A stretch of DNA of 64,000 nt from Paragyromitra xinjiangensis (taxonomy: Eukaryota; Ascomycota; Pezizomycetes; Pezizales; Discinaceae), in the NCBI GenBank assembly GCA_038503065.1, contig JBCAMK010000016.1, positions 1,426,001 through 1,490,000 of the forward strand, written 5' to 3'. Below the pieces are notes generated by a model that worked only from the letters and a program-made list of their open reading frames with translations, was not told the DNA's origin and did not search any database. Position 1 is the first letter of the stretch, and each line of letters starts with the position of its first letter. Shown here piece after piece: positions 1 through 64,000 of this stretch. Both the position numbers and the translations under genes were made by a program.

Positions 1-1654
1 TTGAATGCTCGACGTTGTCAACTAAAGATTGTGTTAGTATGGTATTTTCGCTGCTGGGCGCAAAGGTGTTGAAATTGAAGGTATCAGAGCATACATACGT
101 TGCAATGACATAGTGCCAACTGTTGATAGTTAATATATGTATCAGTTATAGGAACGCCAATCTGAGGTCTAGGGACTCACATGGATGATCCTGGAAGTTC
201 TGTCCACTATAAACATCTAATGTATTAGCACTGTTATTAAGTGTTGATTTCTGGCGTTACTTACACTCCCGGTAAATCTACCACTACTGGAATGCCGAGT
301 CTCTCCAAGAGGCTTCTTTGTCCAATTCCTAAAAAGACGAAACTAAGCAAAAGCCTTAAATCACTTTTTCAAATTCCTAAGGAATGCAAACCTGAGAGTT
401 GTAATAACTGTGGCGTATGGATTGTTCCTGCGGATACAATGTACTCTTTCTTGGCCTTAACCACGTACGTTATGTTTTCACCAGGTTCAACAAACTAGGT
501 TCTGTTAAAAATGATCCATAAACGCGCTCCATTCATTGAGATCTGCCTACTTCGAGTCCGGTTATTTCAACCCCTTCAAGCTTCGTTTGTGTAAGCAACT
601 TTGTTACGTGTCTGGAAGTGATGACGTGAAGGTTCTTCCTGCCAGTGAATTTGTCGTAGTAAGCACTTCGTGAATAAGATCGAGTCATATTTTTTGGATC
701 AATGGTATTTGGCGACCAAAATGCCCCCAATGCACTTCCAGCTTGATCCTTTGACTGCGGTACACCCATACTTATCAAAGCATCCTGAAAGTTCTCTATG
801 GATTGATTTAGAAATCGTCTTAAGAATCAGGAGGTTGGTTCACAAACTGTTTTGTGGGTAGATGAAATTCGGGTATCCAGACTGTATATATCCACTATCG
901 CCATGGACTGAATGGTCATATGTAATTCCAAACTGCGCGACATGTTCAGGATTTGGGGGTGTGAATGTCTCGCTCTGGGCTCAGTCGTTAGCGTCACGTG
1001 ATACCTGAAGCAGAGCAGCGAACAAACCTTTTTAAAGTAGGGTAAGAGATCCTTCCAGCCCCAACCCTTGTTTCCTAATTCTTCCCACATATTATAATCA
1101 TTGGGAGAACCTCTGTCAAACATCATTCCATTAAGCATAGAGCTCCCACCCAGAGCTTTACCAATAGTAAGGTTTTGGGGGCGGCCAGCCAGAAAGATTT
1201 GAGGTTCTGTGGTCACATTCCAGTCATAAACCGAGCGCATAGTATCGCCTAAACATCTTTGCAAGATGGCCGCACACTCTTTATGATCACTAGACGCGTA
1301 TAAGCTCCGGGTTGTATACGTAACAATGGGGAGTCGTTACGGTATTCCTGCTTCAAGAACGAGTACAGTAGCTAGGAGGATGTCTGATTAGCAATCGACC
1401 ATTTGTTAGAAACTCAAACCAAGCTTACTCTTAGAGTCCTCTGTTAGGCGGTTGGCAACTGCAAGTCCCTGGTTTTATTAGCTAAAGTCAATCATTCCTA
1501 ACAAGATCAGGGTTCAATTTACAGCTGTCCCTCCGCCAGCTATTACATAGTCATACGATGATAGAAGCTGCTCTTCTCTTTCTATCAATTGACCTAGAAA
1601 TAGTGCAGCAAAAGCGCCTGTAATGAAAAACGTGGATACTAAATGTGAAAGCAT
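1..1654 (-). CDS. GMC oxidoreductase (AA3-like), partial at left edge, at least nine small exons
   Basis: Flavin-dependent alcohol/sugar oxidoreductase of the GMC family, probably secreted or compartmentalised. No single frame covers it, but GT-AG splicing gives a continuous frame: exons 1523-1654, 1429-1468, 1341-1371, 1028-1289, 848-974, 551-795, 392-494, 265-328 and 181-206, with phases agreeing at every junction. The ATG at 1654 starts a hydrophobic N-terminus (about residues 1-22). Family landmarks follow in order: YDYVIAGGGTA-GLAVANRL (FAD-binding GxGxxG), VLVLEAG, YDWNVTTEPQ, GKALGGSSMLNGM (GMC signature 1), LLPYFKKSETFTPP, SAGTIHTPQLLQLSGIG (signature 2), LGIPVVVDLPGVGQNFQDHP. Exons below 181 could not be phased safely, although FNFNTFAPSS near 60-90 looks coding. 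The C-terminal His-containing catalytic half lies outside the window. No stop or frameshift is seen within the resolved exons, so this is a live gene and not a relic. Confidence 0.85.
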
Positions 1655-4255
1655 GTTATAAAAGGCAGCTTCAGTGAGCTACTGAAGAAAGGAAAAAACT
1701 CTGAAGGAGGACGACATGATCTTGGGTTTTAAACTACACTTCTGCAAGGAACGCCGCTTATAGTCACCGTCAATTCTGATCATATCAGGTGGAGAAGAGG
1801 CTCCATGGCCACGTGGGTTCGCCTGATAGCTATGCTAAACTAAAGGCAATAGGTGCCTTGCAGATTAGACGGACCTGTAGGCTCCGGACATTCCCCACTT
1901 GCATGGATAATACCATAGGGTGCGAAATGAGACACCTGAAGCCGTCGGGAGCGATTGACGATTAGAGTATCGATCCCCAACTTTCCCGTCTAGCATGTAT
2001 CTAGTGTAACGCTATCAGTGTACGCCCTGCAGCTGAAATCATGCGGCGCAATCCGTTGGATAACTCTGCACGTCTTGCTTTTGGAAGATAAACGATAACT
2101 ATCTAGCTCTGGCCGTATGTAGCTATCCGTCTCCCACAAGTAAAAATCAAATTCCTCACGCTGAAACGTTTCTATCTCCCTCAGAACATACGAAAAAGTA
2201 GGACACAAAGTTACGATAAACCCAATTTTTCCCTCTTTGAGGTGATATAATCTATAACACGAATACGCCTGCAGTCAGATATATACTACATATACTTATC
2301 CATCCCATGTTGCGGCGTAGATTCTTGGCGTGAGCAACATGTATAGGGCTGCTGCTGTGGGTCAAGTGAATGGTAACACAATATCAACCGGCTGTCGGCT
2401 CCCTTCACCGGGCCAAAAAGTTACGGCTCTCTTACGCGGTGGGGCTAGTGGGACTGGCGATTCGATTCTGGGAAATAACTAGCATTTCTACTACAGTGGT
2501 CTTCTGACAGTAACAGCAATACTACCTTCATGAGCCTATCTTTTGGTAAAGACTTTCGCCACCTGGTTATGGGTTTTACTACACACCCCGCTAGTAAATC
2601 TCGGAATTTGCCCCAAAGCTGGCCGTAGAAGTGGGCGAACCCTCAGTTCGATTCTCGAATCATTCACTCACCATCCGTAAGCATTCTCCGCTCGGGACAT
2701 GCGACTTGGAAGTTGGAACCTCCTCTTTGCCTAACTCTTGTGCATCAGATGTTATTCCTACGTATTATGTTGCTTACTTCATGTACCTGCCACATCCGCG
2801 CGTTTACGCTACTCAAGAGGCGTCAACCGCGGCGATCTCGGGGTGACGTTTTTGATTTTGATCCTAGAGTTAGTATAGCTTCCCTTGATAGTTAGCAGCT
2901 CGGCTAGTACCCCAGCTTTATGCGGTATTTCTTTGAATTATGGATTTGTCGACTCATGCTGCGGGGTATGTCGGCAGTTGGCGGAGCCTGTGTGTCACTC
3001 AAGATGCTAGGGGGGCTCTTGGCTAAATAGTAGACATTTCGAAAAATTTAAGGAAGCTGGGAGATATCATGATTTATAAGCACACGGAAATATATTTTTG
3101 GAGTTGTACTAGCAGGATCATGAGCTAGAAAAATTAAAGCAGTGTGAATGACTCTAGTATTCACTAAACCATCATAGGACTGAAATGGCTGAGTGCGTGT
3201 TAGGTGGTACTACCTCAAAACGAGGCTTCATTAGGGCTCGTTCAATTCATGATTTGGAATTTGGAAGGCTGAAAAGGGGCTGGAAGATCAATAATTTCGT
3301 GTATAGCTATATCATGGTACTACTTTTGAGAATTCGCCCGAGGAATTAAGATCTAATAGTTATTTTTTCCTAGGAGATATCCCTTATTTCGGTATTGATT
3401 TTGAACAGGGAGATCGAGGAGTCTCAGACTAGCAAGCCACCGCGCCGACGCCGTATGCATGGGGGATTGTCATTTTCTGACAATTATTATATCGTAACAG
3501 ATCTAGATATAGTATTAGTGCTAGGGGTAGAACAAAAAATGGGATGAGTAATTGTCACGCATATACCCGGTGTCACGCACCCTCATGAGGAAGTTAATTC
3601 AACCCACAGATGCTCTTGAGAAGCGTACCATTAGAGCACTAGGGCTCTGTAGCCAAGGTTATTATGAAAAATTGTGGTGTCCACACTATTGCATATTGAT
3701 CGCGCGGGAGATCTAGACCATATGCATCCTCGACCGGCCCTGTAAGTTGTAAATTCTGTCCCAAGTTGTTTCAGTATTCAAGTTGTCTATCTAGTTTGGG
3801 GGAAGTTAGCGAGTTTTTATGTAGACAGAACTGTAGATATGAACCAAGAAATCAGTTTTCTTTGTTCTCGATTTCATATATCACCCTCTCTACTTCCTCG
3901 TCTGTTGGTCCAAATACTTTAAGTTCGCAGGTACATAGGCTTTTCAAGATGGCTTCAAAAAGCTAGTAGTAAGACTTTTTCTGGTTTTCTCATGATGGTT
4001 CTACCACTCCCTAGCTCACCATGTGAGACTTGAAAACAAGTATCTTGCGAAGATAAGGGGTCACAGCATCCACTCGCAGCCGATCCGAACCAGCCCGTGC
4101 GCAACATGCTATCAAGATGGCCAGCCTAATACTTCGGATTGCATAAAGCAGTCGCCTACTCTTCCATTGCGGCGCACGAACCAGAACCCCACAAACCTTT
4201 CAACCCTATTCTTAAATTTACACCAAAAGACCCACGATCAAATCCCTAATCCAAT
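1655..4255. other. Intergenic; no gene recognised
   Basis: Only short open frames (at most about 96 codons) without recognisable motifs. I checked these for family landmarks and saw none. The part next to 1654 should hold the promoter of the GMC oxidoreductase. Confidence 0.5.
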
Positions 4256-5050
4256 ATGCCAGCAAAATCACCTTGGAAGAGAATCTCCGCCAGTTTCCGT
4301 AAACTCTTCTTAGGCAACTACCAAAACCTTAAACACAACTCCAAACCTGCACAACCTACACCAAGGGTAAGAATATCATATCCACAGTGTGTCGAGTCTA
4401 GTGCCCCAATAAGTCCCCCCCCTCATCGAAAGAAATCTTTCTACAAGTCTAAGTTCCGCCCTACCATCATAGAAGAAGAAGATGCTTGTTCTGATGCGAG
4501 TTTTACATGCGTCGGTCTCCGTGATTTCAGGGAGGTAGAAAATCAAGCCAACTCTCCGATCTTGCGTGAGCCGTTAACTACTTGTGAGTTTTACCGAAGT
4601 CTCTCGCCTCTTTTGTCTATCGGTATGCTAATATCAGAAACAGTAGGTCCATCTTTGGTAGATGATAATAGAATATCCCGGTGGTCGATATCAGATTATT
4701 TCCGAGATTCATTTATTCTTACAGTACCGGATGCGTCGCAGGACCACATTCTAGGCCAAAATAACTCTACAAAAACTAAATCGCGGGGGTATAGCAGAGA
4801 CAGTATTGGATTCCGTCATAGTGACTACGATGATCTATTTAATACCGAAATTCCGCAGCAATCAGAAGTTGCCCCGCTCGTGATAAATCGAGGCCGGAGG
4901 TGGTCGGGGGAAACTGAGGATGTACCTGATAGATATCAACCTTATGGGAGGCATTCGAGACATCCTTCCTCCACTATAAAGCGAAATCAGAGGTGGTCGG
5001 AGGAAATGGAGGATGTGCCTGATAGATACCTACGTTATAGCAGGTTTTAG
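4256..5050 (+). CDS. Hypothetical protein with two C-terminal RW-DVPDRY repeats
   Basis: A single 264-codon frame, which I do not recognise. It begins basic (MPAKSPWKRISASFRKLF) and is Ser/Pro-rich. It ends with two similar units about 37 residues apart: GRRWSGETEDVPDRYQPYGR and NQRWSEEMEDVPDRYLRYSR (the RRWS/QRWS, EDVPDRY and terminal YxR positions repeat), with the last unit forming the C-terminus. No signal peptide or membrane segment is visible. The ATG at 4256 is the first in frame; a 5' exon further upstream cannot be excluded. Length and the internal repeat argue that it is real, but there is no family evidence. Confidence 0.5.
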   Translation: MPAKSPWKRISASFRKLFLGNYQNLKHNSKPAQPTPRVRISYPQCVESSAPISPPPHRKKSFYKSKFRPTIIEEEDACSDASFTCVGLRDFREVENQANSPILREPLTTCEFYRSLSPLLSIGMLISETVGPSLVDDNRISRWSISDYFRDSFILTVPDASQDHILGQNNSTKTKSRGYSRDSIGFRHSDYDDLFNTEIPQQSEVAPLVINRGRRWSGETEDVPDRYQPYGRHSRHPSSTIKRNQRWSEEMEDVPDRYLRYSRF

Positions 5051-5631
5051 AAGTTGTGAACCAGGAAATTGTTATTAAGGTAGTAGATAAATTATTACAG
5101 CACCAATTGCATGTTAGCCACGCTTAACGTCCTTTGAGCGCCACCTCATTCTCGTGATTCGTATCAGCTGTGTGGCAACCCAATGTAAAACTAGTAGTTC
5201 ATGGAATTTGAAGGCTTATTCGATAACTAATCTACTCACCATACAAGACCTGAATGAACTAGCCTATGAAACCCTCTAGGCCAGTCAAACACACAAAGAA
5301 GGCCCAACCCAAGTCCTATCCATCACCGACCGTGCGCATGAAACCCCATAGTTTCCACTCTTAAAAGGCAAGATTCAAGACAAGGCACTTACACTACACC
5401 GAACCCCCTCCCAAGTGACGGCGCTAGTCCCTTTCACCCTTCTTTATCTCTATTTACAAACCTACATTTACTGATACGAAGCAAACACCCCTCTCTTGAT
5501 CACATTACGAGATAAAAATAAGCCAAAGCTACGTATACAAAAAGACATACAGCAGGCCAAGAAAACAAGATCTCCCATCGCTCAAGACTAAAAACAAGAT
5601 ACAGCGCCTCTAAACTGGCCCCCCAAGCCTA
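5051..5631. other. Intergenic between two convergent genes
   Basis: Holds the 3' ends of the hypothetical gene (plus) and the protease-like gene (minus). No further open frame of note. Confidence 0.5.
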
Positions 5632-7587
5632 TTAACCCCCCATCTCATAATACACCGGCTTACTCGGCCCCATCTCATAAGTCGGCGGCGGCGGATAAAC
5701 CCCCTGCTGCGGCGGGTACCCATACGCCTGACCCGGCGGATACGCAGCTGCAGGAGCGCCCTGCGCACCCGGAGGATAAAACCCCTGCTGCGGCGGTGGA
5801 ACATAATACTGCCCACCCGGGAGCTCTTGAGGTTTATAATACCCCCCACTAGGCATCTCATGAAGCTTACTCGGCTGCCCAGGATTCGGTGGAAGCTCAT
5901 GAGGTCTAAACTGCCCGTCTTGCGGTAGCTCCGAAATCTTCTGGAACTCCCCGGCATGGAGCTCAATCATACTATCTGGTCTATGCGGACTCGTCTTCCC
6001 GCCATTCCGCTTCTTCCGACGGAAGATACAGAACCCGACGATAGCCAGTCCTATTAATGCTGCTCCACCACCTGCGATACCAGCGATCGCTCCGATCCCC
6101 ATAGATGTGCTTTTTGGACTTGATCCGGCTGCGGCGGATGTAGAACCCGGGGCGCCGCCTCCTGAGGTGCTGGTACCATCTTCAGTTTGTCTCTGGACCA
6201 GGATTGAGGTGTTGGTGATGGGTGGGTGATTGTCTCTATCCCAAGGAACGACCTGGGAGGTGGTGATATACTGCTGCGTGACATTCCCCTGCGCCATCCC
6301 CCAATACATCTCTGCGAAATCCACCCACAGGTGGATCCCGGCCAGAAACGGTCGGCCGAGGATGATGGGTGCGTCTTCTGGGAGTTCCTTGATGGGCACC
6401 ATGTAGATCGAGGTGTCGTTGCTAGGGAGGTAGCGAATGTTGAAGTAGTCGTCGAAGCTTAGCGTTAGTTTGTCACCGTCCATTTGTGAGAACCTGAAGT
6501 CGAGGACGGCGCCGAAGGAGCGTGTTTGGATGTCGGTGCAGACGTCCCAGCCGAGACAGTAGGGGATGGTGTAGGCTGAGTATGTGTCGTTCCATACTGC
6601 ACCGGAGATGGTGATCATTGAGTCGAAGGTGGATTTGGGGAGCCAGACCCACGGGGTGGTGGAGTCAATGATGGCCAGTTTGGGTTTGGTGAGGAGTGAG
6701 TTGTCGGTTGTGCCGCCTACGGTCCAACGGTATACGATGTCGTCTAGCAGGACTTGCATTCCATAGCTAGATTTATCGGAGGCTGGAAGGGATGCGTCTT
6801 CTGCTAGTGGGGTTGTGGTGGTTGTGCCTGTGCTAAAGTTGGTTTGAATGAGTGGGTATTGCTGGGTTGTGTTAAGGTCGAGGTTCGCACTGTCGTAGCC
6901 TCCGAAGATGAGTGAGTATTTGCCGTAGTCAGAGCTTTGGAGATATAACGCTGAGTCGTTTATATATGCCGCTGCTCCTTGGAAAAGATGATACGACGGG
7001 GAAGGCGTGAACTGGTTAGAGTATAGTGAAAGCGCCATCTGTTGTAGAGAAAGATAACCATCCGCTATGTAGTCCATATCCCCCGAATTGATAACCCCAA
7101 CCGCACGATCCGTCATCTTAAAGCTCCCAGTATCAGACTCAAGAGTGATAGTGTCATAACCAACATCCCCAGTCCCTTCTATATCCAGAAGCTTCTTGCT
7201 ACTCCCAGACTGAACAATAAGATCTGGACTAATTGACTTATTATAAACCCCCTTCAACAATTCATCCTCAACATTAACCCCCGTTTGATCCGCCTTCCAA
7301 GTCGCCGACTTCGCTTTATCGAACGTACCACCAAGCGCATCCGTACAGCTCGTTATGTTTGAACTCGATTGACATAGAGACTTGCTGGGAACCCAGCTTT
7401 GTGAGAGGGTTGTTGAGATGCTCAGATCGAATTGCTGCGACCCTACAGTTACTGGGACAGCGTACCATGCGCCGAGGGTATATTCCCCGTGGCTCAATCC
7501 GAAGGGCATAACAACTGGCTTCTGTCGCGAAGACTGGCCGGCAGCTGTAGCGGCTAGAGCCAGGATGAGTAATGATTGTGGTGACAT
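5632..7587 (-). CDS. Membrane-anchored pepsin-like (A1 family) protein lacking the first catalytic Asp
   Basis: A 651-residue surface protein with a peptidase A1 fold. I chose the Met at 7587 (MSPQSLLILALAATAAG) because it opens a signal peptide; the open frame extends 38 codons further upstream without one. Residues about 34-430 align with the two pepsin lobes. The first catalytic motif (normally DTGS) reads LSISTTLSQSWVPS near residues 55-68, so the catalytic Asp is replaced. The second reads AIIDSTTPWVWLP near 305-317, keeping Asp but with DST in place of DTG. A late A1 landmark, IILGRPFLAGIHLWVDF, is intact near 408-424. A Thr/Ser/Gly linker follows, then one transmembrane helix (about 496-521) with a basic RRKKR stop-transfer, and a cytoplasmic Pro/Gly/Tyr-rich tail with repeated xELP/HEMP units. 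It is probably a non-proteolytic sensor or binding protein of the yapsin-like class. Confidence 0.88.
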   Translation of the reverse strand: MSPQSLLILALAATAAGQSSRQKPVVMPFGLSHGEYTLGAWYAVPVTVGSQQFDLSISTTLSQSWVPSKSLCQSSSNITSCTDALGGTFDKAKSATWKADQTGVNVEDELLKGVYNKSISPDLIVQSGSSKKLLDIEGTGDVGYDTITLESDTGSFKMTDRAVGVINSGDMDYIADGYLSLQQMALSLYSNQFTPSPSYHLFQGAAAYINDSALYLQSSDYGKYSLIFGGYDSANLDLNTTQQYPLIQTNFSTGTTTTTPLAEDASLPASDKSSYGMQVLLDDIVYRWTVGGTTDNSLLTKPKLAIIDSTTPWVWLPKSTFDSMITISGAVWNDTYSAYTIPYCLGWDVCTDIQTRSFGAVLDFRFSQMDGDKLTLSFDDYFNIRYLPSNDTSIYMVPIKELPEDAPIILGRPFLAGIHLWVDFAEMYWGMAQGNVTQQYITTSQVVPWDRDNHPPITNTSILVQRQTEDGTSTSGGGAPGSTSAAAGSSPKSTSMGIGAIAGIAGGGAALIGLAIVGFCIFRRKKRNGGKTSPHRPDSMIELHAGEFQKISELPQDGQFRPHELPPNPGQPSKLHEMPSGGYYKPQELPGGQYYVPPPQQGFYPPGAQGAPAAAYPPGQAYGYPPQQGVYPPPPTYEMGPSKPVYYEMGG

Positions 7588-9038
7588 TTTTGTCGTTTTT
7601 TGATTGTTGCAATAAAGAATGAATAATTTAATTGCAAGAAAAAAAACAAGATCTAAAAGAGCGAAATCGCAGCCGCAGCCTCGATGATTGCGGACCGGCA
7701 ACCAAACGGTGGAGAAAAGAGTGTGAAGGTTAGTGAATGAATGAAGGATTGGTAGGACTGGTGGGAGGAAATGGATAGGGGATAGAAAGGAGGTGATTGT
7801 ACCACAAGACTTGACTCACCACTATCGTCAATAGAAAAGCAGGTACCACAGATGCTAACTTTAAACAGCAAGGCCTTCCAAGGCCCAATACATTTGGAGA
7901 AATGTGAGGTCATTTCATTGCTTTTTCCAGGGGAAATCGTCGAGTCTTTAGTGTTGGTTACACAGACGGTAACACAACCTTCTTTCCAAAACATTTAGCC
8001 CCGTGGATGGACGGAAGTGCCGAATTCAGCTTCCCATAACAGAATCTTGAGATTCCGCAGTGTTGGTAGAAGTGCGGAGTACATGTCAGTAGTTACCTTG
8101 GGTTAACGGCGCCTTCAGATGAGTTTCACCCAGCCATTGACGTTCCCCTCCTTTCGATAAGAAAGAAAACAACCAAGCAACAACCCTGCAGCGATCCTGA
8201 ATAAGCTCGGCAACTGAATACTTAAAACACAAATCAAGCCTAGCATCATCTGCACAGAGGTTTCAAATACCGAGACCGGGGAAACCCCACGACTTAGCCA
8301 CCGTTTTAGAACTCCGCCGACGAGAGAAATATCCCAAATGATACTACTCCGACGGGTAGATACGAGATTTCTACGACTCATGTTTATTCCCACCATCCCC
8401 TAGAAGCTGCGATAACCCGGCTAGGGCTGAGCTGGACTGAGACTATCGAATTTCACCGGTAACCAGCAGCAGCTGGAGCAAGGGTTTCCTATATTACCCG
8501 AAATACTGCACATCCACGCATTCTATGAGAGCTTTGTAGGCTTGAAAAACGGTACCTAACTGGATTAATCCTCTCCGCTGTCCATCGGAGGTTTCTTTAT
8601 CATCTCAATTTATGCGACTGGATTGATACAACATCGGCCGGCGCTGTTACGGCCACCGCATAGCCAGCTCGGGCTGTCGGGCTAAAGTTATCCAATTTCC
8701 AAGTGTGGGCGGAGTTCTCGCGTCAGACTGGAACCGGGCTAGTGCTGTTCTTCAGGATCAAACGTATCTACTTTCTAGAACACGGGAAACGGCGTTGAGG
8801 CTGGGTTGAGGTCCTTTGTTTAACGGAGCAATACAGTCTTTCATCTGAGTATGTCTTAGATAGCGGGAACTTCGACACGGCTATCAAACCGTGTAGCACT
8901 ATCCCGTTGAGAAGGCTCTCACATCGACTAGTCATCATTTCAATATTCACCAAGAGACCTAAACCCCAAAACCAATGTTTATATTTTGATACCAATACAC
9001 ACCCCAAACACCCACACCACACCACACCCAACACCCAC
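7588..9038. other. Intergenic; no gene recognised
   Basis: Upstream region of the protease-like gene and downstream region of the AA9 gene. Short frames at 7653-7994 and 8115-8396 (minus) show no motif. I see nothing else. Confidence 0.5.
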
Positions 9039-9976
9039 CTACCCCGTCCAAACCGGCCCACCCGGCGGCGTATAGTTCGGCGCTGAAGGCGAAATCCTCC
9101 ACAGATCCACCAAAATCTACCTTCGTCAGCGCACATCATCCAATGCCACACAACAACAAATGCACTCACCCCCGGGTCCGTAGGCTGATACGCCCCCGGC
9201 AACGCCACACCGGTAGGATTCGCACTCCCACCGCCAGTCAACGTAATCTGCGCACAACTCCTACACGACATCAGCACCCTCCTTTCCCCACCTCCACTTC
9301 CACCCCAATCAACTTACGGATAAAACTGCGCTCCCTTAAGGTTCCCAGCTACATGAAGCCCCAGGATCTCATGACGAAGAAGATACTCCCCATTACTCAA
9401 GCTTTTTGGAATAGTAACCGTCCAGCTAGCACCAAGTGTTGCAAGCTTATCTGAGCCCCATGGTGGGGTTTGGTCGGGTCTGTAACCCCATTGATCGATC
9501 TTGACCCATATGTTACCGGAGTTACCTTTGAAGTTTGCGCAGCCGGAGGGGCACTTGGCGATGTAGGTCATGACTGGGCCGGAGTGAGAGGATCCCCATT
9601 GGTCCCATTGGAATTTGCTACTGGGTGTTAGTAGGGTTGTGGAGGGGAGGGGGGAACGGACACTTGAGAGCCGGCGGTAATGGGGATGTTGACTTTGATG
9701 GGGACGTTGCCGCCGGTGTTGCAGGTTATGTCTGCTGTTGTGAAATCCTGGGGGGTTAGTGGGGTTTGGTAGGGTGGGGAGAGGGGGAGGTACTGGGACT
9801 GGGCCGTTGTCTTTGTAGGATCTGGTATAGCGGACTGGGGCCGGGGTGATGTAGGGGTCAGAGAATGGCTCCCAGCCTGGGTAGGATACGCCGTTGACGA
9901 TAATGGTTTTGAGGTAGCCGTGGCCTAGAGCTCCTGGGAGGAGCAATAGAGAGGCTAGGAATGAGGTGCAGTGCAT
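9039..9976 (-). CDS. AA9 lytic polysaccharide monooxygenase (formerly GH61), five exons
   Basis: Secreted copper enzyme that cleaves cellulose or hemicellulose oxidatively. Exons 9794-9976, 9662-9747, 9318-9620, 9170-9260 and 9039-9116 join in frame through GT-AG introns to a 246-residue protein. The signal peptide MHCTSFLASLLLLPGALG leaves His19 as mature N-terminus (HGYLKTI), half of the copper histidine brace. Other AA9 landmarks are NGPVPDFTTADITCN, FQWDQW, HSGPVMTYIAKCP (second brace His), GEYLLRHEILGLH, and the AQFYPSCAQITLTGG segment bearing the axial Tyr. The last exon (ILVDLWRISP to VWTG) ends right after the catalytic domain, so there is no CBM1. An uninterrupted frame at 9314-9976 reads through two introns and is misleading. 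A TATA-like box lies 57 nt upstream. Confidence 0.93.
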
Positions 9977-11443
9977 GATGAAGCTTTTGGTAGTTGAAGA
10001 GGAGGGGAAACTAAAGGGCGGAGAGAACGGTTTTTATACTTATTGCTCTAGGAGAGGGGGAAAAAATTGGATATCATTTCTTCCCCCTCCGATGGATCAA
10101 GAGTGAAGAACTCCGTGTGCCAAGTTCTTAAAGTGGTACCATGATCATTGGCATTAGAGATTTGGATATTGCGGGGTAGGCAGCCGTCAGCAGCACCGAG
10201 AAGCGAAAACGAATCCCATGTGCTCCACAGCGAATATATAGAGTCCCACCGGAAGCTGTATCTTACCTCCGCTGAAATAGTGATAGAATTGCTCGGCACT
10301 AAAGATCTGCAGAGCACCAACACAAGAAACACAGCAGCCAAGAAGAAACATCAATATAAAACCCCACATCCCAAATTACTACACCCCAAAACCTTAACTG
10401 TTAGAATACGGGGGTGATACAAAAAAACAGGTGAGGTCGGATTATGCTTGTTTTATACCCCAGAATTTACGGTGGATATTGCCGGAGAATTTTATGGTTT
10501 GGTCTCGGCCCGGCGGAGCCGATGCCTAAAATCCCTGCGCCGCGCCCGGGGGAAAACACTAAATTCTCCTTGGACTTGAGGCTGGTGGATCAGGTGTTGT
10601 CTGGGAAGGGGGTATATATTCGAATGTGTATATACTGGAGTGTAGCGACTGGAGGTTGGGTTTCGCTCCTGGAGATGTGTTGCAACATGGCCCGTGTCCC
10701 CGTGATGGCATTGCACAAGCAACTTGAGTGCGGACCGGAGCTGCCAATTTAAGGCTATTCGCGATATTTGATGAGATGGTGTTTTCTTATTGCAATGGGG
10801 TGTCTCGCTCGGTGGTCCTCCTTATCGCGCCAAGTCTTTCGCAAATAGCTCCAACCCGTAATAGCTGGAACGAGATCGTCACGTCTTTCTGGCCCACTCG
10901 AACGCCTCCCAGTCACGGACTCAATGGATTCCAGAATATTATGGCATTAGCGAGCAGATGCTTTCTGGTAGCAAAGTCATGCTCACCTGACTGGTTGTTT
11001 CGACGCAGCCAAACACCCATCTGGGAACAACCATCAGATCCCCAGCTGCTCAGTGCTCAAACACTGACAAGGCAGAAACCACCATCTGTTGATTTCCGCT
11101 TTCCAGGAGATCGAGTGATCTTTTGTGATCAGCAGGTATCACACTATCGCAAGGATCATCACCGAAGAAGACATACAAAGAATCCAAACCAAAATCCGAC
11201 GACCGAATACTCATCACATAATCGGCACTTTTCTCATCACTAGGAGCATAAAGAAGAAGACACATCAAGATGATAGTTGAACAATATTTATTGCTTTCTA
11301 TAATACCAGTCACTTTTCCACACACTTGATGATACAAAAGAAAAAAAGAAAAAGGTAATCAAATAAACCACAGAAATAATACAAGTCAACATCTGTCAGC
11401 AGCAGAAGTATTCACGCATCATCCCATGTCCGGAACAACACGA
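9977..11443. other. Intergenic between AA9 and the Kex2-processed protein gene
   Basis: Contains the AA9 promoter and the 3' flank of the next gene. Overlapping short frames on both strands (for example 10728-11243 plus, 11050-11337 minus) have no recognisable motif and I do not call them. Confidence 0.5.
10033..10038 (-). promoter_or_regulatory. TATA box of the AA9 gene
   Basis: On the minus strand the sequence reads AGTATAAAAACC, 57 nt before the AA9 ATG at 9976, a plausible core promoter distance for a fungal gene. Position and match are the only evidence. Confidence 0.5.
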
Positions 11444-13341
11444 TTAGTAAAGGCCGCCGAAGCCAGTGTATCCGGCGAACCCGTCGCTACCGCAAGTACG
11501 GGGAGCAGTGTAGGTAGGGTAGTTAGGGATACCACAGCTGGGAGCCTCGAAGAAGACAGCCTCGTACTCAACGATGGGCTGAATATCGATAGAGATCGGG
11601 GCAACGACCTCAACCTGGGGCTGGACAACGGTCTCAACGACGGGTGCGGCAACTTGCTCGACGACGGGGTAGGCGGCCTGTTTGTAGTAAGGGGCGTAGT
11701 CGAATTTCTCCTCGATGACCTTAGCCTTGATCTGGGGGATGATGGGCTCGTAGACCTCGACGGGGGCAGGACGGACTTGCTCAATGACCTGGACGGGTTC
11801 GTATACTTCTTCAATGTAGGGGATTTTCTCGGTGTACTGGTAGGTCTCGTATTCGACGGTAGGCTGGTAGATGGTCTCGACATATGGGACAGTCTCAACA
11901 TATGGGACAGTCTCGATGACAGTCTCGACGATAGGGACGGCCTCCTCGACAACCGATGCGACCTCGTTGGTGTTGATGTTCTATGATTGTTAGTATACTG
12001 AGCAGCTGGGGGGTTTGGAGTCCATACTGAGTTATAGTTGATGTTGGCATTACCGCTGGTGGAAGTGAGTGCTTCACATCCGTCAAAGCCGCAAGGGCTG
12101 CGCTTGTTCTTGCGGAATCCACCACCGAATCCATTGCCTCTATGGTTACCATTGATATCAGTGTTAACGTTGAAGTTCTCATTCATCTCTCCGCCGTTTT
12201 CGAAACCGCCGAAACCGCCGAAATCACCGATGAAACCGGGGAAGACCGGAATAACTTCAATGTCTCTATCGAAACCGCCGTTATCACCACCACCGAAGAC
12301 GCCCTTGAAGAAGCCCTCGTTCAAGTTCTGGTTGTTGTTGATGTTCTGGTTGATGTTCTGGTTGTCGTTGTCGGAGAACGCTTCACCACCACCGAACCCG
12401 CCCCACCTCTTACCGAGGCTCCTCTTGTTCTTAAAGAAACCAGTGTCCTCGAAGGCAACGTTGTTGTTGACGTTGAAGTCAGTGTTGTCGTTATTCCCGA
12501 AGCCGAGACCGTTGAAGCCACTGATGACATCAGAAGCTCCTCCTCCTCCTCCCCCACCACCATGGCTGCGCTCGCCGAAGAAGGAGTTGAATTTACCGAG
12601 ATTGGCCATCAAGTTCTGGTTGGCGTTGACATTCTGGTTGATGTTCTGATTATCGTTATCGTCGAAGTCGCCGCCACTGCCTCTACCACCACTGAATCCT
12701 CCGAATCCTCCCCACTGAGGGCTACGCTTGTATTTCCCGAAACCGCGGGAGCCACCGCTGGTCTTCTGCTGGTCATCTTCGTCTATGTTTCCATTATTAT
12801 TGATATTCTGATTAATGTTGTGGCGGAAATTCTCGCTATAGGAGTCGAATTTCCCGTGGATAAGATCCGACAGACCTCCAGAAGAATGATCACGCCTCTT
12901 AAGGCCCGCTTGCGGCTTCTCAACAATGGAGTAGCTCTGGCACGCCGGGGAGCGCTCGAAGATACCCCTCTTTCTGGTCTTGAGACCGGGGGTGAATACG
13001 AGGCCGTTCCTGCAGGCTGTGTCGGCGATCAGCTGGACGTTGGCGAAGTCGGTGAAATCATCCGTGCAGCCGCAGTCAGGGACGAGCTCCTTAACGGTCC
13101 TGTAGACGGTCTTGATGCTGATGATTTCCTGGGAAGGAGATGTGGGGGTTAGTATCGGTTTTTGGGGAGTTGGGGGTTTGGGGGGACTTACCGGTTGGGG
13201 ACAGGTCTGGACGACCTCGACGGGGACGGTGACTTGCTCGAAGGGGCAGGCCTGGGGAGCGCCGAACTGGGGAGTCGCAGAGGCAAAGATGCCGAGGGAC
13301 ACGACGAGGACGACTAAGCTGTGGGGAATTTGCATCTGCAT
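11444..13341 (-). CDS. Secreted Asn/Gly-rich precursor with repeated Kex2 sites
   Basis: Three exons (13192-13341, 12028-13128, 11444-11980), all joined in phase 0 by GT-AG introns, give 595 residues. Residues 1-22 are a signal peptide. Residues 51-95 form a Cys-containing N-domain (PDCGCTDDFTDFANVQLIADTAC). The middle is low-complexity with NDNQNINQN blocks near 207-215 and 305-312, and GGFGG runs. Dibasic KR pairs sit at 103-104, 127-128, 184-185, 285-286, 290-291 and 392-393, and several are followed by SP (KRSPQWGG, KRSPCGFD), the layout of Kex2-processed repeat proteins. The third exon switches to a Val/Glu/Tyr/Pro-rich C-domain (VETVPYVETVPYVETIYQP) ending CGSDGFAGYTGFGGLY. Likely a cell-surface or matrix protein cut into several peptides in the Golgi. 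The unspliced 670-codon frame reads the third exon in the wrong frame. Confidence 0.82.
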
Positions 13342-13361
13342 GTTTGCGGAACCGCTCTTGC

Positions 13362-13435
13362 CTGGGGTATGGGTTAGCTGAAGAAATGTATGAAGGAAGG
13401 AAGTAAAGATGTCTGAAGCTGGAGAAGACACTCAC
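13362..13435 (-). other. Probable 5' UTR intron of the Kex2-processed protein gene
   Basis: On the minus strand a donor GTGAGTG at 13435, a branch-like CTAACCC and an acceptor TACCCCAG ending at 13362 frame a 74-nt intron, 20 nt before the chosen ATG. Inferred from splice signals only. Confidence 0.5.
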
Positions 13436-13588
13436 AGTTGTTTGTGGTTTAAAGAATGAAATGCGTTCAAACTATTGAAACGACTGTTGATAGAAGAATG
13501 TACTTCCAAACGATCGTTGGTATTGTACGAGATGAAGGAAGAGTGATGAGCGTGATGATGTTTGTTCTTCGGGGGCATTTGAACGTGT

Positions 13589-13596
13589 TTATATAG
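13589..13596 (-). promoter_or_regulatory. TATA box of the Kex2-processed protein gene
   Basis: The minus strand reads CTATATAAACACG about 155 nt upstream of the inferred 5' UTR intron donor. Core-promoter call by motif and position only. Confidence 0.4.
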
Positions 13597-13692
13597 AGTT
13601 TCAACCCAGTACTGTATCTCCTGCAATTGACGGGACATCATAGTGAAAGAGGGAAAGACTTCATTCCCGAGACTATTGACCAGATGCAGCAC

Positions 13693-16174
13693 TCAGGGCG
13701 ATACTCAGATAGCTTGAGAGTGCTGGCTCAAGTTTATTGTGATTCTTTTCCTTCGAAACTGGCCTAGTATTACGATATACCCAGCACGGTGTCTATAGGC
13801 CAATATCTGAATCGCAAGACGGTACCACTTGTCATTCCTTCGCTGGCAAGGTTGATCCTGAGTGCAGGTAAGACCTGGTAGTTGTTACGACATTTTGATA
13901 ATTCGATGTTCGGCTCGTTGCCCTGTAGCAACTAAGGTCGATAATTATAATTTAGTACGCCAATAGTCCCGAACACGGCACAGGGGTTAAGGTTTTAAGC
14001 CTGTAGCAATCCTAAAAATTGAGGCCGCGCGTAATTGCTTGAGTAATTTTGTAGGTTAATCTTTGATTTTAGTTGGTGAACCCCCAAGTAACCTGAATGT
14101 TCTCGGGCTATTTCAATGTGTGCAGGTGAGTGTAGTTTGAAATTTCGTTCGGGCCTAGATAAGGGGCCCTTCAGGAGTTCCGAGATTAGATGGTGCCGAA
14201 GCCGACCGAAACATGTGAACAATGGGTATTTATTGCACAGTTTAGAGCATTTGAATCCCGAAGCGGAACCATGGTGACCCGTGCTTCTCAATGAACATGT
14301 CGTTCGTGCAATCTTGACGTACTAACACCGGAAACCCCTGCAATGTAAAGCGAAAGTGTTTAGTCGTTCTTGTTTTGAGGCAAATGGAGGCGGTAGGGCC
14401 TTGATTGTCTTGTGGGGAAGCTCTTAATCTAGGAGCTAAGGGTCCACGTTATTGAATATCACGTGATATTTTCTATCGGTGGGCCTTTCCCAGCGTTTTG
14501 GACTCACAGGTCTTGCTGGGGCATTTCGTCAGGCTTTATGGGGGGTTTCTTAGATCAAGTCATATGGTCCATGTTACCCATTGACTGCAGGCTGCTGATT
14601 TCGCATACATGTATCTCCAGGGTGCGAGTGATGGCACTGTAGGGCTGAACTGGTTCTCCTGCAGCCCTTATTCTCTGCTATGGGCCTTAAGTTCCTTGTC
14701 ATCATACCGATGGTTTACCGAGAGAATCCCGTACGACCCGGACCCGAATGTGACATCACTGTCGGGTAGAGTATTGTGTTTCTGAGGGCAGGTCATCGAT
14801 TTGAGGCTCATCCTCTCAACTGTCGGTTGCAGTGAATTCGTTTGAAACGAGTGCTCGAGCTCCACCTGCATATGGTTTAGCAGTCTGATAGAATTGCATC
14901 CGTAGGGTAGAAGAAAGTACCCACTTTGTTGTGGCAGAAACTCTGGTCTTTTTCCACAAGTGATTCATGTTCGTTAATCCAAGTATTCCGTATCGAGGGT
15001 GGTTGATGGCACGGCGTTCCTTCTGAAGGCTAAGCTTTGCCAAGATTGAGGCTCTTCCCACCCTGGACGCGTATCCTTTTCTCACCTTTCCATTTTCGGT
15101 TTCGCTAGTTCAACCCTACCAATAGGCTCGCTTCTGTGAGCAATTTTGCGAGTGACAATGATCTAGCTTCTAAACCAGAGAGAGGCTTTTACCGAGATGG
15201 TAGATCGAGATCAGCCCGCGCTAATACTCCTCTATATCTGCCAACCATTGTTTAATACCTCAGCAGATTTTCGGTAAGTCCGTCCAACACCTCAGGTATC
15301 TCGTCATTATGGGCGCTTCTATTCAATCAATCTTCACAAAAGAAAAGTGAATCGGCAATCTACGCGCCTTCGGCCAGAAGGATAATCTACATGAAATCGG
15401 AGAAGCTACGATCGGGATGCTGAAAGTACATGACGTTCCACACTTCTTGGGGCGCTTATGCATATCGGGCGTTTACGACTATCATGTATGCTGCTCCGTG
15501 AATTGCCTGTAGCCAACCGCTGGTATGAAGCTCGGTTTTACTCGGGTTGGTTGGGCCGCGGAAACCCGTTTCCTCAAGGTGTCAATGATGCTGGAGACGA
15601 CAATTTATTCTTTGGCTTGGGGTTTAATGCCGACGCTGTTAGATCTTCCCAACATGGGCGGATAACAGAAGCAGTCAGGGAGCTCTGTTTGTTTTGATAA
15701 GAACTGCTTCTCGTCAGCGATGCTAGGGGTTGTAAAGTACTGGTCATCTAGCAAAGGAACTAGATTGATTGCGTGGTATTTTCTACTTTTACCAACTTTA
15801 CCTTAAAATGGAAGGCGTTTACTGGCCTAGAATCCTCACTAGTGGGCTGAGTAGGCAATATTGCATGTGCTGCTCTCCCTTCACTATTCAAATTCAAGAT
15901 TAGCCAGCGAGTTCCATTAGTGGTTAATGATTATCCTTCGAGGGAAAAGGGTAAAGGGTGTTCTGATTAAGTGTTATAGTAGGGGCTGCTTTGATTCCGT
16001 TTTATCGTCTGGAATTGTGAAAAATATACCGTAGAGATTTCGAAAAACGAGTATGTTCACAAAATAGCCTATGCCAGCTGTTGAAGTCACAATCAACTGT
16101 AGCGCTTACTTCCCCATGCCTCATCACAACCTTTCAGGCCTGCAACGCCGCCCATCTAAATTACTTACGAGTCA
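13693..16174. other. Intergenic; no gene recognised
   Basis: Scattered frames below 100 codons (for example 14668-15085 minus, 15458-15697 plus) with no motif. Includes the 3' flank of the ankyrin gene. Confidence 0.5.
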
Positions 16175-18079
16175 TTACGTCTCTGGTTCAACCGGCTCTA
16201 GGAAAAAAGCTAAAAATAACAAAAAAAAGCCAAATAAACACGTTTTAAGCAATGAAGGCCTAGACTGTCTTCGTTCCGCGTCTTCAAGAGACTGAATAAT
16301 TTGACGATTAGACCAATGATTCATATGCATCAACGCGGTCTTACCGCCAGAATCCCTTGCTCCACAATTAACCCCATTAAAGAGGAGCACAGAAACAACT
16401 TTCTCATGTCCTCTTATTGCTGCAAGATGCAAAGGCGTCCTCCCCATAGAATCAACTGCATTAATATCAACAATCCGTTTATATTTCAAGACTTCTGTCA
16501 CGATCTTAACCGCCCCGCACTCAGCTGCCTCATGTAAAGGAGTGCTCCCGCGCTTATTCCGAAAATTCACGGTTGTAGGTCCGCCAGCATCAAGCAATAT
16601 TTTGAAAACGCTCCAATCACAATCCCTCAGCGACACAAGATGCAATGCCAGTGCGCCGCTGTTGTTGACAGCTCGAACGTCAGCGCCAGCTTTCAACAGC
16701 AAGGCTGCCATTTCAGCTCGATTGTCCCCCATGGGAGTTACCCCGAGCCCTTTTACGGAGTAGTGAAGCGCCGTTCCACCATAATGCGTGGGAGAGACCA
16801 TATTGACATCTGCGCCGTGGTCTAAGAGTAGTTGAGCCACCGCAAGATAACCCTCGCTCGCTGCAGCCTGCAGCGCTGTTTCACTGCGATGTCCAGGTTT
16901 ATTCGGATCAGCACCAGCTTTCAGTAGCGCTGATACGATCCGTGTGTCATCTCTGGAAGCATTAGAGGAAGCGTACGTCAACGGATCTTCCTCCCAGTAC
17001 CCAGTGATTGTATCTAGGCTAACGCCATGCTCAAGGAGTATCTCAACAGCTTCTGCATTACCAACCCTAACTGCGTGTCCGAGAATAGTGTAGTTTTTCT
17101 CCGAAGAGCCGTAGTTTATATGGATATCTGCACCGGCATCTAGGAGTTCTTCAATAACCCATTTTTCGCACTTCGCTTTAACGGCTCTGGTGAGAGCCGT
17201 CTCGTTTTTGTCACTGCGTGCGTTTATGGGTACTCCTCTCTCTAGAAGGATCTTTATGATATTCTCACGACTTGAGTGGCGCTTATTGCATACCGCTGCC
17301 TGTAAGGCATTGAAGTACTCTCCTCCCTCAGCTAAAGGGTCTGCCCCGTGATCCAGCAATAAACGGACGTATCCAAGCCCTGGGGGAGAATACAGTGCCG
17401 CCGCATGTAGGGGGTAAGCGCAATATCCTCCCCCGAGATTAGGGTCCGCTCCCGCCTGCAATAATCGCTCCATCATTCCCTTTAGATCATTATTGAATAA
17501 CCTCCGGTTTTTGGAGCTTTTCCCAGATGCTAGATATCCGAGTGCAGAGAATCCCGTAGTGCTGACTGCGTTGACATCGGCATCGGAGTCTAAAAGAGCT
17601 TCTAGCGAATCCTTCTGCATGAAGTAACAGGCGTTCATGAGAGCTGTTAATCCTCCGTTGGCGGCTAAGTTAATATCGAGGCCTCTCTCTACCAGATATG
17701 AGATCTCGTCTCGTTTCCCGCTCTCTGCGGCATGATGTAAAGCCGCCCGCCGCGAGAATCACGGGAGTTAGGGTCTGCCCCAAATTCGAAGAGTATTTTC
17801 AGCCCTCTATTTGAATATGGCTTTGGTATCTTGGGTTATCAGATGTAGTGTAGTCAAATTGTCTTTTTCCCCGGAGGTGGTATTGACGTCTGCGCAAGCT
17901 TTTAGTAGTAGATTTGTTATTGTCCAGTTCTCTGATTTGATTGATAGATGAAGAGCTGGGATGTCGTAAGTGGATCGTTGGTTGGGATTCGTTCCGGTGT
18001 TAAGAAGCTGCTGTACTAGTTCTTCGTCTCCGTGGGAGATCGCGTCGATGATATTGGGGATGGGCTGGTTTTGATACAT
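16175..18079 (-). CDS. Ankyrin-repeat protein with C-terminal hydrophobic anchor; frame disturbed near 17.75-17.81 kb
   Basis: About 630 residues of ankyrin repeats. The N-terminal frame (18079 down to 17807) starts MYQNQPIPNIIDAISHGDEE. The long frame to 16175 holds about a dozen repeats (LLQAGADPNLGG, LLLDHGADPLAEGG, LLKAGADVRAVNNSGALALH, GRTPLHLAAIRGHEKVVSVL). The two frames are in the same phase (18079 and 17638 differ by 441). Between them lies clear ankyrin sequence (LKILFEFGADPNSRDS) in the +1 frame, then AALHHAAESGKRDEISYLV back in the original frame. That is two compensating indels about 50 nt apart, with no GT-AG intron available. The C-terminus ends with a hydrophobic stretch, LFGFFLLFLAFFLEPVE, resembling a tail anchor. 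Role unknown; ankyrin repeats mediate protein binding. Either a decaying gene or a local sequence error. Confidence 0.8.
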
Positions 18080-18891
18080 GCCGCCGGTATAACTATGCTA
18101 AGTCAACTATTAATATCTGTATTTAGATGCCTGGGTAGCTCTTTCACTTACTAGCTGACTTGTGGTATGGCTTGAATTGATTAGGGAGTTTATAGAGGCA
18201 ACACACCACACACCAGAATCAGGAATAGGGGCTCCTCAGTCCTAGTTAATGAACTAAAGATTCGCGAACTAGAGTAGGGGTCGGCGCAGATTAAGAGATT
18301 GTGTGACCACCTATCCAGAAGTTACTGGGTTAGGGTTACTTATTAGCTATCACTTCATATCATGTAACTTTATTCAATTCAAGCCATGTATCTATGGCTA
18401 TATATTCCAAGCTTCATATCTAACTAAAGGTGCAAGTTTCTCGAACATGGGCCCCAGGTTTCGACCTGCAAGCCTCGCCGAGACGTTCGGGAGCGGGTAT
18501 TTTATATCATTTTACCGTATGTCTGAGAACGCAAGTGCTGGAACAATACCCTCTTGTCACGCTCCACACACCCCTCCACAAACCAATCAATAGAACAAAC
18601 GTCACGGAAGATATTCGGCGTGACTCTAGATAATTCATCAATTTTGGCTTAGCGTATACGCTACTAGGGCCAATTCAACCGGGTTGAGGGCCGCGATACC
18701 GTCGTATCTAATTGCGCCGATTACCGACAAACGTTGTGCGCCCCGCGTGACAAATCCGAGATAGCCGATTCTTGGTACCGAAACCTGAGCCCTGGGAGCC
18801 AAATCTCAAAGACAGCCTGTATATTAAATCTACACGTGCACGTTTCCCTTGCGTTTCCAGGCATCAATTCTTTGAAACTAGTGAGATCAAG
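18080..18891. other. Divergent intergenic region
   Basis: Lies between the 5' ends of the ankyrin gene (minus) and the flavocytochrome gene (plus), so it should hold both promoters. No coding motif seen. A TTTCCAG before 18861 could be a 5' UTR intron acceptor. Confidence 0.5.
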
Positions 18892-20572
18892 ATGTTGACC
18901 ATAGACGAAGTTTCTAAACATAACAGCCAAACAGACTGTTGGATGGCAGTTCGGGGAATTGTGTATAACGTTACGGAATTTCTGGAACAGCATCCTGGTG
19001 GCCCTGAAGGTATTTAATTCCCTAAAGCTCGCTAAGTCTAAATTTACATTCTAACTCACTAATAGTGCTCTTGGCCTATGCCGGCGCTGATGCTACCGGA
19101 GCTTACGATTCAGTACACATGCCCGAGCTTATCGAAAAGAACCCTCCATCCAGCATCAAAAATCTTGGCCCAATTGATATCCAGCAACTTCCCATTGCAA
19201 CTAGTCTCGATGCTGAAAAGAATTCCTCAATATCGAGATATACTAAACCACCTCTAGAAACTCTCATCAATAGTTACGACTTCGAGGAAGTCGCCGAAAA
19301 AACCAGTAGCCCAAAGACATGGGCTTTCTTTTCATCCGCGGCGACGGATCTAATATCAATGAGGTTAAACAAGGAAGCTTTCAATCGTGTTCTATTCCGT
19401 CCGAGAGTCATGAGGAATAATAGAAACGTGGACACAACGACGACGATCCTAGGCATCAAAACAAAAACTCCGTTTTTTGTTGCGCCGACAGCGATGGCGA
19501 AAATGATCCATGAAGATGGGGAACTTGCAGTATCAAAAGGGGCAGGACCTGAGGGCATAATTCACATCGTGAGTAAAGCTCTTCAGAGAACACAGAGATC
19601 ATTAGTCATAATTTTGGAACATGATTAGATTTCAACAAATTCCTCCGCGCCGATACCGGACATTATCGCAGCAGGTCTCGGCCCTAAGAATCAAACCCAC
19701 TTTCTACAACTTTACGTAAACACAGACCGTTCAAAAACTGCAGCGCTCCTAAAAACAGCGAGAGAAGCCGGTATCAAGGCGGTTTTTGTTACTGTGGACG
19801 CCCATATTGCCGGGAAACGAGAAGCAGATGAGAGGCTAAAAGTCGATGTTCCCGTCAAGAGTGTTGTGAGCGGTGCTGTGAGCCACAATGACAAAAAGGG
19901 TGGTGGGATGGGGAGACTCATGGGTTTATATGTCGATCGAACACTCAACTGGGATGATATACCTTGGCTCAAAAGTGCCTGTGGGGGCTTGCCTATTGTC
20001 ATCAAAGGCATCCAAACCGCTGCCGATGCGCAACTAGCGCTTAAGTACGGCGTTCAGGGAATCGTACTATCTAACCATGGTGGAAGGTCTCTAGACACGT
20101 AAGCCCCAAGACTCTGAATTCTTTCTCGCAGCTAATAGAATTATAGATCACCGCCTGCAATTTTCACATTACTAGAGCTCCACAAGATCTGCCCCGAAAT
20201 CTTCGACCACCTCGAGGTCTATATAGACGGCGGTATCCGTCGCGGCACAGACATCTTCAAGGCTTTATGTTTAGGGGCTAAAGCCGTTGGTATCGGGCGA
20301 CCCTACCTTTACGCTCTAAGCTATGGATCAGAAGGCATCGCACATTTAACGCAGAGTAAGTCGTCTGCTTCCCCGAAGTGATAGGTCAGTAACTGAATTT
20401 TTCGCCTACTCTAGTATTAAAAGATGAATTGGAGACAACTATGAGGATGTGTGGTGTCAATGATTTGTCGCAAGTTCACCCGGGATTGGTGAATACTGCT
20501 ATGATTGATCATTTGATTCCTGATTCTACGGGGCATCCTTATGTTAAATGGAGGCCAAAGGCTATGATATAG
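18892..20572 (+). CDS. Flavocytochrome b2-like FMN-dependent alpha-hydroxy-acid dehydrogenase with cytochrome b5 domain
   Basis: Oxidises L-lactate or a related 2-hydroxy acid and passes electrons to heme. Exons 18892-19009, 19066-19568, 19629-20098, 20147-20355 and 20415-20572 join in frame to 485 residues. Residues 1-80 are a cytochrome b5 domain with both heme ligands (HPGGPEVLL and the later VHMPELI). The FMN barrel follows: [55 protein letters not shown] (Lys contacting FMN N1), [17 protein letters not shown] (catalytic His), [28 protein letters not shown]. The chosen ATG starts directly at the b5 domain ([11 protein letters not shown]), so no mitochondrial presequence is visible, unlike yeast Cyb2. 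A non-coding stretch upstream could hide a 5' exon. Substrate within the family cannot be read from sequence. Confidence 0.92.
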
Positions 20573-23500
20573 TTTGGTTTTAATACAAATGAAACTGGGG
20601 AGTAATGAAAAGATTCATCTAGGTGCTCACCATATATGATTTGTAATACCCCAAAATATCCCGCGTGGCACGCGGGTTCATGATAGCTATAGACAAGAGA
20701 CTCGAGAGATTCCTTTGTAGTAATAGAACTCAAAGGAAATCGGCTACGCGTCATTTATGAGCGGAAATATATCAACACTATCGGCATTTGAACCCGTGGG
20801 TAGACAATCTTTTGCACGATATATCACTCGGGTTAGTCCTGGACCATTTCGCTGACGTCGAGTCCGTCTGAGATTTTTCAACTGCTACGGAAAAATTATT
20901 ACTAGCGCAGAAAAGAAGAGGGATCTTAGGAGAAACACATAGAACGTCTATCCTGATCTTCAACTAATCGATTTATAGATTAATTTAGGTGCCCGAAACA
21001 TATCATTTCTCCCATAGGCCTAGGCATATAGCTAGGTATTTGAACGTAAAACCAGAATCATACACCCCCCGAGCCTAGAACGTCAGGCAACCAAACGCGG
21101 CCCCCGCTACCCTAGGCTGTAAAATATGCCCTAATTCTTACCTAACTCTACATAATCTAACTAGTCATAGAGAAACCTGTTCCTCTTCTAAGTATTTTGT
21201 AATCCGGAAACTTATTCGGGCACTACATGAGTTGGAAAACCTACATGGCTCTTGCCGCGCAAAACCTTGAAGAGCGGAACTCTATGTCACCTCCTATCCA
21301 TAAGACCATAAGCGTAGGAGAAAGTTATCAAGAGCATCAGAGCATCCTATCAGTGGGGAAATATTGGGGAAAAGATCTACAAACACGTCCGATGGTGTGC
21401 CTCCAACTGACATCCCCCACTTATGCAACATAACCATCCCATCTCGTCCGTCACTCCCTCATACGGAAAACATATCCATCCCTAGTAAAACGACAAATAG
21501 AGTATAGTGAAAGGTTAACTAGCTACCTAATAATCAACCGAGCTAGCGAATAGGGTTTCAAAGAAGTAGTATCACCACTTCTAGGGTACGGCGGGTGTTT
21601 TCTACGGCATTTTCGATATTACAAGCTGAGGTGAATGCCGGTAACCGGCCGCTGTTTCCTATAGTTTCCCAATCTTGCTCTTATTCCTGTAGAACTACAT
21701 AGCTCCTTGGCGTTTCCCACGGGACGTGCCATTCACACATCAGGGTGCATGGAACAACGATGTAACACTCCACTACTGATATTGTGCTACTATTCTGGTC
21801 AAGTGGACATATCATAATCCATTTCTCAGAGACTCTTGAATTTCAAGACTCAAGGTCTAACCTGAGCTTCCTCTAGGTGAGCGTAGCAAGGTGGCAATGA
21901 GTCGAGTGATATTATGTGATTTCTATGCATGCAACTGCCAGTATACCTAATCCACGAGAAAAATTTGCTCACGAGGGCTAAGCCAAACCCTCGAAAGTGA
22001 AGGCTACGAATCTAACTGTGCTGAACTAGGGATATACTTTGGGTGGTGTACTTGAACTGGTCAACTGGACGTGCAGGGCTGGGCTCGGAGTTACCGCGAA
22101 ACCGGCAGGCCGAATCACGATTTATAAGAAAAGACTAAACTAAAAGGTTTCCCCACCTATTCCAAACTATTAATAAGAACTAAGTCATGTGCCGTATAGT
22201 CCAATTCTCTTGCCTTGAGAGTTTTGCTACACCCAGGGTTTCATGGAGTGAAGGGTAAAGTACCTGCCAGAACTCTGATCGATGACTAAATCTTTCCTCG
22301 CAGATCGGAATGTTAGTTGTAAATCGTAGAAGGTCATCGGTAGGAAGTCTGTGAGGACTGAGGGGAGACCCGGGGCTGTGTAAGTCGATGAATTTGAAGA
22401 CTTTCAGGGATTCCATAAAGCCTCAGGTGGTCTGTCAGTCATAGATATCCGCTAAAAATCGATCTATAGAACTCTGAGCAGGGAAATTCATTCCGAGTTA
22501 TTTCTGATACGGTATTTTTGTGCTGTTTTGTCAAGGCCGGGTATAATTTCGGTTTTCAATCTTGTCGGTGAAACCCCAGGCTACGCTAGATCATCCTCCT
22601 ACGGTAGGTAGGAAGCACATATCGGTTCGACCTTGTTTCCGGTGATACGATATCTCTCTGCTTTCCTTGCTTTTAACCAGATGTCGTTAGGGATGTGCAA
22701 TGCTGTGCTGCTAGCTCAAGCTAAATGAAACTGCCTGAGGGATTCCGGTCTATATTCAGCTCGCAGACGATGGAGATACGTTATTGGCCACGATCTATTT
22801 ACCCCGATATTATCTCTATATGCTTTCAGTCTCTTGCATACGCTTTTTCGAAGTAAATCCTAGTAGATTTACAGTTGTTGGAGGACAGGATAACCCAAAC
22901 GGCACAATCTGGACTATCATAACCTCCACATATCCCCTTGCCGGAAAACACAATTAACAATTATAGAACACAAAGTATTTCAAGGTAGGTTTATGGAATT
23001 CATTACCTCTTTTATCTCTTAAAATAGCGGTATATAAGGACTTTCATGGTCCTTAAGGTCACACGGTTTGACAGTAGAAACTCGAGCCAATTTTAGGCTT
23101 CGGGGTAGCCAAGCCTCGACAATGCTTTCCGCGATGATTCCAGGTAGAGAACTCTAAGGATCCTAGAGCTGAAACCTATAGAAGACTTCACCAGAAGAAA
23201 GTCAGCTGCGAATGAAGCATCAGTTGGTTGTCGTAACGCCTACAACAGGGTACAGTGAACACAGCCGATACTCTCCGAGTTATTTCTCTCATTATTGTCG
23301 TGGCGTAGCCCTTTACAGTCAGAGACATTTTCTTGGAAGTCTTTAGAACCTATCAGGAATTACGTGTCTGTCAACGTCAACTTCAACAAGAATAGCTTCT
23401 CACTGATAGCGTTTTGTAAGAGTTTTAAAACAATAGTTTATACCCGAATCTAGCGAGAGGAGTAACACGCTAGTGATCTAGGCAAGTCGTTGAACAAGAC

Positions 23501-25924
23501 TTCATGCGAAGCCTAGTAGTTTGAGTGACGTATAATGAAAGATATCTTGACGTTAATACTAACTCAGCCACGTATCCTCCACATTGAACTAAATAGGAAT
23601 GAGCTTAATACCAAACTTCCAGAGACTTCCTCAAGAACCTTTTCGGTAAGAACTTCCGCTCAAACCCCATGAGGAAAGAACGTGGCAGAAGAAGGACGAG
23701 GTGCAAAGTTTAGGTAACAAGGTCGTTGGCTTGGCCACCAACCATCTGACCGCTCTCTGATACACAAGATATGTGGTATCGCTATTTGGCTGTGTTCACT
23801 TGCATCGAATACTCACCGAAACGCTCTTAAACGAAGTTGGTCTAGATGCTAGGTTACTAGTACAATTGTATCCCATGAAATGCCGAAGGGCACGCAATTG
23901 GTTTCCAAGTACCCGACTGCCGCCCCCAAAAATTCGTGCCAGGCCAGATAGCGTTAGTGCGAGATCTTGGAAAACCATTTGTTCATCGGGGGTACACCTC
24001 AGTCATTTTAGCCAGTGATTCGTTACTGCATAAGACATGGGGGAGGAATCGGTCAAGCAGCGACTACTATAACGGTGATCGTCTATGTTAAACAAGCATT
24101 TAGAAATGTTTAACTCGTTTCTGGTTTACCAATGATTACGAAAATGCATATCAATTCTAGGTAAGCTGTCCCTTTACTCGAATAGACACTAGATATTACA
24201 AATTCGTATGCCCCCACAACGGCCAGTGCATGAATTTCAACTCTATTCAATCCAGGAAATATACTGCAGATCTCTGGTGCATGTAGCGTTGCCTGGGTGG
24301 TTTACGTTCCACCCTCTGTGTGACTGATGCAAACTCTATCCGAACACTGTAAATCGTCGTTTCATATGCACATAACTTAACGTACCCGTGTCCCGTATGG
24401 TTCAAGGGCCTGCTCTACTCTTCACGCCGTCGCCTGAGCTTCCTGGACTAGCTGAAGGGTTTCGACGAACTCGGCAGCTAATACTTACGCATAACCGTTC
24501 CCTAGGGAGTTTGTGTTTCTTGTCGAACACAGCATCTTGTACCTCTGCTCTGTGTATCGAAATCTATCCTGCAGCGACAAGATTATATAAAGAATAAACG
24601 CAAAATTCAACCCTCCTTACGTGCTTCCCTGGCGGGAAAGAACTCAATGCGTGACTATCAGTGTCATACAAAAGAAAGTAGAACAGCTGAGAAATCCGCC
24701 CCGCTATGTGGCACATAGTGGTACTGTCGCGCGTGTACCAAACGACCTTTACTCTTTATTGTACAACGTCAGTCGAATTCACCAACGAGAAGCCACCATC
24801 ACTAAAGAAATAGACAAAGCGGGAAGATAACATGAGTGTAGTTAATACTGCTGAGTGAATGATCGCGTATTGGTTGATCGCAGCCTCAGTGTCATTAGTC
24901 TAGGCGCGCGGTATGCACAGCTATTCACAAAGCATCTCTCGCTTGAAGGGCTGTAAACCAGTGACAACAAAGGTTACGCAATGGCCATGTCTGGGTCTGT
25001 TGGCTTGCGAAGAGCATCGCGTCAATACCAATCAGAGTTGTCGATCCCCTCCCCCAACCAAAATGTTTGATCCCGCGGCCACTGTGTTCAAACACTTTGG
25101 CGCCGACAGCTACCGTCGCGGCTTTGCCCCATGTCCCCAGTAATTGTAGTAGTTAGATTCGCCAGTAGGCAGATGGAGGTACAATTGTTTTCGGGGTAAT
25201 CAAATCTCTACTTCTCCGCTCCAACAATTCCGTTTCCGCACATTCTCGCCTTCCTGGAGTTCTTCGTCTTGCAAGACTAACCGCCCCAGGGGCGAAAGCG
25301 GCTGCCCACCAGACAAACAGAGTACACATCGAATACAGACTTCATTTCCGGCACGTCTCGTATACCGAGTAACGGGCTCGTAGGCGAAATGAAATACACA
25401 GCTCGATGTTTGTCCGTAAGTTATTTCCTGTTACTTTTCTTATCCCTGCGCTTCACTCATCACCTAGCGCTACCACCACCCCTATCATTCAGCCGCCCCC
25501 AATTATATGAACAAGGTGCAGCCGTCCGCTTCGATCATACAGCTACCCCCGGGCGGCCACGTTTCTACCTTGCTGCGTCCTGGAATAGCCACCCCCGCAT
25601 ACCTGTGGCCTGAGTCCTTGAAAGCTCCTTTGCATGCACACATACATAGTTACCTTTCCCCCCTGTATAAGAAAGCCGTCCGGGTTTTGCAAGAAAAAAA
25701 CGTTGGTGTGCATCTCGCCTACTTCACTCAGTCTGTATCTATCTCACGCAAGTCGCAATTAAGGTATGTCAAACAGGCGGCACTCGGCATTTCATTTAAT
25801 AATGACCTCCCACCCCACCATTGTGCTAACTATTCACTCCTCCAGAAAGCTTCCACCATCCTGAAGTCTACTCTTCATAAAGCCCCTGCCTCAATTCATT
25901 CCTATCCCGAAACTTCAAACAGCC
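20573..25924. other. Long region without a recognised gene
   Basis: Over 5 kb with only short, motif-free frames on both strands, no tRNA-like B-box arrangement I could confirm and no obvious repeat structure. The last few hundred bases, rich in CT, look like the promoter and 5' UTR of the gene at 25925. Confidence 0.5.
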
Positions 25925-26458
25925 ATGCCTCCACCAACACCACTCTCAATCGGCCTTACTTCTGCTTCACGGGCTCCATTCTCACCTCTACCCTCAGAGC
26001 TTCCCCGAACACCCATCAACGGGCACTTTGACGGCCTAAAGACCCACGAAGAATGTCTCAAGACTCCAATAACACCACCGGCGGCCTATACAGAATTTCT
26101 CAGAAATACAGTTACTAGCCCAGCATTAAAATCACCTGGATATCCTCCAACATCGGGAAAAGCACATGCAAATACACAAGGGTATTACACCCCGACAACA
26201 CCCTATCCTCTACCACAATCAACTGCCAGGCGGCTACGCATTCCATCATCGCCTGCTTCATCCAACCACTCTCCCTCCACTGAATCCCCCGCATCCGCCA
26301 CCTCGCGATCACCGTCTGATGAAGAAGCCGAGGGAGAGGTTAGAGCGAATGGCCAGCGACAGGTTACAGTGAAGCAAGTCGTCACCACCACGGTTACTTT
26401 CACCCCAAGGATGAGTCTCATGCCTGCCCCAAAGGGTAAGAGGAGAAGGATCGAATAG
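25925..26458 (+). CDS. Small Ser/Thr-Pro-rich protein, probably nuclear
   Basis: Intronless, 177 residues. Rich in TP and SP dipeptides (KTPITPPAAYTEFLR, TSPALKSPGYPPTSG, YYTPTTPYPLPQ), an acidic patch (SDEEAEGEV), a QVTVKQVVTTTVTFTPR segment and a basic C-terminus GKRRRIE resembling a nuclear localisation signal. The CT-rich leader before the ATG suits a housekeeping fungal promoter. I recall conserved short fungal proteins of this style but cannot name a family. TP/SP density suggests phosphorylation by proline-directed kinases (inference). Confidence 0.7.
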   Translation: MPPPTPLSIGLTSASRAPFSPLPSELPRTPINGHFDGLKTHEECLKTPITPPAAYTEFLRNTVTSPALKSPGYPPTSGKAHANTQGYYTPTTPYPLPQSTARRLRIPSSPASSNHSPSTESPASATSRSPSDEEAEGEVRANGQRQVTVKQVVTTTVTFTPRMSLMPAPKGKRRRIE

Positions 26459-28233
26459 ATTGCCTAAGGGGTTTTGTGGTTTACATATATATTTTCCTGT
26501 TTCTTCAGCACGGCGTCCATCTTTCTAGCTCTTCCATTCCCTTGTCTTATTTCCTATTAGGGTTGCAAAGGCGCATTTTCTTATTTTTATTCGCGAAAGA
26601 GTTGGTGGTATTAGTGGGGAGATTAAATCTTCCTTGGAAGGAAAAGGAGTCAATTCGCCTTCGCTGAAACTGGGTTTTGCGTAATCACCTTCATCTTCGT
26701 TTCTTTTTTCATAAGCCCGGCCTATTTTGTAGGCGGACGATCTACAGCAAATCTTTTCTTTTTGCTTTTCACACCATCTAGCATCTGCTTTTCTCGTTAC
26801 GCTGTTTATTTTTTCCCGTCTGTACATTTTCCTCCTACCTAAATGTAAATTTTTTTTTGAAGTATCCTATAGCTTCATTTCGTTCTCACCGCAAATTTAC
26901 ACTTCCTCCGAGATTATTCCGTTTTGTTTATATTATCGATATCATATTCACATGCCACATTTCACCGGTCCATAAATCTCCTCCCTCCCACAGGGGTCTT
27001 CAAGGGGGGTAGGGGGGTAAGGGGGGCAAGTTGAGGCTCCTACCGCCGGACCCAAAGTGTCGGGACGACATGGTAGTGGCACTATTTTCAGAACCATGGT
27101 GAAAATAGCTCCGGCGGCTAGACGTCAAATCAGAGTGCACGATCGCCCAAATAGCCCTGCCAAGTGGTGTTACACAGGTTTGTTTTTCCCTTTCGGTTCT
27201 GTGCCACTGCCGTGCATTCACAAAGGGCACGGTCCCGTGAGGATTTCTACCGAAAATGGTGGTGGTAGGGATTCGCTATAGCGCGACCGTTGAGTGATAG
27301 GATGTAGGGAATTGTAGGAGTGGGAAATCGGATTTAATTCGGTTATCAGGTGATGGATACGTATTATTGGTTGCGCATGCGGCCAAGGGTGAGGAGTAGC
27401 TACTTAATTCATACCCAATTTTGGCCTGTTGGCTGCGTACTAAAAGTACTCTTTCCGCTTAAGACGTCCACTCCACATATCCTATTTTTACCTATTAGAA
27501 CACCACGAAGACAACCACGCTGTAGTAATTCCTATACAATATGACTGTGCTTGGTTAATCTAGTTTGCTGTTTGCAGTATTGTTTGCGAAACTATATTGG
27601 GAGATATACGAGTTATTCATAGAGGACGGGAGGGAGCGGATATATAGTTTATTAAGCTTAAGCAAACGGCAAGTATCATGGAATTCATCTAAAGAAAAAA
27701 TAAAGAAACCTTGTAACGGAGCTTTCTGACCGATTGCACCTGGCTTAGGATTTAAATTTAGTGTTAATTCAGCTAATAGCCTATAGGTTTACATTCTAAC
27801 CTCGAGAGTAATATAATCGATTGATGATGATATCGATATATTGAGTGATTTACTCTAGCTAACGACGCTACCACAGTAAGGTGAGGTTCGTCTAATAAGC
27901 AATCACAAACCCTCACTCGTCCCTCCCAACCCCCAAGATCGGGGCGCAGTCACCACCATTCCGGAAGCGTTCGGCCCATCATAGCCATATAGTTCCGACT
28001 TCCGGACCTTCTATTCGGCTATGCCCGACTAACGGCTAATTAATAAACTGCGGGGAAACAAGGCTGTGAAATACTGTTAAGCTACATACAATACGACAGA
28101 ATATTAGAGCTTCTCAAAAAGGCAACTGCTACTGCACGTCCAATATCACTAGCATCCTGGAACTACACCGACATAGCGGTGAGCCAAACAATAGATACCA
28201 TCTCCTGGGATCCGTGGTTCTGATCGCCTACTA
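26459..28233. other. Intergenic; no gene recognised
   Basis: 3' flank of the preceding gene, then sequence without supported frames up to the target duplication of the LINE. Confidence 0.5.
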
Positions 28234-28247
28234 TTCAGAAATCCCAG
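28234..28247. repeat. 14-bp target-site duplication of the LINE (3' side)
   Basis: TTCAGAAATCCCAG is identical to 54604-54617 on the other side of the nest. Confidence 0.85.
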
Positions 28248-28269
28248 ATAGATAGATAGATAGATATTT
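28248..28269 (-). repeat. TATC-type 3' tail of the LINE
   Basis: Reads (ATAG/GATA)n on the plus strand, directly abutting the target duplication. Replaces the poly(A) tail, as in many fungal and I-clade LINEs. Confidence 0.7.
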
Positions 28270-28482
28270 CATTTACGCATCCAGCCCTAAAGCTATGGCG
28301 ATATACGCTAAAAACAAACCAAAACAAAAAATAAAACAAAAATAACAAAAATAAAACAAAACCAAACCAAAACCAAACATAAAAACAAAAACACAAACCG
28401 CCAACCAAGCAACCGCATAACCTAAAAATAAAATAAAAATAAAATAAAAAATAAAAATAAAACACCATCTTATAACACTTTA

Positions 28483-29346
28483 TTAACGCTCCAACTCTCC
28501 AAAGCCCCAATCCAATTCCTCATTTTCTCTCTCGACTTCCCCTCTTGCTTCTCTCACTCCTCGCTTAAATTCTTTCCATATCTCAATCCCCCATTTTGCT
28601 CCTTCGCTCGTATACAGAAGTAGCGCAATCGACAACTCTTCTCCTAACACTTCTATTGCTTCCTCTCTTGCGTCCAAACTGAACATACATTCCGTTAACA
28701 CGTGTTTGACATCCTGTTTGCCTTTTCCACATTCGCATTTATCGTCATCTCGTTTGCCGATTCTTTTTGCGTATTCGTGGACCCATATGTGTTCGGTTCT
28801 CAGCCTGCTGAGGATTACTGGGCCTTCTCGTTCGTGTGCTGCAAATCTCACCACTTTTCGTCGTGTGGGTTCAAGCTCATATCTTGATCCTTTACTTGGA
28901 TGATTTTTCCAGAATTGTGTCCATTGTGTAATGCTGTCGGATCTTGCTTTGGCTTCCAAATAGGCTAGAGATATGAAACTATCTTTATCTCGGGGTTGCT
29001 TTGTGCCTTTCTTTGCTAAGGCATCCGCTTTTTCGTTGCCGTTTATTCCGACATGAGCCTTTACCCATTCAAAGGTAGTTGTAATGCCGTTGGTCCTTGC
29101 CGCATCCATTTCCCATCTAACTTTGTGCGCCATCATTTCTCCAGGCCCTCTTTCTCTCTTCCCTATCCTTCTCATCGCTTCCTGACTATCTATCCTTATC
29201 ACCAATTTCCTAACTCCCTTTCGCCTGCACTCTTTCACCCCTTGCTCAACTGCTTTCTTAATCCCGACCATTTCTGCATCCATAATTTCCATCTCATTGC
29301 CCATGCCGAAGCTAGCTCCCCATTCTAACCTGCCATCTCTTCCCAA
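28483..29346 (-). CDS. LINE ORF2, C-terminal segment (RNase H and zinc knuckle), cut off by insertion
   Basis: 288 codons including the stop, continuing ORF2 of the LINE from 48761 once element A and one CCTGC copy are removed (…VGVGVC-R-LGRDGRLEW…). Carries the remaining RNase H residues: Glu in MDAEMVGIKKAV, Asp in IRIDSQEA, and VKAHVGINGNEKADALAKKG. After it comes a C-terminal CxC-x7-H-x4-C knuckle (CECGKGKQDVKHVLTEC) typical of I/Jockey/Tad ORF2 proteins. Both segment lengths are multiples of three, so the original frame was uninterrupted here. Confidence 0.9.
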   Translation of the reverse strand: MGRDGRLEWGASFGMGNEMEIMDAEMVGIKKAVEQGVKECRRKGVRKLVIRIDSQEAMRRIGKRERGPGEMMAHKVRWEMDAARTNGITTTFEWVKAHVGINGNEKADALAKKGTKQPRDKDSFISLAYLEAKARSDSITQWTQFWKNHPSKGSRYELEPTRRKVVRFAAHEREGPVILSRLRTEHIWVHEYAKRIGKRDDDKCECGKGKQDVKHVLTECMFSLDAREEAIEVLGEELSIALLLYTSEGAKWGIEIWKEFKRGVREARGEVERENEELDWGFGELER

Positions 29347-29351
29347 CCTGC
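29347..29351. repeat. Target-site duplication CCTGC of element A (left)
   Basis: Matches 48761-48765 on the right. Removing one copy together with the element restores the LINE reading frame. Confidence 0.85.
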
Positions 29352-29554
29352 TTTCATGGATAAGGGTCAGGCACAGGTGCGGTGTTAAGGATTAGTCATT
29401 GTGTTATTTCGTTGTGTTTCTTTGTGATTCGGTTGGGTTGTTTCGAATGGTTGAGTCATGAATGAGTCATAGAAAGGGGAAGATTGGGTATATAAGCGAT
29501 GGATTTCCGTGGTTGTAATTGTTCTTTTCTTTCTTTCCTTAAGCAACGTTTCTT

Positions 29555-31740
29555 CTTCTCCCCGCTACGCGAACTTCCCCATTAGGAAATAGCAACGCCA
29601 ACATTTCTCCACTTTCTCACGATAGTTCTTTAACTTTGGCTTCACGCCTACCCCGCACAACGATACGTTGAGCCTCGCTTCCCCAACGCAACTTCGTTTC
29701 GCCCAAAGGGTACTCACACAGAGCCCTCGTTCTCCTCTACCCACCAGTTAGTTATTGATACGGTCGGCGTCAAAACTGGCTCATCAATACACTCTCGACG
29801 AAATCATGCCTCGCGGTAAGCGAGCATCATCAGGCCAGTCAGGGAGGGCGGAGACGCCTTCCCAACACCATGTTCAAACCACCATCCCCTTTCACGGAAC
29901 TCCCTCTCGCTCCAGTACCCCATCTGGAAGACCTTACTACCTTTCCCCACCTGCTGGGGTCACGGCTGAAACCAAAATCCCAGGGGCCATCATAGTCAGA
30001 AAACCCAAATTAATTGACCAACTCCTCGGCCGTTGGTTCGCAACCAACGATCCAGATTGGATTTCCGCCTGCCAGACTTGTCCTGCTAACCCAGGACACC
30101 CAGATCATAAGGGAGTTCTTTTCCCTTCCCGCCCATCCTCACCAGTTCAGATACAGGACACAGAGATGAGCACAGGAGTCGAGGAAACTCAACTCAGCCA
30201 ACTCAACCCTCTCCCCCTCCCATCCCTTTCCTTCACGCAACACTCTGGCAACATCCCATGGAGCCAGACCCCCCTCCAGGAGTCCCAGGACACCAACCTA
30301 CCTCCCCGCCCGCCAGTTGACGCCGATTTTGAAACAGGTTTCAACAACAGCGTCGATTACACCGGCTGCAAAGCCTCCTTCCCTAGCCATGACCTTTGGC
30401 TCATGGCCAGTTTTCAAGCCTGGTCCTCGCACCATGCCACCTTTCCCCTTTTGAAAACCATCAAGCAACTACAAGGAGAGGTCGCTCGTCTCCATACCGA
30501 GTCCCGTGACCTTCGCTCGCAAGTTCTTAAACTTGCCAACCGACCCCCTCCCCCACCTCCACCACCAGTTGTCCCCGTTCCTCTTGCTGCTTTGGCTACT
30601 ACAGTCAATGCTCCCCCACCTCCACCAGTTAACTGGGCTGCAGTAGCCGCTGCTCCAGCTCCAGTTTCCAAACCTGCCCCCAAACCCAAGCCTGCACCCC
30701 TCATCAAACCAGATTACACCAGGGTCAATCGTGAGCTGGTAGTTCAGATCGAGGGCCCCATTCCCAACCCCCCAACAGACGACAGGATTAAATCGGTTGT
30801 CAACAAAGTCCTAGACAGCACCGGTGCCAGTATCATCATGGCACGCCGTACTCCCCGTAACAATATTATTCTCGAAACCCCGCTTGACACTCCAGCCTCC
30901 GTTGTAGATGTCTACTCCAAGGAAATTGGAGAAGCACTCCAGGAAGAAGGGATTTCGGTCACTTCAATCCACATTAATCAAGTTTGGTCCAAGTTCATCG
31001 TCCATGGCATTCCCACCTCCGTTGGCGACGGCTCCGATGCAGGCAACCTTGTGGCCTCTGAGCTCAAGGTAGCTTACCCCTTTCTCACTCTCGCACAACT
31101 CCCACGCTGGCTCTCCTCTCCCCAGTCCCGTGAAGGAAAAGCACATTCCTCCATGGTCTTATCTTTTAACGGCTCTTACAACATGTCCACCCTTGGTGTC
31201 AAGAGCTTCATCATGTTCAATAGGAACTGCAAGGTTCAGCCCTACGTCTCATTCCAACCCGACACTCAATGCAGGAAATGCTTCGCTTATGGTCATGCCA
31301 CCACAATGTGCAAGCACGATACCGGTCGTTGCGCAGTTTGCGCAGAACCCCATCTCACTCGCAATCACAAGTGTTCCTCTTGTAAAGGAGGTTCATCATG
31401 CATTCACCCACCCATCCGATGTGCCAACTGCCCTGGCAGACCTGGTCACAAAGCCGACGACCCAAATTGTCCATCAAGGGTCAAATACGCCATTAGCAAC
31501 AAAGGTAAAGGGAAGGAAGTCACGATGGAAGTTTAGTTTTTCCTTTCGCTTAAGTTTCAGTTAAGGTTTTATTTTACGATATTTTTCCTTTATTTTTCGC
31601 TTGATATTTTTGTTTGATTTACTCATGTTGCGTGGGTTGAATAAGTAACCCGTTTATGTATTTATCTTTTTGGCGGTTTGGTTGGCGCGCGATAAGCATT
31701 TAGTTGCTTCTATGCGAAATAAAATATATTATTATTATTA
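29555..31740 (+). mobile_element. ORF1-only LINE-like element ('element C') inside the 5' LTR of element A
   Basis: 2,186 bp bounded by TTTCTT duplications (29549-29554 and 31741-31746); the intact LTR at 48342-48760 shows the empty site. It has a 5' leader, one ORF1-type gene (29806-31536), about 200 bp of 3' UTR and a 3' tail of ATT repeats (AATATATTATTATTATTA). No ORF2 (endonuclease/RT) is present, although both ends look genuine. This resembles the half-LINE (HAL1) arrangement and implies mobilisation in trans. It is inserted just after the presumed transcription start of element A. Confidence 0.75.
29806..31536 (+). CDS. LINE ORF1-type nucleic-acid-binding protein of element C
   Basis: 576 residues from the ATG at 29806 (MPRGKRASSGQSG); an extended open frame begins 17 codons earlier without an ATG. 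N-terminal half is low-complexity, with proline runs near residues 240-300. A conserved central region follows (RVNRELVVQIEGPIPNPP onward). Near the C-terminus is a cluster of Cys/His knuckles: CRKCFAYGHATTMC (CX2CX4HX4C), CAVCAEPHLTRNHKC and CSSCKGGSSC. This is the layout of ORF1 proteins of Tad/I-type LINEs, which bind element RNA. It is unlike ORF1 of the surrounding LINE in sequence, so it belongs to another family. Confidence 0.8.
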   Translation: MPRGKRASSGQSGRAETPSQHHVQTTIPFHGTPSRSSTPSGRPYYLSPPAGVTAETKIPGAIIVRKPKLIDQLLGRWFATNDPDWISACQTCPANPGHPDHKGVLFPSRPSSPVQIQDTEMSTGVEETQLSQLNPLPLPSLSFTQHSGNIPWSQTPLQESQDTNLPPRPPVDADFETGFNNSVDYTGCKASFPSHDLWLMASFQAWSSHHATFPLLKTIKQLQGEVARLHTESRDLRSQVLKLANRPPPPPPPPVVPVPLAALATTVNAPPPPPVNWAAVAAAPAPVSKPAPKPKPAPLIKPDYTRVNRELVVQIEGPIPNPPTDDRIKSVVNKVLDSTGASIIMARRTPRNNIILETPLDTPASVVDVYSKEIGEALQEEGISVTSIHINQVWSKFIVHGIPTSVGDGSDAGNLVASELKVAYPFLTLAQLPRWLSSPQSREGKAHSSMVLSFNGSYNMSTLGVKSFIMFNRNCKVQPYVSFQPDTQCRKCFAYGHATTMCKHDTGRCAVCAEPHLTRNHKCSSCKGGSSCIHPPIRCANCPGRPGHKADDPNCPSRVKYAISNKGKGKEVTMEV

Positions 31741-31964
31741 TTTCTTACTTTACTTCTACCCTACTGCTTTAGAAATATCATCTCTGTTTCTACCCCAGAA
31801 ACATCATCGTCGCTGTCGCTGTGACCCCAGAATCACCTTGATTCTTACCCTACGTGAGGCCTGTGGAAAACATTGTATAATCATTGTAGCGAAGTCTCTT
31901 TCAAGTAGCACTGCTCACCTTTGGGGATACCGAAGGGCTTGTTGAAACCTCGCTCCCTGAGATT

Positions 31965-31973
31965 ACGTTGCTT
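31965..31973 (+). other. Self-priming site (PBS) of element A
   Basis: ACGTTGCTT, two bases after the 5' LTR, is the reverse complement of AAGCAACGT at 29541-29549 / 48531-48539 inside the LTR, 46 nt after the TATA box. In Tf1/sushi-type chromoviruses the 5' end of the mRNA folds back on the PBS as primer, and the arrangement here fits that. No tRNA-type TGG PBS is seen at this place. Confidence 0.6.
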
Positions 31974-32184
31974 CCTCATCCACACCCCTCACCATAAGAA
32001 CGCACGCTCTATGGGCATTGCATCGCGGATTTACCAATCCATCCTTCACCTTTTCCCTTGCACAACTGCCCGAAGAACCCCTGAACCAACGCTAGTTGTA
32101 CCTGACTGGTTGGATCACGAATACCTAAGGACCAACTCAACCCACTCCACCATTTCCAAAATCACCTAAGGAAATATCTTCACC

Positions 32185-32771
32185 ATGTCGGCTGTACCTA
32201 ACCCCGCGCCCTCCGATGCCCAAACATCCGCAACCTGGGATTTCCCAACCCAAGACCGTTTTGCTGAACTGGCTGGCACGGATATCGCTAGACTTTACCA
32301 AGATACCCGCGCCTACATCCATAGGCTTGAATTACAAATCGAAGCAAGTGATGAAGCCCGTGAGAACGCGGAACAAACCCTGGGCACGACCCAAATACAG
32401 CTCACCAACGCCAATGCAACCCTCCAACAAGCCAACCAAACCACTGACCGCTTACGAAGGGAGAGGGATCAAGCTCGCTTGGGAGCACAACGAGAATCAC
32501 GTCCTCACTCCCCAGCACCACCTCCACCCCCCCCATTGGTAAGTCAACACCGGTCAGAAAAAATGCCCGACCCAGAGAAGTTCGATGGGTCTCGCGATAA
32601 ACTCCCCGGTTTTGTTCTCCAGCTCCGCTCCAAGCTATCGGTCAACAACGACCGCTTCACCAACGAGAATAATAAGATTCTCTATACCATCAATCGTTTG
32701 GAGGGGGCTGCTCTTGAACAAGTCCGTCACACTGTCCTCCCTAATGGGACAACCACTTGGACCAACGCCGC
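32185..32771 (+). CDS. Element A Gag, N-terminal segment
   Basis: 195 codons plus two bases, interrupted by element B; it resumes at 43951 in frame. Starts MSAVPNPAPSDAQ, then a coiled-coil-like stretch (YIHRLELQIEASDEARENAE onward), a proline linker and the start of the capsid-like region (MPDPEKFDGSRDKLPGFVLQ). The frame that continues past 32771 enters the LTR of element B and is not genuine Gag. Confidence 0.85.
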
Positions 32772-33167
32772 TGTGGTGGGGCGCGCGGGAGGTGGAAGGA
32801 AGCGATGGATAAGTCACGTGCGCGGTCACGTGTATAAGGGTTAGGGGTATTGACAGCGGAGGATTTCTATTACTGTTCAACATTTCCTGTCGATTCTATT
32901 CCTATTCACTACTCTATTCTTTCCTATCTATCTACCTACCTATCTATTTTTGTATCGTATTCCTTTGTGGCGGGCTTTTGCCTTGCCTTATTCGTATCGA
33001 ATATATCCTTCCTATTCGCTCGATTCCACGCCTAATAATCCGCATATATGTGCCTCGCTATAGGACATCGAAGTCCGCGTCGACGCAGTCTCTTCTTCAC
33101 AGCGCGAAGGCAGCGAATATCAGATCTCTGCGTCAAACTGGCAGAGTCTCCTACGCACTCGCCCACA
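32772..33167 (+). repeat. 5' LTR of element B
   Basis: 396 bp, TGTGGTGG to GCCCACA, reading as identical to 43551-43946. Contains CACGTGTATAAGGG (TATA-like) and one GCGTCGACGC palindrome. It is followed by A and TGGTCCCTTCGACC, a candidate tRNA-type primer site. Confidence 0.9.
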
Positions 33168-33286
33168 ATGGTCCCTTCGACCAGAGAGATTGATACGCTA
33201 GGCTTCCTACGTACGAAGAAAAGCAGTCACGCAGCGAATCGCACACACACGCACACACGGAAGGCACGGAGTCTAGAGAAGCTATT

Positions 33287-33450
33287 CGGCAGAGAATTCC
33301 CACGGCGGAATAGACTGTGGAGACGCTATAGGGCGCTAGAAGAGTTTTCTTCGGCAGAGAATTCCCGGTGCGGAATAGGCTGCGAAGTAACGGGATATAG
33401 AGCATTTGAGGCGGCAGAGAAATTCCGTAGCGGATTAGACTGTGCCTATT
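33287..33450 (+). repeat. Three imperfect tandem units in the leader of element B
   Basis: Units starting at 33287, 33352 and 33412 share CGGCAGAGAATTCC, then GCGGAATAGRCTG, spaced 65 and 60 bp. They lie between the 5' LTR and gag, where packaging or dimerisation signals of LTR elements usually are. Function not shown. Confidence 0.6.
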
Positions 33451-33719
33451 GCGGTAGAGGTCGGCTTGCCGATAGCGACGGACTGCGCAAGGAAAAATTT
33501 GTGGCAGGGAAGTCTTCTATGGAAGGGCTAGGCTGTACAATTAATACGGGATCTCGGAAGTTCAGCAGCCGAATTGGCAGGAAGGCAGCAGATGCCACAA
33601 GGCTATATCCCTCCAACACCCCGCGAAAAGAGCAAAAAGATTCAGACTTCGTACGACTCACAGCAGAACTCGCAGCACTCACAGTATTCACCGTATTCGC
33701 CCTATCAATCACAGCAAGC

Positions 33720-36113
33720 ATGTCGACTCCACGGTCCACAGTCAACTCCACGCCAACGGCAGGCACGCCAATTACCACTGCCTCTGCAGACTTGCTTATC
33801 GAAGGACTTCGGAAGCAATTGACGCATATGCCCTTTCCCGGAACCCACGGCGCCCCGCATTTCGATGGAAACGATGCCACGGATTTCCTAGAGCATTATG
33901 AGCTTCTATACGAAGAATTCGGAGAGTCGGAGAAAGCGGCTGTGAAGAAGCTCCCTCTCTATTGCGTCAGCTCTATTGGCGCCACGATTCGTTATTTGCA
34001 GGGATATGTGGATGGAGACTGGCAGGTGTTGCGGAAGGAGATTCTGGAGGAGTATAGAGCGCAGGATACGAAACAACAGATGTATACGGTAAGATTCCTG
34101 GAAGAGCTGACTACCGCGCAGAAGAAGAAAACAGGCGATATACGCCCCTTTGTGCGTACGTTTACGGCAGTTTCCACTAGTCTCAAGACCACAGGCATGC
34201 TTTTGGAATATCAGGAGATTCAGCTGTTTCTAGGAGGGCTGCAATTAGATCTCGCCAGGAAGCTGATTATCAAGTTCAAATTGGATGTCAACGTGCCCAG
34301 CTCTTTTCAAGGCAAATATGCCTTGATTAGGAAAGAAGCTCAGGATTATTGCTTAGGCACGCTTCGCACGGAGGAATTGATGAAGAAGGGTGAGTTTTCT
34401 TCCGAGGTGCTTATTGACCAGCTTTTAGCGCAGGAAACGAAGCCGAAGCCTTCAGTATCAGCCAATTTCGGAGGCTCGCAGCCGGTGCAGTCAGCGCAGA
34501 TTGCGCAGACTACACAGCCAGCTCAACGCCAAAGCCATAGTATGGATGTCACAAGCGCAATTGACGACATTTCGAAGCGCATGGAAGCCATGGTTTTACG
34601 CCAACAGGCGCAATTTATGGAGAGCTTCAGCAGAGCCAACGTCGGCGCCAGAGCACCTCCGCCGCAAGCCTACAACGCGCCAGGGCCTGCTTCGGGAGCA
34701 AATGCAATTCCGCTTCGGAATTCGCAGCCGGCTCAACAGTACGCTCCAAATCTTCAGTATGCTCCGGCAAGGCGTTGCATCTTTTGTGCGGATCCCACGC
34801 ATTTGAAGAATCAATGCCCTGCGTTGATGACTAAAGAGCGCGCAGGATTAGTGCACAGGGCTGTAGGTGGAAGGATTCACTGGGGAGGAGAAGGGTCCGG
34901 AGGAGATGTGGTTGAGCCGTGGGAGAGAAGTACGGGAAGGAATATGCTGCAGCAAGTGGAAGCCCGAGAGCAGCAGCAACCTCCGCAGCCGCCGCAACAG
35001 CCGGGCGTAAGGCGAATCAAGGCTGCGCCCAGTCCTAGCCGCGGTCCGAGCTTCGAGGTCAGAATGGCGCGTTTAGGGGAATTAGATGAAGAAAGCAGCG
35101 AGGAGGAGGCTGTGGAGGAAGAGTTGGAGTCGGAATTGGATTCGGATTCGGAACCAGAGGAAGAGGCGAATTGGTACGTTTCTGCAGTCAAACCTGCGCG
35201 TGTGGAGAAGCGCAGGGCGCCAGCAAAGAAGGAGAAGGTAGAAGATCTGAGGAAAAGAATTGAGAGGCAGGAAGGGTTGCCAAATGCTCGGGCACCCAGG
35301 CCCAGGGCATATCCTCCAGTGGAAACTGTGGAAGTGGAGATGCAGGAAGATAAGCCTACGAATAAGCCGGAAAAGAAGCTCGTTGCGCCACGCAGGGCCC
35401 TTAGAGATGATGCCATAGGCGCCCCCTCCGAAGAAGAGCTTTTCCACAGACTGGCAACGGAAAAGTCGATCAATATCAGCCTTTCGGAATTAGTCTCTAT
35501 TTCTCCGCCCTTCAAGAAATATTTATACGGCAGAGGCGTGCCGCCAGCGGCTGCTGCGAAGGTTTCCAAAGCACATGCATCCCCATGCGATTCTCAATCC
35601 CAGAGGATTAGGCATCAGGTCGAATACGCTGCTGAGTCAGGCCTAATTCCCATCTCTATTAACGGCGTTTTGCTGCAGCCAACGGGGGATAATGGGTCCG
35701 AAATCAATCGAATGGGTTGGTCGGAATTCGAGAGTTTAAATTTGCCGTACGACGACCAAATAGACTGGACCATGACTGGAATTACTGGCGATTCCACACC
35801 TCTGACCTGCTGTATCCACGAAGCGCCCGTTAGTGTAGGGGGTGCTGTAGTCTATACACCGATATTCGCATCTCCGGGAATGGAAGGCGAGTTCGTATTA
35901 GGGCGCCCATTCGAGCGAGCTGCCTTACTAAAGTGGACGAATAAGGACGATGGCTCAATGTGGGGCACGATTTGGTCCTCTGATCGCCTAAAGAAAGCCA
36001 AATTCATGGCAGTTCCGCCTGAAGGATATGCGCGCACTTCAGTAAGGGAAGCAAAGGGGCAGTGGATGCGGAGGAGGCGTGAGCAGAGCTCGGGAAACGG
36101 GAGATCTCAGTAA
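33720..36113 (+). CDS. Element B Gag-protease
   Basis: 797 residues from the Met at 33720 (MSTPRSTVNSTPTAGTP); the frame is open further upstream into the LTR, so the true start is uncertain. Gag capsid-like region near residues 40-230 (FDGNDATDFLEHYELLYEEF, FLGGLQLDLARKLI), then a zinc knuckle CIFCADPTHLKNQC (CX2CX4HX4C), an acidic linker (ELDEESSEEEAVEEELESEL) and a C-terminal retropepsin-like domain. In the latter the active-site motif reads GDNGSEINRM (Asn where Thr or Ser is usual) with a later GEFVLGRPF. Protease therefore sits before the frameshift site, in the gag frame. Ends at TAA 36111-36113. Confidence 0.82.
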   Translation: MSTPRSTVNSTPTAGTPITTASADLLIEGLRKQLTHMPFPGTHGAPHFDGNDATDFLEHYELLYEEFGESEKAAVKKLPLYCVSSIGATIRYLQGYVDGDWQVLRKEILEEYRAQDTKQQMYTVRFLEELTTAQKKKTGDIRPFVRTFTAVSTSLKTTGMLLEYQEIQLFLGGLQLDLARKLIIKFKLDVNVPSSFQGKYALIRKEAQDYCLGTLRTEELMKKGEFSSEVLIDQLLAQETKPKPSVSANFGGSQPVQSAQIAQTTQPAQRQSHSMDVTSAIDDISKRMEAMVLRQQAQFMESFSRANVGARAPPPQAYNAPGPASGANAIPLRNSQPAQQYAPNLQYAPARRCIFCADPTHLKNQCPALMTKERAGLVHRAVGGRIHWGGEGSGGDVVEPWERSTGRNMLQQVEAREQQQPPQPPQQPGVRRIKAAPSPSRGPSFEVRMARLGELDEESSEEEAVEEELESELDSDSEPEEEANWYVSAVKPARVEKRRAPAKKEKVEDLRKRIERQEGLPNARAPRPRAYPPVETVEVEMQEDKPTNKPEKKLVAPRRALRDDAIGAPSEEELFHRLATEKSINISLSELVSISPPFKKYLYGRGVPPAAAAKVSKAHASPCDSQSQRIRHQVEYAAESGLIPISINGVLLQPTGDNGSEINRMGWSEFESLNLPYDDQIDWTMTGITGDSTPLTCCIHEAPVSVGGAVVYTPIFASPGMEGEFVLGRPFERAALLKWTNKDDGSMWGTIWSSDRLKKAKFMAVPPEGYARTSVREAKGQWMRRRREQSSGNGRSQ

Positions 36114-36134
36114 GCGCGGAGGTGCTTACTGAGA
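36092..36134 (+). promoter_or_regulatory. -1 ribosomal frameshift signal, element B
   Basis: Heptamer G GGA AAC at 36092-36098 with GGA and AAC as zero-frame codons, then a short spacer and a perfect stem: 36105-36115 pairs with 36124-36134 (11 bp, arms TCTCAGTAAGC and GCTTACTGAGA) around an 8-nt loop. The gag stop is inside the stem. After a -1 slip the frame is open into Pol. Confidence 0.7.
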
Positions 36135-36592
36135 AGAGGCGGCGGAAACCTCCGGAGAAAGAGGCGGAAGTGGTGGAAGAAGTGGAGGGTGTGGTCGGAA
36201 GAGCGCAGGAGACTCCGCGTCGACGCGGAGTCTTGCGAGGTGCGGAAAGAGAGGTGCGGATGCGGCGGTGTATGGCAGTTTGGAATGAAATTCAGCGAGC
36301 AGGAAGTGGAGTAAGCAGGAGGCTGTATAAGAATAAGAAGGAGAAAGTGCGCCGCAGAACGTCAAAGGTGATGGCGGCGCTGCAGAAGGAAATCGGGTGG
36401 AAGCAGGATTGCCTGAAGGAAGAAAAGAGGCGAGGCCTGGATAAGCCCGTTGGCCCTTTTGATCATATCCTTACGCCCAAATTCAGCAGTGTACCACGAG
36501 GGTCTCGTCTCACGAAAGAAAGAATAGCGGAAATGGATATAGGGCATCTTCACCAAAGGAACGAGAGCTTTGATGGAAATGCTATACAATAG
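36122..36592 (+). CDS. Element B Pol, N-terminal part in the -1 frame
   Basis: In the -1 frame this open stretch continues directly from the frameshift site (it has no ATG of its own; GTG at 36122 is just its first possible start). Basic and Glu-rich linker, then a segment typical of the lead-in to fungal Gypsy RT: FDHILTPKFSSVPRGSRLTK and RIAEMDIG. At 36548-36571 family-like sequence changes frame twice: SPKEREL appears in a third frame before MEMLYNREAA resumes in the frame of the RT ORF. This looks like two single-base deletions in T runs. Real damage or consensus error cannot be told apart here. Confidence 0.65.
   Translation: MLTEKRRRKPPEKEAEVVEEVEGVVGRAQETPRRRGVLRGAEREVRMRRCMAVWNEIQRAGSGVSRRLYKNKKEKVRRRTSKVMAALQKEIGWKQDCLKEEKRRGLDKPVGPFDHILTPKFSSVPRGSRLTKERIAEMDIGHLHQRNESFDGNAIQ
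36211..36232. repeat. Perfect 22-bp palindrome; best copy of a seven-fold motif in element B
   Basis: Core GCGTCGACGC (36217-36226) is a perfect palindrome, extended here by CTCC/GGAG arms to 22 bp. The same core occurs at 33077-33086 (5' LTR), 38103-38112, 39468-39477, 41197-41206, 43297-43306 and 43856-43865 (3' LTR). I noticed no copy elsewhere in the window. Four of the five internal copies encode AST within S/P-AST-R/Q. Confidence 0.85.
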
Positions 36593-39500
36593 GGAGGCTG
36601 CTGTGGCATTCGAATTCACAGAAATTGGCTTATTCAAGTCGGAAGTTGAGCCTCCACACGTAATTCGGACGATTCCACACGTGCCCTGGCAGGAAGCTCC
36701 CTTCAAGACACCCAGAGCCCTGGAAGGGGAGGTTATTGAAATTCTAAAGGCGCGGATGGCAGGAGGCACTCTAGAGCGCTGCCGCGGGCCGTATCGAAAT
36801 CCTTGGTTTCTAGTAAAGAAAAAGCAGGGCGGGCATCGATTAGTCGCCTCTTTCACTAAAGCCAACAGCCATACGATACTAGATGCGGCATTGCCTCCTA
36901 GGGTTGACGAATTCAGCGAAGAATTCGCTGGAATGGCAATAGCCTCGATTATTGATCTATTCTCCGGCTATGATCAGGTGGATTTAGCAGAAGAAAGCAG
37001 AGATATGACCGCTATTCAGACCCCTTTAGGCTTACTTCGCTACACCAGGATGGTGCAGGGAGGCACGAATTCAGTCCAAGCATTTCAACGTATCAACTCC
37101 AAAGCGCAGCATGACAATATTCCGGAGCGTTGCAGAGTCTTTCTGGATGATGTAGGCGTAAAAGGGCCAACTTCGCGGTATGATGATGAGGAAATAAGCC
37201 CTGGAATTCGGAGATTCGTTCAGGAGCATATCGTCAACTTGGACCGAGTCCTGGCGGACTACGAGAGAGCAGGTGCCACAGTGGCGGGAATTAAGTCTTC
37301 TTGGTGCAAGCCTGGAATCAAGATCGTGGGATTCGTTTGTACGGAAGAAGGGCGATTTCCTGATGCAAAGAAAGTGGAAAAGATCGTACTTTGGCCTGCC
37401 TGCGACTCAGTTACGGAAGTCCGAGCCTTTCTAGGAGTTGCCACCTATTATAGGATTTGGATCGAAGGATTTGCAATTATCGCAGCGCCGTTATTCTTCC
37501 TGCAGCGAAAAGGTGTGGTTTTCGTATGGGCGGAAGAGCAGGAGGAAGCAATGGAAACGATCAAAAAGGCACTTACTACTGCGCCAGCGCTGGCTACGCC
37601 ACAATATGGTCCGTTGGCAGGCCTGCTGATTTTAGGGGTGGATGCCGGAGGAGAAGGTTGGGGTGCCGTTTTAATGCAATTATTAGGAGATATAAGGCAC
37701 CCTTGCAGGTATGAGAGCGGGTTGTGGGCGCCTGCAGAGAGGCAGTATGACGCGGGGAAGAAAGAGTGCAAAGGACTGCTCAAGGCGCTGAAGAAGATGC
37801 GCTTTTGGCTCTATGGAGTTAGATTCCGTGTGGAAATCGACGCTCGAACGCTGGTTCACCAATTGAATCTCCCTGCTAATGATCTTCCAGGCGCAATGGT
37901 CACTCGTTGGATTGCGTGGATTCGTCTCTTCGATTTCGACGTGGTCCACGTTCCAGGAAAGCAGCATACTGCAGCAGATGGATTATCGAGGCGTAAGGGG
38001 ACGGAAGAGGATGTGGCGGAAGCAGAGGCGGAAGATGTGGAGGAATTAGAGGAATTCCTCGATGATCAACTATTTGCCAGCCGGGTAACCGCAGGAGAGT
38101 CCGCGTCGACGCGAGGTCCTATTAATCCTTTTGTATGCTTAGCCAAAGGAGAGTATAGTGGTCGTTGGCAGCAGATTGGCGAATTCCTGGAATCGCTTAC
38201 TATGCCGGAAGACCTCTCGGAGAAGCAGCGGAAGGCGTTTAGGCGAGAAGCAACCAAATTCCTAATTCGAGACGGGCATCTATTCCGGAGAGGTCGTGAG
38301 AATCAGCCGCCAAAGCGAGTGATATGCCATGGACCAGAAAAGCAACAAATCCTGAAGGATCTCCACGACGAATCAGGGCATAGAGGCAGAGAAGGCACGT
38401 TTAAGAAGATTTCTCAACGCTTTTGGTGGCGTGGACTAGCCAAGGATGTGGAGGAATTCGTTCGGACCTGCGAGCAATGCCAACTTCGAGCCTCGGCCAG
38501 ATATCCTGACGAATTACACCCTACATTTGGCACTTCGCTATTCGAGAAGGTCTGTGTGGATATCGTGCATATGCCTGCTGGAAGTGATCGAAATCGGTAT
38601 CTAGTTCTCGCTAGAGATGATTTCTCAGGCTGGGCGGAAGGGCGTGCTTTGACTAGAGGGAGCTCGGAGAAAGTGGCGGATTTCCTATTCCAGGAGGTGA
38701 TTTCGCGATTCGGATGTCCTAGGAAGATTGTGGTGGATGGAGGGCCAGAGAATAAGGCATTTACGGAGCGCCTGTGCAATCGGTATAATATCAATAGAAA
38801 GGTCGTTTCTGCATATCATCCGCAGGCAAATGGGCTGGTCGAGCGTGGGCATCAGCAAATAGTGGATGCTTTGCAGAAGATCTCCAAACAGCCGAAAGAT
38901 TGGCCTAATCATCTCCACTCTGTGCTTTGGGCGGATCGAATTACGGTTAGAAGGTCCACAGGAAAGGCGCCTTTTGAGCTCGTTTTTGGGTGGCAGTGTG
39001 TGCTTCCAGTGGAGATAACCATGAGCTCGTGGGGCAGTATTGAGTGGCAGGATATCCACTCTAGGGCAGATTTATTGGCAGCTCGGGCCAGGCAATTGGA
39101 GATGCGAGACGAGGATATTGAGGAAGCAGCAATTCGGCTGAGAGAAAGCAGGTCGGAGAATAAGCGGTATTTCGACTCCCATAGGAGAAAACGGCCTAAT
39201 TCGCAGACCTTGAGCGTTGGAGATCTCGTGCTTCTCCACAATACGAAGCTAGAAAAGCAGTGGAGTGATAAGCTGGCGAATAGATGGCGTGGACCCTTTC
39301 GAATTCGGGAAATATCTCCTGTAGGCACTGTGGTTTTGGAGGAGCTTGATGGCACGCTTTTAGGCGGTACTACGCCTCCAGATCGTGTTAAACGCTTCTT
39401 TCAACGCGCAGGGGAAGTCGCAGAGGAATCCGCTGAAGAATTAGGAGAGAAGGACGCGGAAGTGTCCGCGTCGACGCGGGAACCGCAGGAGGAGGCGGAA

Positions 39501-39614
39501 GAAGAGGCGGAAGTAGAAGAAGATATGGAAATAGAGGAAGAGGATGTTTCTGTGGTTGATGGTAAGCGTGTGAAGCCTAAGAAAGACTGGGGCTTCTACG
39601 TGCAGTTGCCTTAA
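36570..39614 (+). CDS. Element B Pol: reverse transcriptase, RNase H, integrase
   Basis: About 1,014 codons. RT: NPWFLVKKKQGGHRLVASF, IIDLFSGYDQVDL, QTPLGLLRYTRMVQGGTNS, catalytic CRVFLDDVGV (FLDD in place of YLDD/YIDD). RNase H: LGVDAGGEGWGAVL, Glu in KECKGLLKAL, Asp in VEIDARTLVHQL, and HTAADGLSR. Integrase: H2C2 finger (H-x3-H … CEQCQ), then the DDE triad in CVDIVHMP, VVDGGPENKAF and YHPQANGLVERGH. Then a GPY/F-like region (RWRGPFRIREISPVGTVVLE) and a long acidic tail ending WGFYVQLP. No chromodomain. All catalytic residues are present, so the enzyme part looks functional. Confidence 0.9.
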   Translation: MMEMLYNREAAVAFEFTEIGLFKSEVEPPHVIRTIPHVPWQEAPFKTPRALEGEVIEILKARMAGGTLERCRGPYRNPWFLVKKKQGGHRLVASFTKANSHTILDAALPPRVDEFSEEFAGMAIASIIDLFSGYDQVDLAEESRDMTAIQTPLGLLRYTRMVQGGTNSVQAFQRINSKAQHDNIPERCRVFLDDVGVKGPTSRYDDEEISPGIRRFVQEHIVNLDRVLADYERAGATVAGIKSSWCKPGIKIVGFVCTEEGRFPDAKKVEKIVLWPACDSVTEVRAFLGVATYYRIWIEGFAIIAAPLFFLQRKGVVFVWAEEQEEAMETIKKALTTAPALATPQYGPLAGLLILGVDAGGEGWGAVLMQLLGDIRHPCRYESGLWAPAERQYDAGKKECKGLLKALKKMRFWLYGVRFRVEIDARTLVHQLNLPANDLPGAMVTRWIAWIRLFDFDVVHVPGKQHTAADGLSRRKGTEEDVAEAEAEDVEELEEFLDDQLFASRVTAGESASTRGPINPFVCLAKGEYSGRWQQIGEFLESLTMPEDLSEKQRKAFRREATKFLIRDGHLFRRGRENQPPKRVICHGPEKQQILKDLHDESGHRGREGTFKKISQRFWWRGLAKDVEEFVRTCEQCQLRASARYPDELHPTFGTSLFEKVCVDIVHMPAGSDRNRYLVLARDDFSGWAEGRALTRGSSEKVADFLFQEVISRFGCPRKIVVDGGPENKAFTERLCNRYNINRKVVSAYHPQANGLVERGHQQIVDALQKISKQPKDWPNHLHSVLWADRITVRRSTGKAPFELVFGWQCVLPVEITMSSWGSIEWQDIHSRADLLAARARQLEMRDEDIEEAAIRLRESRSENKRYFDSHRRKRPNSQTLSVGDLVLLHNTKLEKQWSDKLANRWRGPFRIREISPVGTVVLEELDGTLLGGTTPPDRVKRFFQRAGEVAEESAEELGEKDAEVSASTREPQEEAEEEAEVEEDMEIEEEDVSVVDGKRVKPKKDWGFYVQLP

Positions 39615-40281
39615 TACCACTAAAAGGGGGTCCCTTACGAGTTTCCTTTGTACCGTTTCTTTGGCTCTTATTCGTCGTTTCCTTCGTCTATTACTCATCG
39701 TTTCTTTCGTATCTATTTACCTGTATTCCCTTCGTGTATTCCTTGGTCTACTATTCGTCGTTTCTTTCGTATACTCCTCGTCAATTCGTCAGTTGATTCG
39801 TCTCTATTTGCCTGTATTTCCTTCGTATCTAGTCGTCTATTCCTTCGTATATTCCTCAGTCAATTCCTGTTTAATTCCTTCGGAGTTCTATGTTTCTATT
39901 AGCTGTATTTTTCCTATTTTTGTACCTGTATTTGGCGGATTTAGTGTATTTTCCTATGTTTCAGTGGAAGAGGTGGTGGAAGTCGAATTAAGGTTGGGGC
40001 TCTGCGGGAATCGCCGGCAGGATAGGGCTTAGGGCTATGACGCAGAGGTACCAGAAACGCCATGACCTCTTCTTTATTAGGAGGGGAGGGGGAAGCAAAC
40101 CTGCTTCCTAGGACTAATCCCTTACATCTCTCGCCTAAAGGAAGGATCTCGTCGAACTCTCCGCAATCAGTTTGATTCCTTCGCTATCAAGCTGACCCTC
40201 GATATCAAGTTGACCCTCGACGCATAGATATCAGCGCTTTCAAGTTGGGCACCATTTCTTTGTTTGCTTTACTACGTCATC
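39615..40281 (+). other. Spacer between pol and the extra gene of element B
   Basis: TTCGT/CCTTCGTAT-rich, pyrimidine-biased sequence with only simple-sequence frames. Could hold a promoter or a splice acceptor for the downstream gene. Nothing certain. Confidence 0.5.
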
Positions 40282-41733
40282 ATGAAACAGCAGCGCGCCA
40301 TGTTCACTCCCATAAATGAGCCGGCTGGCCCCAGCACTCCAGAAGGCAGAAAAACGAGAAGCAGCAAGTCAGAGTCGCTGTCGCCAAGTACGGTCAAGAA
40401 AATGGTACACAGAGCGCCGAAAACCTCAGGCCATACGGGCACCAACGAAATCGTCGAAATCACGAGAGAAAGCGTATTGCAGCAGCGCGCCAAACATGGC
40501 CTGCGCAGTCTAATCGAGAAGACCATGGCAGCGCACAAAGATCCCGTATCTCGAGCCGCCGTTGCTAAGGATGCCCTGGAGGTGTTTGCAGAGGCGCGGG
40601 AGGTATCAGATGAGGGAATCTCGCGGATTTGGGCCGATTATGTGGAGAAAGAGGGGCTATGGGATCAGTTTGGTGGAGAAGCGGCGTTTAGGGCTATGAT
40701 GGACTATGATAACGTGATTGCGCCGGCGCAAGAGCGTTATAGAGCCACAGATGGCAGGAAGGAGAGGGCGAGGAAGTTGATTTGTGAGAAGTGGGGCGAC
40801 CAATGGGAGGAGGAGTTCGATCCACAAGAGTACCGCCTGCGCCAATTCTCAGAGCATTTCCTACGTCAATTAGCGGCAATTGCTCGAGATGGGTGGTCAA
40901 TGAGCCAAGCCTGGAAGGCGCTGGATGCAGGCTATCGAATGCGCCTGCAGGATCGAACCTCCGGCCAACAGAAAGCCTTGGTATTCATGCCTAAAGATGT
41001 GGCATATGCCAAGGAATGGTTAACGAAGGCAGGAGAGGGGAAGGAAACGAAAGAGGAGGTTCGGGATGAGGATTTGGTGTTGGCGTGGCCTGTGGAAGTT
41101 AGGCCGAAGCAGATTAAGCCAAAGGCTGCTAAGAAGGGGAAGTCGCTGGAGAGAGTAGTGGAGGAAGTGGAGAGTGGGGCGGAAGATCAGGACTCCGCGT
41201 CGACGCAGACTCCTCGCTTGGTGCCAGAGGAGGATGAGGTGGTTGGTAAGGCTGTGGAGGCGCAAGCGCAGCGCCAACTGGAAAAAGGAAAGGGGAAGGA
41301 AGTGGCGGAAGAAGAGGCGGAAGAGGTGCAGAAAGGTGTGGAAACGGAAGAGGAGGAGGATATCCATAAGTCCGAAGCATGTGGTTGTGGAGAATATCTC
41401 TCCAAGGCATGGGTTTCTAATCTGCGCAAATATCGAAGTGCAGAGGTGGTACCGCTTGCCTCGCAGGGCAAATATCTACTGGATGGCGTGGAGGCAGGGC
41501 TTGATAATCTGTGCTGGGAGCACTTACAGCGGCTGGCATCGTACGTTGGCCTGTATGTCAAGCGCCTGAACCGCGCGGAGATGACGCTGCGCCTGCAGCA
41601 CATCCACAGGCAGTGGGATTCAATAGGGAATCTTCACGCTGCCGCAGCGACTTATGGCTGGTTTAGGAAAGGAGCGAGGGCTAGAGTGGAGGCGGACGAT
41701 TGGGGATCTGGGTTGTGGGAGCCAATTCCGTAG
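40282..41733 (+). CDS. Element B extra gene, N-terminal part
   Basis: 483 residues from MKQQRAMFTPINEP (40282). I do not recognise the N-terminal domain. It is mainly helical-looking (SRIWADYVEKEGLWDQFGGE, RKLICEKWGDQWEEEFDPQE), followed by an acidic Lys/Glu-rich linker that contains one AST palindrome copy, then a segment beginning EACGCGEYLSKAWVSNLRKY and ending with LQHIHRQWDSIGNLHAAAAT. The frame stops at 41733, just where the next frame (RRNFRSLIEEIF) takes over; homologous-looking sequence continues without a gap, so a one-base shift near 41,700-41,733 is likely. Its position after pol is that of env or other accessory genes. Confidence 0.7.
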   Translation: MKQQRAMFTPINEPAGPSTPEGRKTRSSKSESLSPSTVKKMVHRAPKTSGHTGTNEIVEITRESVLQQRAKHGLRSLIEKTMAAHKDPVSRAAVAKDALEVFAEAREVSDEGISRIWADYVEKEGLWDQFGGEAAFRAMMDYDNVIAPAQERYRATDGRKERARKLICEKWGDQWEEEFDPQEYRLRQFSEHFLRQLAAIARDGWSMSQAWKALDAGYRMRLQDRTSGQQKALVFMPKDVAYAKEWLTKAGEGKETKEEVRDEDLVLAWPVEVRPKQIKPKAAKKGKSLERVVEEVESGAEDQDSASTQTPRLVPEEDEVVGKAVEAQAQRQLEKGKGKEVAEEEAEEVQKGVETEEEEDIHKSEACGCGEYLSKAWVSNLRKYRSAEVVPLASQGKYLLDGVEAGLDNLCWEHLQRLASYVGLYVKRLNRAEMTLRLQHIHRQWDSIGNLHAAAATYGWFRKGARARVEADDWGSGLWEPIP

Positions 41734-42727
41734 GAACTTCCGCAGTTTGATAGAGGAAATCTTTGCGCGCTTTGGCAGTCAGGAGGCTTGGGATGCGTTT
41801 CTGGAGAAAGGCAATTGTGTGGTTCCGGCGTTTAGGTGGTTGACGGAGGAAACGGAGCTTTGGGCTAAGATCTCGGAGGAATTCGACCTATATCTCCACC
41901 ATCAACGGAGTGATTCAACGGGCTGGCTGCGGAATTGCTATCACTCCGTATTACAGCAGGCAATTAGGCAAGACCCCGTGTATTACGTTTTGGTGTTGGC
42001 TGCGAGGTCGGACCGCGCCTATCGTATGCTGGCATTTCCTCACTATGCCAAGTTTTCGTTGCCTGGAGATTATACGCAATTCCGCCATATAGATCTGAAT
42101 CCTCGGAAGGCTCTAGATACGGGCGTGGGAGTGAATCACATCCAGACCTCGCTCTCGCTGGATCAGGAGATCCCGGAAGGCTGTACCGCGGTCGTCGAAG
42201 GCTTCCAGAATCACCTCGGGGATTGGTGGGCTCGAGTGGAAGCGCGTGGAGATGCCAAAGACGGCAACTCTTTCCGAACCACTAAAACGTATCTGCAGGA
42301 GGATGAAGCTTCGTTTGGCAAGGAAACGAATATCGTCTGCGCGCCTGGAGATCTCCGAATTACGCTGCCGCATCTAATTCACGGGGCAACTGCTGGCGCC
42401 AAGGATAAGGCAATTCTGCAGCGAAGAACGGTGAATAATTGGCCCACAGCCATCCAGGGAGACGGAGAAGCCATGGAATTCCTGGAGATGGGCTCACGTG
42501 CCGATATCGCCGAAGCACATCGTTCGCTGACCGTACTGCCGCGGAATCCTACTGGGCAAATCAATGCCCATAGCCGCCCTAAAGCACGTTTTGCGAGTAC
42601 TCCGAGGTCCGAGTGTGGGGAATTGGAGATGCGCTGTTGGGATTGGTGGATTGGGAGTCGGCTCGTGTGCGTTGGGAGTTGGAGATCTTGCTGGGGGCAG
42701 ATGAGCGGAAGGCGTGGAAATTGGTGA
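41654..42727 (+). CDS. Element B extra gene, middle part: 2-oxoglutarate/Fe(II) dioxygenase-like domain
   Basis: Frame +1 relative to its neighbours. Coding-like from about SQFRRNFRSLIEEIFARFG (41,720) to ARFASTPRS (42,605). Contains a double-stranded beta-helix dioxygenase signature: an HxD pair in FRHIDLN (residues 145 and 147, about 42,086), then SLSLDQEIPEGCTAVVEGF and LGDWWARVEARG, then APGDLRITLPHLIHGATAG with the distal His (residue 243 or 240), and Arg 257/258 in LQRR, where the 2-oxoglutarate-binding Arg is expected. The LPHLIHGA…R pattern is like phytanoyl-CoA-dioxygenase and TET/JBP-type folds. Catalytic residues appear complete. The substrate is unknown; in a transposon, modified nucleic acid is one option (inference). 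Confidence 0.65.
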   Translation: MAGLGKERGLEWRRTIGDLGCGSQFRRNFRSLIEEIFARFGSQEAWDAFLEKGNCVVPAFRWLTEETELWAKISEEFDLYLHHQRSDSTGWLRNCYHSVLQQAIRQDPVYYVLVLAARSDRAYRMLAFPHYAKFSLPGDYTQFRHIDLNPRKALDTGVGVNHIQTSLSLDQEIPEGCTAVVEGFQNHLGDWWARVEARGDAKDGNSFRTTKTYLQEDEASFGKETNIVCAPGDLRITLPHLIHGATAGAKDKAILQRRTVNNWPTAIQGDGEAMEFLEMGSRADIAEAHRSLTVLPRNPTGQINAHSRPKARFASTPRSECGELEMRCWDWWIGSRLVCVGSWRSCWGQMSGRRGNW

Positions 42728-43383
42728 GAAAGGTGCGGAGGAAGTTGATGGAGGCTATGAGGGAGGGGTATAAGGTCCAGGAGTGGGCGGAGAGGCGAGA
42801 TTTCGGTCCGAATTCCTATTTCCACGCCAGAGATACGGGCACTTGGGAGCCTCCCATGCGAATTACCAAGGAAGGCAAGGATTCGTTGCTGCGTGGAGGT
42901 TATTCGCTGGCAGGATTTGGTTCGGATGTGGAATCGGAGGTGGAGGTGGAGTCGGAAGTGGAGGTGGAGTCGGAGGTGGAATTGGGCTCTCCTATTAGGG
43001 AGGAGTTAGAGGTGGAAAAGGAAATAGAGCCCGAATTGGAGGACTCGGAGAAGGGATTGGAGGAATTGGAGGATCCGCCGGTTGGTGTCGCCGCCGCAGC
43101 TGCTGTTGCTGCGAAGGATTCGCCCGCTACTGATGTCGCCGCCGCAGCTGCTGTTGCTGCTAAGGATTCGCCCGCTACTGATGTCGCCGCCGCAGCTGCT
43201 GTTGCTGCTAAGGATTCGTCTGCTGCTGACGTTGCCCCGCCTGTTGCTAATGAGGATATGCCTCCTCCGGAACCTCGCGTTTTGGCAGAAGACCCTGCGT
43301 CGACGCAGTCTCCTGCTAAGCGGAAGCTTTCCACGTCGTCGGAAGGGAAGAAGAAGCGACGGAGGAAGCGAATGAATTGGTAG
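42613..43383 (+). CDS. Element B extra gene, C-terminal part with acidic and Ala-rich repeats
   Basis: Returns to the frame of the first part (40264 and 42613 agree modulo 3), so the two indels compensate. Sequence runs on as LLGLVDWESARVRWELEILL and RKAWKLVRKVRRKLMEAMRE. Then come an EVEVESEVEVESEVE acidic repeat, a 16-residue Ala-rich unit repeated three times (43087-43230), the AST palindrome copy (EDPASTQSPAKRK) and a strongly basic end, GKKKRRRKRMNW, resembling a nuclear localisation signal. Ends 168 bp before the 3' LTR. Confidence 0.68.
   Translation: MWGIGDALLGLVDWESARVRWELEILLGADERKAWKLVRKVRRKLMEAMREGYKVQEWAERRDFGPNSYFHARDTGTWEPPMRITKEGKDSLLRGGYSLAGFGSDVESEVEVESEVEVESEVELGSPIREELEVEKEIEPELEDSEKGLEELEDPPVGVAAAAAVAAKDSPATDVAAAAAVAAKDSPATDVAAAAAVAAKDSSAADVAPPVANEDMPPPEPRVLAEDPASTQSPAKRKLSTSSEGKKKRRRKRMNW
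43087..43230 (+). repeat. 48-bp tandem repeat, three copies, in the extra gene
   Basis: Copies at 43087, 43135 and 43183 encode VAAAAAVAAKDSPATD or close variants. First two nearly identical, third slightly diverged (SPATD to SSAAD). Confidence 0.9.
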
Positions 43384-43537
43384 GAGAGCGGAGTCCTAGG
43401 AGGGGAGGTTTCTTTGGTTGGTTTGGTCTGTTTCTCGTTTCGTTCTGTTTCTCGTGTTTCCTACGTATAGATTAGCATATGATTCCTTTGTTTTCTCTGT
43501 TTTAGAAGGGGGTTAATGGCCAGGGGACGGCCATTGT

Positions 43538-43549
43538 AGGAGGGGAGGG
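43538..43549 (+). other. Polypurine tract of element B
   Basis: AGGAGGGGAGGG directly before the 3' LTR: the expected plus-strand primer. Confidence 0.75.
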
Positions 43550-43550
43550 T

Positions 43551-43946
43551 TGTGGTGGGGCGCGCGGGAGGTGGAAGGAAGCGATGGATAAGTCACGTGC
43601 GCGGTCACGTGTATAAGGGTTAGGGGTATTGACAGCGGAGGATTTCTATTACTGTTCAACATTTCCTGTCGATTCTATTCCTATTCACTACTCTATTCTT
43701 TCCTATCTATCTACCTACCTATCTATTTTTGTATCGTATTCCTTTGTGGCGGGCTTTTGCCTTGCCTTATTCGTATCGAATATATCCTTCCTATTCGCTC
43801 GATTCCACGCCTAATAATCCGCATATATGTGCCTCGCTATAGGACATCGAAGTCCGCGTCGACGCAGTCTCTTCTTCACAGCGCGAAGGCAGCGAATATC
43901 AGATCTCTGCGTCAAACTGGCAGAGTCTCCTACGCACTCGCCCACA
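43551..43946 (+). repeat. 3' LTR of element B
   Basis: 396 bp, read as identical to 32772-33167. Followed by the CCGC duplication (43947-43950), where Gag of element A resumes. Confidence 0.92.
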
Positions 43947-43950
43947 CCGC

Positions 43951-44653
43951 CGAACTCATTACTGCCCTGGAAACCGCCTTTGGCGACCCCGACCCAACCG
44001 GAACAGCGAGGAGGGAACTCCACCAACTAAAACAGGGAAAGAGGGAGTTCTCCGCTTACCTAGCAGATTTCCAACGCATCATGGGACGCCTTCAGTATGG
44101 GGAAACCGCGAAAATGGACACCTTGGAATATGGGATCTCAGAGGAATTGAAGGAAGCAATGGTTGTTATAGTAGATCCTCCTACCACCTTTAACACCTTC
44201 ACCTCGCTCCTCCTTCGGTTAGATAATCGTATCAGGGCCCGCAAGGAGGAAAAGAAAAATACCAACCGAAACAACATGGGACAATTTGTCGCCCCCGCTC
44301 CTGCCTCCTTTAACCCCCATCCTTCCCATATCCCGGGAGGGCTGGCCCCCATGGACCTTTCCTTTGGAAGAACCAGTAATATGGATCGCCCCGCACCAGA
44401 TCAACGGTTCACCATGATTAACGGACGAAAAAAGCTTTCGGATCTCGAGAAACAGTGGCGTCGGTCCACTGGCAAATGTATGTTTTGCGTGAGTGAAAAT
44501 CATTCCTACGCCAACTGCCCCTCAGCGCCAAAAAAACCCGCAATGAGAGGAGCTCTGGTAAATACAGCTCCCGCAGCGTCTTCCTTGTCGGGATCTGTTG
44601 ATCCATTACCTTCTTTCACGGCTGTGGATATTTCCCAGTCTTTAAACTTGTAA
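43951..44653 (+). CDS. Element A Gag, C-terminal segment
   Basis: Resumes gag after element B (…TTWTNA-AELITALETAFG…). The two pieces total 1,290 nt, exactly 430 codons. Contains capsid-type sequence (RRELHQLKQGKREFSAYLAD, FQRIMGRLQYGE) and a zinc knuckle CMFCVSENHSYANC (CX2CX4HX4C). The last sense codons, TCT TTA AAC TTG before TAA, include the frameshift heptamer. An open frame starting at 43757 includes LTR sequence and is an artefact upstream of 43951. Confidence 0.88.
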
Positions 44654-44686
44654 AACCAGAGTCGCTATGTGACCCTGCTCTGGTTT
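44641..44686 (+). promoter_or_regulatory. -1 ribosomal frameshift signal, element A
   Basis: Slippery heptamer T TTA AAC at 44641-44647, in the gag zero frame, one codon before the gag stop. A 5-nt spacer follows, then a perfect 9-bp stem: AAACCAGAG 44653-44661 pairs with CTCTGGTTT 44678-44686, 16-nt loop. The -1 frame is open from the heptamer into Pol. Confidence 0.8.
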
Positions 44687-47600
44687 CTTTTTCTTCTTCT
44701 CTGTCTGTTTTTTCTATTTCGGGATTTTCGGTATCTGATGTGTGCGTGGAGGATAAATTGGATGGGGAACATTTTGTTATCTCTTGTAACCTTTCAAGTA
44801 ACAATAAAACCATACAAACTCACGCACTATTGGACACTGGAGCCTCGGGATTTGCATTCATGGATGAAGAATTTGCGCGTCACCATAATTTCCCCCTTAT
44901 CCCCCTCAAAATCCCTCGCCAACTCGAAGTTATCGATGGTAGGCCCATTTCTTCGGGCGCCATCACTCATCTTGTACATTGCGGGCTTTCTATTCAAGAT
45001 CATCAGGAAAAAGCCCCCTTCTTTGTGACACAACTTGGTCACTATCCGCTAGTCCTAGGAATCCCTTGGATGAAGCATCATGACGTTTCCCTACAATTTG
45101 CAGCCAATAAAGTTACTTTTGGATCCAAACACTGCCGCACTCATTGCGCCCCCACCAAAATTCCGGTTATAACTCACGGCATCCAACCTCCAAAAGAACT
45201 TAAAGTCCATTTCATCGGAGCTGCAGCTTTTAGCCGGCTAGCTAAGAAACGGACATCCCAGATTTACGCTATTTCCCTGTGTGAAATTAATAAAATTTTA
45301 GACAAACAAGCCACAAAAGAAGAATGGAAACAACGGATCCCCCTGGAATACCATGAGTTCCTGGACATGTTTGACGAATCCAAAGCCAATGGACTCCCCC
45401 CACGCCGTCCTTATGATCACAAGATACCCCTTCTCGCCGGGAAAGAACCACCCTTCGGGCCTCTCTATGGGATGTCAAGAGAAGAACTCTTGGTATTAAA
45501 AGAGTATATCGAAGATAACCTTGGAAAAGGGTTTATCCAAGCCAGCTCGTCACCAGCCGGAGCCCCGGTTCTCTTTGTGAAGAAAGCTGATGGATCCCTC
45601 CGTTTGTGCGTGGACTACCGTGGATTAAACAGTATCACCATTAAAGATCGCTATACTTCCCCCCTCATCCGCGAAACTCTGGACCGCCTGGCCAAAGCTA
45701 AATGGTATACCAAGTTAGACCTTCGCATGGGTTATAATCAAATACGAATGGGAGAAGGGGAAGAGTGGAAAACGGCCTTCCGTACCCGTTATGGCCTCTA
45801 CGAGTACAAAGTTATGCCCTTTGGACTCACCAATGCACCTGGCACCTTCCAACGCTTCGTTAACGATTGCCTCACTGAATACTTGGATATTTTCTGTACC
45901 GCCTACCTCGACGATATCTTAATTTACAGTGATAACCTGGAGGAGCATAAGGAACACGTTAATAAGGTACTTCAAGCTCTGAAACAGCAAGGAATCCTTC
46001 TCAAACCTGAGAAATGCGAATTTCATACCCAATCAATTAAATATTTGGGATTGATCCTTTCCCCAGATGGCATCAGCATGGATGAGGAGAAGCTAAAGGC
46101 TGTAAGAGAGTGGGGTGTACCAAGATCGGTTAAAGATGTCCAGGCTTTCTTGGGGTTTGCGAATTTTTATCGACGGTTTATATTCGGGTTTTCACGACTT
46201 TCCTCCCCCCTCTCGGCATTAACAAAAAAGGACACTCCGTTTGAATGGTCCCCTAAGGCACAGCAAGCTTTCGATGCATTAAAATTCGCTTTCACTACCG
46301 CTCCAATCCTCATGCACTTCGACCCTGATAAGAAAATCTTTGTGGAAACTGACGCTTCTGATTATGTATCCACTGGTATTCTATCTCAATATGACGATAA
46401 TGGAGTTTTACACCCGGTAGCCTTCTTTTCAAAGAAACATTCCCCCGCAGAATGCAACTATGAAATATACGACAAGGAACTACTAGCCATTATTCGCACA
46501 TTCGAGGAATGGAGACCGGAATTGGAAGGGGCAGCACATCCCATCTCAGTTATCTCCGATCATAAGAATTTGGAATACTTCATGACCACCAAACAATTAA
46601 ATCGTCGACAAGCAAGATGGGCTGAGTACCTTTCACGTTTCAATTTCGTTATTACCTATCGACCAGGAAAACAAGGAGGAAAACCGGACGCATTGACAAG
46701 GAGATCAGGAGACCTCCCTGAAGAAGGGGATGAAAGACTCGCACACCAGAGTCAAGTGGTATTAAAAAAGGAAAATCTGGATCCTAAGCTAAGTTTGTTG
46801 GCGGGCTCTTTATCAAACGAACCCGCTGAAATGGACGCCACCCTATTTTTATTATTCAAAGAAGGATATAAAGCTGACCCATTCCCGGAGAAAATCCTTA
46901 CAGCATTAGAAAAAGGAGATAGACAATCAAAGGAAATCTCACTGGCCGAATGCATTAACAGTAATGGACTCCTCAAGTACCGCCAATGTTTCTTCGTCCC
47001 CGATTTCGATTCACTACGCCTTGAAATCCTGAAGCAATATCACGATACACCGGCAGCAGGGCACTCAGGACGAGAAAAAACTTTCGAGCTGGTATCTAGG
47101 GATTTTTATTGGCCAAAGATGAGGGAATATATCGGCCGCTACATCAGGAATTGCCACGTTTGTCAACGAGCAAAGCCAACAACGCAAGGCACGCAAGGAG
47201 TTTTACGCCCCCTACCTATTCCGAATAGACCTTGGGAAGAATTATCAATGGATTTTGTGACAGGGTTACCGGAATCGGAAGGCTTTGATGCAATAATGGT
47301 TATTGTTGACCGATTGTCGAAAATGAGACACCTAATTCCTTGCAACACTACTGTGAATGCTCGACAAGTGGCTGATTTGTACCTCCTGAATGTCTGGAAA
47401 ATCCATGGCTTACCCTCTCATATCACTTCCGACCGTGGTACACAGTTCACCGCCAAGTTTTGGAAAGAGTTATGCCAACGGCTACAAATCAAGGCCAGGA
47501 TGTCAACCTCTTTCCACCCAGAAACGGACGGGCAAACCGAGAGACTCAATGCAGTAATGGAACAGTATCTCCGATGCTACGTGTCTTACCAGCAAGAAGA

Positions 47601-48306
47601 CTGGGTTAAATGGTTACCAATCGCGGAGTTCGCAGCAAATAATCAAGAATCGGCAAGTACAAAAGTGACACCTTTCTTTGCCAATTACGGTTACCACCCT
47701 CGCTTTAACACCTTGATAATGCCAACATCCCGGGATCCACAAGCCCGCGACGCCAAGGACTTCGCCCAGCGCATGGAAGAACTTCGAAACTTCCTACGAA
47801 CACAGATCCGGACGGCCCAAGATGTTTATGAGACAAGCACCAACAGGCATCGAACCCCAGCCCCAGCATATCGAGTCGGAGATCAAGTTTTTGTATCTAC
47901 CAAAAACATACGCACTTCCCGGGCCTCAAAGAAACTGGACTGGAAATGGATGGGCCCATACCCGGTTAAAAGAATCGTGTCACCCTACGCTTATGAGATT
48001 GATTTCCCTTCCTCAGTCAAATACCACTCTGTCTTTCACGTATCCTTGATAAAGCCAACCGCAACAGACCCCTTGCCAGGACATATAATTCCACCACCAC
48101 CTCCGGTACAAGTCAATGATCACGAGGAATACTATATTGACGAAATCCTGGATTCGAGGATACAACATGAAAACCTGGAATACTTGGTCAAATGGACGGG
48201 CTATGCTCAACCTACCTGGGAGTCGGCAAAGGATCATCAAGAAACACAGGCCGTGGAGATTTTTCACCAACGATATCCCGATAAACTTAATGATATGGTA
48301 CCTTAG
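44641..48306 (+). CDS. Element A Pol: protease, RT, RNase H, integrase, chromodomain
   Basis: Expressed as Gag-Pol by the -1 frameshift at 44641; there is no ATG at the start of the open frame (GTG at 44740). Protease HALLDTGASGFAF. RT: RLCVDYRGLNSITIKDRYTS, LDLRMGYNQIRM, TAYLDDILIYS (YLDD). RNase H: FVETDASDYVSTGIL, YDKELLAI, VISDHKNLEYF, KPDALTRR. Integrase: H2C2 finger (AAGHSGREKTFE … CHVCQ) and DDE in MDFVTGLPES, SDRGTQFTAKFW, FHPETDGQTERLN. GPY/F motif WKWMGPYPVKRI. C-terminal chromodomain (YYIDEILDSR … YLVKWTGYAQPTWESAKDH), which targets integration to modified chromatin in chromoviruses. All catalytic residues present, no internal stop. Confidence 0.95.
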   Translation, partial: FKLVKPESLCDPALVSFSSSLSVFSISGFSVSDVCVEDKLDGEHFVISCNLSSNNKTIQTHALLDTGASGFAFMDEEFARHHNFPLIPLKIPRQLEVIDGRPISSGAITHLVHCGLSIQDHQEKAPFFVTQLGHYPLVLGIPWMKHHDVSLQFAANKVTFGSKHCRTHCAPTKIPVITHGIQPPKELKVHFIGAAAFSRLAKKRTSQIYAISLCEINKILDKQATKEEWKQRIPLEYHEFLDMFDESKANGLPPRRPYDHKIPLLAGKEPPFGPLYGMSREELLVLKEYIEDNLGKGFIQASSSPAGAPVLFVKKADGSLRLCVDYRGLNSITIKDRYTSPLIRETLDRLAKAKWYTKLDLRMGYNQIRMGEGEEWKTAFRTRYGLYEYKVMPFGLTNAPGTFQRFVNDCLTEYLDIFCTAYLDDILIYSDNLEEHKEHVNKVLQALKQQGILLKPEKCEFHTQSIKYLGLILSPDGISMDEEKLKAVREWGVPRSVKDVQAFLGFANFYRRFIFGFSRLSSPLSALTKKDTPFEWSPKAQQAFDALKFAFTTAPILMHFDPDKKIFVETDASDYVSTGILSQYDDNGVLHPVAFFSKKHSPAECNYEIYDKELLAIIRTFEEWRPELEGAAHPISVISDHKNLEYFMTTKQLNRRQARWAEYLSRFNFVITYRPGKQGGKPDALTRRSGDLPEEGDERLAHQSQVVLKKENLDPKLSLLAGSLSNEPAEMDATLFLLFKEGYKADPFPEKILTALEKGDRQSKEISLAECINSNGLLKYRQCFFVPDFDSLRLEILKQYHDTPAAGHSGREKTFELVSRDFYWPKMREYIGRYIRNCHVCQRAKPTTQGTQGVLRPLPIPNRPWEELSMDFVTGLPESEGFDAIMVIVDRLSKMRHLIPCNTTVNARQVADLYLLNVWKIHGLPSHITSDRGTQFTAKFWKELCQRLQIKARMSTSFHPETDGQTERLNAVMEQYLRCYVSYQQEDWVKWLPIAEFAANNQESASTKVTPFFANYGYHPRFNTLIMPTSRDPQARDAKDFAQRMEELRNFLRTQIRTAQDVYETSTNRHRTPAPAYRVGDQVFVSTKNIRTSRASKKLDWKWMGPYPVKRIVSPYAYEIDFPSSVKYHSVFHVSLIKPTATDPLPGHIIPPPPPVQVNDHEEYYIDEILDSRIQHENLEYLVKWTGYAQPTWESAKDHQETQAVEIFHQRYPDKLNDMVP

Positions 48307-48326
48307 GTTCGCAGGAGCTCACGCTT

Positions 48327-48337
48327 GAAGGAGGGGG
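48327..48337 (+). other. Polypurine tract of element A
   Basis: GAAGGAGGGGG, four bases before the 3' LTR start inferred from the target duplication. Confidence 0.65.
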
Positions 48338-48341
48338 CTAC

Positions 48342-48760
48342 TTTCATGGATAAGGGTCAGGCACAGGTGCGGTGTTAAGGATTAGTCATTGTGTTATTTC
48401 GTTGTGTTTCTTTGTGATTCGGTTGGGTTGTTTCGAATGGTTGAGTCATGAATGAGTCATAGAAAGGGGAAGATTGGGTATATAAGCGATGGATTTCCGT
48501 GGTTGTAATTGTTCTTTTCTTTCTTTCCTTAAGCAACGTTTCTTACTTTACTTCTACCCTACTGCTATAGAAATATCATCTCTGTTTCTACCCCAGAAAC
48601 ATCATCGTCGCTGTCGCTGTGACCCCAGAATCACCTTGATTCTTACCCTACGTGAGGCCTGTGGAAAACATTGTATAATCATTGTAGCGAAGTCTCTTTC
48701 AAGTAGCACTGCTCACCTTTGGGGATACCGAAGGGCTTGTTGAAACCTCGCTCCCTGAGA
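48342..48760 (+). repeat. 3' LTR of element A
   Basis: 419 bp, uninterrupted. TATATAA at 48479-48485, presumed transcript start AAGCAACGT at 48531-48539. One difference from the 5' copy. It shows what the 5' LTR looked like before element C landed. Confidence 0.9.
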
Positions 48761-48765
48761 CCTGC
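48761..48765. repeat. Target-site duplication CCTGC of element A (right)
   Basis: Pairs with 29347-29351; also part of LINE ORF2. Confidence 0.85.
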
Positions 48766-51700
48766 ACACCCCCACTCCCACTTTCCCATCTATCTTCGAT
48801 CCATCTGCGTACATAACCACTTCATCTTCTCCTTCCCTTCTTCTTTTCTGCTCTGTCACTCCTTCTTCGTTGCTTCTTCCTATTCGTATGACTAATCCTT
48901 CTCTTATTCTCTTTTCCCATTTGCTTTCCTTCTTTTCTATCGCTTTGTGTCTTTCTAACTTTTTCCATCTTCCTCCAATTTCTTCATCAATTAACTCCAC
49001 TCCCCTTTTAACTCCGCACAATTTCTTCCTATTCCTCCTTCTTCCTCCTTGCCAGTTTTCTTCTTCTTGTTTAATTCCTATTTCTGCTTCCACCATTTCC
49101 CTCATCGGATGATTTTCGCTTTTGTACAGTGTTCGTATCGTTATTCGCCGTTGTCTCTCTCGCATGCGTATCTCATTCGGTATGAGATCGTTTTCGACTT
49201 GGATCGCGCCTCCCGGGGCTGTTCGTAAATGTCCTGCTAGCTTTCGCATAGCCTTCTGATCCGCCTTATCCATCTTCTCCGCAAGCCCTTTCTGCTCTTT
49301 CCACCACACTCGTGATCCATAATCCATCACACTCCGCACACATGCTATATACATCCTTCTCAAATTCCCAACTCCACATCCTTTCTCCCCTTTAGCTAAC
49401 CTCATAAGTCCTCCACTTACTCTTTCCGCCTTTTTTATCTTGATATTTACATGCTCTTTAAAATCCAAATTTCTATCAATCCACACCCCCAGCCATCTCA
49501 TAACTATACTTTCCTCTTTACTTGCTCCATCTGGCATCCATAATCTTTCTTTTACCCCACTATTAACTTTTCCAATTCAAATCCATTCCAACTTATCTCC
49601 CGCAAACTTCACATCATTCTCTCTGGCCCATTTTTCTGCCTCTTCTATCATCTCTTCTGCTCTCTCCATGGCTTCCTCCCACGTATTTGCTGCTACCGCT
49701 AATGTGACATCGTCGATAAACATTGGTGTGATCACGTTGTCTGGGTAGTTCTCGTCTGTGTGCTGCTCGAGGTGTTTCAGGAGGGGGGCGATATATGTGT
49801 TGAACAGCAGTGGTGATATGGGACTGCCTTGCGGGATTCCTGTGCTAACATCCTCCCATTTCCCTTCTCTGCCGTCAAACCTCAACTTGACCTGTCTTTC
49901 CTCCATGAAACTCTCAATCCATTTCACTGACTCCTCGTTCACCCTTGCATCCCTCATTCTGTTGCCTAATCTTATTCTTGCAACATTCGGGAATGCTTGA
50001 TCCACATCCATTGCTACTAGAACGACCTTCTTTCCATTTTCTTGCTTCCTTTTTATCCACTCCATAGTGAATTCAACACACTCTTCGGCACCTCTTTCTC
50101 TTCTTCCTCCCCATTGCATGTTATGAAAACACATATTCTCTTCCATGTGTTTGGTGATTCTCGTCTCAACTATCTTTTCCAATATCTTGCCCATCGTATT
50201 CAGCAGGGATATTGGTCGATAACTTCGCGGCGTTGTGTAGTCCCCCTTGTTTGGCTTTGGAATGATGGCTCCAATTGCTTTGCGCCAGCGCTTCGGGTGC
50301 TCTCCGTTGCTTAACATCACATCCATGCCTTCTCGCATCCAGCTATGGAACTTTAGGCCTGCCTCTTTGATCGCTTTACTGAGTACTTGGTCCGGTCCTG
50401 GCGCTTTGGTGTTTCCTTGGCTTTCGATTGCTGCTCTTATTTCCGAATCCAGTACCTTAGTGTATGCTGGGCACCCTGCCCCAGGTAATTTTCTCTCCTG
50501 GTCCCTTGCCGGTGCTTCTGGAAAGAGCTGCTTTCTGAATATCCTTTCTTTATCTTCGAAACTTCTTGCTGTGGTTTCTCTCGTGTGAATTGTGGGTGTT
50601 TTGGTGTATATCCGCTGGTTTAACGTCCTCCAAACTGTCCAGGCCTCTTTTTGGGTTTTGGCTTCTTGGATAAACGTGTCCCACATTTCAACCTTTTTCT
50701 TTCTGATTAACCTGTACAGCTCGTTTCTTTGCTTCTTCCACTCGCTGACGTCCTCTTCTACCCCCCCTCTGCTTCCTTTTTTCCACCTTCTGCATTGGCT
50801 GACCTTTTTCCTTTTGGCTCGCACTTCCTCGTCGAACCATTTTTTGCTTCGCCATGTCATCCTTGCTATTGGTATTCCTTTGTCCATGCCTCTCTTAATG
50901 ACTTCTTCTAGCAGCTTTGCAATAACTTCCACCTGTTTATCTTCCACTGCTTTTGCCCATTCTGCCGTTTTCTCCCCTATTGCTTCCTCAATCTCTCTTC
51001 TGACTGATTCCCAATCTGCGTGCTTTAGATCCCATCTTTTCCCCAATGGGTTGTTGACTCGTTCCGCCGTTTCGTGGTATTCGATCTGGATGATGGCATG
51101 GTCCGATCCTAAGTCCAGTTCCTCATCGATCTTCCAATTACATCGGCGTTCCATGTTTATCGCACACCATGTGAGATCCAAGATGCTTTTGGCGGCGCCT
51201 CTTGTCCAGGTAACTCGGTCTACTTCATTAAGTAACGTTAGCTCTTCTCTTTCCACTATGTTCATGACCATTTCTTCTCTTAAGCTTTCGCTTCTTGTAT
51301 CCCATAATGCTCCCTTCGCATTGAAGTCGCCTAGCACCATGAGGTCTGCTTCTATTCCCAAGTTAATAGGGAAGTCTTTCATACACCATCCTTCTCTTTC
51401 GCCGTGATCCTGGTTGTATACATTAACTATCCGTAAGGTCTTGTTATTAGTTAACCGCACGTCCAGGATACTTGCGTCCCAATGTTTCCATAAATCGTCC
51501 CTTACTGTCCATTTGAGCCCGCTATCTTTTCTTATCATCCACATGACTCTTGCCTTTCCTCCATTGATTCCGTGTTGAAATATTATATCGTAGCCGCTGT
51601 GTCCCACGGTTATTTGGCCATTTCCTATGTCAACTGCACTGTCAACTTTTCGCTTTCGTTTTTTCTCGCCTATCCATGGCTCTTGTATTGCTAGAATGTC

Positions 51701-51820
51701 CGTTGTTCCTCCAATGTCCATTAGGTTTTGCATGACTATGGTTGATTTGTTGCAATTTTGTTGTATTATCGTCACGCATTTGCTGTCGCCCTTATTCTCT
51801 GATGTGTTGTAACTCATCAT
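48761..51820 (-). CDS. LINE ORF2: endonuclease and reverse transcriptase (one internal stop)
   Basis: 1,020 codons here, 1,308 with the segment at 28483-29346. The ATG at 51820 overlaps the ORF1 stop. APE-type endonuclease: IIQQNCNKSTIVMQNL, LAIQEPWIG, MVLGDFNAKGALWDTR, DLGSDHAIIQIEY. RT: IIPKPNKGDYTTPRSYRPIS, AMDVDQAFPNVAR, GIPQGSPISPLLFNTYIAPL, catalytic MFIDDVTLAV. RNase H opens with VVMYADGSKIDGKVGVGVC at the insertion point. One TGA at 49577-49579 (codon 748), between RT and the following thumb/linker region, breaks an otherwise open frame. It is in the form TGA-A, so a single C-to-T change is a possible cause. The copy is therefore nearly intact. Confidence 0.9.
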
Positions 51821-53964
51821 TACTTACGGGTGGGTTTCGGATTGGTGTCTCCTCTTATTCCCCGAGTAACATGCTCCCATGCAGTGTGGCCTTCTTCGCA
51901 GTGACTGCATTTCTTCAAATTTTTGCATGCCCACCACATGTGTCCCTTTTCCGTGCACCGGTTGCATCTGATTTCCTTGCTGGTTCCTCCGTTCTTGGTA
52001 AATTCCCTCATCCACATGCCGAAACCTTGTTGTCCTTTGCTGACGGTGTACCCTTCGTTGTCCTTCATCTGGAAGCTTCTGTTCTGCAGGATTGTTGCTC
52101 GGTCTGAGGCTTTGGCGACGTGTACAACAATAGACTGTTTGTCCTTTCCGGCTCCTTCGCTCCTGTCGTTAGCTAGCCATCTAGGTTCTTTCATCAGCTT
52201 GACTCCCCATGTCTCCTCAATGAGCTGCCCCAGCTCCGGCATCTTGTTTTTCCATTCACTGACACTCCATCCGCAGATTACTATGCCAGCCCAACTTTCC
52301 AGGGTTCGGGACCTTACTCCCCGTTCCATTAGCTTGCTGACTACTGTTTTGGTTTCGCTTGCCACCTTGATGATGACCTTAAGGTTACCGTTGACTGTTG
52401 TGTTGACCTTTTGGATACTAGTTTTGTCGATTCCCATATCGGCTGCTTTTTGAATTAGTACCTCTTGGCTTAGCGACGCCCCTGCTACTGGTTTGTCCCC
52501 CATGTCGATTACTACCGCTCCCTCGTTCTCTTTTTCTTCCTTCAATTCTCTCTGGACTGCGCGCTTGGTGTATTCTTCTCTTGCTTTGATCCTGGCGGCG
52601 CTGTCCTTGTTGGCTACCGTTTGCCATTGCTGATGATTAGTAACTGGGCGGTGTGGGGTGGCCGTTTGCGCATAGCTCAAGGGCACGCTATTTGCTCCAG
52701 TAGCTGCAGTGTATGGTCTTGTTGGTGCTGTTGTTTTGCGGTAATCGATATGTGGGACAGCTGGAGGAGGGGGTGGGCGGTTGGCTGCAGTTGTGGGTTT
52801 CCTGTGTCCTTGTTCGCTGACTTCGTATTTCCCTTTCCAATACTCAACTTCCTTCTTTAGTTCCCTAACATTCCACTCCATGGTTCCCATTCTTCGTTCC
52901 ATTGCTCCCATTCGTTGCTCAATTGTCATTTCTCTGCCTGCTGGCTCTCCTCTTTGTGGTGTCCGAGTTCTGGGTGCTTCTCGTTCTTTGCCTTTTGGTG
53001 GGTTCACGCTTGCATGCTTGCTGGCTAGCAGGCCTGTAATCGCTTTTTCGGTGATGACTCTCTTGGTGTTTGCTAGTATGCGGTGTGTTGTAGTTGCTGG
53101 TGTGGCTTTGAAGCCTACGTCGTTTGCTGGTCTTTTCCGTTTTTCCTTTCTAGACTCCTTTTCCTTGTTAATGGCTTTAACCAGGACTTCCTTTGCATTA
53201 ACCTGTTCATTCACATTTCCTCCTTTAGCTTTGTATCCTTCCATGACTTGTGCTGTTAGTGCATGCCAGTCTTCTTCCCTCATTGTCTCCATCCATTGCA
53301 CTTCCATCATGTCAGCATCGCAGTCTTCTTCCGGTGTTATGTTACCTTTACTTTGGACCTCCTTGCTGTCTTGTGTAATATCCATTTCTGCTGGGTCGTA
53401 TTCGTCCTTGTGATTGTTTCGGTATTCGTTGACTATCTCGACGATTTCTTTGTGGACATCCTTACTTGCCCCTTGTATCATGGCCTCTACCTTCTCGATC
53501 TGGATGTCCATGTCTTCTGTGCTGGACGCTTGGCTGCTCAAGGGGCTTGACTCCCTGCTTGGTAGCAGTGCAAGTTCGTTCCATGCTCCTCCGTCTCCGT
53601 AAATTCCTGTGGCTGCCTGTTCTGTGATGGATGACTCTTCGTCGCTCTCCTCCATGCTGTCTGGAATTTCGACCACCTCTGCTTTCACTCCTTTGCCTCC
53701 GTTTTTGTTCTCTTCATCCCATGTGGTTCTGTCCAGGAATTCTTCTTCGATTTCTTCCAGGATTGGTTTTTTGCTTCTCAAGCTCATGCCGCTGGGGACG
53801 AACCACTTCGTTCCTTGCTCCAGTAGGTTTCCGTACTCAGGTCCTGCCAGTGCTCTGGCGTATCCGGGGTATCCTGTGTGGCAAACTCCGGTGTATTTCA
53901 TGAATACTTCGTACTTGGTGCCATTGATTGTCGCTGTCCTACCCCAAGCTCCTGCTTTGTTCAT
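51820..53964 (-). CDS. LINE ORF1: nucleic-acid-binding protein
   Basis: 714 residues. N-terminus MNKAGAWGRTATINGTKYEV, a long acidic and Ser-rich linker, a coiled-coil-like stretch (TIEQRMGAMERRMGTMEWNV), an RRM-like region (NTTVNGNLKVIIKVASETKT) and C-terminal knuckles: CNRCTEKGHMWWAC (CX2CX4HX4C), then CSHCEEGHTAWEH. Binds element RNA as part of the ribonucleoprotein. Its stop TAA (51822-51820) shares an A with the ORF2 start, giving TAATG. Confidence 0.88.
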   Translation of the reverse strand: MNKAGAWGRTATINGTKYEVFMKYTGVCHTGYPGYARALAGPEYGNLLEQGTKWFVPSGMSLRSKKPILEEIEEEFLDRTTWDEENKNGGKGVKAEVVEIPDSMEESDEESSITEQAATGIYGDGGAWNELALLPSRESSPLSSQASSTEDMDIQIEKVEAMIQGASKDVHKEIVEIVNEYRNNHKDEYDPAEMDITQDSKEVQSKGNITPEEDCDADMMEVQWMETMREEDWHALTAQVMEGYKAKGGNVNEQVNAKEVLVKAINKEKESRKEKRKRPANDVGFKATPATTTHRILANTKRVITEKAITGLLASKHASVNPPKGKEREAPRTRTPQRGEPAGREMTIEQRMGAMERRMGTMEWNVRELKKEVEYWKGKYEVSEQGHRKPTTAANRPPPPPAVPHIDYRKTTAPTRPYTAATGANSVPLSYAQTATPHRPVTNHQQWQTVANKDSAARIKAREEYTKRAVQRELKEEKENEGAVVIDMGDKPVAGASLSQEVLIQKAADMGIDKTSIQKVNTTVNGNLKVIIKVASETKTVVSKLMERGVRSRTLESWAGIVICGWSVSEWKNKMPELGQLIEETWGVKLMKEPRWLANDRSEGAGKDKQSIVVHVAKASDRATILQNRSFQMKDNEGYTVSKGQQGFGMWMREFTKNGGTSKEIRCNRCTEKGHMWWACKNLKKCSHCEEGHTAWEHVTRGIRGDTNPKPTRK

Positions 53965-54603
53965 TTTTCCTTCTAGATTAGTAGGCTTATGACGGCAGTG
54001 GCTGTGATTTCTTTCTTTAGTATTCTATAGAAAATAGTGAGTACGACAGCCCAGCTGATGACTGTAGGCATATACTACTGGGGATTTTTATGTAATCTTG
54101 TCTTATCTGGTTGATCTTATCTGATCGGTTTTATCTAATCAGTCTTATCTTGATTATCTGTCTAGTACCTTCCGGAAGGTGCTAGAAGTCTTGGCAGATT
54201 TGTGATGCGCTGTCCTTGGGTGGGTTAGGTTTCAAATTTCCGCCGAGATTTTCCTAAGTTGAAGCTGTTTTTTATCAGTTTTATCAAAACAAAGTAGCTG
54301 GTTATCTCTGTCTGTATCAGCTGCAGCTTTTCCTAAATTTTCTCTTTGTTGTGCCTTGTGGTTGTTGTGTAAGTGCTAAAAAACCCGAAAATTGGGGGAG
54401 GATTGGCCAATTTTGGTGGGGTGCCACCCAAAAGATGGAGTAGAAACACCCAAAAGCTGTGAAAGGTGAGTTGGATTTTCACAGAGGGGTATACTGATAG
54501 AGAAAAGGCTGCTGATTCCGAATATGTGCTCTGCTTCTTGTTCTGACTGTTGGTTGTTGATTTATTTTCGAAAATTTTTCCTTCGGGTCTTGTTGTTGCG
54601 CTG
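53965..54603 (-). other. 5' UTR and presumed internal promoter of the LINE
   Basis: 639 bp between the target duplication and ORF1. Holds the GATA cluster at 54103-54159. LINEs carry their promoter inside the 5' UTR, so regulation is expected here. Confidence 0.65.
54103..54159 (-). promoter_or_regulatory. Cluster of five GATA-factor motifs in the LINE 5' UTR
   Basis: AGATAA in LINE orientation (TTATCT on plus) at 54103, 54118, 54131, 54145 and 54154. The WGATAR core is bound by fungal GATA factors of nitrogen, iron and light control. Spacing 9-15 bp. Confidence 0.6.
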
Positions 54604-54617
54604 TTCAGAAATCCCAG
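54604..54617. repeat. 14-bp target-site duplication of the LINE (5' side)
   Basis: TTCAGAAATCCCAG, identical to 28234-28247. Confidence 0.85.
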
Positions 54618-57137
54618 GTATCTTCAGTCACCTACGAATTCTGATCCGATATGGACTGACGATGAACAGCCTGCCAGGGCTGACTCTACCAACCATTGAT
54701 TTGAGCTTAAACTAGCGATCTATAAGCCCCATTTTTACATCCAACAGCGTCATCAGGTAGCCACAATCATAACCGAGTCGAATCCAACGCAGGAGCCAAG
54801 CAGAACCAATATAGGAGCAGCCCTTAAAATATCTGCAGAAGTTTATGCCCTGTACTCGTAAATCGTGCATGGCAGAAGCGAGATCCGGATGAATAACAGC
54901 CAACGATCGTAAGCTCCCAACCTAGTGGTAGTCGAACCTTCCATAGATTCCACCGACATGATCCTTGTAGGGGTATCATCTTCGACCCCACGAAGTCCCA
55001 TGGAATTTGGTGCTAGATAGCGTGGGATGTGCCAAGGTTGGTGGTCTCATGCAGGTTGCATATCATAGATTTGCGGCAAACTGCTGCCGTGGTGATGTGT
55101 GGAGGCCGGAGTTTGCGGCGTAGGGTGTTCCATCGAACTCTATGGTGGGGTTTTTGTTCTAACGGAGGAGAGTGAGTGTTGCATTAGGAAGTTCAACGAC
55201 AACGGTTTTCGCGATCAGTGGGGTGCCTTGCATATTGGTTCGATCGCCAACTCTTAGAGGGGATTTAATCAGTAATCGGAAGATATGAGTCATAGTCTAA
55301 AATCACGAACCGTAGTGTATAGTGTGCATACCTGCTTCGACACTTACATGCCTAACAGGAATAAAGAGGGGTAGTTGTCGGAAAGATATACCTATGAAAC
55401 TAGTTTCTTACATCTCCAGCACAAACATCGGCTTAAGCCGATTGATTTCAGGTCAGCTGCAGATCATCATTTTGGATAAACTACTGGTTTGGTTTCATGA
55501 GGTTGTCGTGGAGTAGCTGGTAGTATGATAGACTAGGTTACAGAATACCTCAGGCGATTGGAGTGAGCATCACCCCACTTACTAACAACTAGGCCCTAGA
55601 GTTACTCGTAACCGGCCCGAGAGGGTAGTGCCTTGAGGGATTATCCAGCTAGCATACATAACCATGACAAACACAGCCGGATATAAGCACTCCGCCCATT
55701 ACCGATCATTGCCTATATCATTCCGGTATGGGTTAGGGTTACTTTGGATGGTCCCCCGGGTCAGGCACCGATTGAAAACTTAATTTACGTATCTTTCATT
55801 TAATCCATTGAGAGGGGAATGTGGATCCTAGTACATGGATAAACACGTGAATTCAATGCGGCCCGCCTTAAGTATTGGCAGATTCTTATTGGCGTGAAGG
55901 ACTGGGAATGCCCTGTAGGGCTGAATACTAAGGGATAGCTAAAGGAGTGATCGGCAACAAGGCTGAGTGTTATCCGTCTTAACTGCCGTGGAATCGGTAG
56001 ATTGAGATTTGGGATGAGTTATCGGATATACCACACTGATGCTCTCTCTGAGTTCTGGTAGTCTAGATAGTAGTCTTTTCCGATAGACTTTAAAAGGAGG
56101 ATATCTCTCGTTTTACCTTTTTCGTGGTCCGGTGCCATTGGAGTGGCTAGGTCCTGAAAACCAGTAAACGGAATTATACCCCTTCCTCGGTCCTGAGCTT
56201 AAGCTGATATAGGAGGCTAGGATTAAGAAGTGTATCTCGGTCGTGGGAGAATGGCTTATCTTCACGACAGATTCACCCGACGGTTATACAATGTTTTTCT
56301 CCTTATCGATAATATACCCGATACGTATTGCGTGGCAAGAATACATGCTAGGAACTCAGTGGCTTAACACATTTCCTAGCTAATAGCAGTGCGTGTTCGT
56401 GGCCGTCTCATCATGGTAATTTCGGGTTGCATGCGTGTGTATCTCACGCTGTATCGCTTATGAGAATTAATCACTATGGTTAAAATGGTAGAGCTAAAAG
56501 CGAGATTGAGAAGTATTTAACGAACATTAGAAACAGTGCTATAACCTAGGGAGTTAGATGTACTAAATCAATAAATCGAACAAACCACCGCAGTGCGGAA
56601 GCAGTCTAGGAATACGTTATAGAGATTAGATTAGATGGGATAGTAGATTGAAGGTGTTACCTACCGAAAAGAATAGATTAAGGGGTGAAGGCTCTAGAAC
56701 GAAGTGAATAGGGGGTTGTTCCTTGAGCCTCTGTTGAGTAGGTGTGGATGCCCTAACTCAAACCAGCTATCTTTGTGTAATACTGATACAAGTTGTCGTG
56801 GAGGAATTGAGGTGGCGGAGAGTAGAGCGTGAGCCTGAGACTTATCTAGGATTTAAAGGTGAAGTTTGTATTATAAGAGTTGGTCGGTTCTTAGAATTAT
56901 TGTAGCTGTTTGGCTTGCTGCGGACTTTACTCAGGCTGTATTCTTAGCTATAGGACGTGGGGTGCGGACGGAAGACAACCATTTATTAAACTCTAAGTCT
57001 AATATATATCAAAGAGTATAGACGACGAAAGAGGGTGGCAGAATAATAAGTATCTGTTATCAACCCAACCCAAACTCACAACGCCAAGAACCAAACCCAA
57101 CTTTTAACCAAACTCCATAAACCAACCCAAAACACCT
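54618..57137. other. Intergenic; no gene recognised
   Basis: No open frame above about 65 codons and no motif recognised. Right part is the 3' flank of the CAP gene. Confidence 0.5.
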
Positions 57138-57844
57138 CTACCGCGACCCAACCGGCGTACCCTCCGGAAACACATTCGCCTCATACTGACCCCACACATT
57201 CCCACGAACATAATAATGACACGCCACATACCACAACTCCTGAACCTGACCGCCACCATTTTGATCCGCAATACACTTCTTCCTCGCACACCCAATCGTA
57301 TTCGTCGGCTTCCACACCATCTGCGTGAAATGCAGTAAATTATGCGCAGGACTCTGTAGGTTATATCCCGCCTGCGCATACTCAATCCGTTCCTCTCCCC
57401 ACGCTAACACACCCGCTGTGACGGTCTCGTAGCCGAAGTAGATATTCTCGCCGTAGGGCGTTGCGTTATCCTGCATTGCGGCCTGGGATTGTTAGCTTTT
57501 TCTGAGACGAGGGGGGAGGGGCTTACGGAGTGGCCGTAGACGCAGGTATCGACGAGTTGTTGGGCGGTTTCTACGAGTTTGGGGTCCCAGGAAACGGGGT
57601 ATACGCCGTGTTCGGAGCGGTAGCGGTTGTGGAGGTCGGTCATTTCTTGTTCGAAGAGGTTGGGGTCGACGTAGCAGGCGGCGTTGGGGGACCAGTAGGT
57701 TGCTTGCTCGGGGCTGAAGCCGGGGCGGACGCCGGTTAGGTTTGGGGGGAGGACGCCGAGGCCGAGGTTTTCACGGCCTTGGGCGGTGGTGAGGGTGAGG
57801 AGGGAGAGGCAGGGGAAGAGGGAGAGGAAAGGTTTGGGGAACAT
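57138..57844 (-). CDS. Secreted CAP/PR-1 family protein, two exons
   Basis: Exons 57527-57844 and 57138-57482 join in phase 0 (donor GTAAGC, acceptor CCCAG) to 220 residues. Signal peptide about 1-21 (ending TTAQ). CAP (SCP/TAPS) domain: EMTDLHNRYRSEHGVYPVSW, LVETAQQLVDTCVYGHS, TPYGENIYFGYETVTAGV, LLHFTQMVWKPTNTIGCA (CAP1 signature), WYVACHYYVRGNVWGQYEAN (CAP2). The cavity residues His, Glu, Glu/His, His of the family appear present. Fungal members bind sterols or fatty acids and are secreted; some act in host interaction (family knowledge, not shown here). A TATA box lies 108 nt upstream. The frame at 57404-57844 that reads through the intron gives a wrong C-terminus. Confidence 0.93.
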
Positions 57845-57951
57845 GGTGGAGGGTACTGGGAGTTATTGCTGGGTGGAGGTGAAGCTAGGAGGGTAGAAAG
57901 AGATATACGAGAGTAGGGGGGTTGAAGGTGGATTCGGAGATTTATGTCCGT

Positions 57952-57957
57952 TTTATA
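57952..57957 (-). promoter_or_regulatory. TATA box of the CAP gene
   Basis: Minus strand reads TTCTATAAAACGG about 108 nt before the ATG at 57844. Confidence 0.45.
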
Positions 57958-58912
57958 GAAAAGTTCTTATAGACTACGTGTTAGCCCAGCTCTGCAGAGA
58001 CTATCATTTTCCCTAGTAAGGTTGTATTGGAATTATCCTGGCATAGTAGTGTCTCGCTTTCCAATTGGTCCTGCAACGGTTGTCACGGCAATGCGCTGTT
58101 CGTGGCCGGAATTGTAGTCACGGTTGGGCTTAGATGGTCCAACAAGACTGCGGGGTATTTAGCAGATGAAATTAATTTATTTTTTTTCGTTCTATCGGTT
58201 TTCCGCATTTGGGACTAGATTGGCGATTGAGAAAATTGGACTTAGTCGCTGCATGCTATGGTTGGGTTCGCGATGCTGAGGTCTTAGACATCGTGACGTG
58301 ACGTGACGTGACGCCAACGAGTATGTTGGTGAGATAGTCTCGGAGATTTGTTCAATTCAGTCTTGCACAGGGGACTCATGGAGAATTGGCTGCGAAGAGA
58401 TGTTTTCTGCTGCTATTGTCACTTATTAGCAATTGCACGTATTTCGTGTCTGGGGTTTAGAGGATGCAGAGCGTTCCTACACGACTTAACAGGTTCATAT
58501 CCTTCCCAACCAGCCAGACAGACAGACATGCTGAACCATGACTTCTCTCTGCAGTAAACAACTTTGACAGACAACTTTGACAGCAGGGCGAGACTGTCTC
58601 ATGTCTGCGAATCCACGGTAAGCAATCCCTCCTGGCATCTGGCATCGACGTTAACCTCGTTTAAGCAGTCAACGGCCCTATGAGTACCTCGGAATACCCT
58701 CAGGATCCAATATAGCTGTCTATCTCTAGAAAGAGCAGGGATTCATCAAGATATCTCTCAATCGCTGTCAACTCCGTTGTTCTTGGCACCATGCAGCGAT
58801 CTACAATGACGTCGTTCACCTTCTCAACCACCTCGGAACACCCTCTTATAGACCAGATGGGCCGCCAAACAATTCCTCAACCACCTCCAGCCCGTCCTTC
58901 CTACTCTCTACA
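57958..58912. other. Divergent intergenic region between the CAP and FMO genes
   Basis: Upstream regions of both genes. Contains GTGAC repeated four times at 58293-58312 (overlapping TGACGTG motifs, the half site of CRE/bZIP factors). No coding motif. Confidence 0.5.
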
Positions 58913-60448
58913 ATGTCCTTCAACCCAATCCTCTACCTCTACGACCTCTTCCAGCGTCTAATCATATTCTTCTTCTCCCCTAAAGCACCCCGTCCAGACG
59001 CCCCTCTCAATGGCCCCCGAGTCGCCATCATCGGTGCAGGCCTCACAGGAGTATCTGCTGCAGCCCACTGCGTCTCCCATGGCTCAGACGTCCTCATCTT
59101 CGAAGCCACCGATAAAATCGGAGGGATCTGGTCTCGCGTGAACCATACCTCTGGCCTCCAGATCCACAGCATCATGTACCGGTTCCACCCATCAGTAAAC
59201 TACTCCACAGGCGAGTACCCGAAACGGGAAGCAATCGTGCATCAGATCGAGGGTGTATGGTGGAAGTACGGACTAGAGAAGAAAACGCACTTCGGCACCA
59301 AAGTGACGGAAGTCCGGAAGCTGAAGGATGGAAAATGGATAATCAATGGTAACGAGGACTGGAAATTCGATGGTATTGTCGCAGCTATCGGAACCTGCGG
59401 GGATCCGAAATTCCCACACGTCCCAGGTCAAGACGAGTTTGAAGGGAAGATTGTACACTCGTCTCAACTCGACGGCGTTGACATGAAGGATAAAACCGTA
59501 GCCGTCATCGGTGGGGGATCCAGTGCTGTCGAAGTCCTCGAATACGCTGCCTCCAACGGTGCTAAAACCGTTAACCTCCTCGCCCGAGTACCCCCCCCTC
59601 TCCCCTCTACCAAACCTAACTAATACCTCCTCCAGTCCGATAAATGGATCATCCCGCGCAACCCAGTAATCGACGCCCTCCTCAGCCTCAACGTCCTCGG
59701 CGCCGAAACCTACCTCTCCTGCATCCCGGAATTCCTCCTCCGCCACCTCTTCTACCGCGACCTATCCTCCCTCGCCCCACCCCCAGGCAGCCAAGGAATC
59801 TGGGAATCCACCCCAATGGTAAACGACCAAGTCCTCTCCCAAATCCGCGCCGGAACCGCGCACTGGCTCCGCGGGGACATCAACACCCTAACCCGCGCCG
59901 GCATCTCCTACAACCTCCGCACACAAGGCGTCCCCAAAAACGGCCCCGGCAAAACCACCCACATCCCCGCCGACATCATCGTCTTCGCGACCGGCTACCA
60001 CCGACCATCTCTCTCCTTCCTCCCCGACGAAGTCTTCACCGAACCCTACGCTCCCCCAAACTGGTATCTCCAGACCTTCCCACCAGGCCATGTCGACATC
60101 TGTGCGAATAATTGCACGTACGTTAATGCGATCGGCACGGTGGGACATTTCCATATTGGCGTGTATACGAGGATCCTGTTGATGTTTTTGAACGACCCGT
60201 TGACGAGGCCGCCGGATCGCGCGATGAAGGCGTGGGTGGGGTTTACGAGGTTTTTGAAAATGAGGAGTCCCACCCCGGCGTTTGATTTCTTTACTTACGG
60301 AGAGCTGTTGTGGTGGTTTTTGGAGTGTGTGGTGGTTAATCCGTTTAGGTGGAAGTGGGCGTTTTTTGTCGTGTTTGGGTGGGGGAGGCCGATGTGGGTT
60401 GTGGAGAAGGAGAAGAGCGTGGGGAGGGTGGAGAGGGGGCCTGTGTAG
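58913..60448 (+). CDS. Flavin-containing monooxygenase (FMO/BVMO-like), two exons
   Basis: NADPH- and FAD-dependent monooxygenase of 495 residues. Exons 58913-59587 and 59636-60448 join in phase 0 (GTACCC…CTCCAG, 48-nt intron). Starts with a hydrophobic N-terminal segment (ILYLYDLFQRLIIFFF), perhaps a membrane anchor. FAD site VAIIGAGLTGVSAAAHC, then EATDKIGGIWSR, NADPH site VAVIGGGSSAVEVLEYAA, and the late FATGYHRPSLSFLPDEVF. The FMO fingerprint FxGxxxHxxxY is not seen in its usual place (GKIVHSSQLDG takes that position). C-terminal segment is rich in Trp/Phe. Similar fungal enzymes oxidise small metabolites or steroids; the substrate is unknown. Confidence 0.9.
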
Positions 60449-63222
60449 GGTTTGGGATTGTTGCGTAGACGTTTTTGGCTTTATGGAGGTTATTGTGTTT
60501 TGGTGGGTCTGTAGGCTGGGTGCCTCGGCTGTATGTTACTCTTCGAAGGGAGGGATGGTCGAGTGATGGTTTGTGAATATAGCTTACGGGAATGTTTTGG
60601 GTTCTCCGTATACCTACCTCGGATTTTTTTTTCGTGTTCTCGCCAGTTTAACGGGTCACAGTGATCCATCTCAAAAAAAGGATTTTGATCAATTATCAAG
60701 GTTAAGTGAACGAGAACCAAAAGTCCCGCAGACACCCTTCAGGTGCTTTTGAGGGATCAAATTACATAGATGGACTCGTGCTTTGCGTTAGCTTGGGATT
60801 TTGCTGGTTTGTTTTAAGGGAATATGTGTTTGGAAATTTGCGGTTGGGGTTTTGATCATTGGCCTGTTTCTGTGTGTTGTTGCCCTTAGCCGGATAAAGT
60901 AGGCTTGACACAAGGTTGGAAATAATACCTACAAGTTGGTGTTCTTGGGTAGGCTTAGTCTAGGTGTACGTTGGTTCTGTTCTTTATTCTCGAGCTCTGG
61001 TGGCCAGGCTAAGTGACTTCGAGGGGTTTTCGGTAATTGTACGCGAGATTTTTTCTAGGTCGTGGTGTGTAAGATGTATGTAGTTAATGACTGTATTTCT
61101 GTGGGTGGGCATTCTTGCGTGGATCGTCTACTCTTTCTAGAAGAAAATTTATCGGCGTTTAATGGTGAACCGCCTGCTGTAGAGTTGGTGGGAAGTTCCG
61201 GTCGATTTCGAAGTGATAGTTCCTTTTTTTGGCAGTCGTTATCAGGAACGCTCGAGTTTCCAACTAGGAAGGCCGGCGTTCCCATTGCCGATTTGTCGCG
61301 TAAAGCTCTATCCTAAGATTTATAGCAAGGTAGAATTCTGATTGATGAAGGGTATGGATAACTTGCTCGGTAGTATTATCCTACATCGATGTATAACTTA
61401 CAGCACTCCGCAAGGCATACTACCAGTTTTCAGTGTTTGGCATACAAGAACCGCTGCTCTTTGTGGCACCTAGGTAAGTTCTTTCGATACCCTAGGCTGC
61501 ATCCCCCACGTGGCTTTATTGTCCTTCTGTGTCACCGGCAATTGTAGCCTCCCCCATACTTCTTCACAATTTCTCACTCGCTACATGGCGGGGAGACGGG
61601 CACCGTCTCACCTTTCCCCTCCTCGACCCTCTTCGGCTTCCTCACGCGGATACAGGCTACTATAAAGTATCACTCATAGCTATCACAGTGCATGGAGCAC
61701 GCAGGCCAGCAGGCAAGCAGAAAGTTAGAGCTACCGATAGATCATGCGTGCATTAGGATATATTTTTAGTCAAGATAGAGTTTCAACAACTGGCAGACCT
61801 GCACCCCGGATTGGGTAGGTGATGGGTAGCCGCGGTGACGAGGTTAGCTAGGAAGGCGTTGGATGGTTTCAAGGGTGGCTTTTGCTGTTGAACTTCCTGT
61901 TTAGTTTCGGGGATACAGGTCTCATGCAGTTTCTGAGCTGAGCTGTTAGGATCGGGGTTACTAATGGTTTTTGGGCTTTTAGGGCGATTCTGGGGGAGCT
62001 GGGTGGGCGGGGTTTTTTTGGGGGGGGAGATGGTTTGGTGGGGTTGGGGTGATCGGGGGTTAAGATGGTGTGATGGCTAAGTATGGACTCGGATATAGCT
62101 CTTTTTTTTTTTTGATTGATGGGTTATGGTAATAGACTAAGCTCAAATACGAATGCAAGTACATGGCTTCTACAGATCCCATTTTTCACCTACTGTGACG
62201 GACCTAGGGGTGGTTTAGAGGTACAAGTTGCTTATCCCCTAGGCAGCAGTAAAACCTTAATAGATTCTACGTAAATCATGTTTGTAGACACTTTTAATTG
62301 GAATGACCACATACTATGTACTAGGATTTAGTGTTTTGTCGTGCCAAAGATGAGCTCATTTTTGTTTCAGCTGGACCACATCAGCAGAGTTGGCGTTTAC
62401 CTACTAGGGACGTAGGAACAGTAAAGGTAGTAAGAATAGTATCTAAGGAGATAATATCGGGTCCCTGTCGTTCGGACTGTCGGAAGTGGGGCGATTATGT
62501 TGGTATAATCATTGGTTCCTTGATCATGAGGTCTGAGTGAACAAGGGTTAGAGTTAAGCAAACGTTCCATTGGAATTAATTTATTTCATCAATTAGGCAC
62601 CTACGCCACAAATTCTTAGTCGCCTAAGATGCAATACCGGAAAGAAGGGCTGCGCAGTATACGTGCATCCCGATAGGCGCCAAGGAAAGGTTAATCTGGA
62701 AAAATGGTAGTGGAACAGTGCCGTTGGTCGGTATCTAGGCAAAAATATGTTGGTAACGAGAACCGGTCAGAGCCGTAGCGAAAAAAAAGGAAATAGAAAT
62801 TGGTGAGTGGTCATGAGCGGTGTCAGAAATTAGAGATAATTGACCTTTAAAGCATCCTCTGGCTGATCTAGCGGGGAAGCGCTGCACGGAACTTTTACCT
62901 CCAATTGGCCTTCCTTAAGGAAATGCAAGAAGTTTCCAATGAGGTTACCTATAGAGGTGCTAGACGCAACGTTCGGGGTTTCATGGTTGCGGTACATGCC
63001 TATGATGATCTTTGTAGGAGTAGCTTAACGAATCAGGGAGGTGCAACAACATTTGTTGCCAACACAGGGGAGTATTCTTTTGGCAGGTTCTAAAGTAACT
63101 TGGCTACTCTTAAAATCTACTCATTAATTATGACCGCCTAACATATGTAGTTGTACAAAACTTCATATAAATACATTAGGTTACGCAAATGTTTGTAATT
63201 GCATAACGTTGCTCTCAATTCT
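60449..63222. other. Intergenic; no gene recognised
   Basis: Short motif-free frames only. G-rich and T-rich homopolymer patches near 61990-62115. Nothing else seen. Confidence 0.5.
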
Positions 63223-63270
63223 CGCCACAACGCCACAACGCCACAACGCCACAACGCCACAACGCCACGG
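63223..63270 (+). repeat. CGCCACAA microsatellite
   Basis: Five perfect 8-bp units (63223-63262) and one variant ending CGG. Confidence 0.9.
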
Positions 63271-63589
63271 CGAAAATTTCTTGGCATAAGAGCCACTTCC
63301 CCCTTGGAATATCAATACTGAAACGCGGCTCAAATAAGGTTTAGGATCAAAGGCATGTCCATAGCAACGTAGCTGATGGGGCGGATGGGGCTGGAGGCGT
63401 TGATCCAGACTTATAACTCGTAGAAATGTTAGGGATTGATTGATTGATCTAACAGAAGTGCTATTCGGCTTGACGCATAGGCTGTCAAAGCCTTCAGCTT
63501 CTGTACAAAGGGCTGACCGACACCCATTTACTTCCGGCTCCTACTGCCCCTGGCTTTGTCTATTGCTTTGTCTACACGTCCGTGCCACG

Positions 63590-64000
63590 TCTGAATTAGG
63601 AAGTACTATTCTAATTATCGTGTTGTAATATTGGGGACATAGGGAGGAATAGAAGGCTCGATTGTTTGCTTGCTAGAGGTGGGCATATGATCCCTATCTA
63701 AATACTCGTGTAGTAGCTCTCCCGGGTGCCCGAGTGCCTGTGTGCTCGGGTGCCTGTCTCTCAATCATTTCCGACCCCGAAGCTACGTCCCGTATTAGGA
63801 AGCATCTCCGACATATCTGTTGAAATATTGGGACGTAGGGAGGAACAGAAGACTTGATTGCTTGCTTGCTAGGTGGGCATACGGCCCCTATCTAAATAGC
63901 TCTCTCGGGTGGCCGAGTGCCCGTGTGCTCGGGTACCTGTCTCTCAATCATTTCCGACTCCGAAGGGCCAAGCCCCGTATTAGGCCTAGGAAGCATCTCC
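63590..64000. repeat. Direct tandem repeat of about 197 bp, running off the right edge
   Basis: The segment starting AATATTGGGG at 63627 recurs from 63824 (AATATTGGGACGTAGGGAGG, GCTTGCTAG, CCCTATCTAAATA, GTGTGCTCGGGT, CTGTCTCTCAATCATTTCCG, CGTATTAGGAAGCATCTCC shared with scattered differences). A weaker start of a preceding unit is at about 63593, and a further unit may begin at about 63978. Possibly a satellite array or arrayed remnant continuing outside. Confidence 0.75.

Follow-up and report, generated by a model that had tools for sequence, protein, structure and literature searches.

A Ty3/Gypsy retrotransposon family of Paragyromitra xinjiangensis with a third gene for a predicted PhyH-like 2-oxoglutarate/Fe(II) oxygenase

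The nearest precedent for the locus described here is the AlkB open reading frame of orchid (Phalaenopsis) Ty3/Gypsy elements, which is an extra 2-oxoglutarate (2OG)/Fe(II) dioxygenase gene kept across many Gypsy copies (PMC9289625). The orchid elements are 25-kb plant elements whose enzyme is an m6A demethylase of the AlkB type (Pfam 13532; PMC9289625), whereas the fungal element analysed here, element B, is 11.2 kb long and encodes a predicted PhyH/DUF1479-like domain with its own N-terminal domain and zinc-like motif. Fungal mobile elements, those of Pezizomycetes among them, are also known to carry 2OG/Fe(II) dioxygenases of the TET/JBP type (PU, AG and PE types; PMC12730594), but these carriers are DNA transposons, Helitrons included, and the PE type has H-x-E where the extra gene of element B, referred to here as ORF3, has H-x-D and no match to the Tet_JBP profile. 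The same study found a TET/JBP dioxygenase in no retrotransposon, and suggests high copy number as a possible reason (PMC12730594).

The VANC proteins of Arabidopsis VANDAL transposons (PMC5735166, PMC10398659) resemble ORF3 in that an element-encoded protein is paired with a short repeated motif that is rare elsewhere, although binding has been shown for VANC and the palindrome of element B is a candidate site judged from its letters. The motifs of VANC are arrayed in tandem within non-coding DNA, whereas element B has seven dispersed palindromes, mostly in coding sequence. VANC, to our knowledge, does not belong to the 2OG oxygenases. The PhyH/DUF1479 oxygenases YbiU, Gig2, GriE, SnoN and PrhA differ from ORF3 in being host enzymes, several of them metabolic, and we know of none that is borne by a mobile element. 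Among the titles and abstract openings of open-licence papers listed by literature searches, none names a retrotransposon of a fungus that carries an oxygenase of PhyH-like or TET-like type, and the word 'dioxygenase' does not occur in the main text of one survey of LTR retrotransposons in fungi (PMC3248453).

A third gene in a multi-copy Ty3/Gypsy family

Element B lies on the forward strand of the window, the 64-kb stretch of DNA that was analysed. Bounding it are two identical LTRs of 396 bp (TG...CA; 32772–33167 and 43551–43946), flanked by a 4-bp target duplication, CCGC (32768–32771 and 43947–43950). Behind the 5′ LTR is a gag-like open frame (33168–36113, within a stop-to-stop ORF at 33039–36113), assigned to gag by position alone, with no match in a Pfam search; near its end is a DNGSE stretch, which we take to be a protease-like motif. 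The pol region (36083–39614) comprises reverse transcriptase, RNase H and integrase (Pfam RVT_1, RT_RNaseH, Integrase_H2C2 and rve); it is split over two frames in the window copy (36083–36592 and 36543–39614) whereas in copy L035 all 1194 codons stand in a single frame. Element B thus has the LTRs, target duplication and RT–RNase H–integrase order of a Ty3/Gypsy element, and its family is multi-copy, with some insertions recent.

Lying between the end of pol (39614) and the 3′ LTR (43551) is ORF3 (40282–43383), with a conserved start at the ATG at 40282 (MKQQRAMF) and a stop codon at 43381–43383. The first-pass annotation had placed an extra gene in this env position and had proposed a search of other Gypsy copies for uninterrupted versions, and both exist: ORF3 is present at 21 loci of the same genome (match rows of a genome search, grouped into loci), and in seven other copies it is one open frame of 991–1021 codons. 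An LTR follows it in all 20 other copies, that of L031 being cut by the end of its stretch, and pol is matched beside it at 19 of the 21 loci. The window copy is broken into three overlapping frames (40228–41733, 41627–42727 and 42583–43383) by two breaks that are missing from all seven intact copies. These breaks may be real or may be assembly indels, the latter because copies L033 and L050, at 98% identity, have 17 and 13 such gaps when counted against the window copy, its own two breaks included. Selection on ORF3 in the seven intact copies is purifying and acts between subfamilies. The coding sequence is not a product of chance but a third gene of the element, maintained by selection, and that it genuinely belongs to the element is virtually certain.

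Predicted oxygenase domain and flanking regions

The central part of ORF3 (approximately 41757–42490) is predicted to form the double-stranded β-helix of 2OG/Fe(II) oxygenases. An AlphaFold2 model of residues 480–950 of intact copy L032 adopts this fold (pLDDT 75.8, pTM 0.72), as do its PDB matches by Foldseek and VIA-align. Located within the domain are the H-x-D iron ligands (FRHIDLN, 42086–42094; 11 of 12 aligned rows), the distal His ligand (LPHLIHGA, 42380–42382) and an Arg-Arg pair (42422–42427); the distal His and the second Arg, by analogy the 2-oxoglutarate-binding residue, are both present in 12/12 rows, which span three fungal classes, and in 21/21 copies. All four residues are read by tblastn in 18 of the 21 copies; in the remaining three (L047, L049 and L050, all broken) H and R are read and H-x-D is missed, but FRHIDLN is present at the DNA level, so that H/D/H/R stands in every copy. 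An earlier motif-based assignment of a 2OG/Fe(II) dioxygenase domain, which had been made to depend on a double-stranded β-helix in the predicted structure and on conservation of the H, D, H and R positions in homologues, is therefore retained on both counts, and on its model and motifs ORF3 is very probably a 2OG/Fe(II) oxygenase.

Among the 50 VIA-align matches listed for the L032 model, the nearest folds are PhyH/DUF1479 proteins (YbiU, 4rgk; Gig2, 6akz; GriE; SnoN; and PrhA; 9–18% identity to ORF3), and no TET or AlkB structure occurs. Of ten homologues, 768–960 aa in length and from fungi that include Maublancomyces, Wilcoxina, Geoglossum, Glutinoglossum and Coleophoma, P0004 matches Pfam PhyH (PF05721) with 26.2 bits against a cut-off of 22, P0002, P0005 and P0008 fall below the cut-off and the other six have no match, nor do the two element copies searched; no single Pfam model covers the whole of these proteins. 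Kinship with TET/JBP enzymes, raised in the first-pass annotation, is not supported, as the Tet_JBP (PF12851) and PF20515 (2OG-FeII_Oxy_6) profiles have no match in copies L032 and L037 (E ≤ 10) or in the ten homologues (E ≤ 1), and against the genome they find places elsewhere, none at an ORF3 locus. AlkB (PF13532) is absent from the Pfam families matched in the element copies and the ten homologues. Host PhyH genes as the source of ORF3 likewise gained no support, the PhyH profile finding three places in the genome, none of them at an ORF3 locus. Judged by its nearest folds and the profile searches, the ORF3 oxygenase is PhyH-like (PhyH/DUF1479 group) rather than TET/JBP.

Sequence searches of the PDB added little: a profile of full-length rows gave 17 weak matches, none an oxygenase, and a trimmed profile gave three, with two ribosomal proteins outranking one oxygenase (4xaa, E 0.54), which aligns the H...R strands and is given no evidential weight. 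A 366-aa piece from the window found no match among proteins of about 200–640 aa, and no non-fungal homologue was confirmed in viral_contigs or GTDB genome_contigs.

Preceding the oxygenase domain is an N-terminal part (40282–41379) modelled as a helical domain followed by a disordered linker (pLDDT 59 overall). The alignment shows the helical domain to be common to the fungal homologues, and a fold search with the model gave no match of weight and no binding domain of known fold. Next to it is a possible zinc-binding motif (41380–41523), composed of CxC (41380–41388) and CxxH (41512–41523), which is complete in 8 of 12 rows, CxxH being present in 11. The C-terminal tail contains a 48-bp tandem repeat (43086–43240) and a basic, NLS-like stretch (KKKRRRKR, 43348–43371) that stands C-terminally in all seven intact copies, is not in the tails of the ten homologues and is found in this element only. 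Both flanks agree with their earlier description as an N-domain of undefined fold and a basic, NLS-like C-terminus.

A CpG-rich palindrome and the silencing context

All seven sites of the CpG-rich palindrome GCGTCGACGC in the window fall inside element B, one per LTR and five internally. They lie in the 5′ LTR (33077–33086), inside a 24-bp perfect palindrome (36217–36226), in the RNase H–integrase interval of pol (38103–38112), at the end of pol (39468–39477), in the ORF3 linker (41197–41206), in the ORF3 tail (43297–43306) and in the 3′ LTR (43856–43865). The second site differs in reading frame from the third to sixth, and is off-frame in the window copy as well as in L035, relative to its long pol frame. 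An extended 14-bp form, (CY)GCGTCGACGC(RG), has 104 sites in the genome, and 49 of the 50 listed are in element or LTR loci of this family.

In-frame Ala-Ser-Thr triplets at sites classed as coding from how far they lie from the LTR have identical codon spelling in 66 of 69 cases, a count over related copies that covers just the places with the peptide retained; a broader count of 102/108 mixes in LTR and off-frame sites, and 66/69 is the in-frame coding figure. Conservation of the aligned 10-mer is no more than moderately high (65th–79th percentile) at five of six sites and at the 23rd percentile at site 39468, where the flanks are badly aligned, and the LTR site is conserved no better than its own flanks. 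The codon count is the stronger support for constraint at the DNA level, at which the palindrome seems to be maintained, and GCGTCGACGC is a candidate recognition site. Four coding sites would also fit a peptide cleaved by a protease, SAST[RQ], but a DNA-level role is preferred because the LTR sites are non-coding and site 36217 is off-frame.

The host genome has C5-methyltransferase domains, and some element copies exhibit a one-sided CpG C-to-T change, with CpT one-sided too in some. Over all copies the C/T difference rate is 0.053 at CpT and 0.046 at CpG; in L035, L039, L040, L046 and L048 the CpT changes favour one side by about 2:1, and in L045 CpG runs the opposite way (10:19). CpG-type decay in some copies is only a hint, because CpT differences are more frequent overall. 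RIP (CpA-type hypermutation) is not seen, the CpA rate (0.018) being the lowest of the four contexts. The methyltransferase domains, the CpG change and the palindrome are no more than circumstantial with regard to a possible action on nucleic acids or against silencing.

Proposed function and alternatives

As the most likely function, with an even chance of being right, we infer that the ORF3 protein would enter the nucleus, where its N-terminal or zinc part would bring it to element DNA or chromatin and the oxygenase would oxidise a methyl group of a DNA base or a histone or nascent-RNA methyl mark, thus weakening host silencing of the element. That ORF3 acts in the nucleus in favour of the element is itself evenly balanced; a methylated DNA base as its substrate is less likely than not, and it is rather improbable that ORF3, probably as a dimer, reads the 14-bp palindrome and uses its PhyH-like oxygenase to remove or oxidise methyl marks at these sites. 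Weighing against the nuclear function are the excess and asymmetry of CpT differences, the reversed CpG of L045, the lack of PhyH profile matches at ORF3 loci and of a fold match for the N-terminal part, the closest homologue (P0001, Maublancomyces gigas), which is without H-x-D, and other Gypsy copies of the same genome, which are open but whose pol has no close ORF3 relative alongside. The characterised enzymes among the nearest folds also have small-molecule substrates, and we know of no nucleic-acid substrate on record for DUF1479 proteins; the behaviour of PHYHD1 and its relatives towards free nucleosides and RNA, described below, counts in the same direction.

ORF3 could instead act in the cytoplasm or virus-like particle, on methylated element RNA (m6A, 2′-O-methyl or cap) or nucleosides, which would aid translation or reverse transcription or let the element evade silencing based on RNA. 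Retroelement RNA is well placed as a substrate, the orchid AlkB demethylates m6A RNA in vitro (PMC9289625), and 2′-O-methyl nucleosides are substrates of some PhyH-family enzymes; PHYHD1 and its relatives, however, act on the free nucleosides and leave the RNA substrates tried unaffected (PMC12709175). The NLS-like tail and the partly non-coding palindrome hint at nucleus and DNA, and we consider the RNA route unlikely, though not negligible. Modification of a protein, be it Gag, integrase or one of the host's chromatin proteins, comparable to that by prolyl or JmjC hydroxylases, appears improbable: several 2OG oxygenase groups hydroxylate proteins and host chromatin offers plausible targets, but the 50 fold matches listed include no protein hydroxylase by title, save the free-proline hydroxylase H11, an amino-acid enzyme. 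Given that all 21 copies have H/D/H/R and that 11 of 12 rows, from three fungal classes, keep H-x-D, it is very unlikely that the fold is a binding or assembly module with its catalytic residues as relics. A passenger, that is, a host gene or separate mobile element that landed in one copy and is foreign to the element, would fit the ten homologues, known here from sequence alone and none placed inside a retroelement; for this family it is already refuted, with a negligible residual probability, by the position of ORF3, which at each of 21 loci sits between pol and an LTR (with pol itself matched at 19 of them), by purifying selection between subfamilies and by homologue P0008, which as a query matches only ORF3 loci in this genome.

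Silencing is commonly viewed as something that retrotransposons undergo passively. An oxygenase gene under selection in a recently inserting fungal Gypsy family would place an active counter-measure inside the retroelement, and a different oxygenase family may fill the role for which PMC12730594 found no TET/JBP retrotransposon. The homologues delimit a fungal oxygenase family with an N-domain that has no fold match, and the intact copies, the host C5-methyltransferase domains and the candidate recognition site make the question testable. Should ORF3 prove to be an eraser guided by its own palindrome, this would be the first retrotransposon that we know of to oppose DNA or chromatin silencing through an oxidative enzyme dedicated to that end, and the PhyH/DUF1479 oxygenases would gain a new branch that acts on nucleic acids or chromatin.

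Element B and its extra gene

Bounding element B are two identical 396-bp LTRs (TG...CA; 32772–33167 and 43551–43946), with a 4-bp duplication, CCGC, at both flanks; its pol gene encodes reverse transcriptase, RNase H and an integrase. When the flanks are joined, a single frame crosses the join uninterrupted and continues as the gag-like frame of a neighbouring Gypsy element; because the joined flanks restore that frame, B is nested within the neighbour. The nest host is a chromodomain Gypsy element (43951–48306, with the start of gag upstream of 32771), whose pol is open over 1,234 codons with RT, RNase H, integrase and Chromo domains, and the genome holds at least 12 more pol matches of similar length. 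Elsewhere in the window, both on the minus strand, are an ankyrin-repeat open frame (16175–17758) and a LINE-like element (48713–54024) with endonuclease and reverse transcriptase domains in 49577–51823, the frames flanking this segment having no Pfam match.

A six-frame search of the 48.2-Mb assembly (22 contigs, including the window) with the middle piece of ORF3 gave 66 matches, which we grouped into 21 loci including the window. Twenty stretches spanning pol to the 3′ LTR were retrieved, and in all 20 an LTR lies downstream of ORF3. Searching the same genome with an ORF3 homologue, P0008 (25 matches), revealed no family member beyond these 21 loci. Among 45 pol matches scored of 224 candidates, all those with at least 48% identity are at ORF3 loci (19 of 21), and identity drops to 28% for the next pol family. 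The first-pass annotation had proposed looking for Gypsy copies with an uninterrupted extra gene, and seven were found (L032, L034, L035, L037, L038, L042 and L044), in which ORF3 is a single open frame of 991–1,021 codons from MKQQRAMF to TAG; neither of the two interruptions in the window ORF3 is present in them. Copy L038 has identical LTRs (383/383) and a 4-bp duplication, GCGG. Six other copies (L033, L036, L045, L047, L048 and L050) have 10–23 ORF3 gaps not divisible by three relative to the window, its own two included; L033 and L050 are at 98% identity to it. Either decay or errors in the assembly may account for these gaps, and in the second case intact copies may exceed seven.

Selection, protein parts and homologues

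Over 21 pairs among the seven intact copies, ORF3 has a pS of 0.204 and a pN of 0.0215 (Nei–Gojobori; ratio 0.105), and for pol the ratio is 0.080 (seven copies, five of them shared with the ORF3 set). ORF3 is thus constrained about as tightly as pol. It is no passenger. By part, the ratio is lowest in the oxygenase domain (0.066), followed by the N-terminal part (0.104), the region after the oxygenase (0.146) and the tail (0.256); the close pair L038/L042, with few changes, gives 0.50.

ORF3 carries the catalytic residues of the oxygenase, whose fold is predicted. The N-terminal domain is helical in the predicted model (block pLDDT 76–92 over model residues 71–170), and a fold search with it returned no match of weight. 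Upstream of the oxygenase is a CxC...CxxH motif, complete in 8 of 12 aligned rows (CxxH in 11), and disorder is predicted for the long linker. The C terminus, KKKRRRKRMNW, is present in all seven intact copies and absent from all ten homologues.

These homologues (768–960 aa, 33–48% identity, with alignment extending into the N-terminal part) were recovered by querying 5.8 billion proteins with whole ORF3, using words taken from the oxygenase part; two short proteins, of 281 and 158 aa, came in addition from a profile search. Named hosts are the Pezizomycetes Maublancomyces gigas (Pezizales), the nearest named source, and Wilcoxina mikolae, together with Glutinoglossum americanum (Geoglossomycetes), Geoglossum umbratile (three proteins) and Coleophoma crateriformis (Leotiomycetes). 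In a nine-row tree, rooted for drawing only, ORF3 and the Maublancomyces protein stand apart from the remaining seven (support 100/99). The Maublancomyces protein, P0001, is the closest homologue of ORF3 and has the same four-residue insert, but Q-x-N in place of H-x-D; it may represent a sister element in a decayed copy.

A repeated CpG-rich palindrome

Dispersed through element B are all seven window sites of GCGTCGACGC, one per LTR (33077 and 43856) and five between (36217, 38103, 39468, 41197 and 43297). No other palindromic 10-mer is present more than once in the element. One of the seven sites is enclosed by a 24-bp perfect palindrome. The 12-mer GCGTCGACGCAG has 13 matches (up to one mismatch, both strands) against 0.09 expected in shuffles. 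Genome-wide, the 14-mer CYGCGTCGACGCRG has 104 sites and its reversed control none; 49 of the 50 sites listed are in element or LTR loci, which cover 127 kb.

For each of the six sites covered, with sites assigned by distance, between 16 and 19 of the 21 copies have the 10-bp core nearby. At four internal sites the core is better kept than its flanks (0.983–0.994 versus 0.915–0.952), at the LTR site no better (0.990 versus 0.994), and site 39468 aligned poorly in this comparison. In the window, Ala-Ser-Thr is encoded in frame at four of the sites; those in the LTRs are outside genes and 36217 is read in another frame. At the in-frame sites of the 21 copies, Ala-Ser-Thr is spelled GCGTCGACG in 66 of 69 cases (codon product from usage, 0.039), and the three departures, as well as three at LTR or off-frame sites, are CpG transitions. 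The palindrome is likely to be constrained at the DNA level, although the copies are related and the counts not independent.

VANC proteins have their own motifs (PMC5735166 and PMC10398659), and on one reading, by analogy, the palindrome is a candidate recognition site for the ORF3 protein. Other readings make it a host-factor, packaging or integrase site; it is of interest irrespective of what binds there.

Methylation and a possible role for ORF3

C5-methyltransferase domains are encoded at three places on two contigs of the host genome. In comparisons of the window with each of 20 copies, covering ORF3 and the sequence around it, the rate of C/T differences is higher overall at CpT (0.053) than at CpG (0.046) and lowest at CpA (0.018). 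At CpG, window C to copy T outnumbers the reverse in L043 (32:3), L031 (18:4), L041 (37:17), L042 (34:14) and L040 (23:8), is balanced in L032 (10:10) and L034 (14:16), and is reversed in L045 (10:19); at CpT, one direction prevails by about 2:1 in five of the copies. Such patterns are compatible with, rather than proof of, deamination of methylated CpG in some copies.

On the favoured reading, the ORF3 protein would enter the nucleus, be targeted to element DNA or chromatin and oxidise a methyl mark there, which would relieve silencing of the element. A methylated DNA base is our first guess at the substrate, and a tentative one; methylated RNA is somewhat less probable, and a protein substrate is the least likely of the three.

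Kinship with the TET/JBP dioxygenases named in the first-pass annotation was not supported: in genome-wide profile searches, PF12851 matches four places (C6:1157158, C15:1341155, C1:3431858 and C12:824328; two above its cut-off) and PF20515 three (C10:1000816, C16:1252750 and C17:28243), none at an ORF3 locus. PMC12730594 describes TET/JBP sequences in DNA transposons and an H-x-E motif in the Pezizomycete (PE) type, and reports that no TET/JBP-bearing retrotransposon was found. For Gypsy elements, the orchid AlkB case shows that a 2OG dioxygenase can be kept as an active gene (PMC9289625). As the profile matches are all away from ORF3 loci, this host genome seems to combine TET-like genes with a distinct oxygenase carried by a retroelement.
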